In this document: piece after piece, positions 1 through 64,000 of the stretch
How positions within the stretch are numbered: the first letter of the stretch is position 1
Layout: the number at the start of each line of letters is the position of its first letter
Source of the DNA: Cloeon dipterum
Taxonomy: Eukaryota > Arthropoda > Insecta > Ephemeroptera > Baetidae
Length of the DNA: 64,000 nt
Assembly (NCBI RefSeq): GCF_949628265.1
Contig: NC_088786.1
Span: 22,279,681 to 22,343,680 of the forward strand
Reading direction: 5' to 3'
The notes under the pieces: generated by a model
What the model saw: only the letters and a program-made list of their open reading frames with translations
What the model was told of the DNA's origin: nothing
Databases searched by the model: none
Program-made: the position numbers and the translations under genes

Positions 1-1339
1 ATTTTTGTGTATTTCTTTCTTTGGTAATAACAATTAAGCACCGTCTTTTATATGGCGTGTCAGGGCTTACAAGAGATAATTGCCACTGATACATGCTGCA
101 GCAAATCCTTCTATTTCTCTATCTCATCTTATAGCGCATGGCTTCAAAGAGACCATAAAGAACTTACTGCATACCTGTGGTTGCGCTAATTTTTAGTTTC
201 AAAATTTAAGTTTATTATGGGCTGACATTTTAGAGACGAAACGATACTTAAATCAAAATATACTGTGCGCCCTAATTGAACCCCCAGCAATTAAGTTGAA
301 TTTCAAAACAGGCAGAACTTGTACACAAACATTTTTGAGGGAATTATGCCGTCATGTGCGGTATATAGGATATTAAAAGGGGTTTTGTCATTTCCGGCGT
401 CTTTCTTTGATCAGCCTGGGGCACATTTAGATGGAAAAATACCCGATTTTATTGATTGCTTCTTTATTTACTTTCTGGTAGTTCTTCTTTTTAGTTTTAC
501 GGGATAAATAAACTCGAATTGAGTTGGCGTGATCCATCGCAGCTTGAATAACAAGAACAAGCAGATTCAGTGAGAGCGAAAATGGGCCACCCGCCTCCTC
601 AAGCGTCGGTTGGTATACGTTTTTTTTAACGCTTTTACGCCCGTTCAAGATGCCACCGCTTGGCAGGTACATAATGCTGCTTTTTTATAAATGTATTTTA
701 TATAATGCATATAACACATAGACGTATAAAGGAGATGATATTAACGACGATGGGCAAAATCAACAAAGGCGCCGTGCCACAGCACGAGCTCTTTTTTCTG
801 TTGGAATTGTGTGCACAAGGGTCTTTATGATATTGTTGAATCCAACCTATGGGAAAGGCATGCTTCTCCGGTGGTAAGAGAGGAAGCTGAAATGAGCAAT
901 AGCAAAGAGAGTGTCATAAATTCTTGCCTCGTCAGCATTGGCTGAAGTTGCGTACGCTCTTTGAATTGGCTGCCGCATCCATCCCTTAGCCTTCAGCACA
1001 AAGGGATTGAAGTGACCGAAATAACTCCCGTTGAGCGCGCGCGGCATTCTTGTGTGTTGTAACACCAATATTTTGCGCCTCCGCCACTAAAGAATAGAGA
1101 AAACATTATAAAATATCAATGGAACGAGTGTGGGTTTAGCTGGATGAATAGAAAAAGGTGGCGCCGATCGTATCTCTCACGCTTCTGTGGAATTCCTTTA
1201 ATAGTCTAGGGGGTAAAAAGGAATTTCTGGCGTTGATTTCGCATTGTAGCGTAAAGTGATGAACCATGACGAAAGCAGAGGAAATAATTGCAAACTTAAA
1301 CAGTTATTCATTAAAATATCCTCTCGTTTTGGTGGGAAT
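1..1339. other. Non-coding stretch, left edge
   Basis: I see no coding exon here. The open frames are short, lack splice context and have no protein-like composition. The left neighbour gene lies outside the window. The stretch ends at the poly(T) side of a reverse-oriented SINE-like repeat. Confidence 0.5.
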
Positions 1340-1694
1340 TTTTTTTTTGCTCTTTTTATCCCTGTTCTCTCGGACCGGGAAGGGCGCGCACCGCACTAGC
1401 ACGAATGCTGAAACCCGGGTCCCAATAACACCGCGAACGGATAACATGGGCGCACCGGGCCGCACAGGGACCCAGCCCACTATGAAGGGCCACTTGCCTC
1501 CGCACCGAGGACTGCATTGAAACGCTAGACATTCGTCCCGTGAAGCCAATTAAATCACGCATGCTGGAAAGGTGCAAACCATCAGCAAGAAGCGAGTCGG
1601 CGCCTCCCAGCCCGTTGAGCAATTTGAGCATTTCGAGTCACTAAACTAACCACTTTTTGCCATCTCTGACATTAGGTAGCCAGTATTAGAACTC
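1340..1694 (-). repeat. SINE-like repeat copy A (poly(A)-tailed, reverse orientation)
   Basis: Read on the minus strand, this begins near 1694 (AATACTGGCTACC), passes through CAGAGATGGCAAAA and GGTTTGCACCTTTCCAGCA, then a GC-rich body, and ends in GATAAAAAGAGC plus a run of A at 1341-1349. Nearly the same body, with the same A-rich end, recurs on the plus strand at 8957-9203. The shared 3' tail and compact size of about 355 bp suggest a non-autonomous retroelement. I could not recognise a tRNA, 7SL or 5S head, so the SINE class is unassigned. Open frames here on both strands are repeat sequence, not genes. Borders are approximate. Confidence 0.7.
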
Positions 1695-4600
1695 CGAATT
1701 GTTCAAATACCTCCCATTGCTTTGACACTCCTGAGAGTGCCTTAACAATGCGAGCCAACGAGCTGGTTACATTTCGATAGTTAAATAATTTTTTTTTAAA
1801 TTGGTAGATGATATAAAAAATGTGATCACCCCCCTTGCCATGGGTATATCCAAAACATGATTATATTTGGTGAGCGTCCTAAAATATCGGTCCCAAATCC
1901 TTCAATTTCCTTTTCTTATCCTATAGCGTCGTTTAAGGTTTAATTTGAATGTGCTAACCTTGAGCACAGAAAACAAAATTCAAATCGCGACACAAAAAGA
2001 GAGAATATGATTTCCGTTGAAGTTGGCCATACTCAATTTGGAGAAGATATAAACGTTTCACTCACAATTGTGATTGACAAATATAGCATTCAACTAGCGG
2101 AAAATGTGAATTTACAAGGAATTCAACGGACAACTGCTTTGCAAGGAAAAACAACACGAGCCCTTATCTGTCAAACAGGGAATCAAAGTAAAATATAATT
2201 GGTTTTTTAATGTTTTTTTTTTCAATAATTATATATTTCTTCTGTTCTTCCTTCCTTGAATTCATATTCTTTAAATCATTATTATATTCATCAATACACT
2301 CTTAAAATCAAGTTACTATGAAAATTTTCTGCCGTCAAACGTAGAATTGACACCAAATTTTGTTTATTTATGTCAACAAGGAAGTAATTGTCTTGAAAAA
2401 TCGTTTCGAGCCCTGCAGGGCTCTAATAAAGATAAAAACGCTTTGAAGACGTCGCATAAAAGATGATGAAATGATCTAAAAATTCATATGATGTCATTAA
2501 AGCATTTAATACCGTCAGCGAAATCCACCTTAAGAGATTTGAAAATAGTTTTATAGAATTATTGGCCACTTAGCTTCATTTCGCTGTTAATTCCTCTAGT
2601 ATGTCATTTCGCACGGCTATCAAAAGTGTGATTATTAACTGACATTCACAGATAATTGAACAGTGTGATATAATATAATGATATCTATAGTCATTTATAT
2701 CTCGCATACCACTGACTGAGCAGAGCTTAATCCAATAATCATGCGGCGCGTGGTCACTTGTTGGATCATCTCATCCTCATTCACCTCTTTAATCGGCTTC
2801 AGACGAACGAACAACCAAGTGAATCATCTAACAAAAGGGGATTATATAAAAAAAATCCACCGCAGTTGAAAGACCTGCCGGCAAAAATTCCTGAACTGAA
2901 CGAGAAAGCGAAAATGTGCGCGCTCTTTTATGTTCCTGCGCCTTTGCTCCATTCACACAGAGAAGAATGCTGAGAAGTGTGGGGTCCTTTGAAGTGATCC
3001 TACACCCCAGTCATTTTTAGCAGAAAAGAAGGAAAGAATGAGCATTGTTGTCGGTTGCCAACCCAAACTAAACTACCTTTCAAAACATACACGTGATTCG
3101 TATTATTCTCAGGCCATATACTGCCACCCTTAAATTAGTTACACTTTCAAAAATCACAGGACAACTCAATCCATCCTGAGCTCTCAAGCGTCCGTTTTCT
3201 ATCCCCTTAGTCTGTGAAAAATGTATTGTTGGAATTACCTTTGAAAATATGTACTAGAGGTATGTAATATACCCCAGCACAAGTTTGCACTCGAACGCTT
3301 TTCAACGCCCATCCATTTATTAACAAGCATCAGAGCACTTATTTCGGCCGCACAGCAATATGGCTGCAATTTAGTTTGTGTGATAAAATCGAAATAATTG
3401 ATACAGAATTAATCACGAATAAATAAGTATGAGCAATAAAGATTCCTGCTAATTTGTTGTAATTTAGTATAATTGTAGGAAAGTATTGATTACATTATCG
3501 AAGATCCTGATTGGTTTTCGAGCAATACTTGCTGTTAGAGGCTGTATTGTTTAATCTGTGCATATTATTAAACTATCCTTCTCTCGAAAAAAAAAACAAT
3601 TTTTTAGTAAATTTTGATTACATAAAGTTTTGTGCACAAAAAGCCGTCTATTTTCCTCTGATTTCCCATATATTTCCCTACTCTTACGTCTTTAACTTCC
3701 CGAATCCGTGTCAAATTGTTTTTACTGGCGATTCGACAAGCGGTGTCCGTTATGGAATCTTACTTTTCAAAAGGACACCGTTTTGTCTGTTAGACGTTTT
3801 ATAGAAAAAAAAGTGAAACTCGGCAACTATAGCAATCTTCTTATGCACAGTTTAAACCTCTTTGAATAAAAAAACATTGTCTCCAAACATAATAAAATGA
3901 AGGCCAAAAACCTGGGGGCTCAATGAACCGTCTGCAGTCATTCAAATCTCTCTTTGGTGCCACAGGCCGCAAGGAAGTCCTTTGACAGAGCACAAAGAAC
4001 GGCATCATTTAGAAATATTGGTATGCATTCTTCCCTTGCGCGTGCATCTTTGATGTAGGCGCTAAAGTATGCTAACGGCTATATTTCCAGGTAAGTTCTG
4101 AGCAGACAGACTAGATCAACAGTGACAAGAACTTTGAAACGTGTGAGTATAATTTGAAACACTTAATAAAATAAAAAGTGGATGCTGTTCTGCGAAATTG
4201 GTATAAGGAAAATTTGTAAATTTGATTTCTAAATAATAAATTTTAACACTCAAATTTTTTAACTTAAATTTTCTTTCAGAGTGAAAGAATTTGTGATTGC
4301 AAGTTAGTTTCTTAGTTAATAGATTAGGAAACGGTGGCATTCTCATTAGTTTCTTTGTTATTTGAAGTTACAAAAAATTGTCTGCATGAGTTAAGAGTGC
4401 TCAAGGGGGGTGGAAAAAATTCCTTGCCACGCCTTTACTCATATAGCTCTTGTTGAGTAAGTTGAAAGAATTTAAGCGTGAGATTAAAAAAGATTTATTT
4501 TGAAATATGTGTTGAAACTACATTTTTTTTAAAAATCTGCTCACTTCATGAATTATTTTGTATTTGGACTTGTATATGAAATGAAGCTTTTTCTGGTCAA

Positions 4601-7600
4601 TTTTTCCCTGTGATATTTATAGTGGATACAGACTTGAACTTGACTCATAAGACATTATTTTTTGTTTCTAATTGAAAAGTCACAGCTTCCAAAAGATTTA
4701 AATGAACATAAATTACCTAATATTAGAAATTGATTGAACTGAGCCTAACAAGGTCCTTTAATTCACGTTGAATTGAAATTCCAGGCGAGCAGGGCAAGCG
4801 GCTTTCAACATGCGCAAATAATCGTTCGTTTGATTGGCTTTGAAAGTGGAGGGAAATCTAAGAAAAATACTTGTCAGCTAGTTTATCTCTTTTGAAATGG
4901 TCAGGCTACACCAGACAGCGGGCAAGTCACGAAAACATTGCGTCTCTCAAAGCAAGCAAATAAGTTTTAAATACCGGTCCCAATTAGCCACTAGCCGCCT
5001 AATTTTGGGTCACGTGGTCAGCCACCAACCACCGTGACTTAGGCTCAGATGAGCTAGCCACGCCAGCCACCGGTCAAGAAGTAAAAAAAATGAAAACTCC
5101 TGGGCAGTTAAGCACTATCAAACTTAACTTTTAAAAATTCTCACTGGCGCAAGCTACTAGGGAAAATCTCAGCCGCTACCGCCGTGCTTACATTGCTTAA
5201 ATTAAGCTTAAGCCAGGCTGTCAATCACCGCCTCAAAATTATGAAGCTGACACCTCTTTATCGACAAAATAATTATTGATCGGTGCTAATGAAAGCAGTA
5301 GCACAAGAAGTTGTCATAATTTGTCAGTATAGATGTTAACAGCACATCCAGCAATCCCGAATAATAACTGTTAATAATCAGAGTGTGCGGTAGCAGAAAA
5401 AGATTTTTCATGGTATGTGATTTATTGGTAATTATATAAAAAAAACCATCGCCTTCATGATCTCTTCTATTTTCAATTTGAGTTGGAATTAACAGATAAT
5501 AGTACGAGTTTAGTTTACCTTCCATCTACTAACATCAAGGTGTATGTTTTTATTTGCTCATCTTTTATGATGAGAATCGGAAGTGGAAAAAAATGCAAGA
5601 ATCTCCGTACGGGGCATTCCTGACATAGAAAGAGGCCAGAAATTCCAGAGCGAAGATGCACGTACGCTGTCAGACCCTAGGGAGGTATAAATTAGGGCGG
5701 TGAGAGAGGTGTATATAGAGAGGCTCATCTCATCTCGCCGGGCGAATTTGGAGCCGTTCAATTCGCACTCTGTTATTAACTCGTAATGAAATTGTGTGTG
5801 TTTCTGTGAACCGCCGCCGGCTGCCCATACACTTAATCGGCGAGTGCGCGTTCAGCCTAATTCCTTCATAATGAGGCGAACTTAATAGAAGGTATAAAGC
5901 CGCAAAGGTGAGCATGTCTTAAAAAAAATATGCAAAATAGAGCTTCAAAGAGTGCTTGAAATTTTTGTGAGTTCAAGATTTGTGTAAAAGGTTTTGATGT
6001 TGTTTTGTGTTAATCAGCTATTTGTCGTGTTCCTTCAATTGAAGCCTATTATATATTATAAAAGGGTATATAAAATCTAATACATAAATTTGTTTTGGTT
6101 TATATAAAATTCGTGATCAAAAATGACTTTGGTCTTAATCTGGGATTTCTGTGGTTTCTAATTAAATTTTCATCTTTTAGAATTCATATAGATGCACATA
6201 TTTTAGAACTTAAATTTTTAAGGGAAATGAGAACATTCAGAAAAAATCCTTTCCGTCAGCTTCTCACAAAGTGTGTGATTTTTTAAGACTATGATTTCAC
6301 CTAATTATTTTTCCACGCCGCGCACGACTAACAAAATCCTATGCCATTTATCCTCTTCCAATAAATCAATGGCAAATTTTAACCATGCAGGAACGGCGGC
6401 GGCAGTAGTATATCCAGCCGTGTGTGCATATAAAAGTGAGGCTCGCGCAGATTCCTGCGAGATAAACCCTCTTCTCTCCTCGTCCGGCCGTGGTGCTTTT
6501 TAATATAAATTGGCATATTTCCATTCTCGTTAAGCAGCTCGTCGGGAACAACATTAAAGGCTATGTGGTGCGATAATAAAACGCTTGTTTTGCCGCACGC
6601 TGATATAGTTTCACATCAGCTATGAATAACATTATAGGGGCCCTTTCAGCCAGCGTTCACTTACGTTAAATTAATTAAGGTGCACAATAGTAAGAGTGTT
6701 GCCTCATTAAAAGACGAGCAGAGCAGTGAATTTATTTTTTGCCCTGCCTGCGTGAATTTCAAATTACGATCTCTCGCAGACCGGCCTGCCAGCAGCCGCG
6801 CACAGCAGTCCCTCTCGGATCGGCTCCTTCACCGACGCTTAATGAAATATGCAAATTTCTATGCCTGCTTATCGAGTCTCTGGTGTTGTTCTGCTTTGTG
6901 TCTTTTGATTCAATTAATGAGATTAAACGGCAATCTAGAATTTATAACTCGCCGGCAAAAGACGTGTTCGCACAGTGTCCTTTTTCATGTTTATCCTTCC
7001 TTAATTGGTTTGAAATTTTTCGGTTTCAAAAGCGCACTATTTTGCGCGTTGTATGAGAAGATGGGTGTACATGTGCAGCAAAAATCACCTCACGGATGTT
7101 ACCGCTCGATTACAAAATTAGCATGAATGGATTGACGCAAAAGACCTATTTCATTAACAATCAAATTTGCCCTCTCAAGATTAAGCATATTAATTGGGCT
7201 CTGCTATCTGCCAGTTCTCACTCAATCGATTTGAAACTATAAAAAAATAGACCTCTGGAATTCATTTACGTAAAAGCGATTCTAAAAGGGGGAAGGAATT
7301 TAGTGCTCAAAGGTGGGACAGTTATAACATATTTATCAGTCTACTTGACACAAAGAATTCGTTCGGCAAACAAAATTCACCATTACAATAGTCGCGTGAG
7401 TAGTAATGATAAGGACCCATTGAAAAGGGTGGGCACAGACGTAATACGACAGTAAATAAAAAGTGTTGAACTGTATGCTTTCTCACATTTCGCACGTCAT
7501 TGATGAGGAGAGAGTTAGATTATCTTATCTCATCCAGGAGATCTTAAGTGTATATGCTTCTTTTTACAACTGATATGCTTGTATGTACTTAGATGTTTGT

Positions 7601-8429
7601 GTTTTGGTTGGGCTATATTTAAATTTTTTTCGAGGAAATGCAGAGATCGTACGTCAATGGGCGCACAAGTAAAATTCATTCAAGGGAATTGAGAAGATAA
7701 GAGGCACACACGGAACTGTTTGAACTGATTATCACCCACGCAAAGCCTCATTCATAAAAACGCATACTGTCGCGCACGTGTGAAAAAGCTTTAATTTTTT
7801 AGAACTGTAAATTAAAGTGATAAAATATTATCGTTAAATGAAATATGCAGGCATTCTAATCTAATACAGAATATACCAATAATTATTTAATTTTCCAAAG
7901 CTATACAAATAAATTTCGAGGTCAGCTAAACAGAAAAATATATACGATTGCATTAATTAAATTCGTTAGTTACACAAACCAACAACAAATTAATTAGCTA
8001 AAAATACTTTTATTTTTTACATTTATCTTTGAAGTGCTCTCAAGTTCATCTAGAACTTGAGACAGAATGTTAGCAAAACAGACGATAAAGCATTGAGACG
8101 CTGATAATTTTCGGCAACATCTAAACATTACAGAGAGAAAAAAGCTTCTGCAGATTTCAACGCATTGAGAGAAATTTTGAATATCATAAAGAAATCAAGG
8201 CTTAAAAAGCAGTTGAAAGATTTCCTACTGTTCCTATTAAGAGTTGGAAAATTCTTTCAATAACTTCAAGGTAAAAAATGTAGATGATAACAGATTTCAA
8301 ATAATAATAATAATTATTATAATTGTACCCTTGAATGGGATTATATTGAAAATCAGAAAAAACTTAATATCAAACAAATAGCTTTTGTCGTTGGCTAAGC
8401 ATTGTCAAGGCATTGAGCATTTTGATTAA
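1695..8429. other. AT-rich intergenic DNA
   Basis: There is no supported gene in this stretch. It is AT-rich with short scattered ORFs. The longest is 6680-7126, with no protein-like pattern, matching exons or upstream promoter. Two TATA-like strings lie at about 5686-5692 (TATAAAT) and 5711-5717 (TATATAG), but no good initiator or downstream ORF goes with them. Confidence 0.5.
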
Positions 8430-8556
8430 AATACCGACCACTCAATGCCAGAGATGGCAAAAGGTTTAGAGAATCGTCGACATGATAAAATATAGCTCAA
8501 AAAGGACTGTGAGGCGCACTGGCACCGACTCGCTTGATTTTTGCACCTTTCCAGCA
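8430..8556 (+). repeat. SINE-like repeat, diverged 5' fragment C
   Basis: This aligns with the 5' half of copy A read on its minus strand. Shared blocks in the same order are AATAC, CAGAGATGGCAAAA, CACCGACTCGCTT (one change from copy A) and TTTGCACCTTTCCAGCA. It lacks the GC-rich 3' body and A-tail. It is more diverged than copies A and B, so probably an older insertion or a different subfamily. Confidence 0.6.
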
Positions 8557-8956
8557 GCTTTAGGGGCAATTATCTGACCTGTCTATCGGGCAGGCGAAGA
8601 GACGACACTGCGGCCCTACGTTATCTTTAGAGGTGTTGTTCCGGATTATATACTAAGTAGCAGGATAAAGTTTTCTTACAATGCCGCCAGAACCCCGGAA
8701 ATATTTTGTCGGCAACCCTTATATCACTTTACGCAGCTGCGAATGACCTGTTTAGACGCACTCATGTTTACCGAGAAATATTTAATCTTTTGTCCCGCAG
8801 GAAGTATTAAAATGTTTTGAACGATTGCTCAAATAATAAGGACTGTAAGTATATGATGGTTAGTAAGACCCTATAGCTGAATAGGGTTCGCACTGCCCAA
8901 AACAGTTTATTCAATTTAGGTCGGCAACATTAAAAAAAATCACTTCAATATTCTCG

Positions 8957-9203
8957 CTACTTGCTGGTTTGCACCTTTCCAGCATGCGTGATTTGGCTTC
9001 ACGGGACGAATGTCTAGCGTTTCAATGCAGTCCTCGGTGCGGAGGCAAGTGGCCCTTGAGCGGCCTGGGTCCCTGTGCGGCCTGGTGCGCCCATGTTATC
9101 CGTTCGCGGTGTTATTGGGACCCGGGTTTCAGCATTCGTGCTAGTGCAGTGCGCGCCCTTCCCGGTCCGAGAGAACAGGGATAAAAAGAGCAAAAAAAAA
9201 ATA
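8957..9203 (+). repeat. SINE-like repeat copy B (poly(A)-tailed)
   Basis: From GGTTTGCACCTTTCCAGCA to the tail GATAAAAAGAGC plus A10, this copy is nearly identical to copy A in the opposite orientation. Only a few substitutions and one small rearranged patch after GTGGCCCTT separate them, so both are young. Compared with copy A it is 5' truncated, starting around CTTGCTG, which is typical of LINE-mobilised elements. The frame 8969-9184 is repeat sequence rather than a gene. Confidence 0.75.
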
Positions 9204-12200
9204 TGTTGAGAAATTTTTTTTTCCAGATACTATAATATCACAATATATTGGTTTGTGCGTTGCTTAAGAATATCTTCACTATAGTAAGTTGTGCGAGAAA
9301 CTATATACAATTTTCTTTGATATGAGATATGAATGACGTAAATATTTCCCTAAATTTCATAAATAATACCCTATTATTGCCTCAGTTCAACTGAACATTT
9401 TGGATTATTCAATGCATCATTAGAAAGAAAACTGCATTATGCATTTCTAAACTGAGACACCCAAATGAAAAATATTGGCAAATGCGCACGGACCGAAAAA
9501 TGCGAGATGACCAAAAAATAAAAGAAAATGGAATTTTATTTATTTGTTTATTTATTTTGATTTATTGACTGATTTATTATTATTGATTATTTTGACCAAC
9601 ATTATCACACAAAAAATTTGTATTTGCATATTAATATTTTTTGAACTGCGTGAGATAAAAATACTGTGACTTTATGTGAAGCCATACCGATACAAAATTG
9701 TGAATGTCTGCTTTATGTTCGTTTTTTAATTATGTTGCACTGTCTCGTGTTTATTAAATTATTCATTCATTCATGTAAAATGGAAGTAACTAGTCAAACC
9801 ATTTCTTCATTTTCATACTTGAGTATTTTCAATCTTTCCTGTAGTATCTGGCAATACAAATATATATGCAAACGCGGCTTCAACGATGGGATCACAAGTA
9901 TAGTATTTATTTCCAAGCGCCGGCGTCAACGCGCTTATCAGAGCTATAAAGAACGTATCAATTAGGTCAGAATATTTGTTCGGTTAGATCACGATTAAGG
10001 CGTGTAGCAGTGAGGTGCTTTATGTACTTTTTGTAGCAAAAAGTGACCCGTATTTATTCAACTTTATACGTAAGTGATTTTCTCGGAAACAGCTAGGAAC
10101 GCCGCGTTTGTGTGCAAAAAGATGCCGTGTTAAATCAGAAATGCAAATATGCAGGTAAATGTAAAAGGAGCATCAGCGATTGGCATTGTCTAAATAGCGA
10201 GTGACGACAAGCTAATAACGGGGGGTTTTACCTGAAAATTATTTTAAGGTGTGCGTGTGGGAGAGACACTAAATATTGAATACGTCATCAAATGCATCAT
10301 TGAATTCCCCTCAGACCCACCAAAGCGGATAAAATATCTCTTCGGGCTCGAGAATGTGAACCATTCATTTCTATTTTTAGCAAGCAGAGTTCACAGGACG
10401 ATTTTTTGCACTAGATGAAAAGACCCTTTTATTTTGTATTTTCGACAAGTCGAATGTGGACAGAAAATATTTTTAGCGTTATATTTGTAGTTTAGTTTTG
10501 AAGTATTTTGAAGTTTAAAACAGGAGAAAAGAACATAAAAGCGCATTAGAACAAGTATGTTATGACAATGATTTTTTTAAAGTGCTATTTTACATGTAAA
10601 TAATCATATTATTTTTTCAACAGTGTGTCAAAAGAAAAATTTGTATCTCATAAAAAATTGCCAGTTGGAATCAAAACACGTTAAGACTAATATAAAGTTT
10701 TTATCAATGACAAATTCGAATTTTATTTAGTTAGCAGAATATTAATGGCTTTCTTCAAATGGGAATACTTCAATTCATTACTCGAAATATTCTTGAAAAG
10801 GGAGAATGGAGGAATTGTGCACACATACTTAAATTGAAGAGAAAAAATATCTTGCAAGTTTTTATAGTGTAAAAAAGTCGTTTCAGCCCTTCATCTGTCG
10901 TCGACACTTGGCAGTGCATATCAAACAAAATGTATACTGCAGAATTGACTGCAAAGGATTCTGCGAATCACCGATTAACACAGCTCGCATCCTGAAAATA
11001 ATAAAACATATTGAGCAAATAGCTTTTTATTTTGTTCATTTCATCTGAAAAATTGTGACATCGTCTTCTGCCTTCATTGGACACTACCAACTATTTTTCC
11101 ATGTTTCAGTTCACTTACAAACCACCCCCTAAAATAAATTCTCCTGATTAAAGCCGTGCTGGGTTACCTTTAATCAATCTCAATTTTCGTCATCAAAAGA
11201 TCCCTTTTGATGCAATAGAAAAAAGCTCTTTCAATATTTTTTGCAAAGTTTTCATTTAGATCTGATCAGTGCACATAAGATGAAAAATGACAATTTTTTC
11301 TCGCCGCAAGACCTTCAACAGAAGTTTATGTGCACTAAATGGAGAAGAAGTATTACATTTCCAGGCTGGACTGCAACGCTGAGAGAAAATAGAATTAAAA
11401 TCAACTTCATTTGCAGGCGGCCGTATGCACATAAGGCAATTTAATATTTTAATCGGTCGCACATCCCACATCGAGGTGTTGTTAATTTATTTATTTGCGG
11501 CGGCTGTTGGCATCGTATTGTTTGCTTTTCAAGTCTCCGTCACTGCTTACCAATGCGTTCAGCTGTGGGTATTGTTTTTGCGAGTGGCGTGTATTATATG
11601 TATGTGCTCTCAGGACAACAAGCGAGAAATAAAAGCGGCGCCGTGTGCCGTAGAATGCCGCTGCGGCCGCCGATCGAGAGAAGAGAGAGAGATAGCGAGA
11701 GAGAGGGAATGAAATTTATCTGTGCATATAACGTGTATCGTAATGGTACGCGGAATTTGGAGTCTGATTCCAAGAAAAATACCGGCTGCGGAGTTTCCCT
11801 GTCGGACCAACTGCGCGAGAGAATAAAATGATATGCAAACGTGACTTGTTTCTCCTTTGAGTGTGTGGGGCAAAAGAATTATTATTCATGTGCGTGTATA
11901 TATTGAATGATACTTTAAACGCCCATTTCTATTTCACCGGCGAATTAAAGAGGGCGATACAATTTTGCCTTCGCCGAAAGTATGTGTTGCAGCAGTTGGA
12001 ATAGTGTATTTTGTATTTTTGCTGCGTGCGTTGCATTAGCAGGTGAAATTCGTGCAAAACACAAAGAAGTGCCGGCATAATGAGAGAGAAACGTGTATCA
12101 TTACCACCAGACGAAAGCATCATTATCTCGCGAGGCCTCTATCATTTGCGCTGGCGCAATTTGCATCTTCTACCGTAATTATTGAGGCTTATTTCAGCAG

Positions 12201-14875
12201 CGTTCCAGATGATCTGGTCAGACGTTCGCTCTCTCGCTCGCAATGAAATCATTAAATTGATTGGGTGTTGAGTACCACTCTAAATATCAATTAGCCATAG
12301 ACTTTTTATTTAGAGGTGAAAACTCCTCCAAAATCATTTCAAGGTATTTCTAATTAAACAGCGAAATCGTGCATCTGTTTAGAAACGATTTGATCGCCAA
12401 TAAGATTATGTTTTTGAAATTATTTTAAGTAATTAAAGACAACAATTTGACTAGTAAGAAGTTAAATTTGCATTTTTTTGCTGCCCAACACAATTAATAA
12501 GCGCAACCTTGATTAAATTTATTTATTTTAAATGGTCGCAGGCTTTCGATATAAGATAAATCCTTCTTTCAGCAGCACACGAGCAAAGCAACGGCACCAA
12601 CAGCACAGCAGCCCTCCGTATAATACATTCACGAGATGCAGCAAGAGGAGTGGTCGTCCGTCCCTGGCCGCGCTGCCGGGACCTTTTCGTACTGTACACA
12701 TCTCGGCGATTGCTCTGAGAAATAAAATGAAACTCATTGCAGGCGCAAAGAAAGTGGGCAGCTTTCAAGTGAATAAAAATTATTTATGTGTTAATGCACG
12801 CACTCGTCGAGTTTTGGCGAGTAAATCAAGAAATTTTGAGTCGATGCTAATAGAAAGTTGTTCGCAGATTTTAGTCTGCGGTGGAGCGAATATAAATACA
12901 TAAAAAATAAACAAAAACGAGTCTCTCGCTGCTGATCACAAACATATCAATGGCAGGCAAGGCACAAAAGGTGTTTATGCCGAGAGAGGCTGTGACGAGA
13001 GAAAGAGACACCGCGCCCGCCCTATATTTGTGTTTTGCTACCACTCGTCCTTTGTTTTATCCGCCAGCAAAAGCTATACATTTTGCGTGACAAGAGAGAA
13101 AACCACCAGCACGCAGATTTCGCGATACAAACAACACGGATCTAATGTGTTCAACCATACCATTGAGCCTAAACTGTTTTGGATATTGCCAAATAGAAGA
13201 AAAAGGGGAAGTATAAATATTGCGTTGGCTTAGAGTGTTATGACAGTGCAACCTCAAAATTAGTCTCTTATTTCATTAATACTTACTTTCACAATTTGTC
13301 ATAAATACATAATATTGATTTTTCTTAAATCAAAATTAAAACACAAAAATGGCGACGCATCAGGTAAACAAATTGACTAAGACCCTCACTATATAGGAGG
13401 ACAAAGCTCGAATGCGAAATGAGCTCCACTTATTATTAAGGATATTTTATTTTAGGTTTAATTTTTAATATTCGACTTGATTAATCTAAAAGGGTGTTTA
13501 GATTTCACTGGATAGTACTGATTTTAACAACTAGTATTTGGAATTTGATATGTTTTCTGGCTGATTTCGATTGCTCCTAACGAGATCTGACCAACGGTGC
13601 TTGCCTTATGATGGAAAATATCATTTTCTGTGTGAGACTATATGCTCGCCAATAGAAAAACTTTTTTGGCCACTTTTTTAGTGTTTGAGAAATGCTATAA
13701 AGTCAAGTCTGATTTTTTTTAATTAAAAAAATGAGGGTTTAATTAAAAAAATGATATTAAAATAAAATTACAATTCATATTGAAAAATCTCTTCATCAAG
13801 TGAATAAGTCAGAAAATCATTGCCTATGAAGGCAGATGTTCTCGAGGATGGCACATTTTTCATTTGAAATTCAAATATCATTTTAATACTCGAGCTAATA
13901 AATTGCACGATTTAACTAATTGTTTTCCTTGGCATTCTCGAAAGAAAATACTAAAATTTCACACCTACTTCACATTAAAACAATAATCTGTTAATTAATC
14001 GATCCGTCTTGATTGCACTGATATCGAATTCCTTTTGTATAAAGGATGTCGAATATCTTCAAAATCATACTTACGTCAGAGCCATCGAACCACCTATCCT
14101 ACTTAAAAAAGTCCTTCGTATATAGTACTGAGTAAACAAGAAGATTTGCTGATTGAGCCTAATTTTGATTGAGGAGAAATTAGGCGGGCAAAGGGCAAGA
14201 ATCCGAACGATATTTAGAGCAAATTTTGTCGCCGCGTGACTCTTCTTGTTACGCACGAGCTTTTTTATCTCCCCGCGAAAATTTCCCACATTTCTTTTAT
14301 ATGCTTCCCAGACAAATCCTTGTGATCACAAGAGATTAACAGATTTGGCTGAAAGTATAGTTTCGTCGATTTCGAAGCAACGCACCTTTATTTATAAACA
14401 TTTTGGCCAATTTTAAAGCCCCACAGTGAGACAAGAATGGTCATAGACAATTCAATTCCCCAATGTTTTCTGTATTGTAAACGCAATTTCAAACTTAATT
14501 AAGTGTGAAGAAAGAAAGTTCTAATGCCCTTGAATTCCATCCAGGGCCATATACAATATGTCGCATATATATTTACGTCAACGTTTTTCATGAACTTTTG
14601 TAAAGGCTCATTTGGTAAACGGGGGCGAAAGAAATTTATTGTACGTAAAATACATGAATACCTGTATTAAAGACATAATTATTTCCTTGATTAATATTAA
14701 TGACATGTGTTCATGACAAATGTCAAATTGTGACATATTGCACAGGGGAGATTTGATAACCAAAAAATTACTCGTGTGTTCTTCTTGAATTTCTATTTAA
14801 GTCGATAATTTTGGTAAAATTCTATCTAGTAAAACAGGTGATATTTCTCAACATCCCGTGAGCTACGATCTCGCT
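9204..14875. other. AT-rich intergenic DNA
   Basis: No supported gene. There is a short GA-rich tract near 11680-11707 (GAGAGAAGAGAGAGAG and variants). ORFs such as 12532-12903 have no splice context or recognisable domain. Runs of AT-rich DNA alternate with slightly GC-richer patches (11.4-13.2 kb) that could hold regulatory elements, which sequence alone cannot show. Confidence 0.45.
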
Positions 14876-14912
14876 GGGTCCCAATAGCACCCCGCCCAGC
14901 GGATAGCATGGG
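14876..14912 (-). repeat. SINE-like repeat, short fragment D
   Basis: The block GGGTCCCAATAGCACC followed by CGGATAGCATGGG matches 1417-1450 of copy A (GGGTCCCAATAACACC, CGGATAACATGGG), with a 3-bp gap and a few substitutions. Flanking GC-rich sequence to about 14950 may also belong but does not align clearly. The orientation is that of copy A. Confidence 0.45.
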
Positions 14913-17900
14913 ACCCGAGTGGCTGCAGAGGAGCTTGTGCCCACTTATTAGAGCATCTTTTCGCCTCTCCGCTCTCCGCTCTGACCTTTTGATTGAGACA
15001 CCAGATTCGTACGTAAAGCCGCTAAAAAGTGGCGAAAACCAGCAAGTTCAATGACAAAGCAATTTTCCACGAGTTTCCTTTGTTGATTATGATTATCGTG
15101 ACACCGCGGCCCTATTATGTACTTTTCCAAAAATGGTTTCGGCAGTTAAAATTTTTAGAGCTTATTTTTGTCTCCAAAAACGATCAGCTCACACATTGGT
15201 TTCCAGACCTCGTGGCAGAGCAGCACCATGAAAAATGTACTTGGATTTATGGATCCAGGACAAATAAATCATTTTGTTTAATGATCGGGAAAAAAACGAA
15301 AGGCTGCAATTGAAATCATCTGCGCCATGTCCACGATAATCTGCTGCTCTTTATGTGTTTTTGTTTGATGATGCATTGAGAAAGATATACATAATAGCTT
15401 CAGCTGAGTTATTCAATAAAAAAATACAGAAGCGCGGGGGTGATCACGATATGACCTTAAACGTATAATAAAACCAACAGCAGCCCATGGATTTATATAG
15501 AGAGAATAAGCCACTTCAGCATATTATTGTACGACGTGTGTTCTGCACTTGCCTCCAGTCCATCTGTGTAGTGTTATTGTAATATTGAATGTATTATGTA
15601 TATGCGGGCAAAAGAATGCAGGGCAGAAATCTATCTTTGCTTGCTTTAAATATTGAAATGAAAACCTCCGACACTTCTTTAACTTCTGCCAAGTGCACAG
15701 TACAGTTCGCCAAGCCTCGCTACCGGTATAGCATGCATTTGAAAAAATAAACACAGAGACATTTTCAAGACAACAGCTAATAGAAATTTGATATTTCCAA
15801 CAAAAAGTGCTCATTACTTAATTGTGACACATAAATTATATGACTATATGTAAATTAAATTAAAATATTATCTTCGCCTTAATTACAGACAGAAATTAAA
15901 AATGTTCGAATGAACAGTAATCTTTTGTTGAGCCTAATTTTTCTATAAAATTTTAAATTAATATTTGAGATTTATCTGGTTTCTTGATAGATACCATTTG
16001 AGGCTGAAGAAGGTGAAATTGTCATATTTTTTCACTTGAAATTAAATGCAGTCTCCTCTGTGTATAGCGAGCTGTTGATTTTTCCTATTTTTACAGAAAC
16101 GTCCTGATCAGCTATATAGTTATCCTCAGGAAGCTCATGCATTAAGGGTTGCAACAGACCTTCCTGTAGAAATTCGAAAAAAATAAGAAAGCTCGCTACT
16201 CTCCAAAGTAGCTACATTTAATTATGATTTAAAAAAATACACTTCGTTATTAAAGGAGGCAGCTCTCGGATCCCCTTATTCTATTTCTCAACTCAAAATA
16301 CCTCTAACATGTAAGGATTAACTATTGCCACATTCGTGAGAAAACTTAATCAGTTCACCAACACCTTCACAATATGCGAGGGTTTAGAAACAATTTTTCT
16401 ACGCAATGAAAGTGTTAAAATAGTTCCTTATGTAATAGACCATGGTATTAATTAAATGTCTTATTAACACGAATTTTTAGTTTCGTGCTCTATAAATTAC
16501 CGTCTACAAGGTAACTGGCATTTTAGCAATATACAATTCTCTCATTCATTTTGAACAGAAGGTTGGAATGTGATTTATTTTTTGACTCATCTTCGTATTG
16601 AACTGTCTTGTATAGAGTAATGGAGAATCCGGGTGAGTCGAATTTAAGATAAATATGCTTTAATTTCATGGGCTTCACGGGTTATTGACAGTTCAAAAGC
16701 ATAAAACATATCACCCACATCGCTTGTTGTGCTATACTAAATCCTCATCCCCTTTTGTAGAATACCACCATTTGTATTATTTTCAATATGGGATGCACGA
16801 AGTTTTGTCGCAGCACTAAGGGGTGCATTTTCATTGTTTGAGAGTTCTAGACGCCTACTGTACAAAAGATGTTACACACTACCTGTGTGGCGTAAGGTAA
16901 TAGCTTGATTACAAAAAAATTCCAGAGTCGTGTGATTTAATGAAAAGACAAGCTTGCACTTTATTAATCGGCATGCAATGTGCATAACTCTAGAAACAAC
17001 GCACCTGTCTCGAGATAAAGGCATGCCTCTTTCTTATCAGACCAGCCTCTCTAAAATAGCTCCTGTTTGCTTGGGATTTTCCACGCATCGGACTTTGATC
17101 GTGCTTAAAGCCGCATAAAACCAATTGGTATATCAACACGATTTAATAGTGATTCACATTGCAGGAAGTGAGAGAAAACAGAGATGCAAGATAATCATTT
17201 CCGTTCTAATTGAAATACTTGCCTGCTAAAGATTAAAAACAGCAGAATCTACATATGTGATCATCTTTCCTCATTGTCAAGCCATTATGACTTTTTCTCG
17301 CATATTTCTTGAGTGAAAACATCAAACGCGCCGATAAAACCAACATGCAATAACAATCAATATCGAGCGCGCGCTGTAAAAAGTTAATTAGAACTAGGCA
17401 CAAGACTTCTTTGGTCTGATAATGACACCTGAGATCTTTTTTTTCAATTACCTTTTTCCGCCCGACAAAACAACATAACTGAGTGACTAGTAAAATCAGA
17501 ATTTGAAAATGAAAAACAATGAGAGGAAATCAGAATAAAATCACAGACGCGCCTCTGTGATTTTTTGCGTATATTGCGCAATATACGCACTTGAAAGTTT
17601 GTTCTTCAAGACTGAAGGAAGCAAGGTGCGATGGGATTAGTCAAAGAAATTATATTTTTTATGCTTTTATTGTTTTATCCGGTTTTGTCCTTTTCATACC
17701 AAACTCCAAACATGATAAATATATTAATTGTCCTGCCCTTTTGTTATAAGCCAACAATTGTCGGCGATTTGAATTATTGTAATTATGCAATATTTTTTAA
17801 CAGCAGAAATATGAGTTCACGCTATTTCTGCACTATTAAATGACCCGCATCAGCAACGTGGGGCTGACGGGAATTCTCATTTTCAAAATTATCTTTATGC

Positions 17901-19180
17901 TGTTAAACACTAATTCAAACCACCGACAATAATTGCTGGTTCACAATAAAAGGGCAGGACCGCGCACCTGAACAGCTATACAGAATACTTTTTACATAAA
18001 AAGCTTCTGCTAAGTATATATCTGGATCTAGAAGTGTTATATTATTTATTAATTGTTTCAAATAGTTCAATTAGTTTGTTTCAAACTCTTAGTGTCTTGT
18101 TCTACTTAATCTCTATGACCCAAAATTGGCTGTAAAATATTTCATTTTAACAGTTGACAACTGCTATTTCAACAGCCAATATATTAAATTAAATCTATAA
18201 AAATATATCTCTAATCTTTGTGAGCTGAGAAGCGCAGAAAATAAAAAAATCTTAGATTGTAAAATGAATGTATAATAGAAACATTTTTTATGAATAATTT
18301 CTTTTTGTAAATCAATTGATTTAGGATTTCATTTTTTATTAAAAGATTTTGTGTTTTATCATAGATCTGATTGCCGCTAATGATGCTACCAAGTATAGAA
18401 TTAAGTCCTCCCGAATTAGATTTGCATTAAGTAAAGTGCACTAAGATATGGACACAAATTAAACAATATTAAACTCCCTTCAAGAAGTTCTGCATCTTGT
18501 CAAAAGTACGAATATGTATTTTTAAGAATTGTTTTTCATTTTTCCTCAAAATCAAGAAAGCTATATTTGTAATTAAAATTAATAATTGATTTAGATTGTC
18601 TAAACGAAAAGCTAGTTGAAGCCAAAAATGTCATTTATTGCTCTTTATTAAAAAAACGGCGGAAATAATTTGATTTTCTTTTTAAATTGTACAATTATGA
18701 TTATGGATTAAAAATTAAAAAGCAATTTGTTGAAATCTAACAGAGGATTTATTTTTCTAAATCGTCCATCAATTTATTCGACTTCTTTTCTACCGTCTTG
18801 ATTAAAACAATTCACTTAGCACACACTTGGTGATAAACCCAATTCCTAAAATTAATTGTTCTTATCTCCTTGCATCAACAAACGCAAACTTCCGCAGTGA
18901 TATTATTCTGTCCGCGATCATTAAACCTATGCGATAAGCGCCAACATCTTCCAAATACGAATGAATGACTGCATCTCTGACTCAGTGACGTAACGAGAAT
19001 GAAGATTCGTACTCTCAGCATACATATCCACACACGTATACCTGTGAAATTATCTCAATGGGGAGGAGTGGTTTGCCTCGGACGGCCGCCGTTAGTGTTT
19101 ATTTTTTTAGCTTCTCTCCTGCGTTGAAGCGTGGGTGCGAGAATTGGTGGAGAGCATTTCAGGTAGAGGGGAGCAATAGA
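14913..19180. other. AT-rich intergenic DNA upstream of the secreted-protein gene
   Basis: No coding exon is supported. The stretch is strongly AT-rich and lies immediately upstream of a TATA-type promoter at 19.2 kb, so distal regulatory elements of that gene are possible but not demonstrable here. Confidence 0.4.
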
Positions 19181-19185
19181 GGGAG

Positions 19186-19258
19186 GGACTTAATATTTCG
19201 CTCCGGACTTAATATATACATAAAAGGTGGCCTATTTGGAGTATATAATATCACTCTC
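19186..19258 (+). promoter_or_regulatory. Core promoter of the secreted-protein gene
   Basis: A TATA-like box (ACATAAAAGG, 19219-19228) lies about 30 bp upstream of an initiator-like TCACTC at 19251-19256, giving a probable start of transcription near 19253. A second AT-rich box (TATATAATA, 19242-19250) overlaps the start region. Just upstream the 11-mer GGACTTAATAT occurs twice, at 19186-19196 and 19205-19215. The predicted 5' UTR of about 108 nt runs to the ATG at 19361. Confidence 0.55.
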
Positions 19259-19360
19259 TTTCGAGACCTGAAACCTCGCACACGACCGTAGGTCACCCGA
19301 CTGAGAAGACCTTAGAGACGTTCCTCCGACCCAAGAAGGCAATCCCTATTACTCATCATC

Positions 19361-22300
19361 ATGAAAGGTAAGGCTTTTTCCCGGAACTTTCACACCGGCC
19401 GCCGGAGCCGGCTGCTCGATTCTCCATATAGTCGCGGTTAGACGCTTAGCGTAGGTCAAGTGCCAGTTGTTGCACCACATTGAATTAAAATCGCGCGCCG
19501 CATTTACTAGGATGCTGCGATACATTTTTTCAAATTTGCCTTTGCTTATGAATTCAGACTCGCTAGTCTATGATTTAAATTAGGTGCTATGCACCAAATT
19601 GCTTCTGTGACGAGACGTAAAAGTACTGATGCGCGTTTTCTTGTACTTTGAAACCTTTTATGCTAAATCAATTCGTTGGAAAAAATTTTACAAGCTCCTT
19701 CCTGCTCTAGAGTTGAAATTTCCTTGATTATAATTTAATGCTTTTCTAAATCTGAGATCATTTCCTGAATTGTGGAAAAAGTAGTCTGTCTATAGCTAGT
19801 GAGATGTACCTAGCTGTACACATTTTAATGTTTAATAAATTTAATGCAGCATCGACAATACTTTACTAAAAGCTATATAACAAGTTTAATACCTTAATGA
19901 TTTCTGTCTGATTTATCATTTTTTCGTCTCGGGTGCTCATCAAAATTTCAAGTTCAAGGTTTTGATGATCATCTTACAATTGATAAGTGTGATTTCTAAA
20001 TCACGACAATATTTTTTTAATTCTTGTGTATTCGGATTAATTTGATCTCAATTTTTGAGAGAGCGCTTTGTTTTGATTTTCGAAATTCATTTTGCTGAAA
20101 ATGTCTTTTTAAATAATTCATTTCGTTCTTTCACGCGTCACATTTTAGCTGCAAAATTCTCTCTCGTGTGCTTATGCTGGCCCCGTATTTTGCCAAGCCA
20201 TATACACACGTGCTGAACTGGTCAGCGTGCGCTTATTAAACCGTCTGGCCATAATCAGCACATTTTGAGCCTCCCCTGCTCAATCTAGTTGGCTACAGTT
20301 TAGCATAATAAAATGTTATGCACAAAGTTAGCACACATTTATTTGGCGGAGGTCTATGGGTTTTTTGCGATTTTCGTCTAAGTTTCTTCACTAAATCGTC
20401 TTCTTTTTACACAAGTTATAAATCCCTACTTGACGTTTCTCAATCCGGCGTCAATTCGCATATTTTGGCCGAAAATGCCAAGGTAAACGCTCGCGCCACT
20501 AATTAAATTTGGTGAAAATTAAATATGGGTCAGCATTCCTGTGTCACAACCTGCTTGTTTTGTATGATCCGCGCAGAGGCGGTTGAAGGCAAAGAATTTT
20601 GTCGTCGACGGCACGTTGGCGAGACGCTTTTCGTTTTTAATTACTCGTGACACTATATAGTCGCGGGTAATTATGAGCACATTATACGTTTTGAAACGTC
20701 GAATTTCGTCTGGTCATTTTTCTCCTATTTCGTATGAATTGCCAGATTCAATTAGGAAATTACCATTGCGAGCACGGCTTATTTTAATTAAATGGCCATA
20801 ATTTTAATTGACCCCGCGGCAATTAGTGTTTTGTTGTCCGGGCGCAGAATAAAATAGCTGCGCAAACCTGTTTGTTTTTCCTCTCTCTTATTCTTTGCAA
20901 AATAAGGGAATTTATAATGCTTGCATTATGATGTTTTTGGTAAAAAATTGCTCGCCGCGCATGAAATATAATAAGCCGACTTAAACTGTCGTTAACTTTT
21001 CCGACGTCTTCTCGTGAGATATGAGAAAATTGGTCAGAAATATCCTAAATATTAACTTCAAAGCAAGCGAAAGATTTTTGTCTCGCAAAACTGGTTGCAC
21101 TCTCGTATAGTTATCATATACGGGGAAAGCAGTCTGCCGATAAGCCTCCCATTCACAACTCGCATCGATGATTAATTCACTCACTCTGCGCGAGGCTCAC
21201 CGAGCGAGAGGTCTGAGAATCGAGCTGCCAATTCTCAAGAAAACGCAACGCATGTACTTATAAATTACTACACAGTGCTACGGCTGCTGCCTGTCTCCGT
21301 CCGCATGCAGCGCGAGCACATTTTAAAACATCTGAGTGACTCATGCAAAGGTCGCCCATGTCGAGAAAATCCCAGTCAGCAAAAAATTCATTCTGGACCG
21401 CTTTCTTGCGCGCTCATAGCTGTCTGTTCTGAGTCAATAGAAAATCAGGTAGACGCGAGGCTCCTTTGCAAATTAAATAAGTACGCCCACACGGATTCGG
21501 CAATTAACACATGGTTTGAGGTTTGAATGAATCATCACTCCGGGATAGGCTTCTAAATGGGTTTAAACAAGCGGTATTTTACCAAAATTCAACGCTTCAT
21601 AAAGATATGTAAACACTCAAAAAGCACTTAAAGACGCTTGACAAAACTCTTGGCTGTAGGTTGAAGCTATAAATACTTTTGCATCCATTCCGTCCTTCTA
21701 TCTGGATTCCTAATACTAGAGTTATTTTATTAAGGTCGGATTAAAAAATTAAATGATTATAGTACATAATACACGCTTCAAAAGTTCCTGACACTTGCTC
21801 AATTTAAAAGTGGGATCAGAATTTCATTCACAAACACTTATCAGTAATCTTAATTTTGTATATCTTTGGTTTATCTTTTAAATCTTAAACCGCAGATACG
21901 TTTTTAACTGGCATTCCCTAATAACCCCCGCAAGTGAACGACCATCAATCGGGGCGATGAAGTGGAAATAATAGTTTTGGATGGTTGAGAAGGGGAGGGT
22001 AAAATTTCATTCACGGTTTTCCTGTCGTTTGATTCCACTTTACCAATTTATACACTCGGAAAGTGACACCTCTGAATAATTAGAGAAAGATGAAACACAC
22101 GAGATTATTTGACACTGCGCCAACAATAAAAAATACAAATAACTGCGCCAATGCCGATGGCACACAACTTGCGGCGGCGAGTCTCGCGCATAAAATACGA
22201 AATAGATAAAGCGTCTGGAGAGAGGCGAGAAAAGCTGCTCGTTCGCATGTGCAGGTAGAAAATCCAAATTCCGTCTTTTAAAATATGTTAACATGTCGCG

Positions 22301-22492
22301 AGCTAATTAATGCGCACTTGAATTTTCTCCAGTCGGCAATTTTATGTCATTATTAAAGCGACAAAAGGATCAGATCCTCTTGACTTAGAATATTCATGTC
22401 TGCCGGCCTGGCTCTCTTGCAATATTATCTACAGACTGTTTGGCACCTTTCATTGGGTGGAATACAAATGAGCACAACTCCTTCAAACTAAC

Positions 22493-22539
<47 letters not shown>

Positions 22540-25500
22540 GTTTTATTTGCATTGACTCTTTCTTTCTCACTCTCTCGGCTGCGAGCTCGCACAGACAGCA
22601 ATATAAAACAGGATTCTCTCTCATCCTGTTGACAGGTGTGCAATTCAACGATTTTAGAGCTATTTTGCCAGAATTGACAAGCGAACATGAATTTTAAGAT
22701 CAATCATTGCGACGCAGTTTACTTTGTTGCTTGCGTGACTGAAATTATTGTGCAATTTGTCACTCTGGAGGTAATCGGAATAAATTATATTCCCAGCCAT
22801 AAAAACTTACATGAGACAATCTGGCAGAAACTTTGTTAGTGAAAACTCGCCGAAGCTTTAGTGCCAAAACAATCCAACGCGCTCTCATGTGATGAGATCG
22901 GCTGCCATTGAGTCATCACCAAGAATGGCAAATGAATGAAATCGCACTTTTTTACTAGGATAAAAATAGCTGGGACAGAATACAAAACAAACTTGGATAA
23001 ATCAAAAGGAAAAAAGGTCCAGCTTATTAATTCACTTTCCATACACATTAACTTAAATATTTTCCATAAACTTGAACTAGCTCTAGATAATGTGCCAATA
23101 ACAATATTTTTTAATTTATCAACTTGCTCAGCTCTGCGCGGATCAATTCAGGATGGATAGCTATTAGCGAAATTTAGAGAGGAACAAGTAAATGATAGCT
23201 TCTCGCACTATTTCCTCTTTAAATTTCACTAATAGATGTCTACCCTGAAATAATCTACACACAGCCGAATCATTTTATTAATATTCTTAAAATTCATGTA
23301 TGTCTATTTATTTTTTTCTGTTCTTAAATACATTATTTTAACCATAATGAGTTCCTCATGCTTCTCGATTGCTCTGCGAGCGGGTACGGACACACATAAT
23401 TACACCGCATCTAATAACATAGTAAAAACAGTTTTATGTCCATAAAAACACATGTTGTCTGCGCACGATATAGGTTAAATAACAATAAAGAGTATAATGC
23501 TAGAAATGCAACTGCGAGATGAGAAAGAGATGCATTTGTTAATAGGAAAAGGCCGCTGCTCGGCTCGTGGCATAATCTATTATTCCTCGCTGCACTTATT
23601 ATTATTTCTTACGTAAGCAATATTATATGCATCCCTGAGCAGACGGCAGCAGTCTATTAAAAAATCGCCGAGTGTATTATGTGCGCCGTTCGATTTGTGT
23701 GTTTAATTATTTCTAATGTGTGCAACCCAGTCGCCCACATTGCGCGGGGAAACTGTGCCACAAAGCAAGAGTCGTATAAATTTATTGCTCTAGAGCGATC
23801 TTTTTGTTTCTACCGAGCTCGAGGTTTGGACGTTTACACCGCATAGAACGATTAAATCTTTCTAATTGAATACCACTTCATGGGCAAAAATTTCTGTCTG
23901 GAGAAATCGGAGAGGGAAAACGGCAGTCGTAATTTGAATGATTTGTATACGCGTTGCTTGCTTGGAGAGTTAAATATATAGGGTTATCCGTGTTCCCCAA
24001 CGGTGAAACATGTTAAGAAATCTTAAATTTTAATCAAAATATAAGAGTAAAGTTATCTTAAAATTCTCCGCACAGGGAAAGCCATTTTGGAATCATGTTG
24101 ACTGATTGTTTCTAATCATTTACTTTCTCCAAATTTATTTTTAAACGTGATTTGAAACACCTGTTAGGTTTTTTTTATATAGCTTCTATCAAAGTTTGTT
24201 TTTAGTCTACGAAGGCGTCTAGCAGCAACATGCATAAATAGTGCGCTTGTTTTGTTTGACTCCCTCACAAAATAATAGCAAAACATGCTGGAGCTGTCTT
24301 TATAAATTTACTGGGCGAGCGCTAAAAATCACTCTTTGCGTCCAAATTACCCACATTATTCGGCACGTAGGACACGCTATTTAATAAAAATAACTCTCGC
24401 AATTTACCACCTACAAGTGCCAGTTCGGAAAGAGAAAATTTTAATACGTCGCGGGCACACATGTGTGTACGAGCAGCTCTTTATACACTCGTGCCACCTA
24501 CCACTCATGCATCGAGGAGAGTCAGAATACATTACCTGCCGGCTCCAAACAACCGCCGCGTCATCGTCCGGTCCGCTCTTTTTTACCTGCCAATTGTTCA
24601 TTTTATTGAGTCTAGCCAATTGTCATAAATCTCACCGTAATAACCCCTGGCATAAATAATAATACACATGCTGAAAGGCCAGATATTTGTCGAAAAAGTG
24701 CCGGAGTGGTGAGAAAAAAAAATCCTGATAGAGGTGTGCATAAGGGTCGTGTGGAGACACAATGAGGAGCGCGGCGCGGCGGCGGCGGTAAATCCAGACA
24801 AACAGACTTTTCATAAATCAAACCTGGCATATTTTTATAAAGAGAACGACCCATCACAGTTAAGCGAAAATAGCGGCCCACACCGCTTTTATGTTTTACA
24901 ACATCCTCCCCATTCTTACCCATTTCAACAGCGCAGATTTGTCTACCGAAAAGAATTGTGTTAACACATATATTTGCGTTCCTCCCACGTGCGGCGCTTT
25001 TCTCGGATCGTTTTTATTTAAAATTTCCAACTGAAATAAACCTGTCTGATCAGAATTTCGCTACTAGTGTTGTGCACTTATGCCGAGACGAACCTTGTAA
25101 TTAACCTGCGCCATTTTGAACCGCGCGCTCTCCGCAATCGCGGAACGATCTCGGTGGAAATCACGGCACAAAACCACCAATAAACACACAATAACATTAT
25201 TACATGCACCTTTTGTTTGTCAAGAAGCAATAACTCAGGCGGCGCGCGGCGCAAATTGCGCCCGAGCGCCTTCTATATAATATACTCGCGCGGTGGAACA
25301 CACCTTACTTACTCTTAGCCGGCAATAAAGCTCAGGCAAGGCATCAATAATTTATCCATTACCGTGACACAACACGGAATGGATTGCTATAGGCCGCGCG
25401 CGAATGCACCACCTCTCTCGGTTTGGTGTGTGAGTGTGTACGCGCTCAATGAAAGGTGCATTCGGAGCTCATTATTTTCGCCTGGTATGGACGAGCACGC

Positions 25501-28500
25501 TCTCCGCGCGGCGCAGCATCCTCTGCATGTGGCCTCTCTCGGTCGGGCTTATTTATGAAGACGTTGTAATAATTCAGCGGCCGCCGTGTGAGTGTGTTAT
25601 TACGCGCGGGGCGATTAAGCCCCCGCGCGCAAATCTCCGTTGCATGCGGTTCTCACACCGACATGCACCGCGTCTCCTTTTTTACGACGCGGTTTGCAAT
25701 TCCAGGAGACGATTTGCATTGATTGTTGCAATGAATTAAATTGAATGCGTGCAGCACACGGCGTTAAGATTTATTCAGGTTGTGCGATAAAGCGATAAAC
25801 TGCAGGACGCATTTTTTTATTAACTGCCCATTTGTCGCGAAAGAGAGTAAAGTTTATTTCGATATAATGATGAAGGCGAGAAATTTTGAGCAAGACGCGT
25901 TTATAGAGCACGACACTGAATGAATTCTTGAAATGCTTCCAAGCCTGCTCGAATATTGAAGCGCTCATGCAGTGGCCGGTTTGCCCAAGTCTTACTCACA
26001 TTAACAGCTCAATTTGCACTTTTATTAATTTATTGCTATGCGAATGCTGATTGGCCAGACCTCGCGCAGTACCTGTCTGAAGGTGCGTGGACGCCCCCAA
26101 AATACCTGCCTTTCTCGTCTATTAGCATTGTTCGCAATATAAATATTCATGGTGAAATTCGCTTCTCCTTAAGAGGTTTCACAATCTCGTTTCTCCTATT
26201 TTTCACCAAAACTATCACAATTTGCGGCTGTTTTTGCCCTTAAGCGCATCTCTTTTTCACAAATGCTCGCGCGACTGGTCCTCTCCTATATAACTCGTCT
26301 CGGCCGAGAGAATGCTTTATTATTATGCCGTCGAGAGTGTGTATGGGAAAAGCTGCACGCATCATTAAAATGTGAGTGATTCTTTTTTCAGGCATCAGTC
26401 GTAATAAATTGAAGGTTGTAACAAGAAAATAATAACTATCTCCGGTGGTCCTTTATGATATTTTCTCTTAAAAATATTCGGCCCAGGTCAAAGGGTTACT
26501 TGGCCTGCTATTTTACGGCCCCGCGCTTGATACATTTGCTCGCAGAACTGGTGCTGATGAGGTTCAGCAAAAGATTTTCACTGTGCCAGTGCTTTATGAC
26601 GGGGATAAGAAAAGGAGCGTCTTTTATTCATCTTCCCTACCTATCTCGCAGAAAAAAAGCATTCCACGGAGAGATATGTTTGTAAAAAATTAATTTTCTC
26701 CCTATGAATGAGTAAGTCAAATTTAGCCAAAATTTCTGTTTCGAAGGAAAATTATCGCGTGCATCGGGTCTATTAACAATTCAAACTGTTGGACATAATA
26801 TCGTACTTCCCCTTTCAACGCGTCGATAGGATTACCAGCGTTTGGTTCATCACAATATTTGCACAAGCAATCGTGCTGGTCAAACGAACACGCCACGAGC
26901 CAAAATACCCATACGTGTGTGCGTCAACAGAGATGTGCCGCAAGGGAATCCCTGTTTTGCATAATTAAGTGCAACGACCTGCTTTCTTTAATACTCGACA
27001 AATTTGTCCACACTGGCTGTTTTGGAATTTGCGTCATCGGACTTTTTTTCAAACAAAAGTTTAGAAGCTCGGTTTACTTTTGGCAGACCTGCAAACTCGG
27101 TGGAATGTGTGACGGTGGGCTGGTCCTCCGTCTCAAGAAAAGGGTCGCACGCTTTTCTACCGCGCGCAGCCAGTACCTGGAAAATAACATTAAAATAATT
27201 TTTCAAATTGACATCCGTGTGTATGTGTGTGTGTTCTTCCTCTGCAGCAGCTGGCAGAAATCTCTATTGTTGCCGCTGTTGTGGAGCGAGCGAAGAGGCA
27301 ATTAAACAATCATTACACATATTTGCCTGTTTGCTCCTCACGGCAGCTTCATCAGATTTGAGATAAATAAAATTATAACCCGTTAAACTGATAACGCGCT
27401 TAACAGTTTGTCTCCGAAATTAATGGTCATGAAGGAGAGGATAGAGAAACAAAAGTAATTAATTTTTTACGACCCGCCGGGGCAAGAAAGAAAAATGCTG
27501 CCTAAGATTAGAGAAGGGATAGCACCAAACGGAAGCTAAATATTACTCCTTTATTTTACACGGCAGCAAACATAATATCTTTCGAATCCTCCAAGTTTCT
27601 CCAGTAGTTGTCTGTAAACTGAGCGAATAGCAACGACGCAGCCGCGGTCTCTATATATATATTACCTATTAGACGAGATCCCTAGCACGCGATGCTAAGC
27701 CACCGATTTTTAATAGAAACATCATCATCGTCAGGTGAAGCGCTGCCGCGGCAATTATTGATAGCCTTGCGAACCTCTCGCGGCTAATTAGAGAACAAAA
27801 ATTAATAACCGAAGGTTTTCACGATATTCCTTTTCCTTTCTTGCAATCAGCAACTTAAAAGTAATTAACAAAAGCGGGTAAAAAGTGAAAATGTTTCTCT
27901 TCATATTCTGTCAAATCATAAATCATTTTTAAAATCACGTCACATCAAATTAACTAGGTTAACTATATTTTTGGCTTTGTGTTTCAGTCTCCATTGTCAG
28001 AGTTTGCGCCAGCTTCCTGATGCTCATGGTGGTCGCAGCCCATACGCTCCCAACTACCACTACTACTACAGAGAGGGTCGAATCTGTAAAAAAGCAAAAG
28101 CTAAGAAGATTTTGGTGGAGTAATCCATGCGGTCATCAGGGCGATCATTTTCCCCATGTGTCACGTAATGCGTCCAGAAAAAAGGATCATAAAACCGTAA
28201 ATGAAACTGCAGTGGTGATAGAACTAGAAATTGCGCACAGCCATATCAAGGATATTTTTAACAAAACTACGGTAAGTTTTGTCATTACTTTCAGCTATTT
28301 ATAGAGTGCTTATTTCTCTAGACAAAGTAACAGAAAGGTCAATTTTTCTACTAAACTAACGCTTACGATCCCTACTTGATATCATTAATGCACGAGATTA
28401 TCAACTTCGGTTATTATATTCAATAACTCATTTAGTATAGATTTCACCATAGCTTTTTTAAGTTATGTATTTGAGCAATTTGCATCTTTTACGTTTTCCT

Positions 28501-30224
28501 AAAATAATATTTTCATTATCTATTGCATGGTCTTCTGACGCTATTAAACACTCTTACAGAATCGGACACAAAGACTCACTGTCAATTACGCGCTTCTAAC
28601 TAAAATTTTTATGACGATGGAGGTGTAATCACTGATTTGTTTTCATTGGTTGAAGTTGAGATTTGTATTTTTCTTGACATGTTTCGGCTCCAACTGGCGC
28701 CCAAGTCATGAGGGGGTCCTGACACGTAGACCCTCAGGTACAAACTCGACTTCAACCAAGAGAACAAGTACGGCTATTTCTCCATCATCAAAAATGCCTC
28801 TCCTAAGTGAAAATAACAAAAGTTGTATTTCTAATCATATAAAAATGATAGTAATTTCGCAAACGATGTATAAAATTTCTAATCGTTTGGTCTCTTTCTA
28901 GGTAGCATTTCCAAACACGGAATTGAATTACCCTTGGCTGCCAAAAGCGGACGAACTATTAAAACAGGTTACAAAACGAAAGGTAGTTAATAATAGCGTT
29001 TTACCTCGATCCATTCTAATACCGGAAACTTTATCCTGATAATTAGATTACACCTGCTTTTGCCAAATTTTATAAAGGACTTATGAAATTTGCCATCACT
29101 ATTGAGTGCTTGATGAGAGGAGAAGAGTGCGATAACTTTCGCAAAAGGCACGGTCTGCCCTACAGGACAGTTGCCGAAAATGACGCACGGAACAGGGTAC
29201 TTGCGGAACTCAAGGGAAAACTACGAAAGGTAATAATTAAATTCTGAAAGCCCAACTAAATTGAATGATTCATATATAAAAGTTAGATCATTAATTTGCG
29301 ATACATATTTCACTTCACAGTTTCCAATAACTAATTCAATTCAATTCAAACTTTATTTAGCTTGTGTGTTTACTATAGATCAGGTGGACTTCATCTCTAT
29401 AATGCAGGCACCCACTTGCAAATTCACACAAATAATGCATTCAACAAAATAACAATAACATCTCTGCATGCGCTTACAAATCTTTGACATAAATTCTATC
29501 CATTAACTCATCGCAGTATATACATTTTACTTTGAATTTGTGCAATAAGCTTGAAAATTCATTGAGTCAGGTCAGAGTTCGAGACCTAGACGGAACGAAA
29601 TATGGGCAAGGCATTTTGGTTAAAGAGTTCAAGTTTTTGGAAAACAAACTTGTCTGAGGCGGCACATATTAACTCAGGCTTTGCACTTTGCAAGCGTATT
29701 GTGATCGTGCACGACTCTGCGGTTTTTGTGAAGTATTGCCGATAAAATCATATAGAAGAAACAGTAAACAACTCTTCTTTGAACATCATAATATTAAAAT
29801 CGATGATCTTAACAATAATGATTTTGAATACAAAAATTTCTTTGGATGAGATCTAACAACAGAATTTAACCAATTGAAAAGATATTTCTAAAAAAATGAA
29901 AAGAAACTCGTTACTAAAACTATTTCTATTTGATTGTTTCAGCTGTTATGTGAAGTTAACGATTTCCTTTGGACGAGAGTTAAAAAGCTGCCACCGGCAC
30001 CTATCAATTTTTACTCTATCGATTTTAAATGGCTTGAAGAAGTGGACGGATCGGGAACAACAAATATCAAGCATGATTATGTGGTATTCAAGACGTACTT
30101 CGAATACTTGTCTAAATGGGTACACTTGACAAAAAAGCTAGCGAAAAGAGTGCTTCGGCAACATGCCGGCCATAAAAAAAACAAAAGCAGTAGAGTGCAA
30201 AAGTCGAAAACTGTTAAAGTCTAA
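19361..30224 (+). CDS. Secreted helical protein, possible orphan cytokine (7 coding exons)
   Basis: Coding exons: 19361-19367, 27988-28271, 28560-28622, 28730-28807, 28902-28982, 29047-29229, 29943-30224. The model gives about 325 residues. The first exon codes only ATGAAAG before a GTAAGG donor. Joining it in frame to exon 2 creates a signal peptide (residues 1 to about 22, MKVSIVRVCASFLMLMVV). Next come a six-Thr run (25-30) and a WWSNPCG motif (45-51). Sequons lie at N63, N74, N94, N98 and N140. Mature cysteines are C50, C192, C199 and C235. Amphipathic helical stretches lie near 77-97, 101-117, 175-195, 215-250 and 275-303, followed by a Lys-rich tail. Small phase-0 exons and a long helix near the C-terminus recall class I helical cytokines (the insect Unpaired type), but I found no decisive motif. 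All junctions are GT-AG except exon 4/5 (see findings). TATA promoter upstream; convergent with SPTLC1. Confidence 0.7.
19368..27987 (+). other. 8.6-kb first intron of the secreted-protein gene
   Basis: The donor GTAAGG follows the 7-nt first coding exon; the acceptor TTTCAG precedes exon 2 at 27988. No coding exon of another gene is supported inside; frames such as 26859-27305 are not protein-like. The 3' half is patchily GC-richer than the surrounding DNA. It holds TATA-like strings at 25274-25282 (TATATAATA) and 26287-26293 (TATATAA), which could be alternative promoters or enhancers, and a GT/AT microsatellite at 22493-22538. Confidence 0.55.
22493..22538. repeat. Compound GT/AT/AC microsatellite, self-complementary
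   Basis: About eight GT units run into about eleven AT units, then a short ACACAC block. Because (GT)n is complementary to (AC)n and (AT)n to itself, the tract can fold as a hairpin. Short ORFs crossing it on both strands are artefacts. Confidence 0.9.
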
Positions 30225-31729
30225 ACTGACACAGGTGGACAGTGTGAGATGGTTTTCACGTTTATAGTTACACGTTAAGTTAAAAAACTGCAAAAAGAAA
30301 TATTGGCCAAATAGCACAGCGGTTGCTTCACACTAATATACATATCACTAGTTTTAGTAATTTATTCAATCATACTGTTAATAATTAATGACTGCTATAA
30401 AAGGTGCATTCCAAACAAGTTTTAACTTATTTATCATGTACGTATAATGTAAAATTTTTAAACTATCGAGAAAATATTTTTCGCAGAGAATGCAATAATT
30501 TTAACTTGACAAGTATCATTTCGAACAATCTTAAAGCTAAAAATTTGTAGAGTTTAGAAAATATGTGTTTCAGTAGACTGAAGGTAGATTTAATTTGAAT
30601 TTTGATGTCAGAACCTTGGGATAGCTGAATACGCTTTTAAGATTTTAAAACTCGCTTTTCGCAGGAGAACGAAAATTAATTTCACGTTTGGCAATAATTA
30701 TGGACATAGTGCAACAAACCGTATGACAATTGCCACAGATTTGCAATGAAAACACACCAGGATTGATTTGCTAAAGTTTATCGCCCAGCAATTAAAGTCC
30801 ACCTTGTGAACATTCCTATGTATATAATTATGTGTAGTATTAATATATTTATGTCATTTATTACCTCAGTAACTTTGTAGTAATTTATTATACTATGTTA
30901 AAGAAAGCATTTTTCAATTTCAATTTACATTGCTCAACAATTGATGCCTAAGACAAATATTTATGTGCCTTTTGATGATAGTGTTCATAGTTCATATTAA
31001 TGGGAAGAACTGTATTTAAAGTAATCAACCTTTTTTACTGTGTGCACGCACTCCTCAATGATGAGTCAAAATGCACTTCAATAGTTCCTTGCAGGTTGAG
31101 CCCGCATTTCATCGCGACTCAGCTGACGTGTTAAAATTATCAAAACTTAAAAGTCGGTTTTTTTGTGAAGTTTTGAACTTGTTTTGTAAGTTATGTTAAA
31201 TAAATAGAAGATTGAAAATGGACAGTTCGTATTTTACTTAAGTTTACCCATTTTAGTAAAATAACGGAAGTTCTAAAGTAAAATAAGGTAGTTGTAAATA
31301 AAATAATACAACTACCTTATTTCAAGCTGCTAAATATAAGAAAGTGCATCTAAATAATATCGTTATATTAATGTACTCTGTGTTGTACACCGTTGGTGTC
31401 TAATAAATACAATAATAATAAAATAAAATAAATTAACAAACTTTGAATTGAATTATAACAATTTCAACACTTATTGTAAACAAAATTATTTCTGATTGAA
31501 AGCTAAATTTTCAAACAAAATTGCGAGTTTTTATTTTGAAGATCTGCTGGATACATCATCTTACAATAATTCAAACTGTGACAAATTATGCAACAATAAT
31601 TGTGCTTTGTATAATATATTGCAACTTCTTCGACAAGCAATTTTCCAAAACGTTCATGATTATGAAAATAGCAGTTAAAAATTAAAAATGCACTTATGGT
31701 AAAGTCTTAAAGCATAACTCTGGATAGAC
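30225..31729. other. Convergent intergenic/3' UTR region
   Basis: AT-rich DNA between the stop of the secreted-protein gene (30224) and the stop of SPTLC1 (31730). It probably holds both 3' UTRs. AATAAA-type signals for the plus gene occur around 31197-31203, and a dense AATAAA cluster lies near 31400-31430. A minus-strand AATAAA at 31535-31530 fits SPTLC1. No coding exon is seen. Confidence 0.5.
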
Positions 31730-34700
31730 TTAGAGTTGGATTTTGAAAACACTCTCTGCACAATTCTTGAGGGTTTTTACTGCGAATTCGATTTCATTCT
31801 TGGACAATAAGGCATTAACTGTGACCCGTATGCTTGGCTCTGGCAGATTCACTTCTCTATCAGACAGATATGCAGCAGTTGTCAATGCTAGGCCAGCCTC
31901 CTCACACTGCGAATCAGAAGTAGACAGATTTGAGCAACAATAAAATGTAAATTTTGTTATATTTTTTGTTTAAAGGCATCATGATTGCTTTTTTTTAACT
32001 CCTCACCCAATGATTCTCAAGCAGCGTAGGAACCAATTTATTTACAATTTACAGTCTATGCCATTTACCATTTTATTTAAGAATTAAAAATAATCCCTTC
32101 ATGTTAATCACACTACTTGACCTAGTTGATCTTGTCATTTTAATTTTTTAGTGCATGATCAGTATAGAAAAATTATTCATTTGCAGAAATCACGCTTAGT
32201 GGAAGAAACAAGCAATAGATTGTAAGTTAGTTTGATTTATTTTCGTGAGCAATTTAGCCTTCTTGGGTTAAGTCTTTAGCGAGTCACGATGCTTAACTTG
32301 TCTCACCAAATTTAAACCATCACTAAAGAAGAATGTAAATGGTCATTATCAATGTTCGCCAGTTTTGCAATGCGCAAAAAGGCACCACAATTATACATTA
32401 CTCAAAAATAGCAGCTGAAAATTGCAGAAAAAACATATGCAGGGGGATTTTCTAGTAAAAATGCAGGTCTTTGCAAATCCTGATTATGCTTTTTTACGCA
32501 AAAATACGCTTTAAGCAAATTGTGGTGACTGAGTTCTGTTTTGTGTCTGCAGGGAGTCTCTCATTAGTCAGTGGAGTTTTTAAAAGGCTTGAATCATGAA
32601 TCATTTAGGCGCAAAATGTTTAGCACTGTGCGAACTGAGGAACTGTAATCATTGTACTTTATGTGCGTTAAGATACAACTTGCGCCGCTGAAGAATTGCA
32701 AATATGTCAATCTTACAATTGGATTGGATTTGAATTAATCAAGTAAATAGCTTTTTTTTAATTGTTTGCCCAATTTTTCAAGGTGGACTTAATGGAGTAG
32801 CTTAAATATTGTACATTAGCTTTCACTAACTGATTCTTATGCTAACTTTTAACCACTAGCTCAAATAAATCAATTTTAAGTTTTTCATCATTTAGGATGC
32901 GACTCTGATCACCATCAATCCTAAAAGTTTCTGATGCGTGCCGATTATAAAGACAAATGACCAAGTCTCAAATTATTCAAAATAAGTGATTCCCTACCTC
33001 TTCGACAATTTCATTGAGGAGTTGTTCATCTGCGACCTTGTCCCCAGATGGATTGGCAAGGCGAATATGTTTGATGACAGACTCGGGGTGACCGTGCACT
33101 CTCAGGTCTGAGGGCAGCTGGCTGCTCAGCTGAGAGTGAATAAAGGTAGAGTTGTCTCTGAGTGTCTGGAAGATGGACGGATCTCTCTGCATGATGTCAA
33201 GCGCGGTAATGGCAGCAGCCATAAGAAGAGGAGGCGCAGAAGCAGAAAAGCAATATCCTGAATAACGGAATATTGATAACGTACTGAAGGAACTTGAACT
33301 GAAACATTTACCAAGACCAGAGAGCCTTTGATGTTCAATGATAAAGTGTGAGCCGACGCAAAAGCCTCCAATCGACCCGATCGAGTTTTCCAAACTTCCC
33401 GAAATCATGTCCAATTCAGATGGATCAATGTTAAAGTACTCGGTGAGACCATGTCCGGTCTTGCCAATGGTTCCAAAGGAGATCGCCTCGTCAAGGAAAA
33501 AGCGCAGCTTGTACTTCTCTCTCAACTCAAGCAGTTTTGGCAGAGGAGCCATCAACCCCGTGTTCATGTAAATTCCCTCAGCGACCAAGAATCGCCGTGT
33601 CCTCTTAGCCTTCTTTGGATTCTGTTTAGATATGACATTTTGCATTAATTGATTCTCAATTTAAGGACAGGTCTACCTTTCTGTCCAAGTCCGCCTGTTC
33701 CATTAGCAACCGCTCGAGATCCTCCATGTCATTGTGCTTGAAATAGTTGATCTGGCTTCGAGAAGCGTCTAAGCCCTTTTGAATGGCAAAATTCACCATT
33801 TCGTCCCTGCAATATATCTTGTTATCACTTTTAATCTCATATTAGGTTTGCCATACACAAATATCACATCAGAGCGCTTAGCATAAGCAGGAATTGCACT
33901 GGCAATGGTCGAAAATCCATAAGAATAGACAACAGCCTCTTCACACTTCATGTATTCGGCCAGCTTGTCTTCAAGATCCAAATGAACCTCTGGAAGATAC
34001 AATTGATTATAACATAAACACTAACGCTTGTCAATTGTAATAGTCATACCAGTTGTCCCGTAAAATCCTCTGGGCCCACATGATCCTACTCCATAATGAG
34101 AGAGGCATTCCAGGGCTGACTTCTCAATTTCAGGGTTCTCAATCATGCCAAGATAGTTGTTGGTTCCAAGGTTCAGGCAATTCCGCTCACCAAGCTGGAT
34201 GTATTTTCCAACCTACAACAAAGTTCAAATAGTTGATATTCAATGTTCAGACAGTCAAATTTAAATCCTGATAACTACAATATTTTCAAATGAAAAATTA
34301 GAATCTATTTTAAGGATTACTATAGATTATTTGTCATATTCGTGACATTCATCAGAATAGAGCAAAATAAAAAAAAAATCAGAGAGTATACAATTTTATT
34401 AGACACCAACGTTTTGCGACTTAAAACTTAATTAGATGGTCTATAACAGGTGTATACAAAGAATTACTGAAATGCTGAACTATGCACTCTCTCTAGTCAC
34501 AAGCACATGTGCAAATTGATGATAAAAATACAATTTTAATCTCAAGGGAATTTTAAAATGTAAGCATAGGCTGAAAATTTTCTGGTCACTCATTCCACTT
34601 TGAGATTTATTTCCTAAATACATCATTTAAAAAATTGTGCAAACCTTTAATTTAGCAATTATTGTTTATCCCTTGAAAAGTAATCCGAACACATAAGGTC

Positions 34701-36436
34701 TATGAGCCTTTTTCAGGGTGGTAAAAGAATGTAACACTCAGTCATCTGAGCTTTGCAGATTGCGATACCCTTCTCCATGCCAAAAATATACTAATGGTGA
34801 GTTTAAAGCGATCAATGATATTCAATTATTGTAATTTCCCTCATTGTCAGTGCGGCGAGATAATACCTACTGGGTGAGTCAGAATTTGACGCTTTACCGC
34901 AACCGTTTTCCTCAATTTTAATTAAAAGTTGAGGGGACAGTTGAGGTTTGGAGCTAATTTGGACTCGCCCACTCTGTTACAAATTGTTTTCGCTTGTTCT
35001 GTGCACTAATTCTTGCTTGTGTTTACTTAAATTTTTTTATATACTGTATTACTGTTAATCAAGTTCCATAGGCATTTTGGGTGTGGACTGGTGTCTGTAA
35101 TGTACTCACCATACACGAGCAGAATTAAAAAAGTGTCTTCTTTTTCTCACAAACATTTAGCGTGTCAAAAATTGGTTTAAGTGAGCATTATACTATTTAA
35201 GACACAAAATGTGTGTAAATTAGAATAATAATGTTATCTAACAAGGGTAATGGTCCTAAAAATATGATGTTTATGATACAATACAATAATAGTGTTTTCG
35301 AAAGTAATATATAGCTCCTGTTGTTTGAGTTTCGTTAAAATGTCGAAATTTTAATAAATTTCAAAGCAAGACGAATCAAATGATATACGATTTTATACTG
35401 TTGCTAAAGTTTGTGTTTTTTTCCTAATATTTGAGACAGAAAAGTGCTCTGGGAAAATTGAACGCAGAAAAAGAGCAACAAAAAAGTGGTTCTGAATTAC
35501 TAAGTGGTAAAGATGCTGTGCACAGCCAGGGATTTTTTCTAAGTGTTGTCATAGAATCAAGCTTCCTTTTGGCCGTTTTAATTTTTGCCGGCTGCTTAAC
35601 TTCTTGGTAAGTTTGAATCAACTCAAGTTCCAGATATTGAGCAGAGGAAAATAATTGTTCAGCATAATGCTTTAGCAAATATCATCAGCTTTCCGAATTT
35701 AAAAATACTTTTGATCTAGCACTCTTAGCAGCTGAATTTCAGAGCTCGATCAGAGTATCCATCATTTTTCCTATCAATAAATTTTCAAGTATTTTTTTTG
35801 TGAAAGTCAGAAAATCTTTGTCAACACTAGATAGAGATTTTCAAGATTTTTCACTTAAGCTATCAGCTTTTAAAGCCATGGAGTTTAAAATTTTGAAATT
35901 TGAACGGCTGCAAATTGTGGAAAGATTTCCTTTGGTATATTTTAATTATGAATGATATTAATTAAAAAAATCGGATCTATTATTGGTATTTCCTCCTAGT
36001 AGATAATTTGTCTTGAAATTGTATTTTTCTATATTATACCTTGCCAGAAACAATTCTGGGATGCAGAGCTCTACTATCTTGTGGCGTCGCAGGAACAAGC
36101 GGCTCAGGTGTCCATTCATCGATAAGCTCTTGTTCCTCCTAATATGAAGTAGGTGATTGCAAAATCAAATATATACAGCCGTAAAATAACAAAATTTTAC
36201 TGTTCTGGTCAGCCGTTCCCTGTCATGAGGGTTGTAGCTTGGCCTGAAGAGCAGCCACATAAGCCATGCGATAAGACCTGCCTCGAATAGTAGATGGTAA
36301 GTGGGCGCCTGTGAAAGATATGTAAAGCAAAAAATATTAATTATTAAAATAGAGAGTTGGAAATTGTAATAATATGTACATTTTGGAGCGCATTCAAGGA
36401 CTCAAAGAGTTCGTGGAACATGTCCAGGGACACCAT
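31730..36436 (-). CDS. SPTLC1: Serine palmitoyltransferase subunit 1 (SPTLC1), 9 exons
   Basis: Exons in coding order: 36436-36380, 36308-36201, 36138-36040, 34212-34050, 33989-33857, 33806-33677, 33621-33312, 33257-32998, 31906-31730. They encode 478 residues, the usual family size. With the PLP-binding SPTLC2 subunit, this ER protein condenses serine and palmitoyl-CoA, the first step of sphingolipid synthesis. Visible features are an N-terminal membrane segment (about 20-42, [10 protein letters not shown]), then the aminotransferase-fold core with [36 protein letters not shown] and [14 protein letters not shown], and the C-terminal PEPSIRV strand. Cys133 falls in SCGPRG, at the position mutated in human HSAN1. 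The subunit lacks the catalytic lysine, as expected. A 54-bp intron at 33311-33258 is open in frame and easily mistaken for coding. The last exon lies beyond a 1.1-kb intron. The start is set by the conserved N-terminus. Confidence 0.95.
34213..36039 (-). other. Large intron 3 of SPTLC1
   Basis: A 1.8-kb intron between exons 3 and 4, otherwise featureless and AT-rich. It contains a short segment resembling an exon of the neighbouring amine oxidase gene (35476-35513, listed separately). Confidence 0.7.
35476..35513 (+). pseudogene. Fragment resembling amine-oxidase exon 5
   Basis: This is identical over 23 nt to 38599-38621 of the oxidase gene (starting CAACAAAAAAGTGG, ending TTCTGAATT). It continues as AAGTGGTAAAGAT against AAGTGGAAAAGAT, about 35 of 38 matching. 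It lies antisense in an SPTLC1 intron and same-sense with the oxidase gene 3.1 kb away. No other oxidase exon is evident around it, so it is a small duplicated scrap rather than a working exon. Confidence 0.5.
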
Positions 36437-37326
36437 TTTTACGACGATGCTTCACAGTTTGAGGATCACGCCTTGGATCTTTGCAATTTAAACAATAAAA
36501 TGACGCAGAAATGAGTCAGACGAGGAAACCACAGTCACAGCTGATTAGTACTAAAACTTAACAGCGAAATTCCACCTCAGAATTCTTGCCGGTCTGTCAG
36601 TCAGAGTCAGCAGGTTGATCAGCAGATAGCAGATAGACGGACACGCCCATTTGACAGATAAGAAAACAGCGGCGGCGCTGCAGCCGGGCTGCGGCAACGT
36701 GGGGATGGGCACGTACAGACTAAGGAGAGTAAAGGTACTGACTTTACTGACTTTACTCTCCTTAGTACAGACGGAGACCACAGACCACAGACACAGACAC
36801 CGGTGCTGCTTGTGCCTGCACAGTAAAAATCGTAAAAATTTAAAAATAAAAATTCAAAATCCAGAGACAGAGAAGAGAAGAGACCCTGCCTGAATGCCTG
36901 GTCCAAGCAGCCTGTAAGAACTTAGTTTCTGTTGTGCAGTTTTAGCCTAAACCAGTCACAGCCACTAAAGTTCTTGTTTTCAAAACTGTGCCCGCATGTA
37001 CTTTTATATTATTACATACATATGTATGTCGTGGACTTTTAAGTAACATACAAATCCTAAAATAATTTTATTGCTAAATCTCGTATCTCACGAAAATTCA
37101 TTTCGATGATAATTATGATATTTACACTGCTGAACCATAACACGTGTGAGTATTGAAATCTTTAAGATGTGTCACAATAATATGTACATATCATGTATAT
37201 TTTTTATATTATAATCTCTATCTGCCAAAACAGATCTGATAATATCTATCTCAATTTTCAAGAGCCAAGAAATACACACATGTCTACACTTCTTACGGAT
37301 TATTAGCAGAATAATTTAATCATAAA
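36437..37326. promoter_or_regulatory. Shared divergent promoter region, SPTLC1 / amine oxidase
   Basis: 890 bp separate the two start codons, which face away from each other. No clear TATA/initiator pair is visible. The segment nearest SPTLC1 is GC-richer (36600-36800) and contains a strong inverted repeat at 36719-36766, listed separately. Confidence 0.5.
36713..36772. repeat. 16-bp perfect inverted repeat flanked by 8-bp direct repeats
   Basis: Left arm ACTAAGGAGAGTAAAG (36719-36734) and right arm CTTTACTCTCCTTAGT (36751-36766) are perfect reverse complements around a 16-nt loop. The octamer GTACAGAC occurs directly repeated at 36713-36720 and 36765-36772, overlapping the outer arms. The shape suggests a small foldback insertion or a transcribed hairpin about 280 bp upstream of the SPTLC1 start codon. 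Confidence 0.8.
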
Positions 37327-40300
37327 ATGCTGGACGTCGTCATCGTTGGGGCTGGAGCATCTGGGGTGGCTGCAGGCACCAGGCTACTCCGGGGCGGAAT
37401 AACCAATTTTGGTAAAGATCAAAATTTTTAGTTGAACATACAATTATAGTGTCTGATAATATTGCAAAAGTTTTTTTTGGCTATCAGAAATTACGAGCAA
37501 ATTTTTTATTTTCATAAATGAATACTCTCAATAATTTATGGGTGGAACTAATCGCACCTATATTATATGTAGATGCGACTTTGGGCTGAAATAATCCTAA
37601 TTAGATGCGAATAGTGGAAGTAGGTCACGGCAGACAAGCCTATTTTGACAATTTTCATTGTAATCCTGGAATGAATGTTGCAAAATTTCATCTCTAAACC
37701 ATTATCGAATTAGTTGCGAATTTAGGGGCTGCAGGGTTGTTCCATGATTTTATTCTATTCGCATCAAATTTTGGTGCACCTGAATTTAGGCTTGAGTATT
37801 AGCTATTATTATTCATAATTAATTTGACATCTCAATATAATATGTTGATATTTTGTGTTTTAGTGATATTAGAAGCAGAAAACCGGCTTGGAGGACGAGT
37901 TTACTCAACTGAATTCGGTAAAAGATAATGATAATTCTGCATTGCAGAATGATTAATCATGTTTCATGTTGTCTGAAACAGATGGATGTACTGTCGATAT
38001 GGGTGCCCAGTGGGTGCACGGCGAGCAAAATAATGTCGTCTACCAGATGGCAAGTGACCGCGTTTCGGTCGACGAGCAGATGAGCAACTACGCATCGGCA
38101 GAGGTGTTTTTGGAAACTGGCGAAAAGTTTGATATGGGTCTTGTTTTCCTATTATACTCGTGGATCGGCGAAATCGAAGCAACCATGCCCCTGAAGCTCA
38201 AAGACTTCAAAGGCTCACTGGGTGAATTTTACAATCAAGAGTATGGATTAGGAGAATTTTTTAAATTGGATTTGCTTATTTTTCTATCAATCTCATACAG
38301 GTTGTTGAAAAGAATCAAAGAACACCCAGAGCCTCTTGCTGAAAATGATGTCCGAGCTTTTATGGAATGGTTTGAGAAGTTTGAAAACTCGATTGATGCG
38401 GCAGACTCTTGGTTTGACACTTCAGGCAAGGGTCATTTAGCCTACGTTGATTGTCCAGGAGAGCTCCTCAACAAGTGGAATTCTGGTGGCTACTCCTCGG
38501 CCATCAAACTCTTGATTGTAAAAAGTTAAGGTCCTGAAGTAAAAATTTTTGTTTTGACTTTTTTTATTTCAGGAGCAAACAAAGCAAGTTGAAGAATTCA
38601 ACAAAAAAGTGGTTCTGAATTGCGAAGTGGAAAAGATTGATTATTCCAAAGGTCATGTACAAGTGTTGTGCAAAGGTGGGAATGTTTACAATGCCAAGAA
38701 AGTTATCGTGACAGTCTCGCTGGGCGTTTTGAAAGAAAGGGCATCTACCTTTTTTGCCCCGAATCTGCCACTGTACAAATTAAACGCAATTAAGGTTTGT
38801 TTACTCATCACAAGCAACTACACCAGGCTTATCTTTATTACAATCACTTAAATTACACAGGGGCTAGCAATTGGCAGCGTTAACAAAATTTACATGAGTT
38901 TTCCACATCGTTGGTGGCCTGATGAAGCCCCTGGTTTCTGCTTCTTTTGGAGCCATTCTCAAGATGATCTTCCAAAGGAAAAGGTCTGCTGCTATTCAAA
39001 TTATGAAAAATCTTTAGGCAAAGCAATTTCTATAGAAATGGCACAGAGGCGTATTTGGCTTCTTCCCTGTGTCCAGTGCCCCAAATGTCTTGTGTGGCTG
39101 GATGGTCGGCCCTCTGGCCAGGCATGCAGAATACTTGCCGGACAATGAGGTGAAGAGTGGGTGCATGGAGCTGCTTAGAAGATTCCTTGGAAAGAAATAC
39201 GCAGTAGTTGATTGCACTGAATTCAAACGGTACCTCGCCCCTGATCTCTACTCTATCTTTGGTTATTGTACTGTGCGAATCAATTTTTTTAGGACCCAGT
39301 GGTATTCCAATGCTCATTTCAGAGGGAGCTATTCCTTCCGGAGTATGCAAACAGAGCAGCTGGATACAGGTGCAATTCACCTCGCAACTCCAGTTACTAA
39401 TTCAGAAGGAGCTGATGTAAGTAGTAGCTTCGTGCCTATTAACTAACAATTTTTGACAAAAATTTCTTGTAGGTTTTGCTCTTTGCTGGAGAGGCATCTC
39501 ACCCAGACTATTTTTCAACCGTACATGGAGCCATTGAAACAGGATGGAGAGAAGCAGATAGAATTTTAAGAATCCAAAGGTATGGATACAATTAATTGTT
39601 TTAAACTGTCCAGGATAAATTAGTTCCTTTGATTTAAGACATTTGGACTTGGACTCTGCCCTTTTGAAGCAGTTTGATGTGATCATTGTCGGTGCTGGTT
39701 TCGCTGGTTTAGGAGCAGCAAGGACTCTTCACAAAGCTGGATTGAAGAATTTTACTATATTAGAGGGTAGTTAGTTCATTTCTTCTAGAATTTCAAATAC
39801 ATATGTGTTCATATTTAGCTCAAAATTATGCTGGTGGCCGAGCACACACTGTTAGGTGGGGAGATGGGTCGACCTTTGTTGAACAAGGTGCCCAGTGGAT
39901 TCATGGGGAACACAGAAATCCTCTTCACAAAATAGCAATGGACTATGATTTGCTAACTAGCGTCGTTTCATTTGAAGGCTTAGGTAAGGCATTAATGTGT
40001 GCTACAATATTTAATCAGTTAAAACAATATTAAATCGGGTAATTTTGCCTGATTACAGTTAAGCTTATAAATATTTCAAGTTACTTTATCTTTGCAAATT
40101 CAACTCAGAATATAAACAATCAAGTACACGGTATAAGACTGATCATTTTTAAATGAATTAGGGCCTTATATCCTTGAAAACGGAGACAAAGTTGATCCGG
40201 CGCTGGTTCGTGAAGTAGCTACTGAAGTGAAAAAAATTCTTGAGAGGTGCGAGAGTTTTGCTGATAAAGGATGCCAGGAATACCCACCGTCAGTCGGCCA

Positions 40301-41621
40301 CTTTCTGCGCCAAAAGTTTTATGCCTACATTGATAGAACGGCTGTCGATGAAAACGACAGACAAATCAAAGAGAATTTGCTGGACTGGCACCTGCGATTC
40401 CAAGTCATTGACAATTCCTGCCGCATCCTTGACGAACTCTCTGCTAAGTCGTGGGGCGACTATGACAACTGTCCTGGTAAGGACTGCAACAACCTTCAAA
40501 ATGGCTACTCCTCTCTGGTGGATGCGATTGTTTCGGAGCTGCCCAAGGACGCCTTGTATTTGTCACACCCCATTGACACCATTGTATACCAGACAAATTT
40601 ATCCAAAAACAATATTACGGAAAGTCTTGCTGGTCAACGCGGAAGTAAGGAAAAATGGAATCCACCTGTGATTGTGACCTGTGAAAATGGAGCGAAATTT
40701 GGCGCTCAGTTTGTGCTTGTCACATGTTCCCTGGGTGTTTTGAAGAGCTGCCATAACAACATGTTCTTGCCAGCCCTTCCCAACAGCCTGAGTCAGGTAT
40801 GTTTTAGTTAATTGCTCAAGACGGAATTATCATTTTTAACATCATTAATTTTACAGACGATTCAAAATTTTGGTTTTGAAAACATAACTAAAATCTACTT
40901 GAAGTATGAAGAAAGATGGTGGCGTGAAGACGAGTACGGATTCCAACTGGTGTGGTCTCGTGATTCCTCAATTCTTCCAGGGGTAAAACTTCATGTTACT
41001 AAACAATAACTGAAATTTAAAACCTTTTTGTAGGAAGCAATCTGGTGCAAAGAAATGACTGGCTTTGACATTATGCCCAGCAATTATGGCAATGTGTTGC
41101 TTGGTTGGGTGGGATCTGAGAGTTCCAAGATTATCGAGAGTATTTCCGAGGATCAGATTGCTGCTGATTGCACCGAGGTGCTGAGGAAATTCCTGAACAG
41201 AAACGTTCCTATGCCCAAAGAAGTATTCAGGTATTTCATTATTACTTAACACCTAGTCGCATTGATTGAAATATTTAAACCAGGACACAGTGGCACAGCA
41301 ATCCATACGTTAGAGGTTCCTACAGCTTTTCCTCTGACAGGTGCGATGAGTCTTGCTCCAAACCAAGTGACTTGCTCCAGCCTGTGATTGCAAATTGCGC
41401 AGAGCTCGATTTGGAGGTTTGTATTTAATAAAAATGTTTAGTAATTTTGTTGCTTAATTCTTAAATACTTGTAGATCCCAATCGTCATGTTGGCTGGTGA
41501 AGCAGCACATGATAGCCATTTCTCAACTACACATGGTGCGTATGAAACTGGAGAAACTCAGGCAACTAGAATTTTGCAGGTTCTCAAGCAGCAGCAACCC
41601 CAAATTGTGTCCAAATATTAA
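37327..41621 (+). CDS. Tandem spermine/polyamine oxidase, two FAD amine-oxidase domains in one CDS
   Basis: Exons: 37327-37411, 37864-37917, 37982-38240, 38301-38517, 38573-38794, 38861-38983, 39036-39229, 39293-39416, 39473-39579, 39639-39766, 39819-39983, 40162-40796, 40857-40982, 41034-41230, 41284-41416, 41475-41621. Total 2916 nt, 971 residues. Unit 1 (about 1-461) has IVGAGASGVAAG, LEAENRLGGRV, GAQWVHGE, VNKIYMSF and LFAGEASHPDYFSTVHGA. Unit 2 (about 462-971) has IIVGAGFAGLGAARTL, GAQWIHGEHRNP, ENITKIYLKYEERWW and MLAGEAAHDSHFSTTHGA. These are the dinucleotide fold, substrate wall, conserved lysine and FAD-closing C-terminus of SMOX/PAOX enzymes, which oxidise spermine or acetylated polyamines to aldehyde and H2O2. 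Both look catalytically intact. Unit 2 has no start codon of its own and is joined to unit 1 by a 59-bp frame-preserving intron. The C-terminus (VSKY) is not a standard peroxisome signal. Confidence 0.88.
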
Positions 41622-41892
41622 ATTGTACCCATTTTTACATTGTTAATCTTTAATTTTATGACATGATATAAACAGTTTGACAATTTTTGTCAATAATAAT
41701 GCATCATGTGTTGCACAAATGATATAGAATGGCCTCTCATAAATCACCTTGTCTTTCCAAGTGTTATCAAATGAACATTATTGGGAAAGCTAATAATTTG
41801 CTTTATTATTTGTGCAAGTAACATCTGGCACCTCCTCAGTGAACAGCTCCACGGGAGTGACATAAAAAATATTTTTAAAAGTAGAGTACTTC
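41622..41892. other. Convergent 3' UTRs, amine oxidase and large minus gene
   Basis: 271 bp between two facing stop codons. A minus-strand AATAAA at 41807-41802 would end the large minus gene about 86 nt after its stop. The oxidase has no exact AATAAA here, only AATAAT near 41692. The two transcripts probably overlap or abut. Confidence 0.6.
41802..41807 (-). terminator. Poly(A) signal AATAAA for the large minus gene
   Basis: A minus-strand AATAAA about 86 nt downstream of the stop codon at 41895-41893. It is the first perfect hexamer after the stop on this strand. Confidence 0.5.
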
Positions 41893-44800
41893 TTATGATG
41901 CTTGTTGCTGAGGCATGTTGTGCTGTTGTTGCTGCCTCTGCATCCTGATTCGCCTCTGCACGAGATGACATCTGAGTGATACCGGGTTGGCGCGAACAGT
42001 TTTCACCTTGGGATCTCCACGTGGGTTTAGAACGATGGGTGGGTTCATTTTGGACAGAACATCTTGGATCCTTTCATGCAAAGTCAGCAAAGAGTTATCT
42101 ACAAAAGGCATTTTGACTTCCTCAATTGTGTCTGTGGAAGAAGGCGGTTCTGGCAGCTCCTAGGGCACAAAAATTTAATTTAGCGACAGCTGCATTTATT
42201 GACTTACTTCGAGTGTAATGAGGAGAGAGAAATCAGAAATATCAGTTCCTTTCATGGTTTTCTCCAGTCTTCGTAACACATCCTCCATTATCACATAAAT
42301 TTCCTCATATGTCCAATAGGAAAACATGTTAACTTGTCTGTGATTTGTCTGAAATATGATAAAACAAGGAGTTGCAATCAACTTTCAGATGATCAAATTA
42401 AAAATTTTTACCATTTGAGGCGGATAAGCAGAGTTCAGCCGACCTGCGTTGTAGGCATCCAGCGCAAACTCCAAATTTATCTTACGCAATCTCTGCACAA
42501 CTGCTCTTGTCGTTCTCTTATCTAGGCAATTGGGAGCGTCTCTCATTTCTTTCCAAAGTTGCAACACCAATTCCAAATCATTGTTGTTGAGTAGCCGAAC
42601 CATGAATGAAAGAGTATTTTTGGGGAGTTCTGGAATTGAAAGAATACTTAGTGCTGAGCGTTTCTAATTTCACCAGATATATACCAGAGGGGATGTTGTT
42701 TGTGAGGCAAAACTTCAGTTTTGTATCCCTGGCATGAGTCCACAGTAAAAGAGTTTCTTTGTATTTATGCTCGTTCAAAGAATTTTCTATTAAGAGCTCT
42801 AACACATCAAGCAAGTCTTTTGATCCTCTTGAACCAGTGGTCTGTTGGAACTCTACAAAGTTTGTTCGATGTTAAAATATCCCTTTATGATTTTTACTAT
42901 TTTAACTTACTCTTCAGCAGATCATATGCTTCTGGTGTGTGTCCCATTCTGAAGCACATCTTGCAACTTTTAAGCAGAATCTGTTCCAAAGAAATAGGTG
43001 AGTCCCTGTAAGACGTAACATTGTCCCAGTTGAAGTGGGTCATGCTCTTGGTAGTCAAGTAGACAGGTAGAGCTTCATTCATACAGTCTTGGTCAACCAG
43101 ATCGAGCAAAATGTTGATCCCAATGGTGCCGAGAAGATTGTGAAATTTTTGCGCCAGTCCAGCTTGTGCAGTTTGAGCATTGCTTTTGACTGAAAAATAT
43201 TTAAGCATAATAAAATTAACGTATTTCCTTAAACAACTATGAGCATTTACCACTAGCATAAGATGCAACTTTCAGAAAACCTTGGCTAGGCCTCTGCATC
43301 CTCTCCTTTAAAATATTGTACAAAATTCGCCCCCGGGGCAACTTGTCACCAGGATGTCTCAGAACAATTGAAGTAACTCTGGCAAAGTCTTCAGATTCCA
43401 CAGCTCTCAACAATCGCGCAAACAAATCACGAATCAGTTCCTGTAACATACATAAAATTGGCTTATGACTTGAATCGTTGTTTTGTCGTTTGTGTAAGTC
43501 TGGGACTTAATTTCTCTATGGCTAAAATTTGAGTTGATGGTAATTTTAATCACACACACATAAATATAAAAGAAAATACTCACGGGCTTGTCATGTCCAA
43601 CGCAGAGCACCTTCAATGATTCAGCATTGTGCTCAACATCGAAGGGGTCATCCAGCTCATCATCAGCCTTCTCAGAAGGACTGTACGGCCTGCTCATGTC
43701 TACTCCACTGATCAAAATTTCGTGAGGCATTGGAGGTGGCTGAACAGATGTTGGTGGAGGCGGTGGTATCTCTGCTGGTACTTCTGGAGGCAGGGGTGGC
43801 AAAGGAGAAGCTGACGGAGGCAAGGGAGGGTTTATCGACCGCTGCAAGGGATTTGGAGGCGGAAGAGGAGGTTTTACATCAAGTTTTGACGGAGCAGCTG
43901 GGGACTGTGTAGATGCACTTTTGATAAGGGTTGGAATTTGCCTTCCAAATGCAGCGGAAGTGGGTGGCGCCCTGCCAGACTTGGTATACAGGGAAATTCT
44001 GTCAGACTCCCCGCACAAGTAGGCCAATTCATGGATGACACCCTGGAACAATCAAGTGGCGATGGTTTAAAGCTTGGCCAAACTAAAAGAGTAAATGCAG
44101 ATTTTTTTACATTTTCTTGTTCCTATGTGATAATTTTCTTCATAAAACTTAAAAAACAAAGATCACATAACTTTCCTCAATGAAATAGCTCTAAAGCATG
44201 AAATGTAAAACAAAGGTAATAATTTTGTTCAAGACGTTACATTCAATGTGTCATGTCAAAAGTTAAGCTGTTCATCTTTGATTACTTAATAATTTAAGCT
44301 GCTAGTAAACTTGAAAACTTATTAAAAAACATTAATTTCAAAGCTGTTTTTTAAATACCTTTAAATTTTAAAATAAACACCAAACAAAGACCAAGTCCCA
44401 GTATGATAGCATAGAAGAATGATTACCTGTTTGAAACGATGCCAAACACTGTCAGGCACATTTGCTACCAGAATCTCCAAGGCACGTTTGGTCCAAGGCT
44501 GAATTTTGTTCAGTAAGATGTGCTCGATGAGAGGCTCTACGATACTCTTATGAGCAACGAAATCTCTGTCTCTGAAAAGTTCATTCAGCACCACATGCAC
44601 GTGCTGGTATGTCCTGATGCTGAGCCGAGCAACTTCATTCCGCAGCATCAAAGTGCAAGTTCTGTGGCCCATGACGTAGATTAACACTCTTTTCAACTCA
44701 AAGGCGTTGTCATCTCTAATTGCGTCAGCGACTTGCAAGAGAGCTTCTACTAGGCGAGACCACCAGTAAGGCCCAAGTTCATCTTCACGGTACATGACTT

Positions 44801-47800
44801 CGTAGCACAGGCACAAGAGCAGCCGAGCTTCACTGGCTCGAGACAACTTCTTCAAAAGCTCTTCAAAACATGGCTGGTAGTACACAGTGAACTGCTTCTG
44901 TCGGATGGACAAGTAACACTCCAGACTTCTGATTGGTGATAGGTTTTGCATACAGATACTCATTGACACCAACTGGAAACATGGACTGTCAATTTTCTTA
45001 AAAAGATGGATCGTAATGCATACCTCATGCAGCTGAGGACATCTGGGAACTTTGCACCCTTGACCTTTCATCTCAACAACACATCTGTTACATAAAAATT
45101 CAGGAATGGGAAACTCGTCCAACACTAACTTCCAGAATGAAACCTCCTCTGAAAAATAATAATAAACAGTAAAAAATTCCTCATGGTAAGAATATCCACT
45201 TACCAGACGTGTCTCTAAACAACGAAGGCAGTTTGTGGCCTTTGATTTGCCGGTCAAAGTCCTAAATGACACAGAATTAGTCAGAAACAACAAACTTTAT
45301 TTCTTTTTAACGCACCTGCACATCAAGGAGATTGGAGGCGTTCCATATATTGCTAAGTTCTGGAACTGTTACCACAGTTGGCGGAGGTACAGGCTTTAGA
45401 GCTGCAGTGATTGGATGAGGCACAGGTTGAGGTACACCAAATGCATTTGGCGAGCTGTAAGGAAATGCAAGTCCGTTGCCGAGAGCAGGACTCCTTGAGG
45501 AATCCATTTGAGGAGGGGTCGCACCAGGCAAAGGAAAGAAAGACGGCCTTGGAGAACTTTGTGCGTTTGGTGCTCTGACTGGAGGCTGAATAAGAAGCTT
45601 GTGAAAACTGCAAGGTGTCAAACGCAATATATACTCACTGGCACTGGACTTGGAGCTGCTTTTTGCGATGCAAGCTGCATGAGGAATGGGTTAGTCTGGC
45701 GTAATCGTTCATCTAATGAAATATTTGCGGGAATATCACTGAAACAAAAACCAAGTGATTGTGTGAAAAACTAATGATCAAACACTTCCCAATTACGATA
45801 AATTTTCTAGTTTTTACATTTATAAAATTTGATTGAACCCTTTACATGATTTTTTAATTTTGCTTTGAAGCCATCAATAGAAGACATTACTTTATCTATA
45901 GAGTTTGTCATAGATAATTTTTTTTTAACAAAAAATAATACTTTATAATTTCAATCCTAGAATAATTTAAATATATGATTAAACTCGAAACCAGATTGAG
46001 CATGATTAGTCAGCGAATATCACGGAAATTGAAGTTTCATGTGAATTTAATACAATACCTGGTATTTAGCTGAGAAGTTGGGATCATGAAAGAGCTGCTT
46101 GTTTTCACAATACTTGTCAGGTCCAGCTCGTCTTGTGTAGGGGTGCTGTTACCTAGAGAATTTTGAAGGGGAGAGAAACCTGCTTCCTCCATAATGTTGT
46201 CCTGTGCGATGCTTGGACTAGATTTAGGCACTGCAAAATGCTGTTTGTGGTGTGTTTCAGATCTTGGGGTTGTGGAGGCGTGAGGTTTGTCACTTTCAGG
46301 AGCAAGCCTCCTGTTCACAGATTGGCCGACGTCCTCCACCTGAGGAGAGTTGACGTCTCTGCTTCCAGTGGTTGATGGTAGAGCAGCCTCCAGGCCATTT
46401 GGCACAGTATCTTGGTGGGCCCTGTGCTCTCTGCGCATCAGAGTTTCTTGGTGTTTCCGTTCTGTTTGGCCCATTTTGCTCAATGGCTTTGGAGTGTATT
46501 TTCGGTTCTTGTAGTCGTTGACGGAAATCTTGTGCTTCAGTCTATCAGTCTCTCTATGCTTCTCCACTTCCCTGGCCGCTTTTTCTGCCTCTGCTTTCTT
46601 CTGCCTGATATGTTGGAAGCGGACCAACTCAGCAGCTGCCACTGGTGGATTCCTGGACCATCTTGCAAGAACTATTGGCGCTTCTCTAATTTGCTGCCGC
46701 GCCAAAAGCATAAGATCCTCTACACTAGGTCCACTGTAGTTTTTCATGCAGCTGAGTGGGTCAGTTTGGACAGATCTCTCTAATGTGACAGCCTGAAACG
46801 TTAAGAATAATCTTACTGTACCGTCAAAGGAAAATTTTAAATTTAAATGAAAAAATTTAAAGCAGCTCAAACATTTTCAGGGTTTTAGAAAATCAACATT
46901 TCCAGAAAAAAAACCTTCATATAAAAAACTTTTGCAGTTTTTCTGAAAAGTTTATTTAAAGATGGTAATAAATGGTTTTCGTTATACATTTAACCCATTT
47001 AACTAAAATACGAGTTTAAAAAAATTAATGCTATACAGTTTACTAGTAATATAAAGATTGCTATGAATTTCAAAAAACCACTGGATTTTAAGATTTAATA
47101 AATTTTGCATACTCTGTTATCTTGCTTAGTGCATGACGTGACGTCAAATTAGGAATATCCAAAAATTACGCAAAAAAAAACAGTGCTTTTCAGCGCTTTG
47201 CAAAATATTTGAACCCTAATTATTTTACGTTTTGATTAGTTCTTTGAAGACAACAATGCGAATGAAAAAATTATTTTTTATCAAGTTACCTTTCTTCCTA
47301 CCCTCGGCACATTCTGCACAGGTACTTTCTTTTCAGGTCTGCGGTGTTCAAGATCTTGGGCAGGAAGTATGGAAAACTCCTTGGGTGGTTTGGAAGTTTC
47401 TGTTCTTTTCGGAATTTTGAAAGATGGTGTCTGCAACGGTTTAGGAACCTCTGGCTTCTTAACTCGATTCTTTTCTTGCTTGCTTTGCTTTTTGCTGTTC
47501 TCTTTCAGCTCTCTTTCTTTCTCATTTTCTTTTTTGTCCTTTCTTTCTTTCTTTTCCTTGTCTTTTTTCTCCTCAGATCTGGAATTACTTCTTTCCGGCA
47601 AGGTATCTTTGTCAGCCTTTTCAACTACCTCCTTCTTTATCTTTACCGGCTCTTCATTTCTAGAATCACTTCTGGCAACAGTCTTTTCAGTCTCGCTCTT
47701 TTCCTTGGCTTTTTCTTCACCTCTGGAAACACTACTGTCCCTGGATATTGACCCCTCAGATCTTGTTTCTTCCGCCGACTCAAATACTGATTTACTTGCG

Positions 47801-49273
47801 TCATCTACCGCGGCACTTTTTGATTTGACTTTCACAGACTTTTTGGAATCTTTGTCAGAATCTTCATCGGTAGACATAAGTCGTTGCCTCTTTTTCTTCT
47901 TCTCCTTTTCTTTGCCCTGCGACTTCCTCTTCTTTGCTTGCTCTTTCAACTTTTTCTGCTCCTTCGCCTCCTCCTTCCCCATTTCCTCTTTGGCTAAGAT
48001 GAGATCCACTATTTCGTTTCTAATCACCTTCATCTTTGACGAACTGTAATTCTGAGGTGGTTCAACTTCCATAGTCTTCTTTTTTGCTTTGCACGCCACC
48101 TTGATCTCTGCTTCGCTCAAACGGCGAAGATTGACGACGCACGGAAGAACGGTCAACTGGTCCAAGCAAGTGTCCATGTCTTGAGCGGAATAATTATGCT
48201 TTGACCTCAACATGATTCTCACTGCGTCTATCAACCATTGGACTGGAGCTCCGTGTTCCAACAAGCGAATTCCAGACCGAACTGCCGGTGGCTTCTTGTT
48301 AACTACTTTTGACACTTTTTTAGTTTCTTTAGCCTTCTTTTTCTTCTCGACTTTCTTCTCATGCTTCTCTTTTGCAGCTACATCTGAATCAGCTGAACTG
48401 CCATGTGTGCTAGAGGCCTTCAGCTCAACCCTTTCTTCCGGTTTCTCTTGATTTTGGTCAGCCTGAACATTTTCCGTCTCGGTCAAAGTCTTTGCTGGTT
48501 CTTCTAATTTCTCATCTGGTTCATTCACTGCCTCTTCCTTAATTCTAGTCTGAAGCAAATCATTTCTAATTTTGATAGTAAATGGTTGACCCGCAATGCT
48601 ACTAGGGATCGCAGGCTTCTCAGGCTCCTCCCAGTCGAAACTTTTTAATCCAAAATTTGCTGGCAAGTTTGGCACAAGTGACAAACTTTGTTCAAGTGGA
48701 ATAGAGATTCCCACTTGGTCAATAATGTCTTGTTTATCTTCTTTGAATTCTGTCATTTCCTCTTCATCAGACACAGGTTCATTTTTTATGACAAAAGGAG
48801 CAACATTCTCACTGGTGCACTCGACAAGCACAACCTCAGAGGTTTCTGCGTCAAATCGAGCTGGTGCATCCAAACTTTGGTTCTCATGAGTCCCAGAGAG
48901 TGAACTTGGCGCAGCTTCAGGTATCGATGGCTCAATAGCATCATCAAAGAATTCGTCAAAATTATCTAGATTCGCTAAGTTTCGTAGAGCTTCATCCACG
49001 TCCTCCTCTCCCACATCCTTCATTGTTGTTTCTGCTATTGTCTGCTCCATCGCCTCCGACAACGCCTGATCTGCGAAGAATGGTTCTTCATCCCCTTTGT
49101 CAACCTCAGCACTGAGCGCGAGGGCATTGATTGTGTCTCCGTCGCCAGGATGCTGAAATTAAATTTAAAAGTGTGAATTAAATATTTTGTTTCATTTCAC
49201 ATTATGTAGTTGTTTGAAGTGGAAATTTAGCAACAAACGCCAAAAAAAAAATACATACCAACTCTGAATCCAT
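41893..49273 (-). CDS. Large unrecognised protein with CCCH zinc-finger-like and helical regions, 15 exons
   Basis: Exons in coding order: 49273-49259, 49152-47290, 46792-46059, 45738-45639, 45585-45316, 45261-45204, 45148-45024, 44972-44427, 44042-43584, 43440-43251, 43189-42911, 42852-42685, 42629-42412, 42348-42208, 42159-41893. Total 5433 nt, about 1810 residues. In order: an acidic N-terminus (about 20-110); a helical patch (about 297-345, APVQWLIDAVRIML); a very Lys/Glu-rich region (about 390-600), probably nuclear; a charged coiled-coil-like stretch (about 665-760); Pro-rich linkers (about 900-995 and 1260-1330). A C-x8-C-x4-C-x3-H cluster (about 1036-1054, ending CKVPRCPQLHE) fits a CCCH finger. 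Long helical repeats follow to about 1720, then a Gln-rich tail. I do not recognise the family. CCCH plus helical repeats allows a TOPAZ1-like or other RNA-binding protein, as a guess. The exon 5 acceptor has alternatives. Divergent with UBE2V. Confidence 0.85.
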
Positions 49274-49980
49274 CCTAACTTTCTATCTTAAATAATTTTG
49301 GACATCCATACATAAATCTAGATGACTCTCTTAGGTATCGGATTAAAAGTAGATACGCGCCCGATTTTCTGAAACAAGAAAAATCATGACATTGATCAGG
49401 TGTTGCAAATAAATAACAAAAAAGCTAAATTAGCCACTCAAATGCATATAAAGGACAGTTTTCCAAGCAAAATTAATAGCTTGATTCCAATCAAAACAAA
49501 ATACTGACAGGTATGTAAAGTTTAGCGACTCGAAGTTTTTAAATATTTAAGACGGTAAAGGCTTTGTATTTTTACATCTTTCCATCATCGACAAATAGTG
49601 CTGGATTTTACACAGCATTCTATGCCTTTGAGCGAGCAATGTGATGGCAATAGAACGCTAAAAAGGTTTGCCGACCATAACAGTAGAGCCTTACCAATTT
49701 TTGCCATCAATCGGAGTTTTGTCTCTTGTGTATGTATGTAAGTGTCTGGTGTTTCATTACTGTACTTATGATTCCTTACTTTCCCGCTGACTCGATCAGT
49801 GGCGCTACTCTACAGGTGACAGGAGCTGCAAAACTCGGCCAAGATAAGCGGGAAATTTAAGCGCATGAAATGAGTCAACCTTATTTGCTGTCTTCTGAAA
49901 CTTTCACGCTTTGCATCAAACATTCCTCGAAGATATTTACTAAACAACTTCTGCTGTACTAAATTTGAGACTGATTGACA
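49274..49980. promoter_or_regulatory. Divergent promoter region, large minus gene / UBE2V
   Basis: 707 bp between two outward-facing start codons; no TATA box is obvious, as is common for housekeeping pairs. The 5' UTRs of both genes must lie here. The minus frame 49810-50244 and the plus frame starting at 49975 run into UBE2V sequence and are not separate genes. Confidence 0.5.
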
Positions 49981-51161
49981 ATGAGTGAGTTGAATTTTAG
50001 GTTTTCTAATTGCCTCTTCCTCGTCAAACACGGCAAGAATTGTGCGTCTGCGACCGGTCCTGCCAAAACAATTATGCCCCACCAAAATTTTTATATATAT
50101 TTTGGCCAAGCCGACTGGAATGAAACTTTTTTCCATTTCAGCTGCAGTTCCAAGGAGTTTTCGTCTTTTGGAAGAACTTGAACAGGGCCAGAAAGGTGTC
50201 AGTGATGGCACCATAAGCTGGGGTCTGGAATGCGACGATGACATGAGCCTTACCCATTGGACTGGAATGATTATTGGACCACCTAGAGTAAGAATCGAAT
50301 TCTTTTGTTTTCAATTTAGAGACAATGTTGTCCCTTTGGTTCATTGTACCTACATTAATTATCTATAGTAATTTTATAAATCCAATGCACAATTAAGGCA
50401 CACATGAATTTTATAAAATTATCACTTATGTAGTGGTAGCGGAGCCGAGCTCCCACTCCTTTTTCATTTTTAGTCTAGGGTATTGTTATTTATGAGATTG
50501 TTAGAAATTCGTTAATGCAACAGAGAGAGAATATAGAATCATCCTGCTTTTAAGGTAATAATAATTATATTTGACTTCATATATTAGATTTCAAAATATT
50601 ATTGTGCACTACCTAGATGTCAAGCAAAGAAAAAAAAGTTGATAACATGCACAATGTATCTTGACCTTAATAAGTATTCAAATAATTAATTAAACAGCAC
50701 ATCATGCTGATGTAACGTCAGGAAGTCTAGTAGGTACATGATTTATGCAATTTACATTTTCAAAGGTATAAAATTAAGAAAGTAAATTAATATTAATCTG
50801 CAAGAGACTAACGACGAAGTATTAAATTTTGTTCCAGACTCCTTACGAAAACAGGATGTACAGTTTGAGGATTGAATGCGGCCCTAATTATCCTGAGGTG
50901 GCTCCGACTGCCAAATTTCAAACCAAAATCAACATGAACTGTGTGAGCTCAACCGGAGCTGTAAGTCAATGAATAACTAGGGCCTTTGCTAAAATAACTT
51001 TCTGCTTATTTTCCTCTCAGGTGGACACTAGAATGGTGCCTGTACTAAGCAAGTGGCAGAATAACTTCACAATCAAAAACCTGCTGAGTGACCTACGTAG
51101 ACTGATGGCCACCAAGGAGAACCTGAAGCAGAGTCAGCCTCCTGAAGGTACCAACTATTAA
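49981..51161 (+). CDS. UBE2V: Ubiquitin-conjugating E2 variant (UBE2V / Uev1A / MMS2)
   Basis: Exons 49981-49984, 50142-50287, 50838-50960, 51021-51161 give 137 residues, close to the roughly 145 of animal UEVs. The protein is the non-catalytic partner of Ubc13 (UBE2N). It positions acceptor ubiquitin for K63-linked chains in DNA damage tolerance and innate immune signalling. The core is plain to see: [65 protein letters not shown] and the C-terminal QPPEGTNY. The HPN motif and active-site cysteine of true E2s are absent, as expected. The start was chosen because the ATG at 49981 is followed after one base by a strong GTGAGT donor and gives phase 1, the only phase that joins exon 2 (MTAVPRSF). 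Poly(A) signal at 51397. Confidence 0.93.
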
Positions 51162-51396
51162 CAGAAGTCCATTCCAGCGCATTCCTTTGATTTGATTTTG
51201 CTGAAAAATGCTGCAGCCATAATTGTGGTCATTTGGGCTGGTGTCGCTTTCTGGCAGCTCGTGCTGTTCATAAATTCTAATCAGTTGACCATTCAACCGC
51301 CGTCTTTTTCAAAATGAATAATTGTAAGCTTTTGCGTGAAGGTGTAGCTGTCACGTTTTTGTTATAACCAACTATTAACATGTGATAAAAGTTTGA

Positions 51397-51402
51397 AATA
51401 AA
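51397..51402 (+). terminator. Poly(A) signal AATAAA for UBE2V
   Basis: A perfect AATAAA about 236 nt after the UBE2V stop codon, with a GT-rich stretch further downstream. Confidence 0.6.
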
Positions 51403-52593
51403 AACAAATGCTCCGCGGCTTTATCCAAGGGTTTGAATGAGTTATACTCGGCTCGACTACATTCAACAGCGACTTTATTCGGTTTTTTGGCTTTAACACC
51501 CCGTGTATCAAACATCTGGTTACTTGATAATTGGCACTCAATACATCTTTAACCTGAATTATTTATTATACACACTCAGTATCCACATTGTTTCTGTTGA
51601 TTGGTTATTCTGCATAGACAAGAATTAGTTTTGACTTGATTATTTTGCCTTTGCGGGCCAATAGTGGCCACAGCTCCCGAATAAGGGTGTAGATTAATTG
51701 TTGTCGGACCCTTTTAACCAGCTTTGCCTTTGGAATACACTTATTTTTTCAGCCGCCGTAGGCTTTCTTTCGTCAACATCAAATACTCCATCTTGTGTAA
51801 ATAACTCGTCAATACTTTGGATCTACAATAGACACAGAAGTGTGTAAGTTGATGTTTCTCAGCATTTTCGTTCAGCTCTGAAGTATATCTCTAACATAAA
51901 TAGTTTGGAGTTAGATTAATATCTGATCCACTGAAACATCGAGTGCACATCAAACATGTAACATCAACTGGTGTATATTTTGTGTGTATATCGAATATTT
52001 TTGTGGGAGGCATTTTTATAGACGTACATTAGCCATGGTAATATTCCACAAGAGTCTTTCCATTATGATATTTGATTTTAAATGCTGTTTTAAGTTAATT
52101 TGAATGGAAGAGCTTTCAGTCTCAATTTGAGAAAATGTTCAGCCAAGAGATTTTTTGCCAAGATGGGACTGTGCCAATATTCACCCTCAGGCGAGTTCCG
52201 CGCAGCCATTCGAGAAACTACAGAGGGATAGTCCACTGTTTTGTATTTGAAATTTTGTTTTCGCTATGCTGCTTCCATAGATCGTTATTATTTGTCATAT
52301 CCAGCAAAATGATATAATTAGAGCGTGTTTTCTTCTTCATCGCCTTCGATGTTTCAAGCTTTAACATAGGCCTAGAAAGTAATATTTTTCATTGCCGTAA
52401 ATCTTATTTGTCTTCGCTAAACTCGTTCAATTTTAATGTGATTGTTCTCAAATTCTTGTCTCGTTCTTAAAGAAGGTCAAAAAATATTGACATCTCAAAT
52501 GAACATGTTCTTTGGTTATTAATAAGGTCGTAGCAGAGATTGGTCAGATATATCTCGGCCACAAGCTCATTCCTACTTATTGTTCTGTGTCAT
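51403..52593. other. Convergent intergenic DNA between UBE2V and VMAT
   Basis: AT-rich, with no coding exon supported. The short frame at 52135-52317 has no splice context. It probably carries the VMAT 3' UTR. Confidence 0.5.
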
Positions 52594-52598
52594 TTATT
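52593..52598 (-). terminator. AATAAA overlapping the VMAT stop codon
   Basis: The last codons read GAA TAA ATG, so a perfect AATAAA spans the stop codon. It is unlikely to be the main poly(A) signal unless the 3' UTR is extremely short. No other perfect minus-strand hexamer stood out close downstream. Confidence 0.3.
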
Positions 52599-55500
52599 CG
52601 TCTTCTTCCTCGTTCTGGTATGTAACATACCTCACTGATGATTTATCTCCTGTGACCAGGGACTGAAAAGAGATAAAATCATAATGTCATTTAACGAACA
52701 TAAAAAATACAACTCACAGCTTTTTCCTCTCGACTTGGTGGGCTCTTAAGGATGAAGAGAAGGGGAGCGTAAAGGAAGGTGAGGCAAGCAATTCCAAAAA
52801 GCATCCATTCGAATCCAATCGAGTTGACTAGAGTGCCGCTCAAAGCAGGACCTGTTGGCACCCGGGAACGTTATTATTTTGTTGCCACTAAACGAATAAT
52901 TTTAGCGCGAGACATACCCACTGCGAATCCCAGACAGAAAGCGACATCACCGATGGCGTAAACAGAACCGTAAACCGCGGTGTGGCGAATGTCCACCAAG
53001 TAACCCAACTCTGGCATCATGGAGCTGTCAACCATGCCAATGGCAAAGCCGAGCCCGGCGTTCGGAATGATCAGATGTTTCATGTTTGTTGCCAAGGGAA
53101 TCTATAAATATTCAAATTTTATTTTTAAATTAAGTGCTACAAAATTCATCATAATTTTCTATGTTGTTGGTATATGCTGTAGAAATCAGTAGCATTTATA
53201 AAAATGTAATAATTTTTCATGTTCTTATGGTGTATAGCGAGCAATTTATTTTTCCGTATTTCCGAAAAGGAAGTTTCTGTAGATATATGGAAAAACAAAC
53301 AGCTATAGCTCTTCAACGAGGGAGCTAACATTTAATTTTAACTGAGATTTTTTTAAATTTAGAAAATGCATCAGATAAAATCTTTAAAATAAATATGCGA
53401 TTCTGGTTTCTTAGACTTGACTGCGTTTGAGGATTATTCATGAATCGAAATTAATAATTTTACAAGATCTTTAACTATTAGTTACCATCATGAGACAGAG
53501 GCCGATAACGATGAGTCCAATCATTGACGCCAACCAGCGTCCCATCCTGTGTCCCAGAGGTCCGAAAATATTGGTTCCTATCAGGTAGGAAATGCTCGCA
53601 GGCAGGAAAGTAACGCCCTGCTGCCACCTGTCAGCTCCCATTGTGTCCATCATCCAAATTGGAAGAGAGGGCTCAAGCATAGCGATTCCCATGTTGGCAA
53701 AAGTGATGGCTCCTTTTTTCAAGACAAATTTCAGCATGAGTTATATGTTAAATATGGTGCGGGTCCAACCTGCAGCGACAATGATGTACGGATCACTGAT
53801 CAGGGCTTTCATTGAGGGTGGCTCAGCTTCCTGTCTTACCACTTTTGGCTGCAGGACTAACAGTTGCAGCACTGCACAGTTCAGGATTTTAAGAATCGTG
53901 TTGTAAAATCAAAAAGTTCAAAACTCACTTCCGTCTCCGAGCGCAAGAGCTGATAATATCAAGAAAGGGGCCGTTTTTCCAACAAACTCATACATGACTC
54001 CTCCAAAAGGTGGTCCGATTAACACTCCCAGAGCCAAACCACCAAGGGCGATTCCCATTGCATTTCCTCTTTCCTTGTCCTCGGGATAACGTTCTGCCAG
54101 CATTCCCATTCCTGAATTTTTCATTGCAATAAAAGTTATTGGTTTTAATTTTAATTTTCAAACCTGATACACTGGAGCACGATGATCCAATTCCTTGTAG
54201 AGCTCGGGCGATAAATAAAACGGTGTAGCTTCGTCCGAAAGCAAAAACTGAAAGCAATAGTCGGATCGTGTTGCTTTTATTTGAATTTCAACTCGGTAGG
54301 AAAAAGAATAGACTCAAACACGAAAGCGAGAGCTTAGAGAAAATCTTGAAAGAACAGAACTTTGAAATCGAGTCAATTGGAGGTCAATAATACTCACTGA
54401 TTGTGGAGAGAAACATGATAACAAAGCCGGTGAACATAGGTAGGCTGTATCCGATCCTGAACAACAAGACGTTTCGTAATAACCGATCTCCACTTGGAGC
54501 AGGTGAGTAATTATCCGTACTTACTTGTGAGTCAAAGGGCCGACGATAGGGTTGGCAAGGAGCTGCACAAAAGCCTTTGAAGCAAACATAACTCCGACAG
54601 CCACGGTTTCCTCTATCAAGTCCTTGTGCCGCTGCAATTTCTTTTCCTCTGCCGGCGAGATGGTGGTGGTGGCGTTCAAGCCTGGAACACGCGACGAGCC
54701 TGACTGAGACACATGGGACAGGCCTCTCGCACACGGAAATTAAGCCCGTGAAATGTGGTCTCATTAGACGAGTCTCGACTGCCCGGACCGAAGTATGGAA
54801 ACCACAAAATGAAAATAAGATCCTTACCTCGCAGCCAGTTAGTGTCGTCAAGGTCAGTCACAGGCGCCGCCGGGGTGGTCACGGCGAACGGGGTGGCGGT
54901 GGTCGTCATGCGGCTCTCGTTTGGGTGCCGGATCTCGTATAGAAACTCCGGTATGATCGGCACTGCAAAAAGGTCAGCAATACTAATTAAGGGATGATCT
55001 GAGATCTTTTTTTAATATATAAATGCTATCTGAGAGGGCTCGTTTCGTTGCATTGACAGAAAAGACTCGTGTGATATATCATGTACTGGCCTGCATTTAA
55101 TGTGATCTTGATTTATCATATTATTTTTCTTCAACAAGGAAATAATTCCTTGCTGATTTATAATCGAACAAAATCCGATAGAAATACAAGAGTTGATATT
55201 TTGAGCTGAGATATATATTAAATGGTTTTATCAAAAATTTTATTATCTCATATTTACAAAAATCAACTCTAACCGATTTTGAGTGAGTTAAATTTACGCA
55301 GAATCAGTTGAAACATACATTGATGGATCAGTGAGAGGTAATTTTCGGCTCATATGCAATATTCTATATCCGGATGAAGTGCTGTTAGATGCATTGTTTT
55401 TTTTAATTATTTTATGCGTATTAACAAACAAAGCATAAATAAATCTGAATTTCTGGTTAAAACAGTTTAGCAATTATTCAGCAAATTGATTTTCCTCAAG

Positions 55501-56548
55501 CGGGAGTTTATTTATGGTTGTTTGCAGCTCCCACAGCAATTTGTAAAAGTATGAATCCTCATAAATACAAATTGATCGCCTAGAGGGCAATATTGAAAAA
55601 TATTTGCAAGTAAAATTAGCAACAGCTCGCAATAAATAAGTGAATTTTTTCGCGACACCCGTTTATACCGCTGGAAAAATCGCGATTTTTTGCTAGCGCA
55701 CGAAAACCAATATCCACAGCACTCCTGGTTCCTGATAGCATACAGAACGCAACCTGCTTCACAGCAGTGGTGTGCATGATGCATACTTTATTGATCCTGC
55801 ATGCAAGCATAACAATTAAAACATTTCTACTCGATTTGAAATGAGGTTTTCACAAAACAGAAAAAAGATTCTACTCAATAGGGATTATTGCTGAACAAAA
55901 AGTAGAATTAGCGGATTAATCAAAAAGCGATCGGACAGAAAAAAGATTTAATGAATAATTTATCAGTATCAATCACGTGCGCACTCGCTCATTTGATGAT
56001 AATGCATATCAGCAAGCTCTCAGCCGGCCGACGTATTTTTCACGAGTAAAAAATCAACGATAAGCTTAAAAGCCTCTGGGTGTTAACTTCAGCACGGTAA
56101 TGTTTTATTCAATGCTTAAGTCTGCCATCAACCTTCGGGGCCGGCTATAGGGGTAGAAATATACGAGTGTGCTGCCTGCCCGCCAGCCATTTCCGATATT
56201 GACCAGAGCACAAAAAGACAGAGCGTTTGACCGAGGAGAGGGGTCGCTGCAGCAGATTTTTCCGAGGCGGAAAAGTCGTAGCTCGTCGCCTTGGGCAAAT
56301 TCAACAAGTGGAATGACGCCGAGGAAAATGCAAGACTAAGTGTCTTTACATATGCTCTGTGACGACTTTCCTATTCAAGCTGAGCCAATATTTGAACTCG
56401 TCCCAACAGACGTACCGACGGTGGTGAGGAGCATGTTGTCCAAAAGGAGGGCGATCGCCACGATTGCCAGAACCAAGCGTCTCGACTCGCGCCATTCCTG
56501 CAGGTGCGCCGCGAAACGCGGCCCACCTATCAGCTCCATGATGCCCAT
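52594..56548 (-). CDS. Vmat: Vesicular monoamine transporter (VMAT, SLC18 family), 11 coding exons
   Basis: Exons in coding order: 56548-56416, 54962-54828, 54699-54525, 54456-54398, 54247-54164, 54111-53929, 53871-53770, 53712-53486, 53101-52918, 52851-52718, 52662-52594. They encode 494 residues, near the human length of 514. This MFS antiporter of 12 membrane segments exchanges vesicle protons for dopamine, serotonin, octopamine or histamine in neurons. Visible hallmarks are TM1 with [19 protein letters not shown] (Asp37, matching the essential TM1 Asp), a long Thr-rich lumenal loop with sequons at N59 and in [46 protein letters not shown], and [20 protein letters not shown] with acidic residues in TM10/11. 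The C-terminus is acidic (YQNEEDE). The start ATG lies 7 nt after an acceptor at 56556, so a 5' untranslated exon sits further upstream. Intron 1 is 1.45 kb; the others range from about 50 to 384 bp. Confidence 0.95.
54963..56415 (-). other. Intron 1 of VMAT
   Basis: A 1.45-kb intron splitting the codon for Val45 at the end of TM1. No further exon is seen inside; the frame 55512-55810 is not protein-like. A somewhat GC-richer block lies at 56100-56330, next to exon 1. Confidence 0.7.
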
Positions 56549-57263
56549 TGGCCTCCTGAAAAAGAAAACGCAATTTTTCATTAGTTTAATAAGTTCTCTA
56601 CGGAGGTTAAAGGAAAAAAGCAAAGTTTAACATGTAGAATAAAAACAAATTATTCTTCAACACTATTTAACAATTGTGAAACAAATATTTCGCACTTGTC
56701 CATAGTGGATAGCAGCTGTTTCAGCCCACTTGATACGCTGCAGCCCTCATTCATAAACACGGAAATTTTATTTCTAAATTTTTAATGTACAGAAGAAACA
56801 AAATTTCTTGCTTCCATTTAAGAGCGAATTTAGGGTTTATGGACATTTCAAAAAAGAGGTGGTTCTCGGAGAAGATTTCACAGAATTCATCCTTAGTATA
56901 TCACTTTTAGCAGCTTAATCCGATTGAAGTCATTTGCAAATATATATTTTTTTCATTTTTTTTTAAATTAACACAATAGTTAAGCTCTTTGAAAAAATTG
57001 GTGCAGGTAATTCATAAAAAAATATAAAAGCAGCTATCAATATTTGGTTTGGCTTGTTTGGTTTCAGAAACTTAACATCTCTTATACTTTCACACTTAAA
57101 CCATCCCTCTTTGATTTAAATTGTTGTAAGAATTTTTCAGTTGAAATTAAAATTGATATAATTTAAAATGAGACCCTAAACCGAAAATGTTATAAACTTT
57201 TACGACTCTTTAAAAAAACAAATTTCTCCTTTAAATCATTTTATTGGTCCACGAGAGAAAGCC

Positions 57264-57297
57264 TATAAAAGCCACCATATTCTCAACACATTCATTT
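57264..57297 (+). promoter_or_regulatory. TATA box plus initiator (candidate core promoter)
   Basis: TATAAAA at 57264-57270 lies 30 bp upstream of the A in TCATTT (57292-57297), a perfect match to the arthropod initiator consensus TCAKTY. The spacing is textbook. An ATG opening an 88-codon frame follows 44 bp after the initiator. Confidence 0.45.
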
Positions 57298-57340
57298 TAA
57301 GTGCACAGATCTATCCACCGACGCAGTCACTTTATTATTC

Positions 57341-57607
57341 ATGGCCTCAATATTTTTGCGCCTGGTTTTTCGGCAGAAAACATTAGCAGAGGCACTGGCT
57401 GGTCATAAATCTGCGACGAAACAGGTGGTCATAAAACCGATTCAGCCAGCACCCTGCATGAACAAATCCCTCGGGCTCAAAACTGACAAAGAGCTATTTT
57501 ACGGCTGGCAGGGCCTAAAGCAGCCCGAGCGCCTTCCTCTCATGCAGAAATTTGATGTTTGCGTTCATACGCCATTTGAGCTCGCAGCCTTCTCGTGTCA
57601 TATGTAA
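57341..57607 (+). CDS. Small ORF behind a TATA/Inr promoter, unrecognised
   Basis: An 88-residue open frame (MASIFLRLVFRQKTLAEALA at the start). The N-terminus is basic and amphipathic with no acidic residue in the first 15, which would fit a mitochondrial targeting peptide, but no family is recognised. Support is only the well-placed core promoter and a suitable ATG. No splice evidence or clear poly(A) signal was found. It may be a chance frame in a 5' UTR or a lineage-specific small gene. Confidence 0.25.
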   Translation: MASIFLRLVFRQKTLAEALAGHKSATKQVVIKPIQPAPCMNKSLGLKTDKELFYGWQGLKQPERLPLMQKFDVCVHTPFELAAFSCHM

Positions 57608-60600
57608 TAGTAATAATAATTTTTACTGCACGCCGCCTTTTATACGCGCTGTACACTGCAAGACGAATATAAGAGACGTCACTTTTGTGTGGTGCGGAAA
57701 AATCAATGCACACGGATGAAAGTGGCTTTTCACGCGCTGCAATATAAAAGAGTTTGGGTGACCGTACGGCACGTACATATTTTGTGTCGCTTTATCGGAA
57801 TTCGCTTTCCACTCACTTCGGCTGCAGGTCCATCAGCGGTAGCCACACGCCGATTTCATCAGAATAAAGCGCGTCCGACCGAACACAGCGATCTTTTTTT
57901 TCGAGCAGCGAAAATACGAGAGCCACCACCGCACTTGTGGAATTTTCGCTTGTGGTTTTGGGGAAACTGTTGCCTTGGGAAAACAAACACAGCGTTTTGC
58001 TTGAGCATATTAAATTTCCCAGACACAGCAATGCTGGTGGCAGGGAGGAGCTTACAGATGATTTTTCATCGAAAATTCGGAAAGTAACTCCGCAGTTAAC
58101 TTTGCAAAAGAGAACATGTGTTTGAAACTTTATCACAAGACGACGACGGCAGCCAAACTTCTGCACGAACAGCCCGTCAAGTTCTTTTCAAGCCTCCCCT
58201 ATCTTATTTAACATATATGTGCTCTTCCATAGCCATTAGCTGCGAGCACGGACTGGTCTAATTTAGAAGTTCGAATTCCAAATTACGCAGTCTCGATTTT
58301 GGCCCTTCATTTGGTGTTTAGCTGGCTTGGTAAGAAATTGTGCCATTTTGTGCAAATGGAAAGCCAAAAAAAGGCAAATAAAAATAGAAGTGATTAAGTT
58401 TTTTTGTAATTTTGGTTCTCTCTATTTTACGCACTTAAAAAAAAGTGTCTTGCTTCAATTTCAATTAGATAGTGTCAAAACCATCTTTTAAAGAAGCTAT
58501 CTAGAAAACTTATTTTAATCTGATTCTAATTACATGCGTTTTCCGTGTTTTCAAAGAAACGATTTTTAACAATTTTTTAAATTTGCTACCTGCAACCTGG
58601 ATATAGTTAAGTGAATTCTAAACACGTATTAGTTCTATTATGACAAAAATCGCGAAATATTATTTAAGTTGCAATGTGAGTGAAACTGAAATTATGTCTG
58701 GCTAATATATTGGTTAATTAAAATACAGGTTGTTGTAAACTTTTTTGTGCACTTCTTTCCTCATGTTAAATTTTATTGTCTTCTAGTGACAATAAGAGTG
58801 ATATACTTGAGCATATTTTTAATGAAAAATTTATCAATTGTCTTTCGTAACGTCAATAATTGTTCATTTAATTTGTCCTACGTGTATGCAGATGTTGAAC
58901 AAAAATCGCTTGTGCGTAGAAGTTAAACTCTCAGCTGCTTTGCGATGAGTTCCTTGCTTTTAATTAATTTCCGCAAGCACTGACGGGAGTGGATCGAGAA
59001 GTCAGAGCTTTTAATTTCACTAAGCACTCGATTCCTCGGCAAATAAACACCGGCGCCAAGGGCCAAAGGGAGAGAATGCAAGCAAAACGCGGCGTGAGGG
59101 TTGCCTTCTTTGGTCCTGATGATTGTGTGTGCCATGCATGAGGGGGCATAACTCGAGTCTGCCTGCTCCACTGGTGGTGGAAAGTGAGGAGCGGACGAAC
59201 GGGCGATGGGAAATCGTTAAATTCAATCAGTCACTTAGAAATCCTGGCCTTCTTGGAGAGAACAAAAATCGGCGCCATCGTGAATGGACGATTTCCCGTC
59301 GTCTTTCTCCTCCGCTCTGCGCGGAGAGGAAGTGAGGTACTTTTACTCACTTTTCGCACGATATATAATCGCGCACTCCCTTCTTAAAATCAATTTCCTT
59401 TGTTCCTGCCGGTTACATTTGCGGCGTGAAATATTAAAAAGGCCCGGTCGCGAATTTTCCGCGACGTCACTTGCGCTTTTTCACGCCGATATTAATTGAG
59501 AACGCCAGATGAGCGGAGCATCGCGCTTTTGCGGTGTTTGCGTTTAATTATTCCACGCGCGCGTGCAATTAATGCTCGATTTTTCGCGTAATTTGACTGT
59601 TTGCCCTCCAGATTATTAGTTGGCCCGCTCGCTGCGTGTTTGCTCTTGAATCATCAACTGGGCAAACACAATCTGCGCACCCCTAAATAGCTCGGCCGAC
59701 TCACTCTCAACAACCTCAGCCTTTTTCAGCGTGCAAGAGGGCCGAAATTTATGATACTGTGTAATCCACCAAATTTCTGGTAAAAAGGCTACTTTTTGTA
59801 AAAAAAATTAGCCGTGGTAAGTTTATCAGAGAAATATTGGAAAGTGCTTGCCAGTTCAATCAGCCAAAGGTCGTTTGAATTTGCGTCTGTTCTGCTGTCA
59901 AGAATTGGTAAAAATCCTCACTCCTTCATTTTGAGATCAATGTTAACAGAAAGCACTCTCATTCCTCATTCAATTTGCAAAAATAACCGACATATTACAT
60001 TCATCTCGTTCTTCTGAATGCATGCACACAAAGCGTGTATATTTCATTTTACCTGGCGTAGCACGCGCCACGAATTTACAGCCGAAGTATTAGAGCCGGT
60101 GGATTGATTTCCCAAGAGGCGACCTGTGCAGCGATTTCAATTCTCTGATCACTTGCCGCTCTCCGTTCACTCCGGCTGGGAAATTTTGAGCAATTGTTCT
60201 CCTGTCCTCGTGTGTCTTTGCTTTACCTCCCTCACTTGAGAATGCAAAGCTTCTACTCCCATGGTCTTAGTAGAGAATGAAACATTTCTCGTTATTGCAC
60301 AGTTAATAAATTATGTCTTACGATTTGTTCAATAGATTCAATGGTATCAGCATCCTCTTTTGTATTTTATTTTATCCAAATATATTTATCAAAGTCGATT
60401 CTATACTTTCAAAATTCAATTCTGTCCTAGCGTTAATGATTTGTTTCTTCATGAACACTCATCATCATTATTCATATTTTTTTATTTATTTAGAGTAAAA
60501 ATATTATCCTTACGTATTGATGCGTAAAATTTTTTTGAGAAATGTCGTAAAAATAAAAATTCGGTATATTTATACATGTTAATAATAAAATGATTATTTA

Positions 60601-61555
60601 TTTGATGAGTGAAAAACATGCAATTTGCGTTGGAAATTGGTTTTCAGTATCGAATGTTTGTGGCAAAGGATGTATAAATTCCAGTAAAAATATAACAGTG
60701 AAAATAAATCCTCGTATGAAAGTTTTTGTTTTTTAACTAGCTGTTTCTAGATTCACTCTAAACTTGTGAAGCACGTCTAAATCTAGCTTGTCTTGAAAGT
60801 CAAGGCAGTGCATTGCTTCAAAGTCCCTTGTATATGTGAGAGAGACTCTGTCATGATGAGTAAGACCGTGACACAAAATCGGCTTTTGCGCAATAAAGCA
60901 AAATCTCATTGTCAAACGTTGGCGTACGAAGCAAAAAAGCCTCGCTTTCCAGTGGAAAAATGATCAAAGCAGAGGATATTCACGACCGCTCGCGAGCAAT
61001 TAGGATAATTTGCCTACCAGCAGCGAGGTAGACAAATAAAACCGATTCAAAGAAACACGGCGAGCTTTCTGCTGGACAAAGCACGCGAAACCACAAGAAG
61101 TGCATATCGCCAAGGCGCACCCTTCACCGCGGCAGAATGGCAAAATGACGCTCTCGAAACGAAACGGGCTCTCTTTTGACTCAAAATCCCCGTTGAATTG
61201 GACCGTAATTAGCAAGTCGTGTCGCGTTTTCAGCCGCCAGTCGATATTCCGTCGGCAGTCGGGGATGCGAAATATTAAAAAGCGGAACGGCTGGCGCGTA
61301 CGAAGCCACCCTCGCTCTGTTGCGCCCTCGACCGGGCTTGAAATTGAATTTGCTCGTCGAATTGGAGCTTAAAGTTTAATAGCACGGGCGACACACCGGC
61401 AGCCGTTGATTGAAAGTGCGGCAAGCGCTGCCGTTCTCGTCATTTTTTGCGTACACCGCACCCCCGCAGAAACCTTAGCCCGGCGCTTGACACCGCGTGA
61501 TGTTTTTCCAATAACTGTCTGCCGAGCGAAACGCGGTCAATCTTCTTTCCTGGCG

Positions 61556-61615
<60 letters not shown>

Positions 61616-63477
61616 CTCTTTACGCTCCACATTCCCGCGCTTTCTCGCTGGGGCGATGTTTGAAATATGACCCTATCAGGAAATATGGTATACGGTGCAA
61701 GTTTTTCCTCCAGGGGCACGACGGTGACAAGGGGTGCGCCTTGCACAATAAATTGTCCGTCTGCTTTCGTGAGAAATTATATTGCAAAGTCATTGAAATT
61801 TTTCTACTAGTGCGGCAACAATTTGCACAAAAGAGTTGAAACTTTTTGTTTAATATAGTCTAAAGGTTCTATCTATTTTGTGCTTTTTATAACTAAAAAA
61901 AACTCTTTTATCATCTCATATATTTAAAAAATCTAATCATTTCATTTTTAATGAAAGTAGTGAAATATCACGAGTCGCTCTTGATGATACACTTGTTCAT
62001 TACTCTGCGTATCATTTCAAATGTAGGGTGTTTTAATGTGAAGAGGGAAATGGACATATTTCCTATGTACGTTATCTCGGTGCTATTCATCTCATTCGTT
62101 CGCACCATGTACCATAGCAGCGAGTTTGTTTTCGCACACGCAAGAGGCGGGGTTATGATTTTAATCATGAGTCAAGAAAGTAAAGATGAGAGGCAGGGAA
62201 CGCTGTGATTTGGACGAAATACGTACATATAAATGTAAATATGTATGTACAGGGGTGCTGTATATTTTAAATGAAAACATGCCTTCTCTCCACGCCGCCA
62301 GTGCTTTTGAGCGAAGCCTGTCTTCGAATCTCACGTCTACCTCTCATGCTCTCCCTGTTCAAAAGCTGTATTGTTGCTTTTGAAGACTTGCTTGTTCGCG
62401 AGGCGAAAATAAGTTGATTCACTTTATTTGCTTTGAAAGAGCGAGCACTAAAAGGGACGATGACTCGCTCGCGCGCGAGCAACAGGAGTGTGCGAATGCT
62501 TTTTGTCAGAGAGAAAAAAATCGCAGTTTTGGCTGCTATAGTGTCGATGTTCAACCGTTTCCAATTTTATTAATTAGCAAACAAAGAGCTGATTCATTGA
62601 AAAATTGAAGTGGATCCAGGATATGAAGGGGAAAATAGTTTTGAAACGTGAATAATAGTTCTGAATTTTCAATTTGGTTTAAAAAAGCTTCATTCATTTT
62701 TAAAGCCAAGTTGTTGCGGAGTTTTGCTTTATGGAATAATGCATCATTCCGCAAGCCAATGTGGGGTTTAAGTAACTCAGCTTAAACTGACGTGTGGTGA
62801 GATTTTCCTTGGGCTTCCGCTCTCATCTCGCCGGCCGCCACGACCGCCACGCATGAAATATTCAACGCACAATAGACTGCTGGATGAATGAAACAGATTA
62901 ATCTCTGTCTGTCAGATGCTGTGTGTTTTACGGTGCGGGGGTTGCTGCAGTATGTGGGTTAGTAATGGATGGCGATAATAAATGCCCCCATATGCTTTGC
63001 CGCGTGCCCTCCGGAAATAGTGCGATTTTTCTTTTCGTGAATTTTATATCTTTTCTACTTCAGTGGTGAATTTTTCCTCACTTTCATCAATTCGGTAGCT
63101 GTGACATTTTGTAAATCTTAAGGAAATTTTATTTTAGTAAAAATGATAGTTTATAAAAAACTCTCTTTAGGAATAAATGAAATGTAATCTAGGAAAATAT
63201 CTTTAGGTAACGCCTCTAATACTGTCTGAAATGGGGCAAAGAGTTATAAAAAAACATATATCTCGTTAATGATATATGTCAAATTAACTTAAATATCCTT
63301 TGACAGCAATTGCTTCCCATAAAATTAAATCTAGATCTTTCTGCAGTCACAGAAATTAATGATAAATCAAATATTTTTTATTTTGATAGAAAATTGTAAT
63401 TAATTTCAAACAACTGTGCAAAAATATTTTCTTCAATGTCCCTTTGAAGTTTAAGTGAAGTTTTGAATTTGGACTGA
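57608..63477. other. Non-coding DNA upstream of VMAT
   Basis: No coding exon is supported. It should contain VMAT upstream regulatory DNA, and possibly its 5' untranslated exon. Frames at 57689-58166, 59123-59499, 61100-61372 and 62186-62754 have no splice context or domains. Patches at 59.0-59.7 and 60.9-61.5 kb are GC-richer than the rest. Confidence 0.45.
61558..61615. repeat. (CT)n(CA)n microsatellite
   Basis: About 22 uninterrupted CT units followed by about 7 CA units. Short frames through it translate as Ser-Leu or Arg-Glu repeats and are artefacts. Confidence 0.95.
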
Positions 63478-63850
63478 CCGTGTGGCTCCGGGCTGGCCGG
63501 GGGCTTCGGGTGTCGTCCTACTCCATGGTTTGGGTGGTCAACGGCGGCAGCAGAGCCGCGAGTGCCGCCGTCGTGTGGCCGCTTCGGACTGTGGCGCCGC
63601 AGCCGGAGCACCCCTCGACGTACCCCATGGCGTGCTACCCTTCCGAGCGCACAGGTGACTGCTCGCCGCTTATTGGCTGTCGAGGGGCAACCCTTGCTCC
63701 ATTGGTCCGCCTGCAGGATGCCGAGTTTTAATTTTGGCAGGGTCTGATGCTCTTGTCGCCCCGTGTGCCCGTCGTCATTTTGCCTCGACCAAGCCAGTGG
63801 GCATGCGCCCACCCCCGCACGAGGGGCGCGACAAGCACCCCTAACCCGCT
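63478..63850. other. GC-rich island, possible exon or promoter
   Basis: A sharp switch from AT-rich DNA to GC- and CpG-rich sequence that stays open in several frames on both strands. On the plus strand a frame ends in a good donor context (CACAG then GTGACT at 63655). On the minus strand a strong donor (CACG then GTCAGT) lies at about 63478. It could be the VMAT 5' untranslated exon, an exon of the next gene, or a CpG-type promoter. I recognise no protein motif and cannot choose. Confidence 0.3.
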
Positions 63851-64000
63851 CTCACGCTGCTCGCGATTGATTGCGTCAGAGGGTGCTCCTTCGCAGCAGC
63901 CCGCGAAAACGTCCTCTCGCTAATCCAAAGAGTGCTGACTAAAAGCCGGCTAATACAAATTTGGAGGTGTAATAATCAAATTGTTTGCCTCTGTCAAAAA

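Follow-up and report, generated by a model that had tools for sequence, protein, structure and literature searches.

The question raised by this locus is whether a chain of open frames lying between positions 19,361 and 30,224 of the window (the whole stretch of 64,000 nucleotides of the Cloeon dipterum genome analysed here) makes up a true gene and, if so, whether its product may be an orphan cytokine of the Unpaired or class I type, as an earlier sequence-only reading had proposed. We found that the locus holds a real and undescribed five-exon gene, the first model of which was in need of correction (Table 1). All introns are bordered by GT and AG and the joined frame is open until the stop at 30224. 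The exons measure 7, 284, 81, 183 and 282 nt, and their joining gives a product of 278 aa, not of about 325 aa as first claimed. The large first intron of that model stands, subject to the placement of exon 1, and its description of small phase-0 exons holds for the last three introns; since the phases are 1-0-0-0, the introns are not all in phase 0.

Table 1. Position of the gene and of its proposed features in the window.
Feature	Positions	Strand	Description
TATA-like element	19242..19248	+	TATAWAW match upstream of exon 1
Exon 1	19361..19367	+	ATGAAAG, intron phase 1; donor matches 8/9; placement likely, not unique
Intron 1	19368..27987	+	8,620 nt, GT-AG
Exon 2	27988..28271	+	Remaining signal peptide; Cys50 and three sequons; proposed helix A
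Proposed helix A	28197..28271	+	Residues 73-97, limits by eye; partly helical in Chou-Fasman
Exon 3	28902..28982	+	27 codons; proposed A-B connection with short helix LPKADELLKQV
Exon 4	29047..29229	+	61 codons; Cys145 and Cys152 in proposed helix B, then first part of helix C
Exon 5	29943..30224	+	Cys188 in last part of helix C, then C-D connection, helix D and Lys-rich tail up to the stop
Proposed amphipathic helix D	30078..30173	+	Residues 231-262

Codon statistics, evaluated against 2000 null segments, favoured exons 2, 4 and 5 as coding (39, 63 and 19 segments as good, respectively), although one alternative frame of exon 4 scored slightly higher. Exon 3 was not significant by this measure alone (285 segments as good). 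Independent evidence came from a paralogue of exons 4 and 5 located elsewhere in the same genome, with 51 of the 144 aligned residues identical (35%) and a local alignment score of 178, whereas 2000 shuffles reached 61 at most; its exon 5 was matched by tblastn at E 1.2e-5 (44%). Gene and paralogue have in common the phase-0 intron between exons 4 and 5, and the paralogue retains three of the four mature cysteines (Cys145, Cys152 and Cys188). Its exon 4 would measure 62 codons if the acceptor is the TTAG at L008 6065-6068. Conservation between the two copies is 0.58, 0.60 and 0.46 at codon positions 1, 2 and 3, respectively. By this sequence comparison, exons 4 and 5 and the intervening intron are independently supported, and the paralogue shows that the protein family is real.

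Exons 1-3 of the paralogue were not found, exons 2 and 3 having been sought over about 21 kb upstream. Candidates for its exon 3 scored 25, against 30 for the reverse-complement control, and the best candidate for exon 2 (37 against 29 for the control) was rejected, as by eye it has neither a signal peptide nor helix A. Altogether, the protein has seven matches in its own genome. Four of them fall on the gene itself and a fifth on the paralogue; the other two were taken as noise, namely C2:20076360 (E 0.30), with three internal stops in the DNA, and C5:28792421 (E 0.63), judged on its E-value and a single internal stop. A spurious or defunct gene, whether a pseudogene or open frames that line up by chance, would agree with these unfound exons, with an exon 3 that alone is not significantly coding and with an exon 1 that is not unique, but it is highly improbable in view of a paralogue scoring above every shuffle, of the stronger conservation of codon positions 1 and 2 than of position 3 and of exons 2-5 being open in frame.

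The sequence-only reading had joined the 7-nt first exon over a long intron to produce a signal peptide, considering this unlikely by chance. The joined peptide, with the N-terminus MKVSIVRVCASFLMLMVVAA, does read by eye as a good signal peptide, but exon 1 is not unique. The 15 kb upstream contain 140 ATG-to-GT mini-exons of phase 1, five of them with a donor matching at least seven of nine positions. One of these five, at 25449-25455, yields an identical peptide, and the top donor score (8/9) is common to 19361-19367 and 16620-16632. Because the hydrophobic core of the signal peptide is encoded by exon 2 and equivalent mini-exons exist upstream, the improbability was overstated. The proposed TATA promoter is left with a TATAWAW match at 19242, which is weak on its own, since the 1.6-kb promoter region contains three such matches against 1.98 expected. 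Motif counts also failed to bear out an inducible gene: no kappa-B site was present in the promoter region or in intron 1, so that control by NF-kB is not indicated, and the numbers of STAT and AP-1 sites in these regions were near the chance level.

The description of the product as a secreted protein with four mature cysteines holds, with Cys50, Cys145, Cys152 and Cys188 lying outside the signal peptide. The signal peptide for secretion that is expected of a class I helical cytokine is present on this by-eye reading, subject to the placement of exon 1. There are sequons at residues 63, 74, 94 and 265, and the basic C-terminus claimed earlier is seen as a Lys-rich tail, the mature pI being 9.99. 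The protein is likely helical, as proposed, the last helix passing an amphipathicity test that helices A, B and C do not pass at a significant level. A long amphipathic helix is indeed predicted towards the C-terminus, but near residues 231-262 instead of 275-303. Its best angle is 98 degrees in the predicted protein (35 of 2000 shuffles as good) and 100 degrees on the mean of this protein and the paralogue (11 of 5000). No significant 100-degree period was found in helices A, B and C (for the proposed helix A, 291 of 2000 shuffles were as good), nor among the conserved positions of helices B, C and D (2726, 2837 and 3714 of 5000, respectively). With regard to the up-up-down-down four-helix bundle of class I cytokines, a simple prediction with limits set by eye allows the proposed order A, a long link that includes one short helix, then B and C, a second long link and the amphipathic D. 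Chou-Fasman smoothing gives strand rather than helix over much of residues 187-198 and 228-245; by Chou-Fasman alone, the first half of helix D would be strand, and so would parts of helix C.

The earlier remark that no homologue could be recognised was confirmed: none of the sequence or profile searches run returned a relative outside the source genome, and no cytokine was matched, Unpaired, IL6 and EPO included. A profile check of the Unpaired/IL-6 idea came out negative, as hmmscan of the whole protein and its pieces against Pfam (E<=10) recognised neither Unpaired (PF15972) nor IL6 (PF00489), with HMMER filters that discard most weak matches bearing on the PF15972 result. Matches to Exonuc_VIII (E 0.039), UvrD (0.049) and CSN3-like_C (0.19) are below the Pfam cut-offs and senseless for a secreted insect protein. 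The Unpaired profile found nothing in the source genome and, because its control was equally empty, absence of Unpaired from this genome is not implied. A genomic match of the IL6 profile (C2:1602605, E 0.29), with one internal stop, was taken as noise. Alignment of exons 4-5 with IL-6 by hhalign had a probability of 0.2% over 4 columns. Pattern searches gave 11 matches in viral_contigs and 79 in genome_contigs, none of them a confirmed relative, which says little since these collections are viral and prokaryotic. A missing sequence match is weak evidence against class I, because EPO used as a query reached thrombopoietin, to which it is truly related, at no better than E 0.49. IL-6 as a query weakly detects IL11, IL23 and GCSF in Pfam; the predicted protein detects none of them.

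In whole-protein alignments scored against 1000 shuffles, those as good numbered 30 (local) and 3 (global) for IL-6, 69 and 101 for EPO, 33 and 906 for G-CSF, 893 and 150 for GH, 326 and 388 for leptin, and 554 and 437 for myoglobin. The printed local alignments to IL-6 and EPO are not co-linear. Compared exon by exon in co-linear order, the protein resembled human IL-6, with 1 to 17 of 1000 shuffles as good, and human EPO (14 to 20), but neither GH (801 to 860) nor myoglobin (430 to 495), these scores being post hoc, with several tests uncorrected and exon boundaries partly approximate. When the paralogue was added the signal mostly faded (8 to 62 for IL-6 and 13 to 45 for EPO). Among six printed exon pairings, the co-linear one was just ahead for IL-6 (101 against 97) and was exceeded for EPO (86 against 94 and 87). 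The exon-by-exon likeness to human IL-6 and EPO is weak.

The gene might instead encode an erythropoietin-type cytokine whose putative receptor would be CRLF3, an insect orphan class I receptor activated by human EPO. Exons 3 and 4 (81 and 183 nt) are close in size to those of EPO (87 and 180 nt), and exon 3, VAFPNTELNYPW, resembles EPO exon 3, ITVPDTKVNFYAW, with p 0.009 for that exon. We consider this improbable, as the motif match was noticed post hoc, the remaining EPO exons score 0.997, 0.0745 and 0.375, the search of the paralogue yielded no exon 3 and the cysteine positions of EPO are unmatched.

The same genome contains a gp130/Domeless-type receptor gene at about 11.505-11.510 Mb of G000:C5, with an Ig-like exon, C-x9-C-x-W and C-x10-C, which are parts of the class I receptor motif (PMC1963337). 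It had 30 matches in the PDB at E<=1, the best 22 being class I cytokine receptors (CRLF1, 1.8e-7; IL-6R beta, 1.9e-6). The accepted piece has 12 matches in Pfam, every one of them below its cut-off; the call rests on the PDB matches and on the domain order read by eye. Searching the genome with PF09240 gave four matches below the cut-off (E 0.018 to 0.29), three of which were read: L020 (E 0.032) was accepted as the receptor gene, and L019 and L021 were unconvincing by eye. The two matches of PF09067 were the accepted receptor gene, below the cut-off, and C5:11396361, over the cut-off, which showed no C-x-W on reading and was not counted. JAK FERM domains and STAT are also present.

The cytokine reading is based on the layout of the gene, that is, a tiny first exon, a 27-codon exon where the A-B loop is expected, long A-B and C-D links and phases 1-0-0-0. 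This class I-like layout, together with the receptor, JAK and STAT, makes the proposal of an orphan Unpaired or class I cytokine more plausible, against which stand the missing Pfam recognition, helices A-C that are not significantly amphipathic and the unsupported argument from an inducible promoter. We give even chances to the product being a Domeless ligand that acts like Upd and IL-6. It would be a secreted, basic cytokine, probably N-glycosylated and folded in four helices, which once released would bind the gp130/Domeless-type receptor of this genome as its putative partner and bring receptor chains together; JAK and then STAT may be switched on as the outcome.

A secreted protein other than a cytokine (e.g., of the extracellular matrix, egg, seminal fluid, saliva or hemolymph), from a lineage-specific and fast-evolving family with a coincidentally class I-like layout, has a sizeable chance of its own, short of even. 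It would agree with the lack of a sequence link to any cytokine, with a very basic protein (pI 9.99) bearing a Lys-rich tail, as in many matrix-binding proteins, and with helix evidence that is significant for helix D only. Moreover, phases 1-0-0-0 are not rare, their chance being roughly 0.03 under common phase frequencies. Such a protein would leave to coincidence the joint fit of the tiny first exon, the loop-like exon 3 and the amphipathic last helix to the cytokine plan, and a receptor side present without a recognised ligand, although the control of the ligand search was empty.

If the product is a Domeless ligand, a wider view, which we hold tentatively and find rather doubtful, would see in it the Unpaired counterpart of an early-branching winged insect, whose gene has kept the plan of vertebrate long-chain class I genes (a tiny first exon with a phase-1 intron, followed by phase-0 exons that encode helix A, the A-B loop, B/C and D), with IL-6/Epo-type and insect ligands descending from one cytokine gene that predated the protostome-deuterostome split. 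According to published immune inventories, a recognisable Unpaired is missing from the pea aphid, the honey bee and scale insects, although Domeless, JAK and STAT are present in the aphids and the scale insects. The Unpaired gap may not be general, since the term 'upd-like' occurs once in a paper on a stink bug genome (PMC7071726) and 'upd ortholog' once in a mealworm review (PMC9292131). For CRLF3, too, no endogenous ligand is known (PMC8063046). We regard the gene described here as a candidate JAK/STAT ligand of the kind that has gone unrecognised in several insects, and this gap becomes directly testable because a concrete candidate, a paralogue, an exon plan and a receptor are found in one genome. 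It also suggests a search rule (a secreted product, five exons with phases 1-0-0-0 and an amphipathic helix at the end) that could locate the ligand in insects where sequence search fails.

Compared with known systems, the gene differs from usual class II cytokine genes, in which every intron is in phase 0, by its phase-1 first intron, and the receptor found is of class I. Class II cytokines (IL-10/interferon) are alike in having five coding exons and multiple helices (PMC8863823), and the known exception of IFNL2/3, with a four-codon first exon, a phase-1 intron and the other introns in phase 0 (PMC2654155), shares the tiny phase-1 first exon as well. Erythropoietin is similar in its five exons, in an exon 3 flanked by phase 0 on both sides and in a P-N/D-T-x-L/V-N stretch plus a W in that exon; in the human gene this 87-nt exon occupies coding nt 160-246, and in the protein both the A-B and the C-D loop are long, a minihelix lying close to where the A-B loop ends (PMC5473850). 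Whole-protein similarity to EPO is not significant, and the predicted protein is much longer in its N-terminal part and has a tail that is basic. The Unpaired proteins (Upd1-3, the JAK/STAT ligands of Drosophila), which are basic, glycosylated and matrix-bound, resemble it as secreted insect proteins, in a genome with a Domeless-type receptor, JAK and STAT, and are unlike it in that Pfam, with its PF15972 profile, fails to recognise the predicted protein; no motif common to the two could be shown. Upd3 was reported to be predominantly alpha-helical (PMC7378365). The IL-6/G-CSF long-chain family differs in its cysteine positions and gives no Pfam match. First introns of class I cytokine genes are in phase 1, and the long-chain plan of five exons, phases 1-0-0-0 and a tiny first exon is found in this gene, subject to exon 1. 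With the IL-6/G-CSF family it shares a weak co-linear similarity by exon, a gp130-type receptor in the same genome and the five-exon plan; in carp, human and mouse, the gene for G-CSF is likewise made up of five exons and four introns (PMC6389648).

The candidate gene lies on the forward strand of C1, a 43.2-Mb contig in a genome assembly (G000) of 10 contigs and 190.1 Mb. Its five exons (7, 284, 81, 183 and 282 nt), separated by four GT-AG introns of phases 1, 0, 0 and 0, encode a signal peptide-bearing product of 278 aa, shorter than the approximately 325 aa of the sequence-only reading, whose helix numbering is also about 45 residues off. The phase-0 exons described there hold for introns 2-4, but not for intron 1. 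With cleavage placed by eye after VVAA, the mature protein starts at residue 21 and has 258 residues (30.2 kDa), sequons at 63, 74, 94 and 265, and the expected four cysteines (50, 145, 152 and 188) and basic character (pI 9.99). Codon statistics favored exons 2, 4 and 5 (39, 63 and 19 of 2000 null segments did as well, respectively), with one alternative frame of exon 4 slightly above the coding frame; exon 3 had no such support (285 of 2000).

Features of the candidate gene and its product, and pathway genes of the same genome
Feature	Location	Strand	Remarks
Exon 1	19361-19367	+	adds only MK and one base
Exon 2	27988-28271	+	encodes the signal peptide's hydrophobic core
Exon 3	28902-28982	+	
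Exon 4	29047-29229	+	61 codons
Exon 5	29943-30224	+	
Proposed helix A	residues about 73-97		
Proposed short helix	exon 3		inside the long link between helices A and B
Proposed helix B	residues 127-156		short link to helix C
Proposed helix C	residues about 165-199		long link to helix D
Proposed helix D	residues 231-262		
gp130/Domeless-type receptor gene (L020/L023)	C5, about 11505000-11510100		read by eye, with PDB matches
JAK FERM domains	C5, 4.35 Mb		FERM_F1 2.6e-8, over cut-off
STAT	C4, 22.4 Mb		1.6e-23, over cut-off

The placement of exon 1 is likely. The 15 kb upstream contain 140 mini-exons of at most 67 nt running from an ATG to a phase-1 GT, five of them with donors matching at least 7 of 9 positions; the chosen exon and one other tie for the top donor score. 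Joining the 7-nt exon does yield a signal peptide, as had been claimed, but the core of that peptide lies in exon 2, and one of the five alternatives, at 25449-25455, would give the identical peptide. Likewise, the proposed TATA promoter has a TATA-like match at 19242, upstream of exon 1, but the region holds three such matches against 1.98 expected.

The promoter had also been thought inducible, a view that motif counts, compared with expectations from window-wide rates, do not support. Neither the 1.6-kb promoter region nor intron 1 has a kappa-B site; AP-1 occurs once in the former (0.38 expected) and three times in the latter (2.02 expected), and TTCNNNGAA once in each (0.53 and 2.83 expected). 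The TTCNNNGAA match at 19378-19386, beginning at base 11 of intron 1 beside the exon 1 donor, is a perfect TTCCCGGAA, a STAT-type palindrome, which would fit autoregulation; when the window was shuffled 100 times, TTCCCGGAA appeared somewhere in 31 of the shuffles, and the match is not significant by count.

Downstream of the candidate gene there is an aminotransferase class I/II exon (32977-33660, reverse strand; PF00155, 1.3e-7), judged by eye to belong to a serine palmitoyltransferase subunit. At 37957-40811 on the forward strand, a pair of flavin amine oxidase exons (PF01593, 1.6e-4 and 2.1e-6) looks by eye like a spermine/polyamine oxidase. Long open frames, among them a Lys/Glu-rich one of 625 aa, occupy 43434-49158 on the reverse strand and represent a large gene or genes without Pfam identity at E<=0.01 in the frames scanned (43437-44051, 44364-45296, 45310-45690, 46040-46876 and 47284-49158).

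A search of the genome with the candidate product returned seven matches: four to the gene itself, two noise-like and one convincing (G000:C1:5816706-5816945, E 1.2e-5, 44%), the last being exon 5 of a paralogue, with exon 4 some 0.5 kb upstream. Used as the query in turn, the paralogue protein retrieved only these two genes. Over joined exons 4-5 the proteins are 35% identical (local alignment score 178; maximum 61 in 2000 shuffles), the same residue being encoded by 51 of 144 aligned codons, with identities of 58%, 60% and 46% at codon positions 1, 2 and 3. The intervening intron is in phase 0 and ends tttgattgtttcag in both genes, and Cys145, Cys152 and Cys188 are retained. This conservation shows that exons 4 and 5, at least, are part of a real protein family. 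Exons 1-3 of the paralogue were looked for and not found. That the candidate gene is false or dead seems highly improbable.

Exon 4 of the paralogue, aligned from its second codon, has 62 codons provided that the TTAG at 6065-6068 of the extracted region (L008) serves as its acceptor. An LTR retrotransposon occupies the presumed intron 3 acceptor (L008 1134-6068; G000:C1 about 5811133-5816067). Its two 323-bp LTRs have one difference and TTAG stands on both flanks; the element is very young, and the duplicated TTAG at its edge would restore the AG of the acceptor.

Helix limits were drawn by eye from Chou-Fasman smoothing and the hydrophobic pattern. Of the helical fold claimed earlier, the amphipathic last helix is upheld: helix D alone has a significant period (35 of 2000 shuffles as good in the window protein, 59 of 2000 in the paralogue, and 11 of 5000 for the two-sequence mean, best angle 100 degrees). 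The period is not significant for A, B and C of the window protein (291, 617 and 516 of 2000), for B and C of the paralogue (246 and 104 of 2000) or for their two-sequence mean (519 and 293 of 5000), and identical positions show no helical period in B, C or D (2726, 2837 and 3714 of 5000). Chou-Fasman alone calls strand over much of 187-198 and 228-245, against the helix layout.

The same genome holds JAK/STAT pathway genes. The receptor gene on C5, located through a PF09240 match below cut-off (E 0.032), has by eye a signal peptide exon, an Ig-like exon, C-x9-C-x-W, a C-x10-C pair and fn3-like segments; the exon with the C-x10-C pair resembles gp130 D2. In PDB, the Ig exon plus first receptor piece is closest to CRLF1 (1.8e-7) and IL-6R beta (1.9e-6). 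For the receptor piece, the best 22 of the 30 PDB matches at E<=1, and 23 of the 30 overall, are class I cytokine receptors; its 12 Pfam matches all fall below cut-off. Both cysteine patterns agree with portions of the class I receptor motif, as outlined in the relevant section of PMC1963337. About 110 kb from the receptor gene, a second EpoR_lig-bind match that exceeds the cut-off (L024; G000:C5:11396361-11396480, reverse strand, E 2.5e-4) is doubtful, since its reading frame has no obvious C-x-W.

An Unpaired profile had no match in the genome, and the control of the same search was likewise empty. No Unpaired turned up in pea aphids or scale insects, and honey bees are said to lack it, while Domeless, hopscotch and STAT are reported from a damselfly (PMC5381652). 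Among the open-licence papers listed, none concerned the candidate protein or a mayfly Unpaired; of two Cloeon papers, one has no occurrence of "unpaired" (PMC11491810) and the other has a single one, in the reference list (PMC11597413). The terms "upd-like" and "upd ortholog" each appear once, in PMC7071726 and PMC9292131, respectively.

We infer the fold, binding and output of the candidate protein, and give about an even chance to the following: it would be secreted, perhaps kept close to its source by the basic tail, and would bridge Domeless-type chains, so starting JAK/STAT signaling. The main alternative, an unrelated secreted protein, has an appreciable though smaller than even probability. 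Pfam and PDB searches with the candidate protein gave no credible match, and the profile comparison with IL-6 that the sequence-only reading had called for gave nothing credible with hhalign. As a measure of reach, a comparable PDB search with human EPO brings up thrombopoietin, a relative, only at E 0.49, so null searches say little across such distances and the gene plan says more.

When the window protein was compared with known proteins exon by exon and in order (three gap settings, 1000 shuffles), 1 to 17 shuffles did as well for human IL-6 and 14 to 20 for human EPO, against 801 to 860 and 430 to 495 for GH and myoglobin; an earlier run with fuller exons and 2000 shuffles gave 0.003 (IL-6), 0.0285 (EPO) and 0.845 (GH). 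Because this similarity is post hoc, declines in most cases once the paralogue is included (IL-6 8 to 62, EPO 13 to 45 per 1000) and is about equaled by permuted exon pairings, it may be taken as a lead only. An EPO-like ligand of CRLF3 is an unlikely identity for the protein.

The exons of EPO measure 13, 146, 87, 180 and 156 nt, with the phases of the candidate gene (1-0-0-0). Both genes have five exons, and exon 3 of EPO, 87 nt and phase 0 on both sides in the section describing it (PMC5473850), compares with 81 nt in the mayfly. G-CSF, as outlined in part of PMC6389648, also has five exons, and IFNL2/3, in the corresponding part of PMC2654155, share with the candidate gene a tiny phase-1 first exon followed by phase-0 introns. 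The by-eye helices of the candidate protein would be joined by long, short and long links, the order of the class I cytokine plan as described for EPO in that section of PMC5473850.
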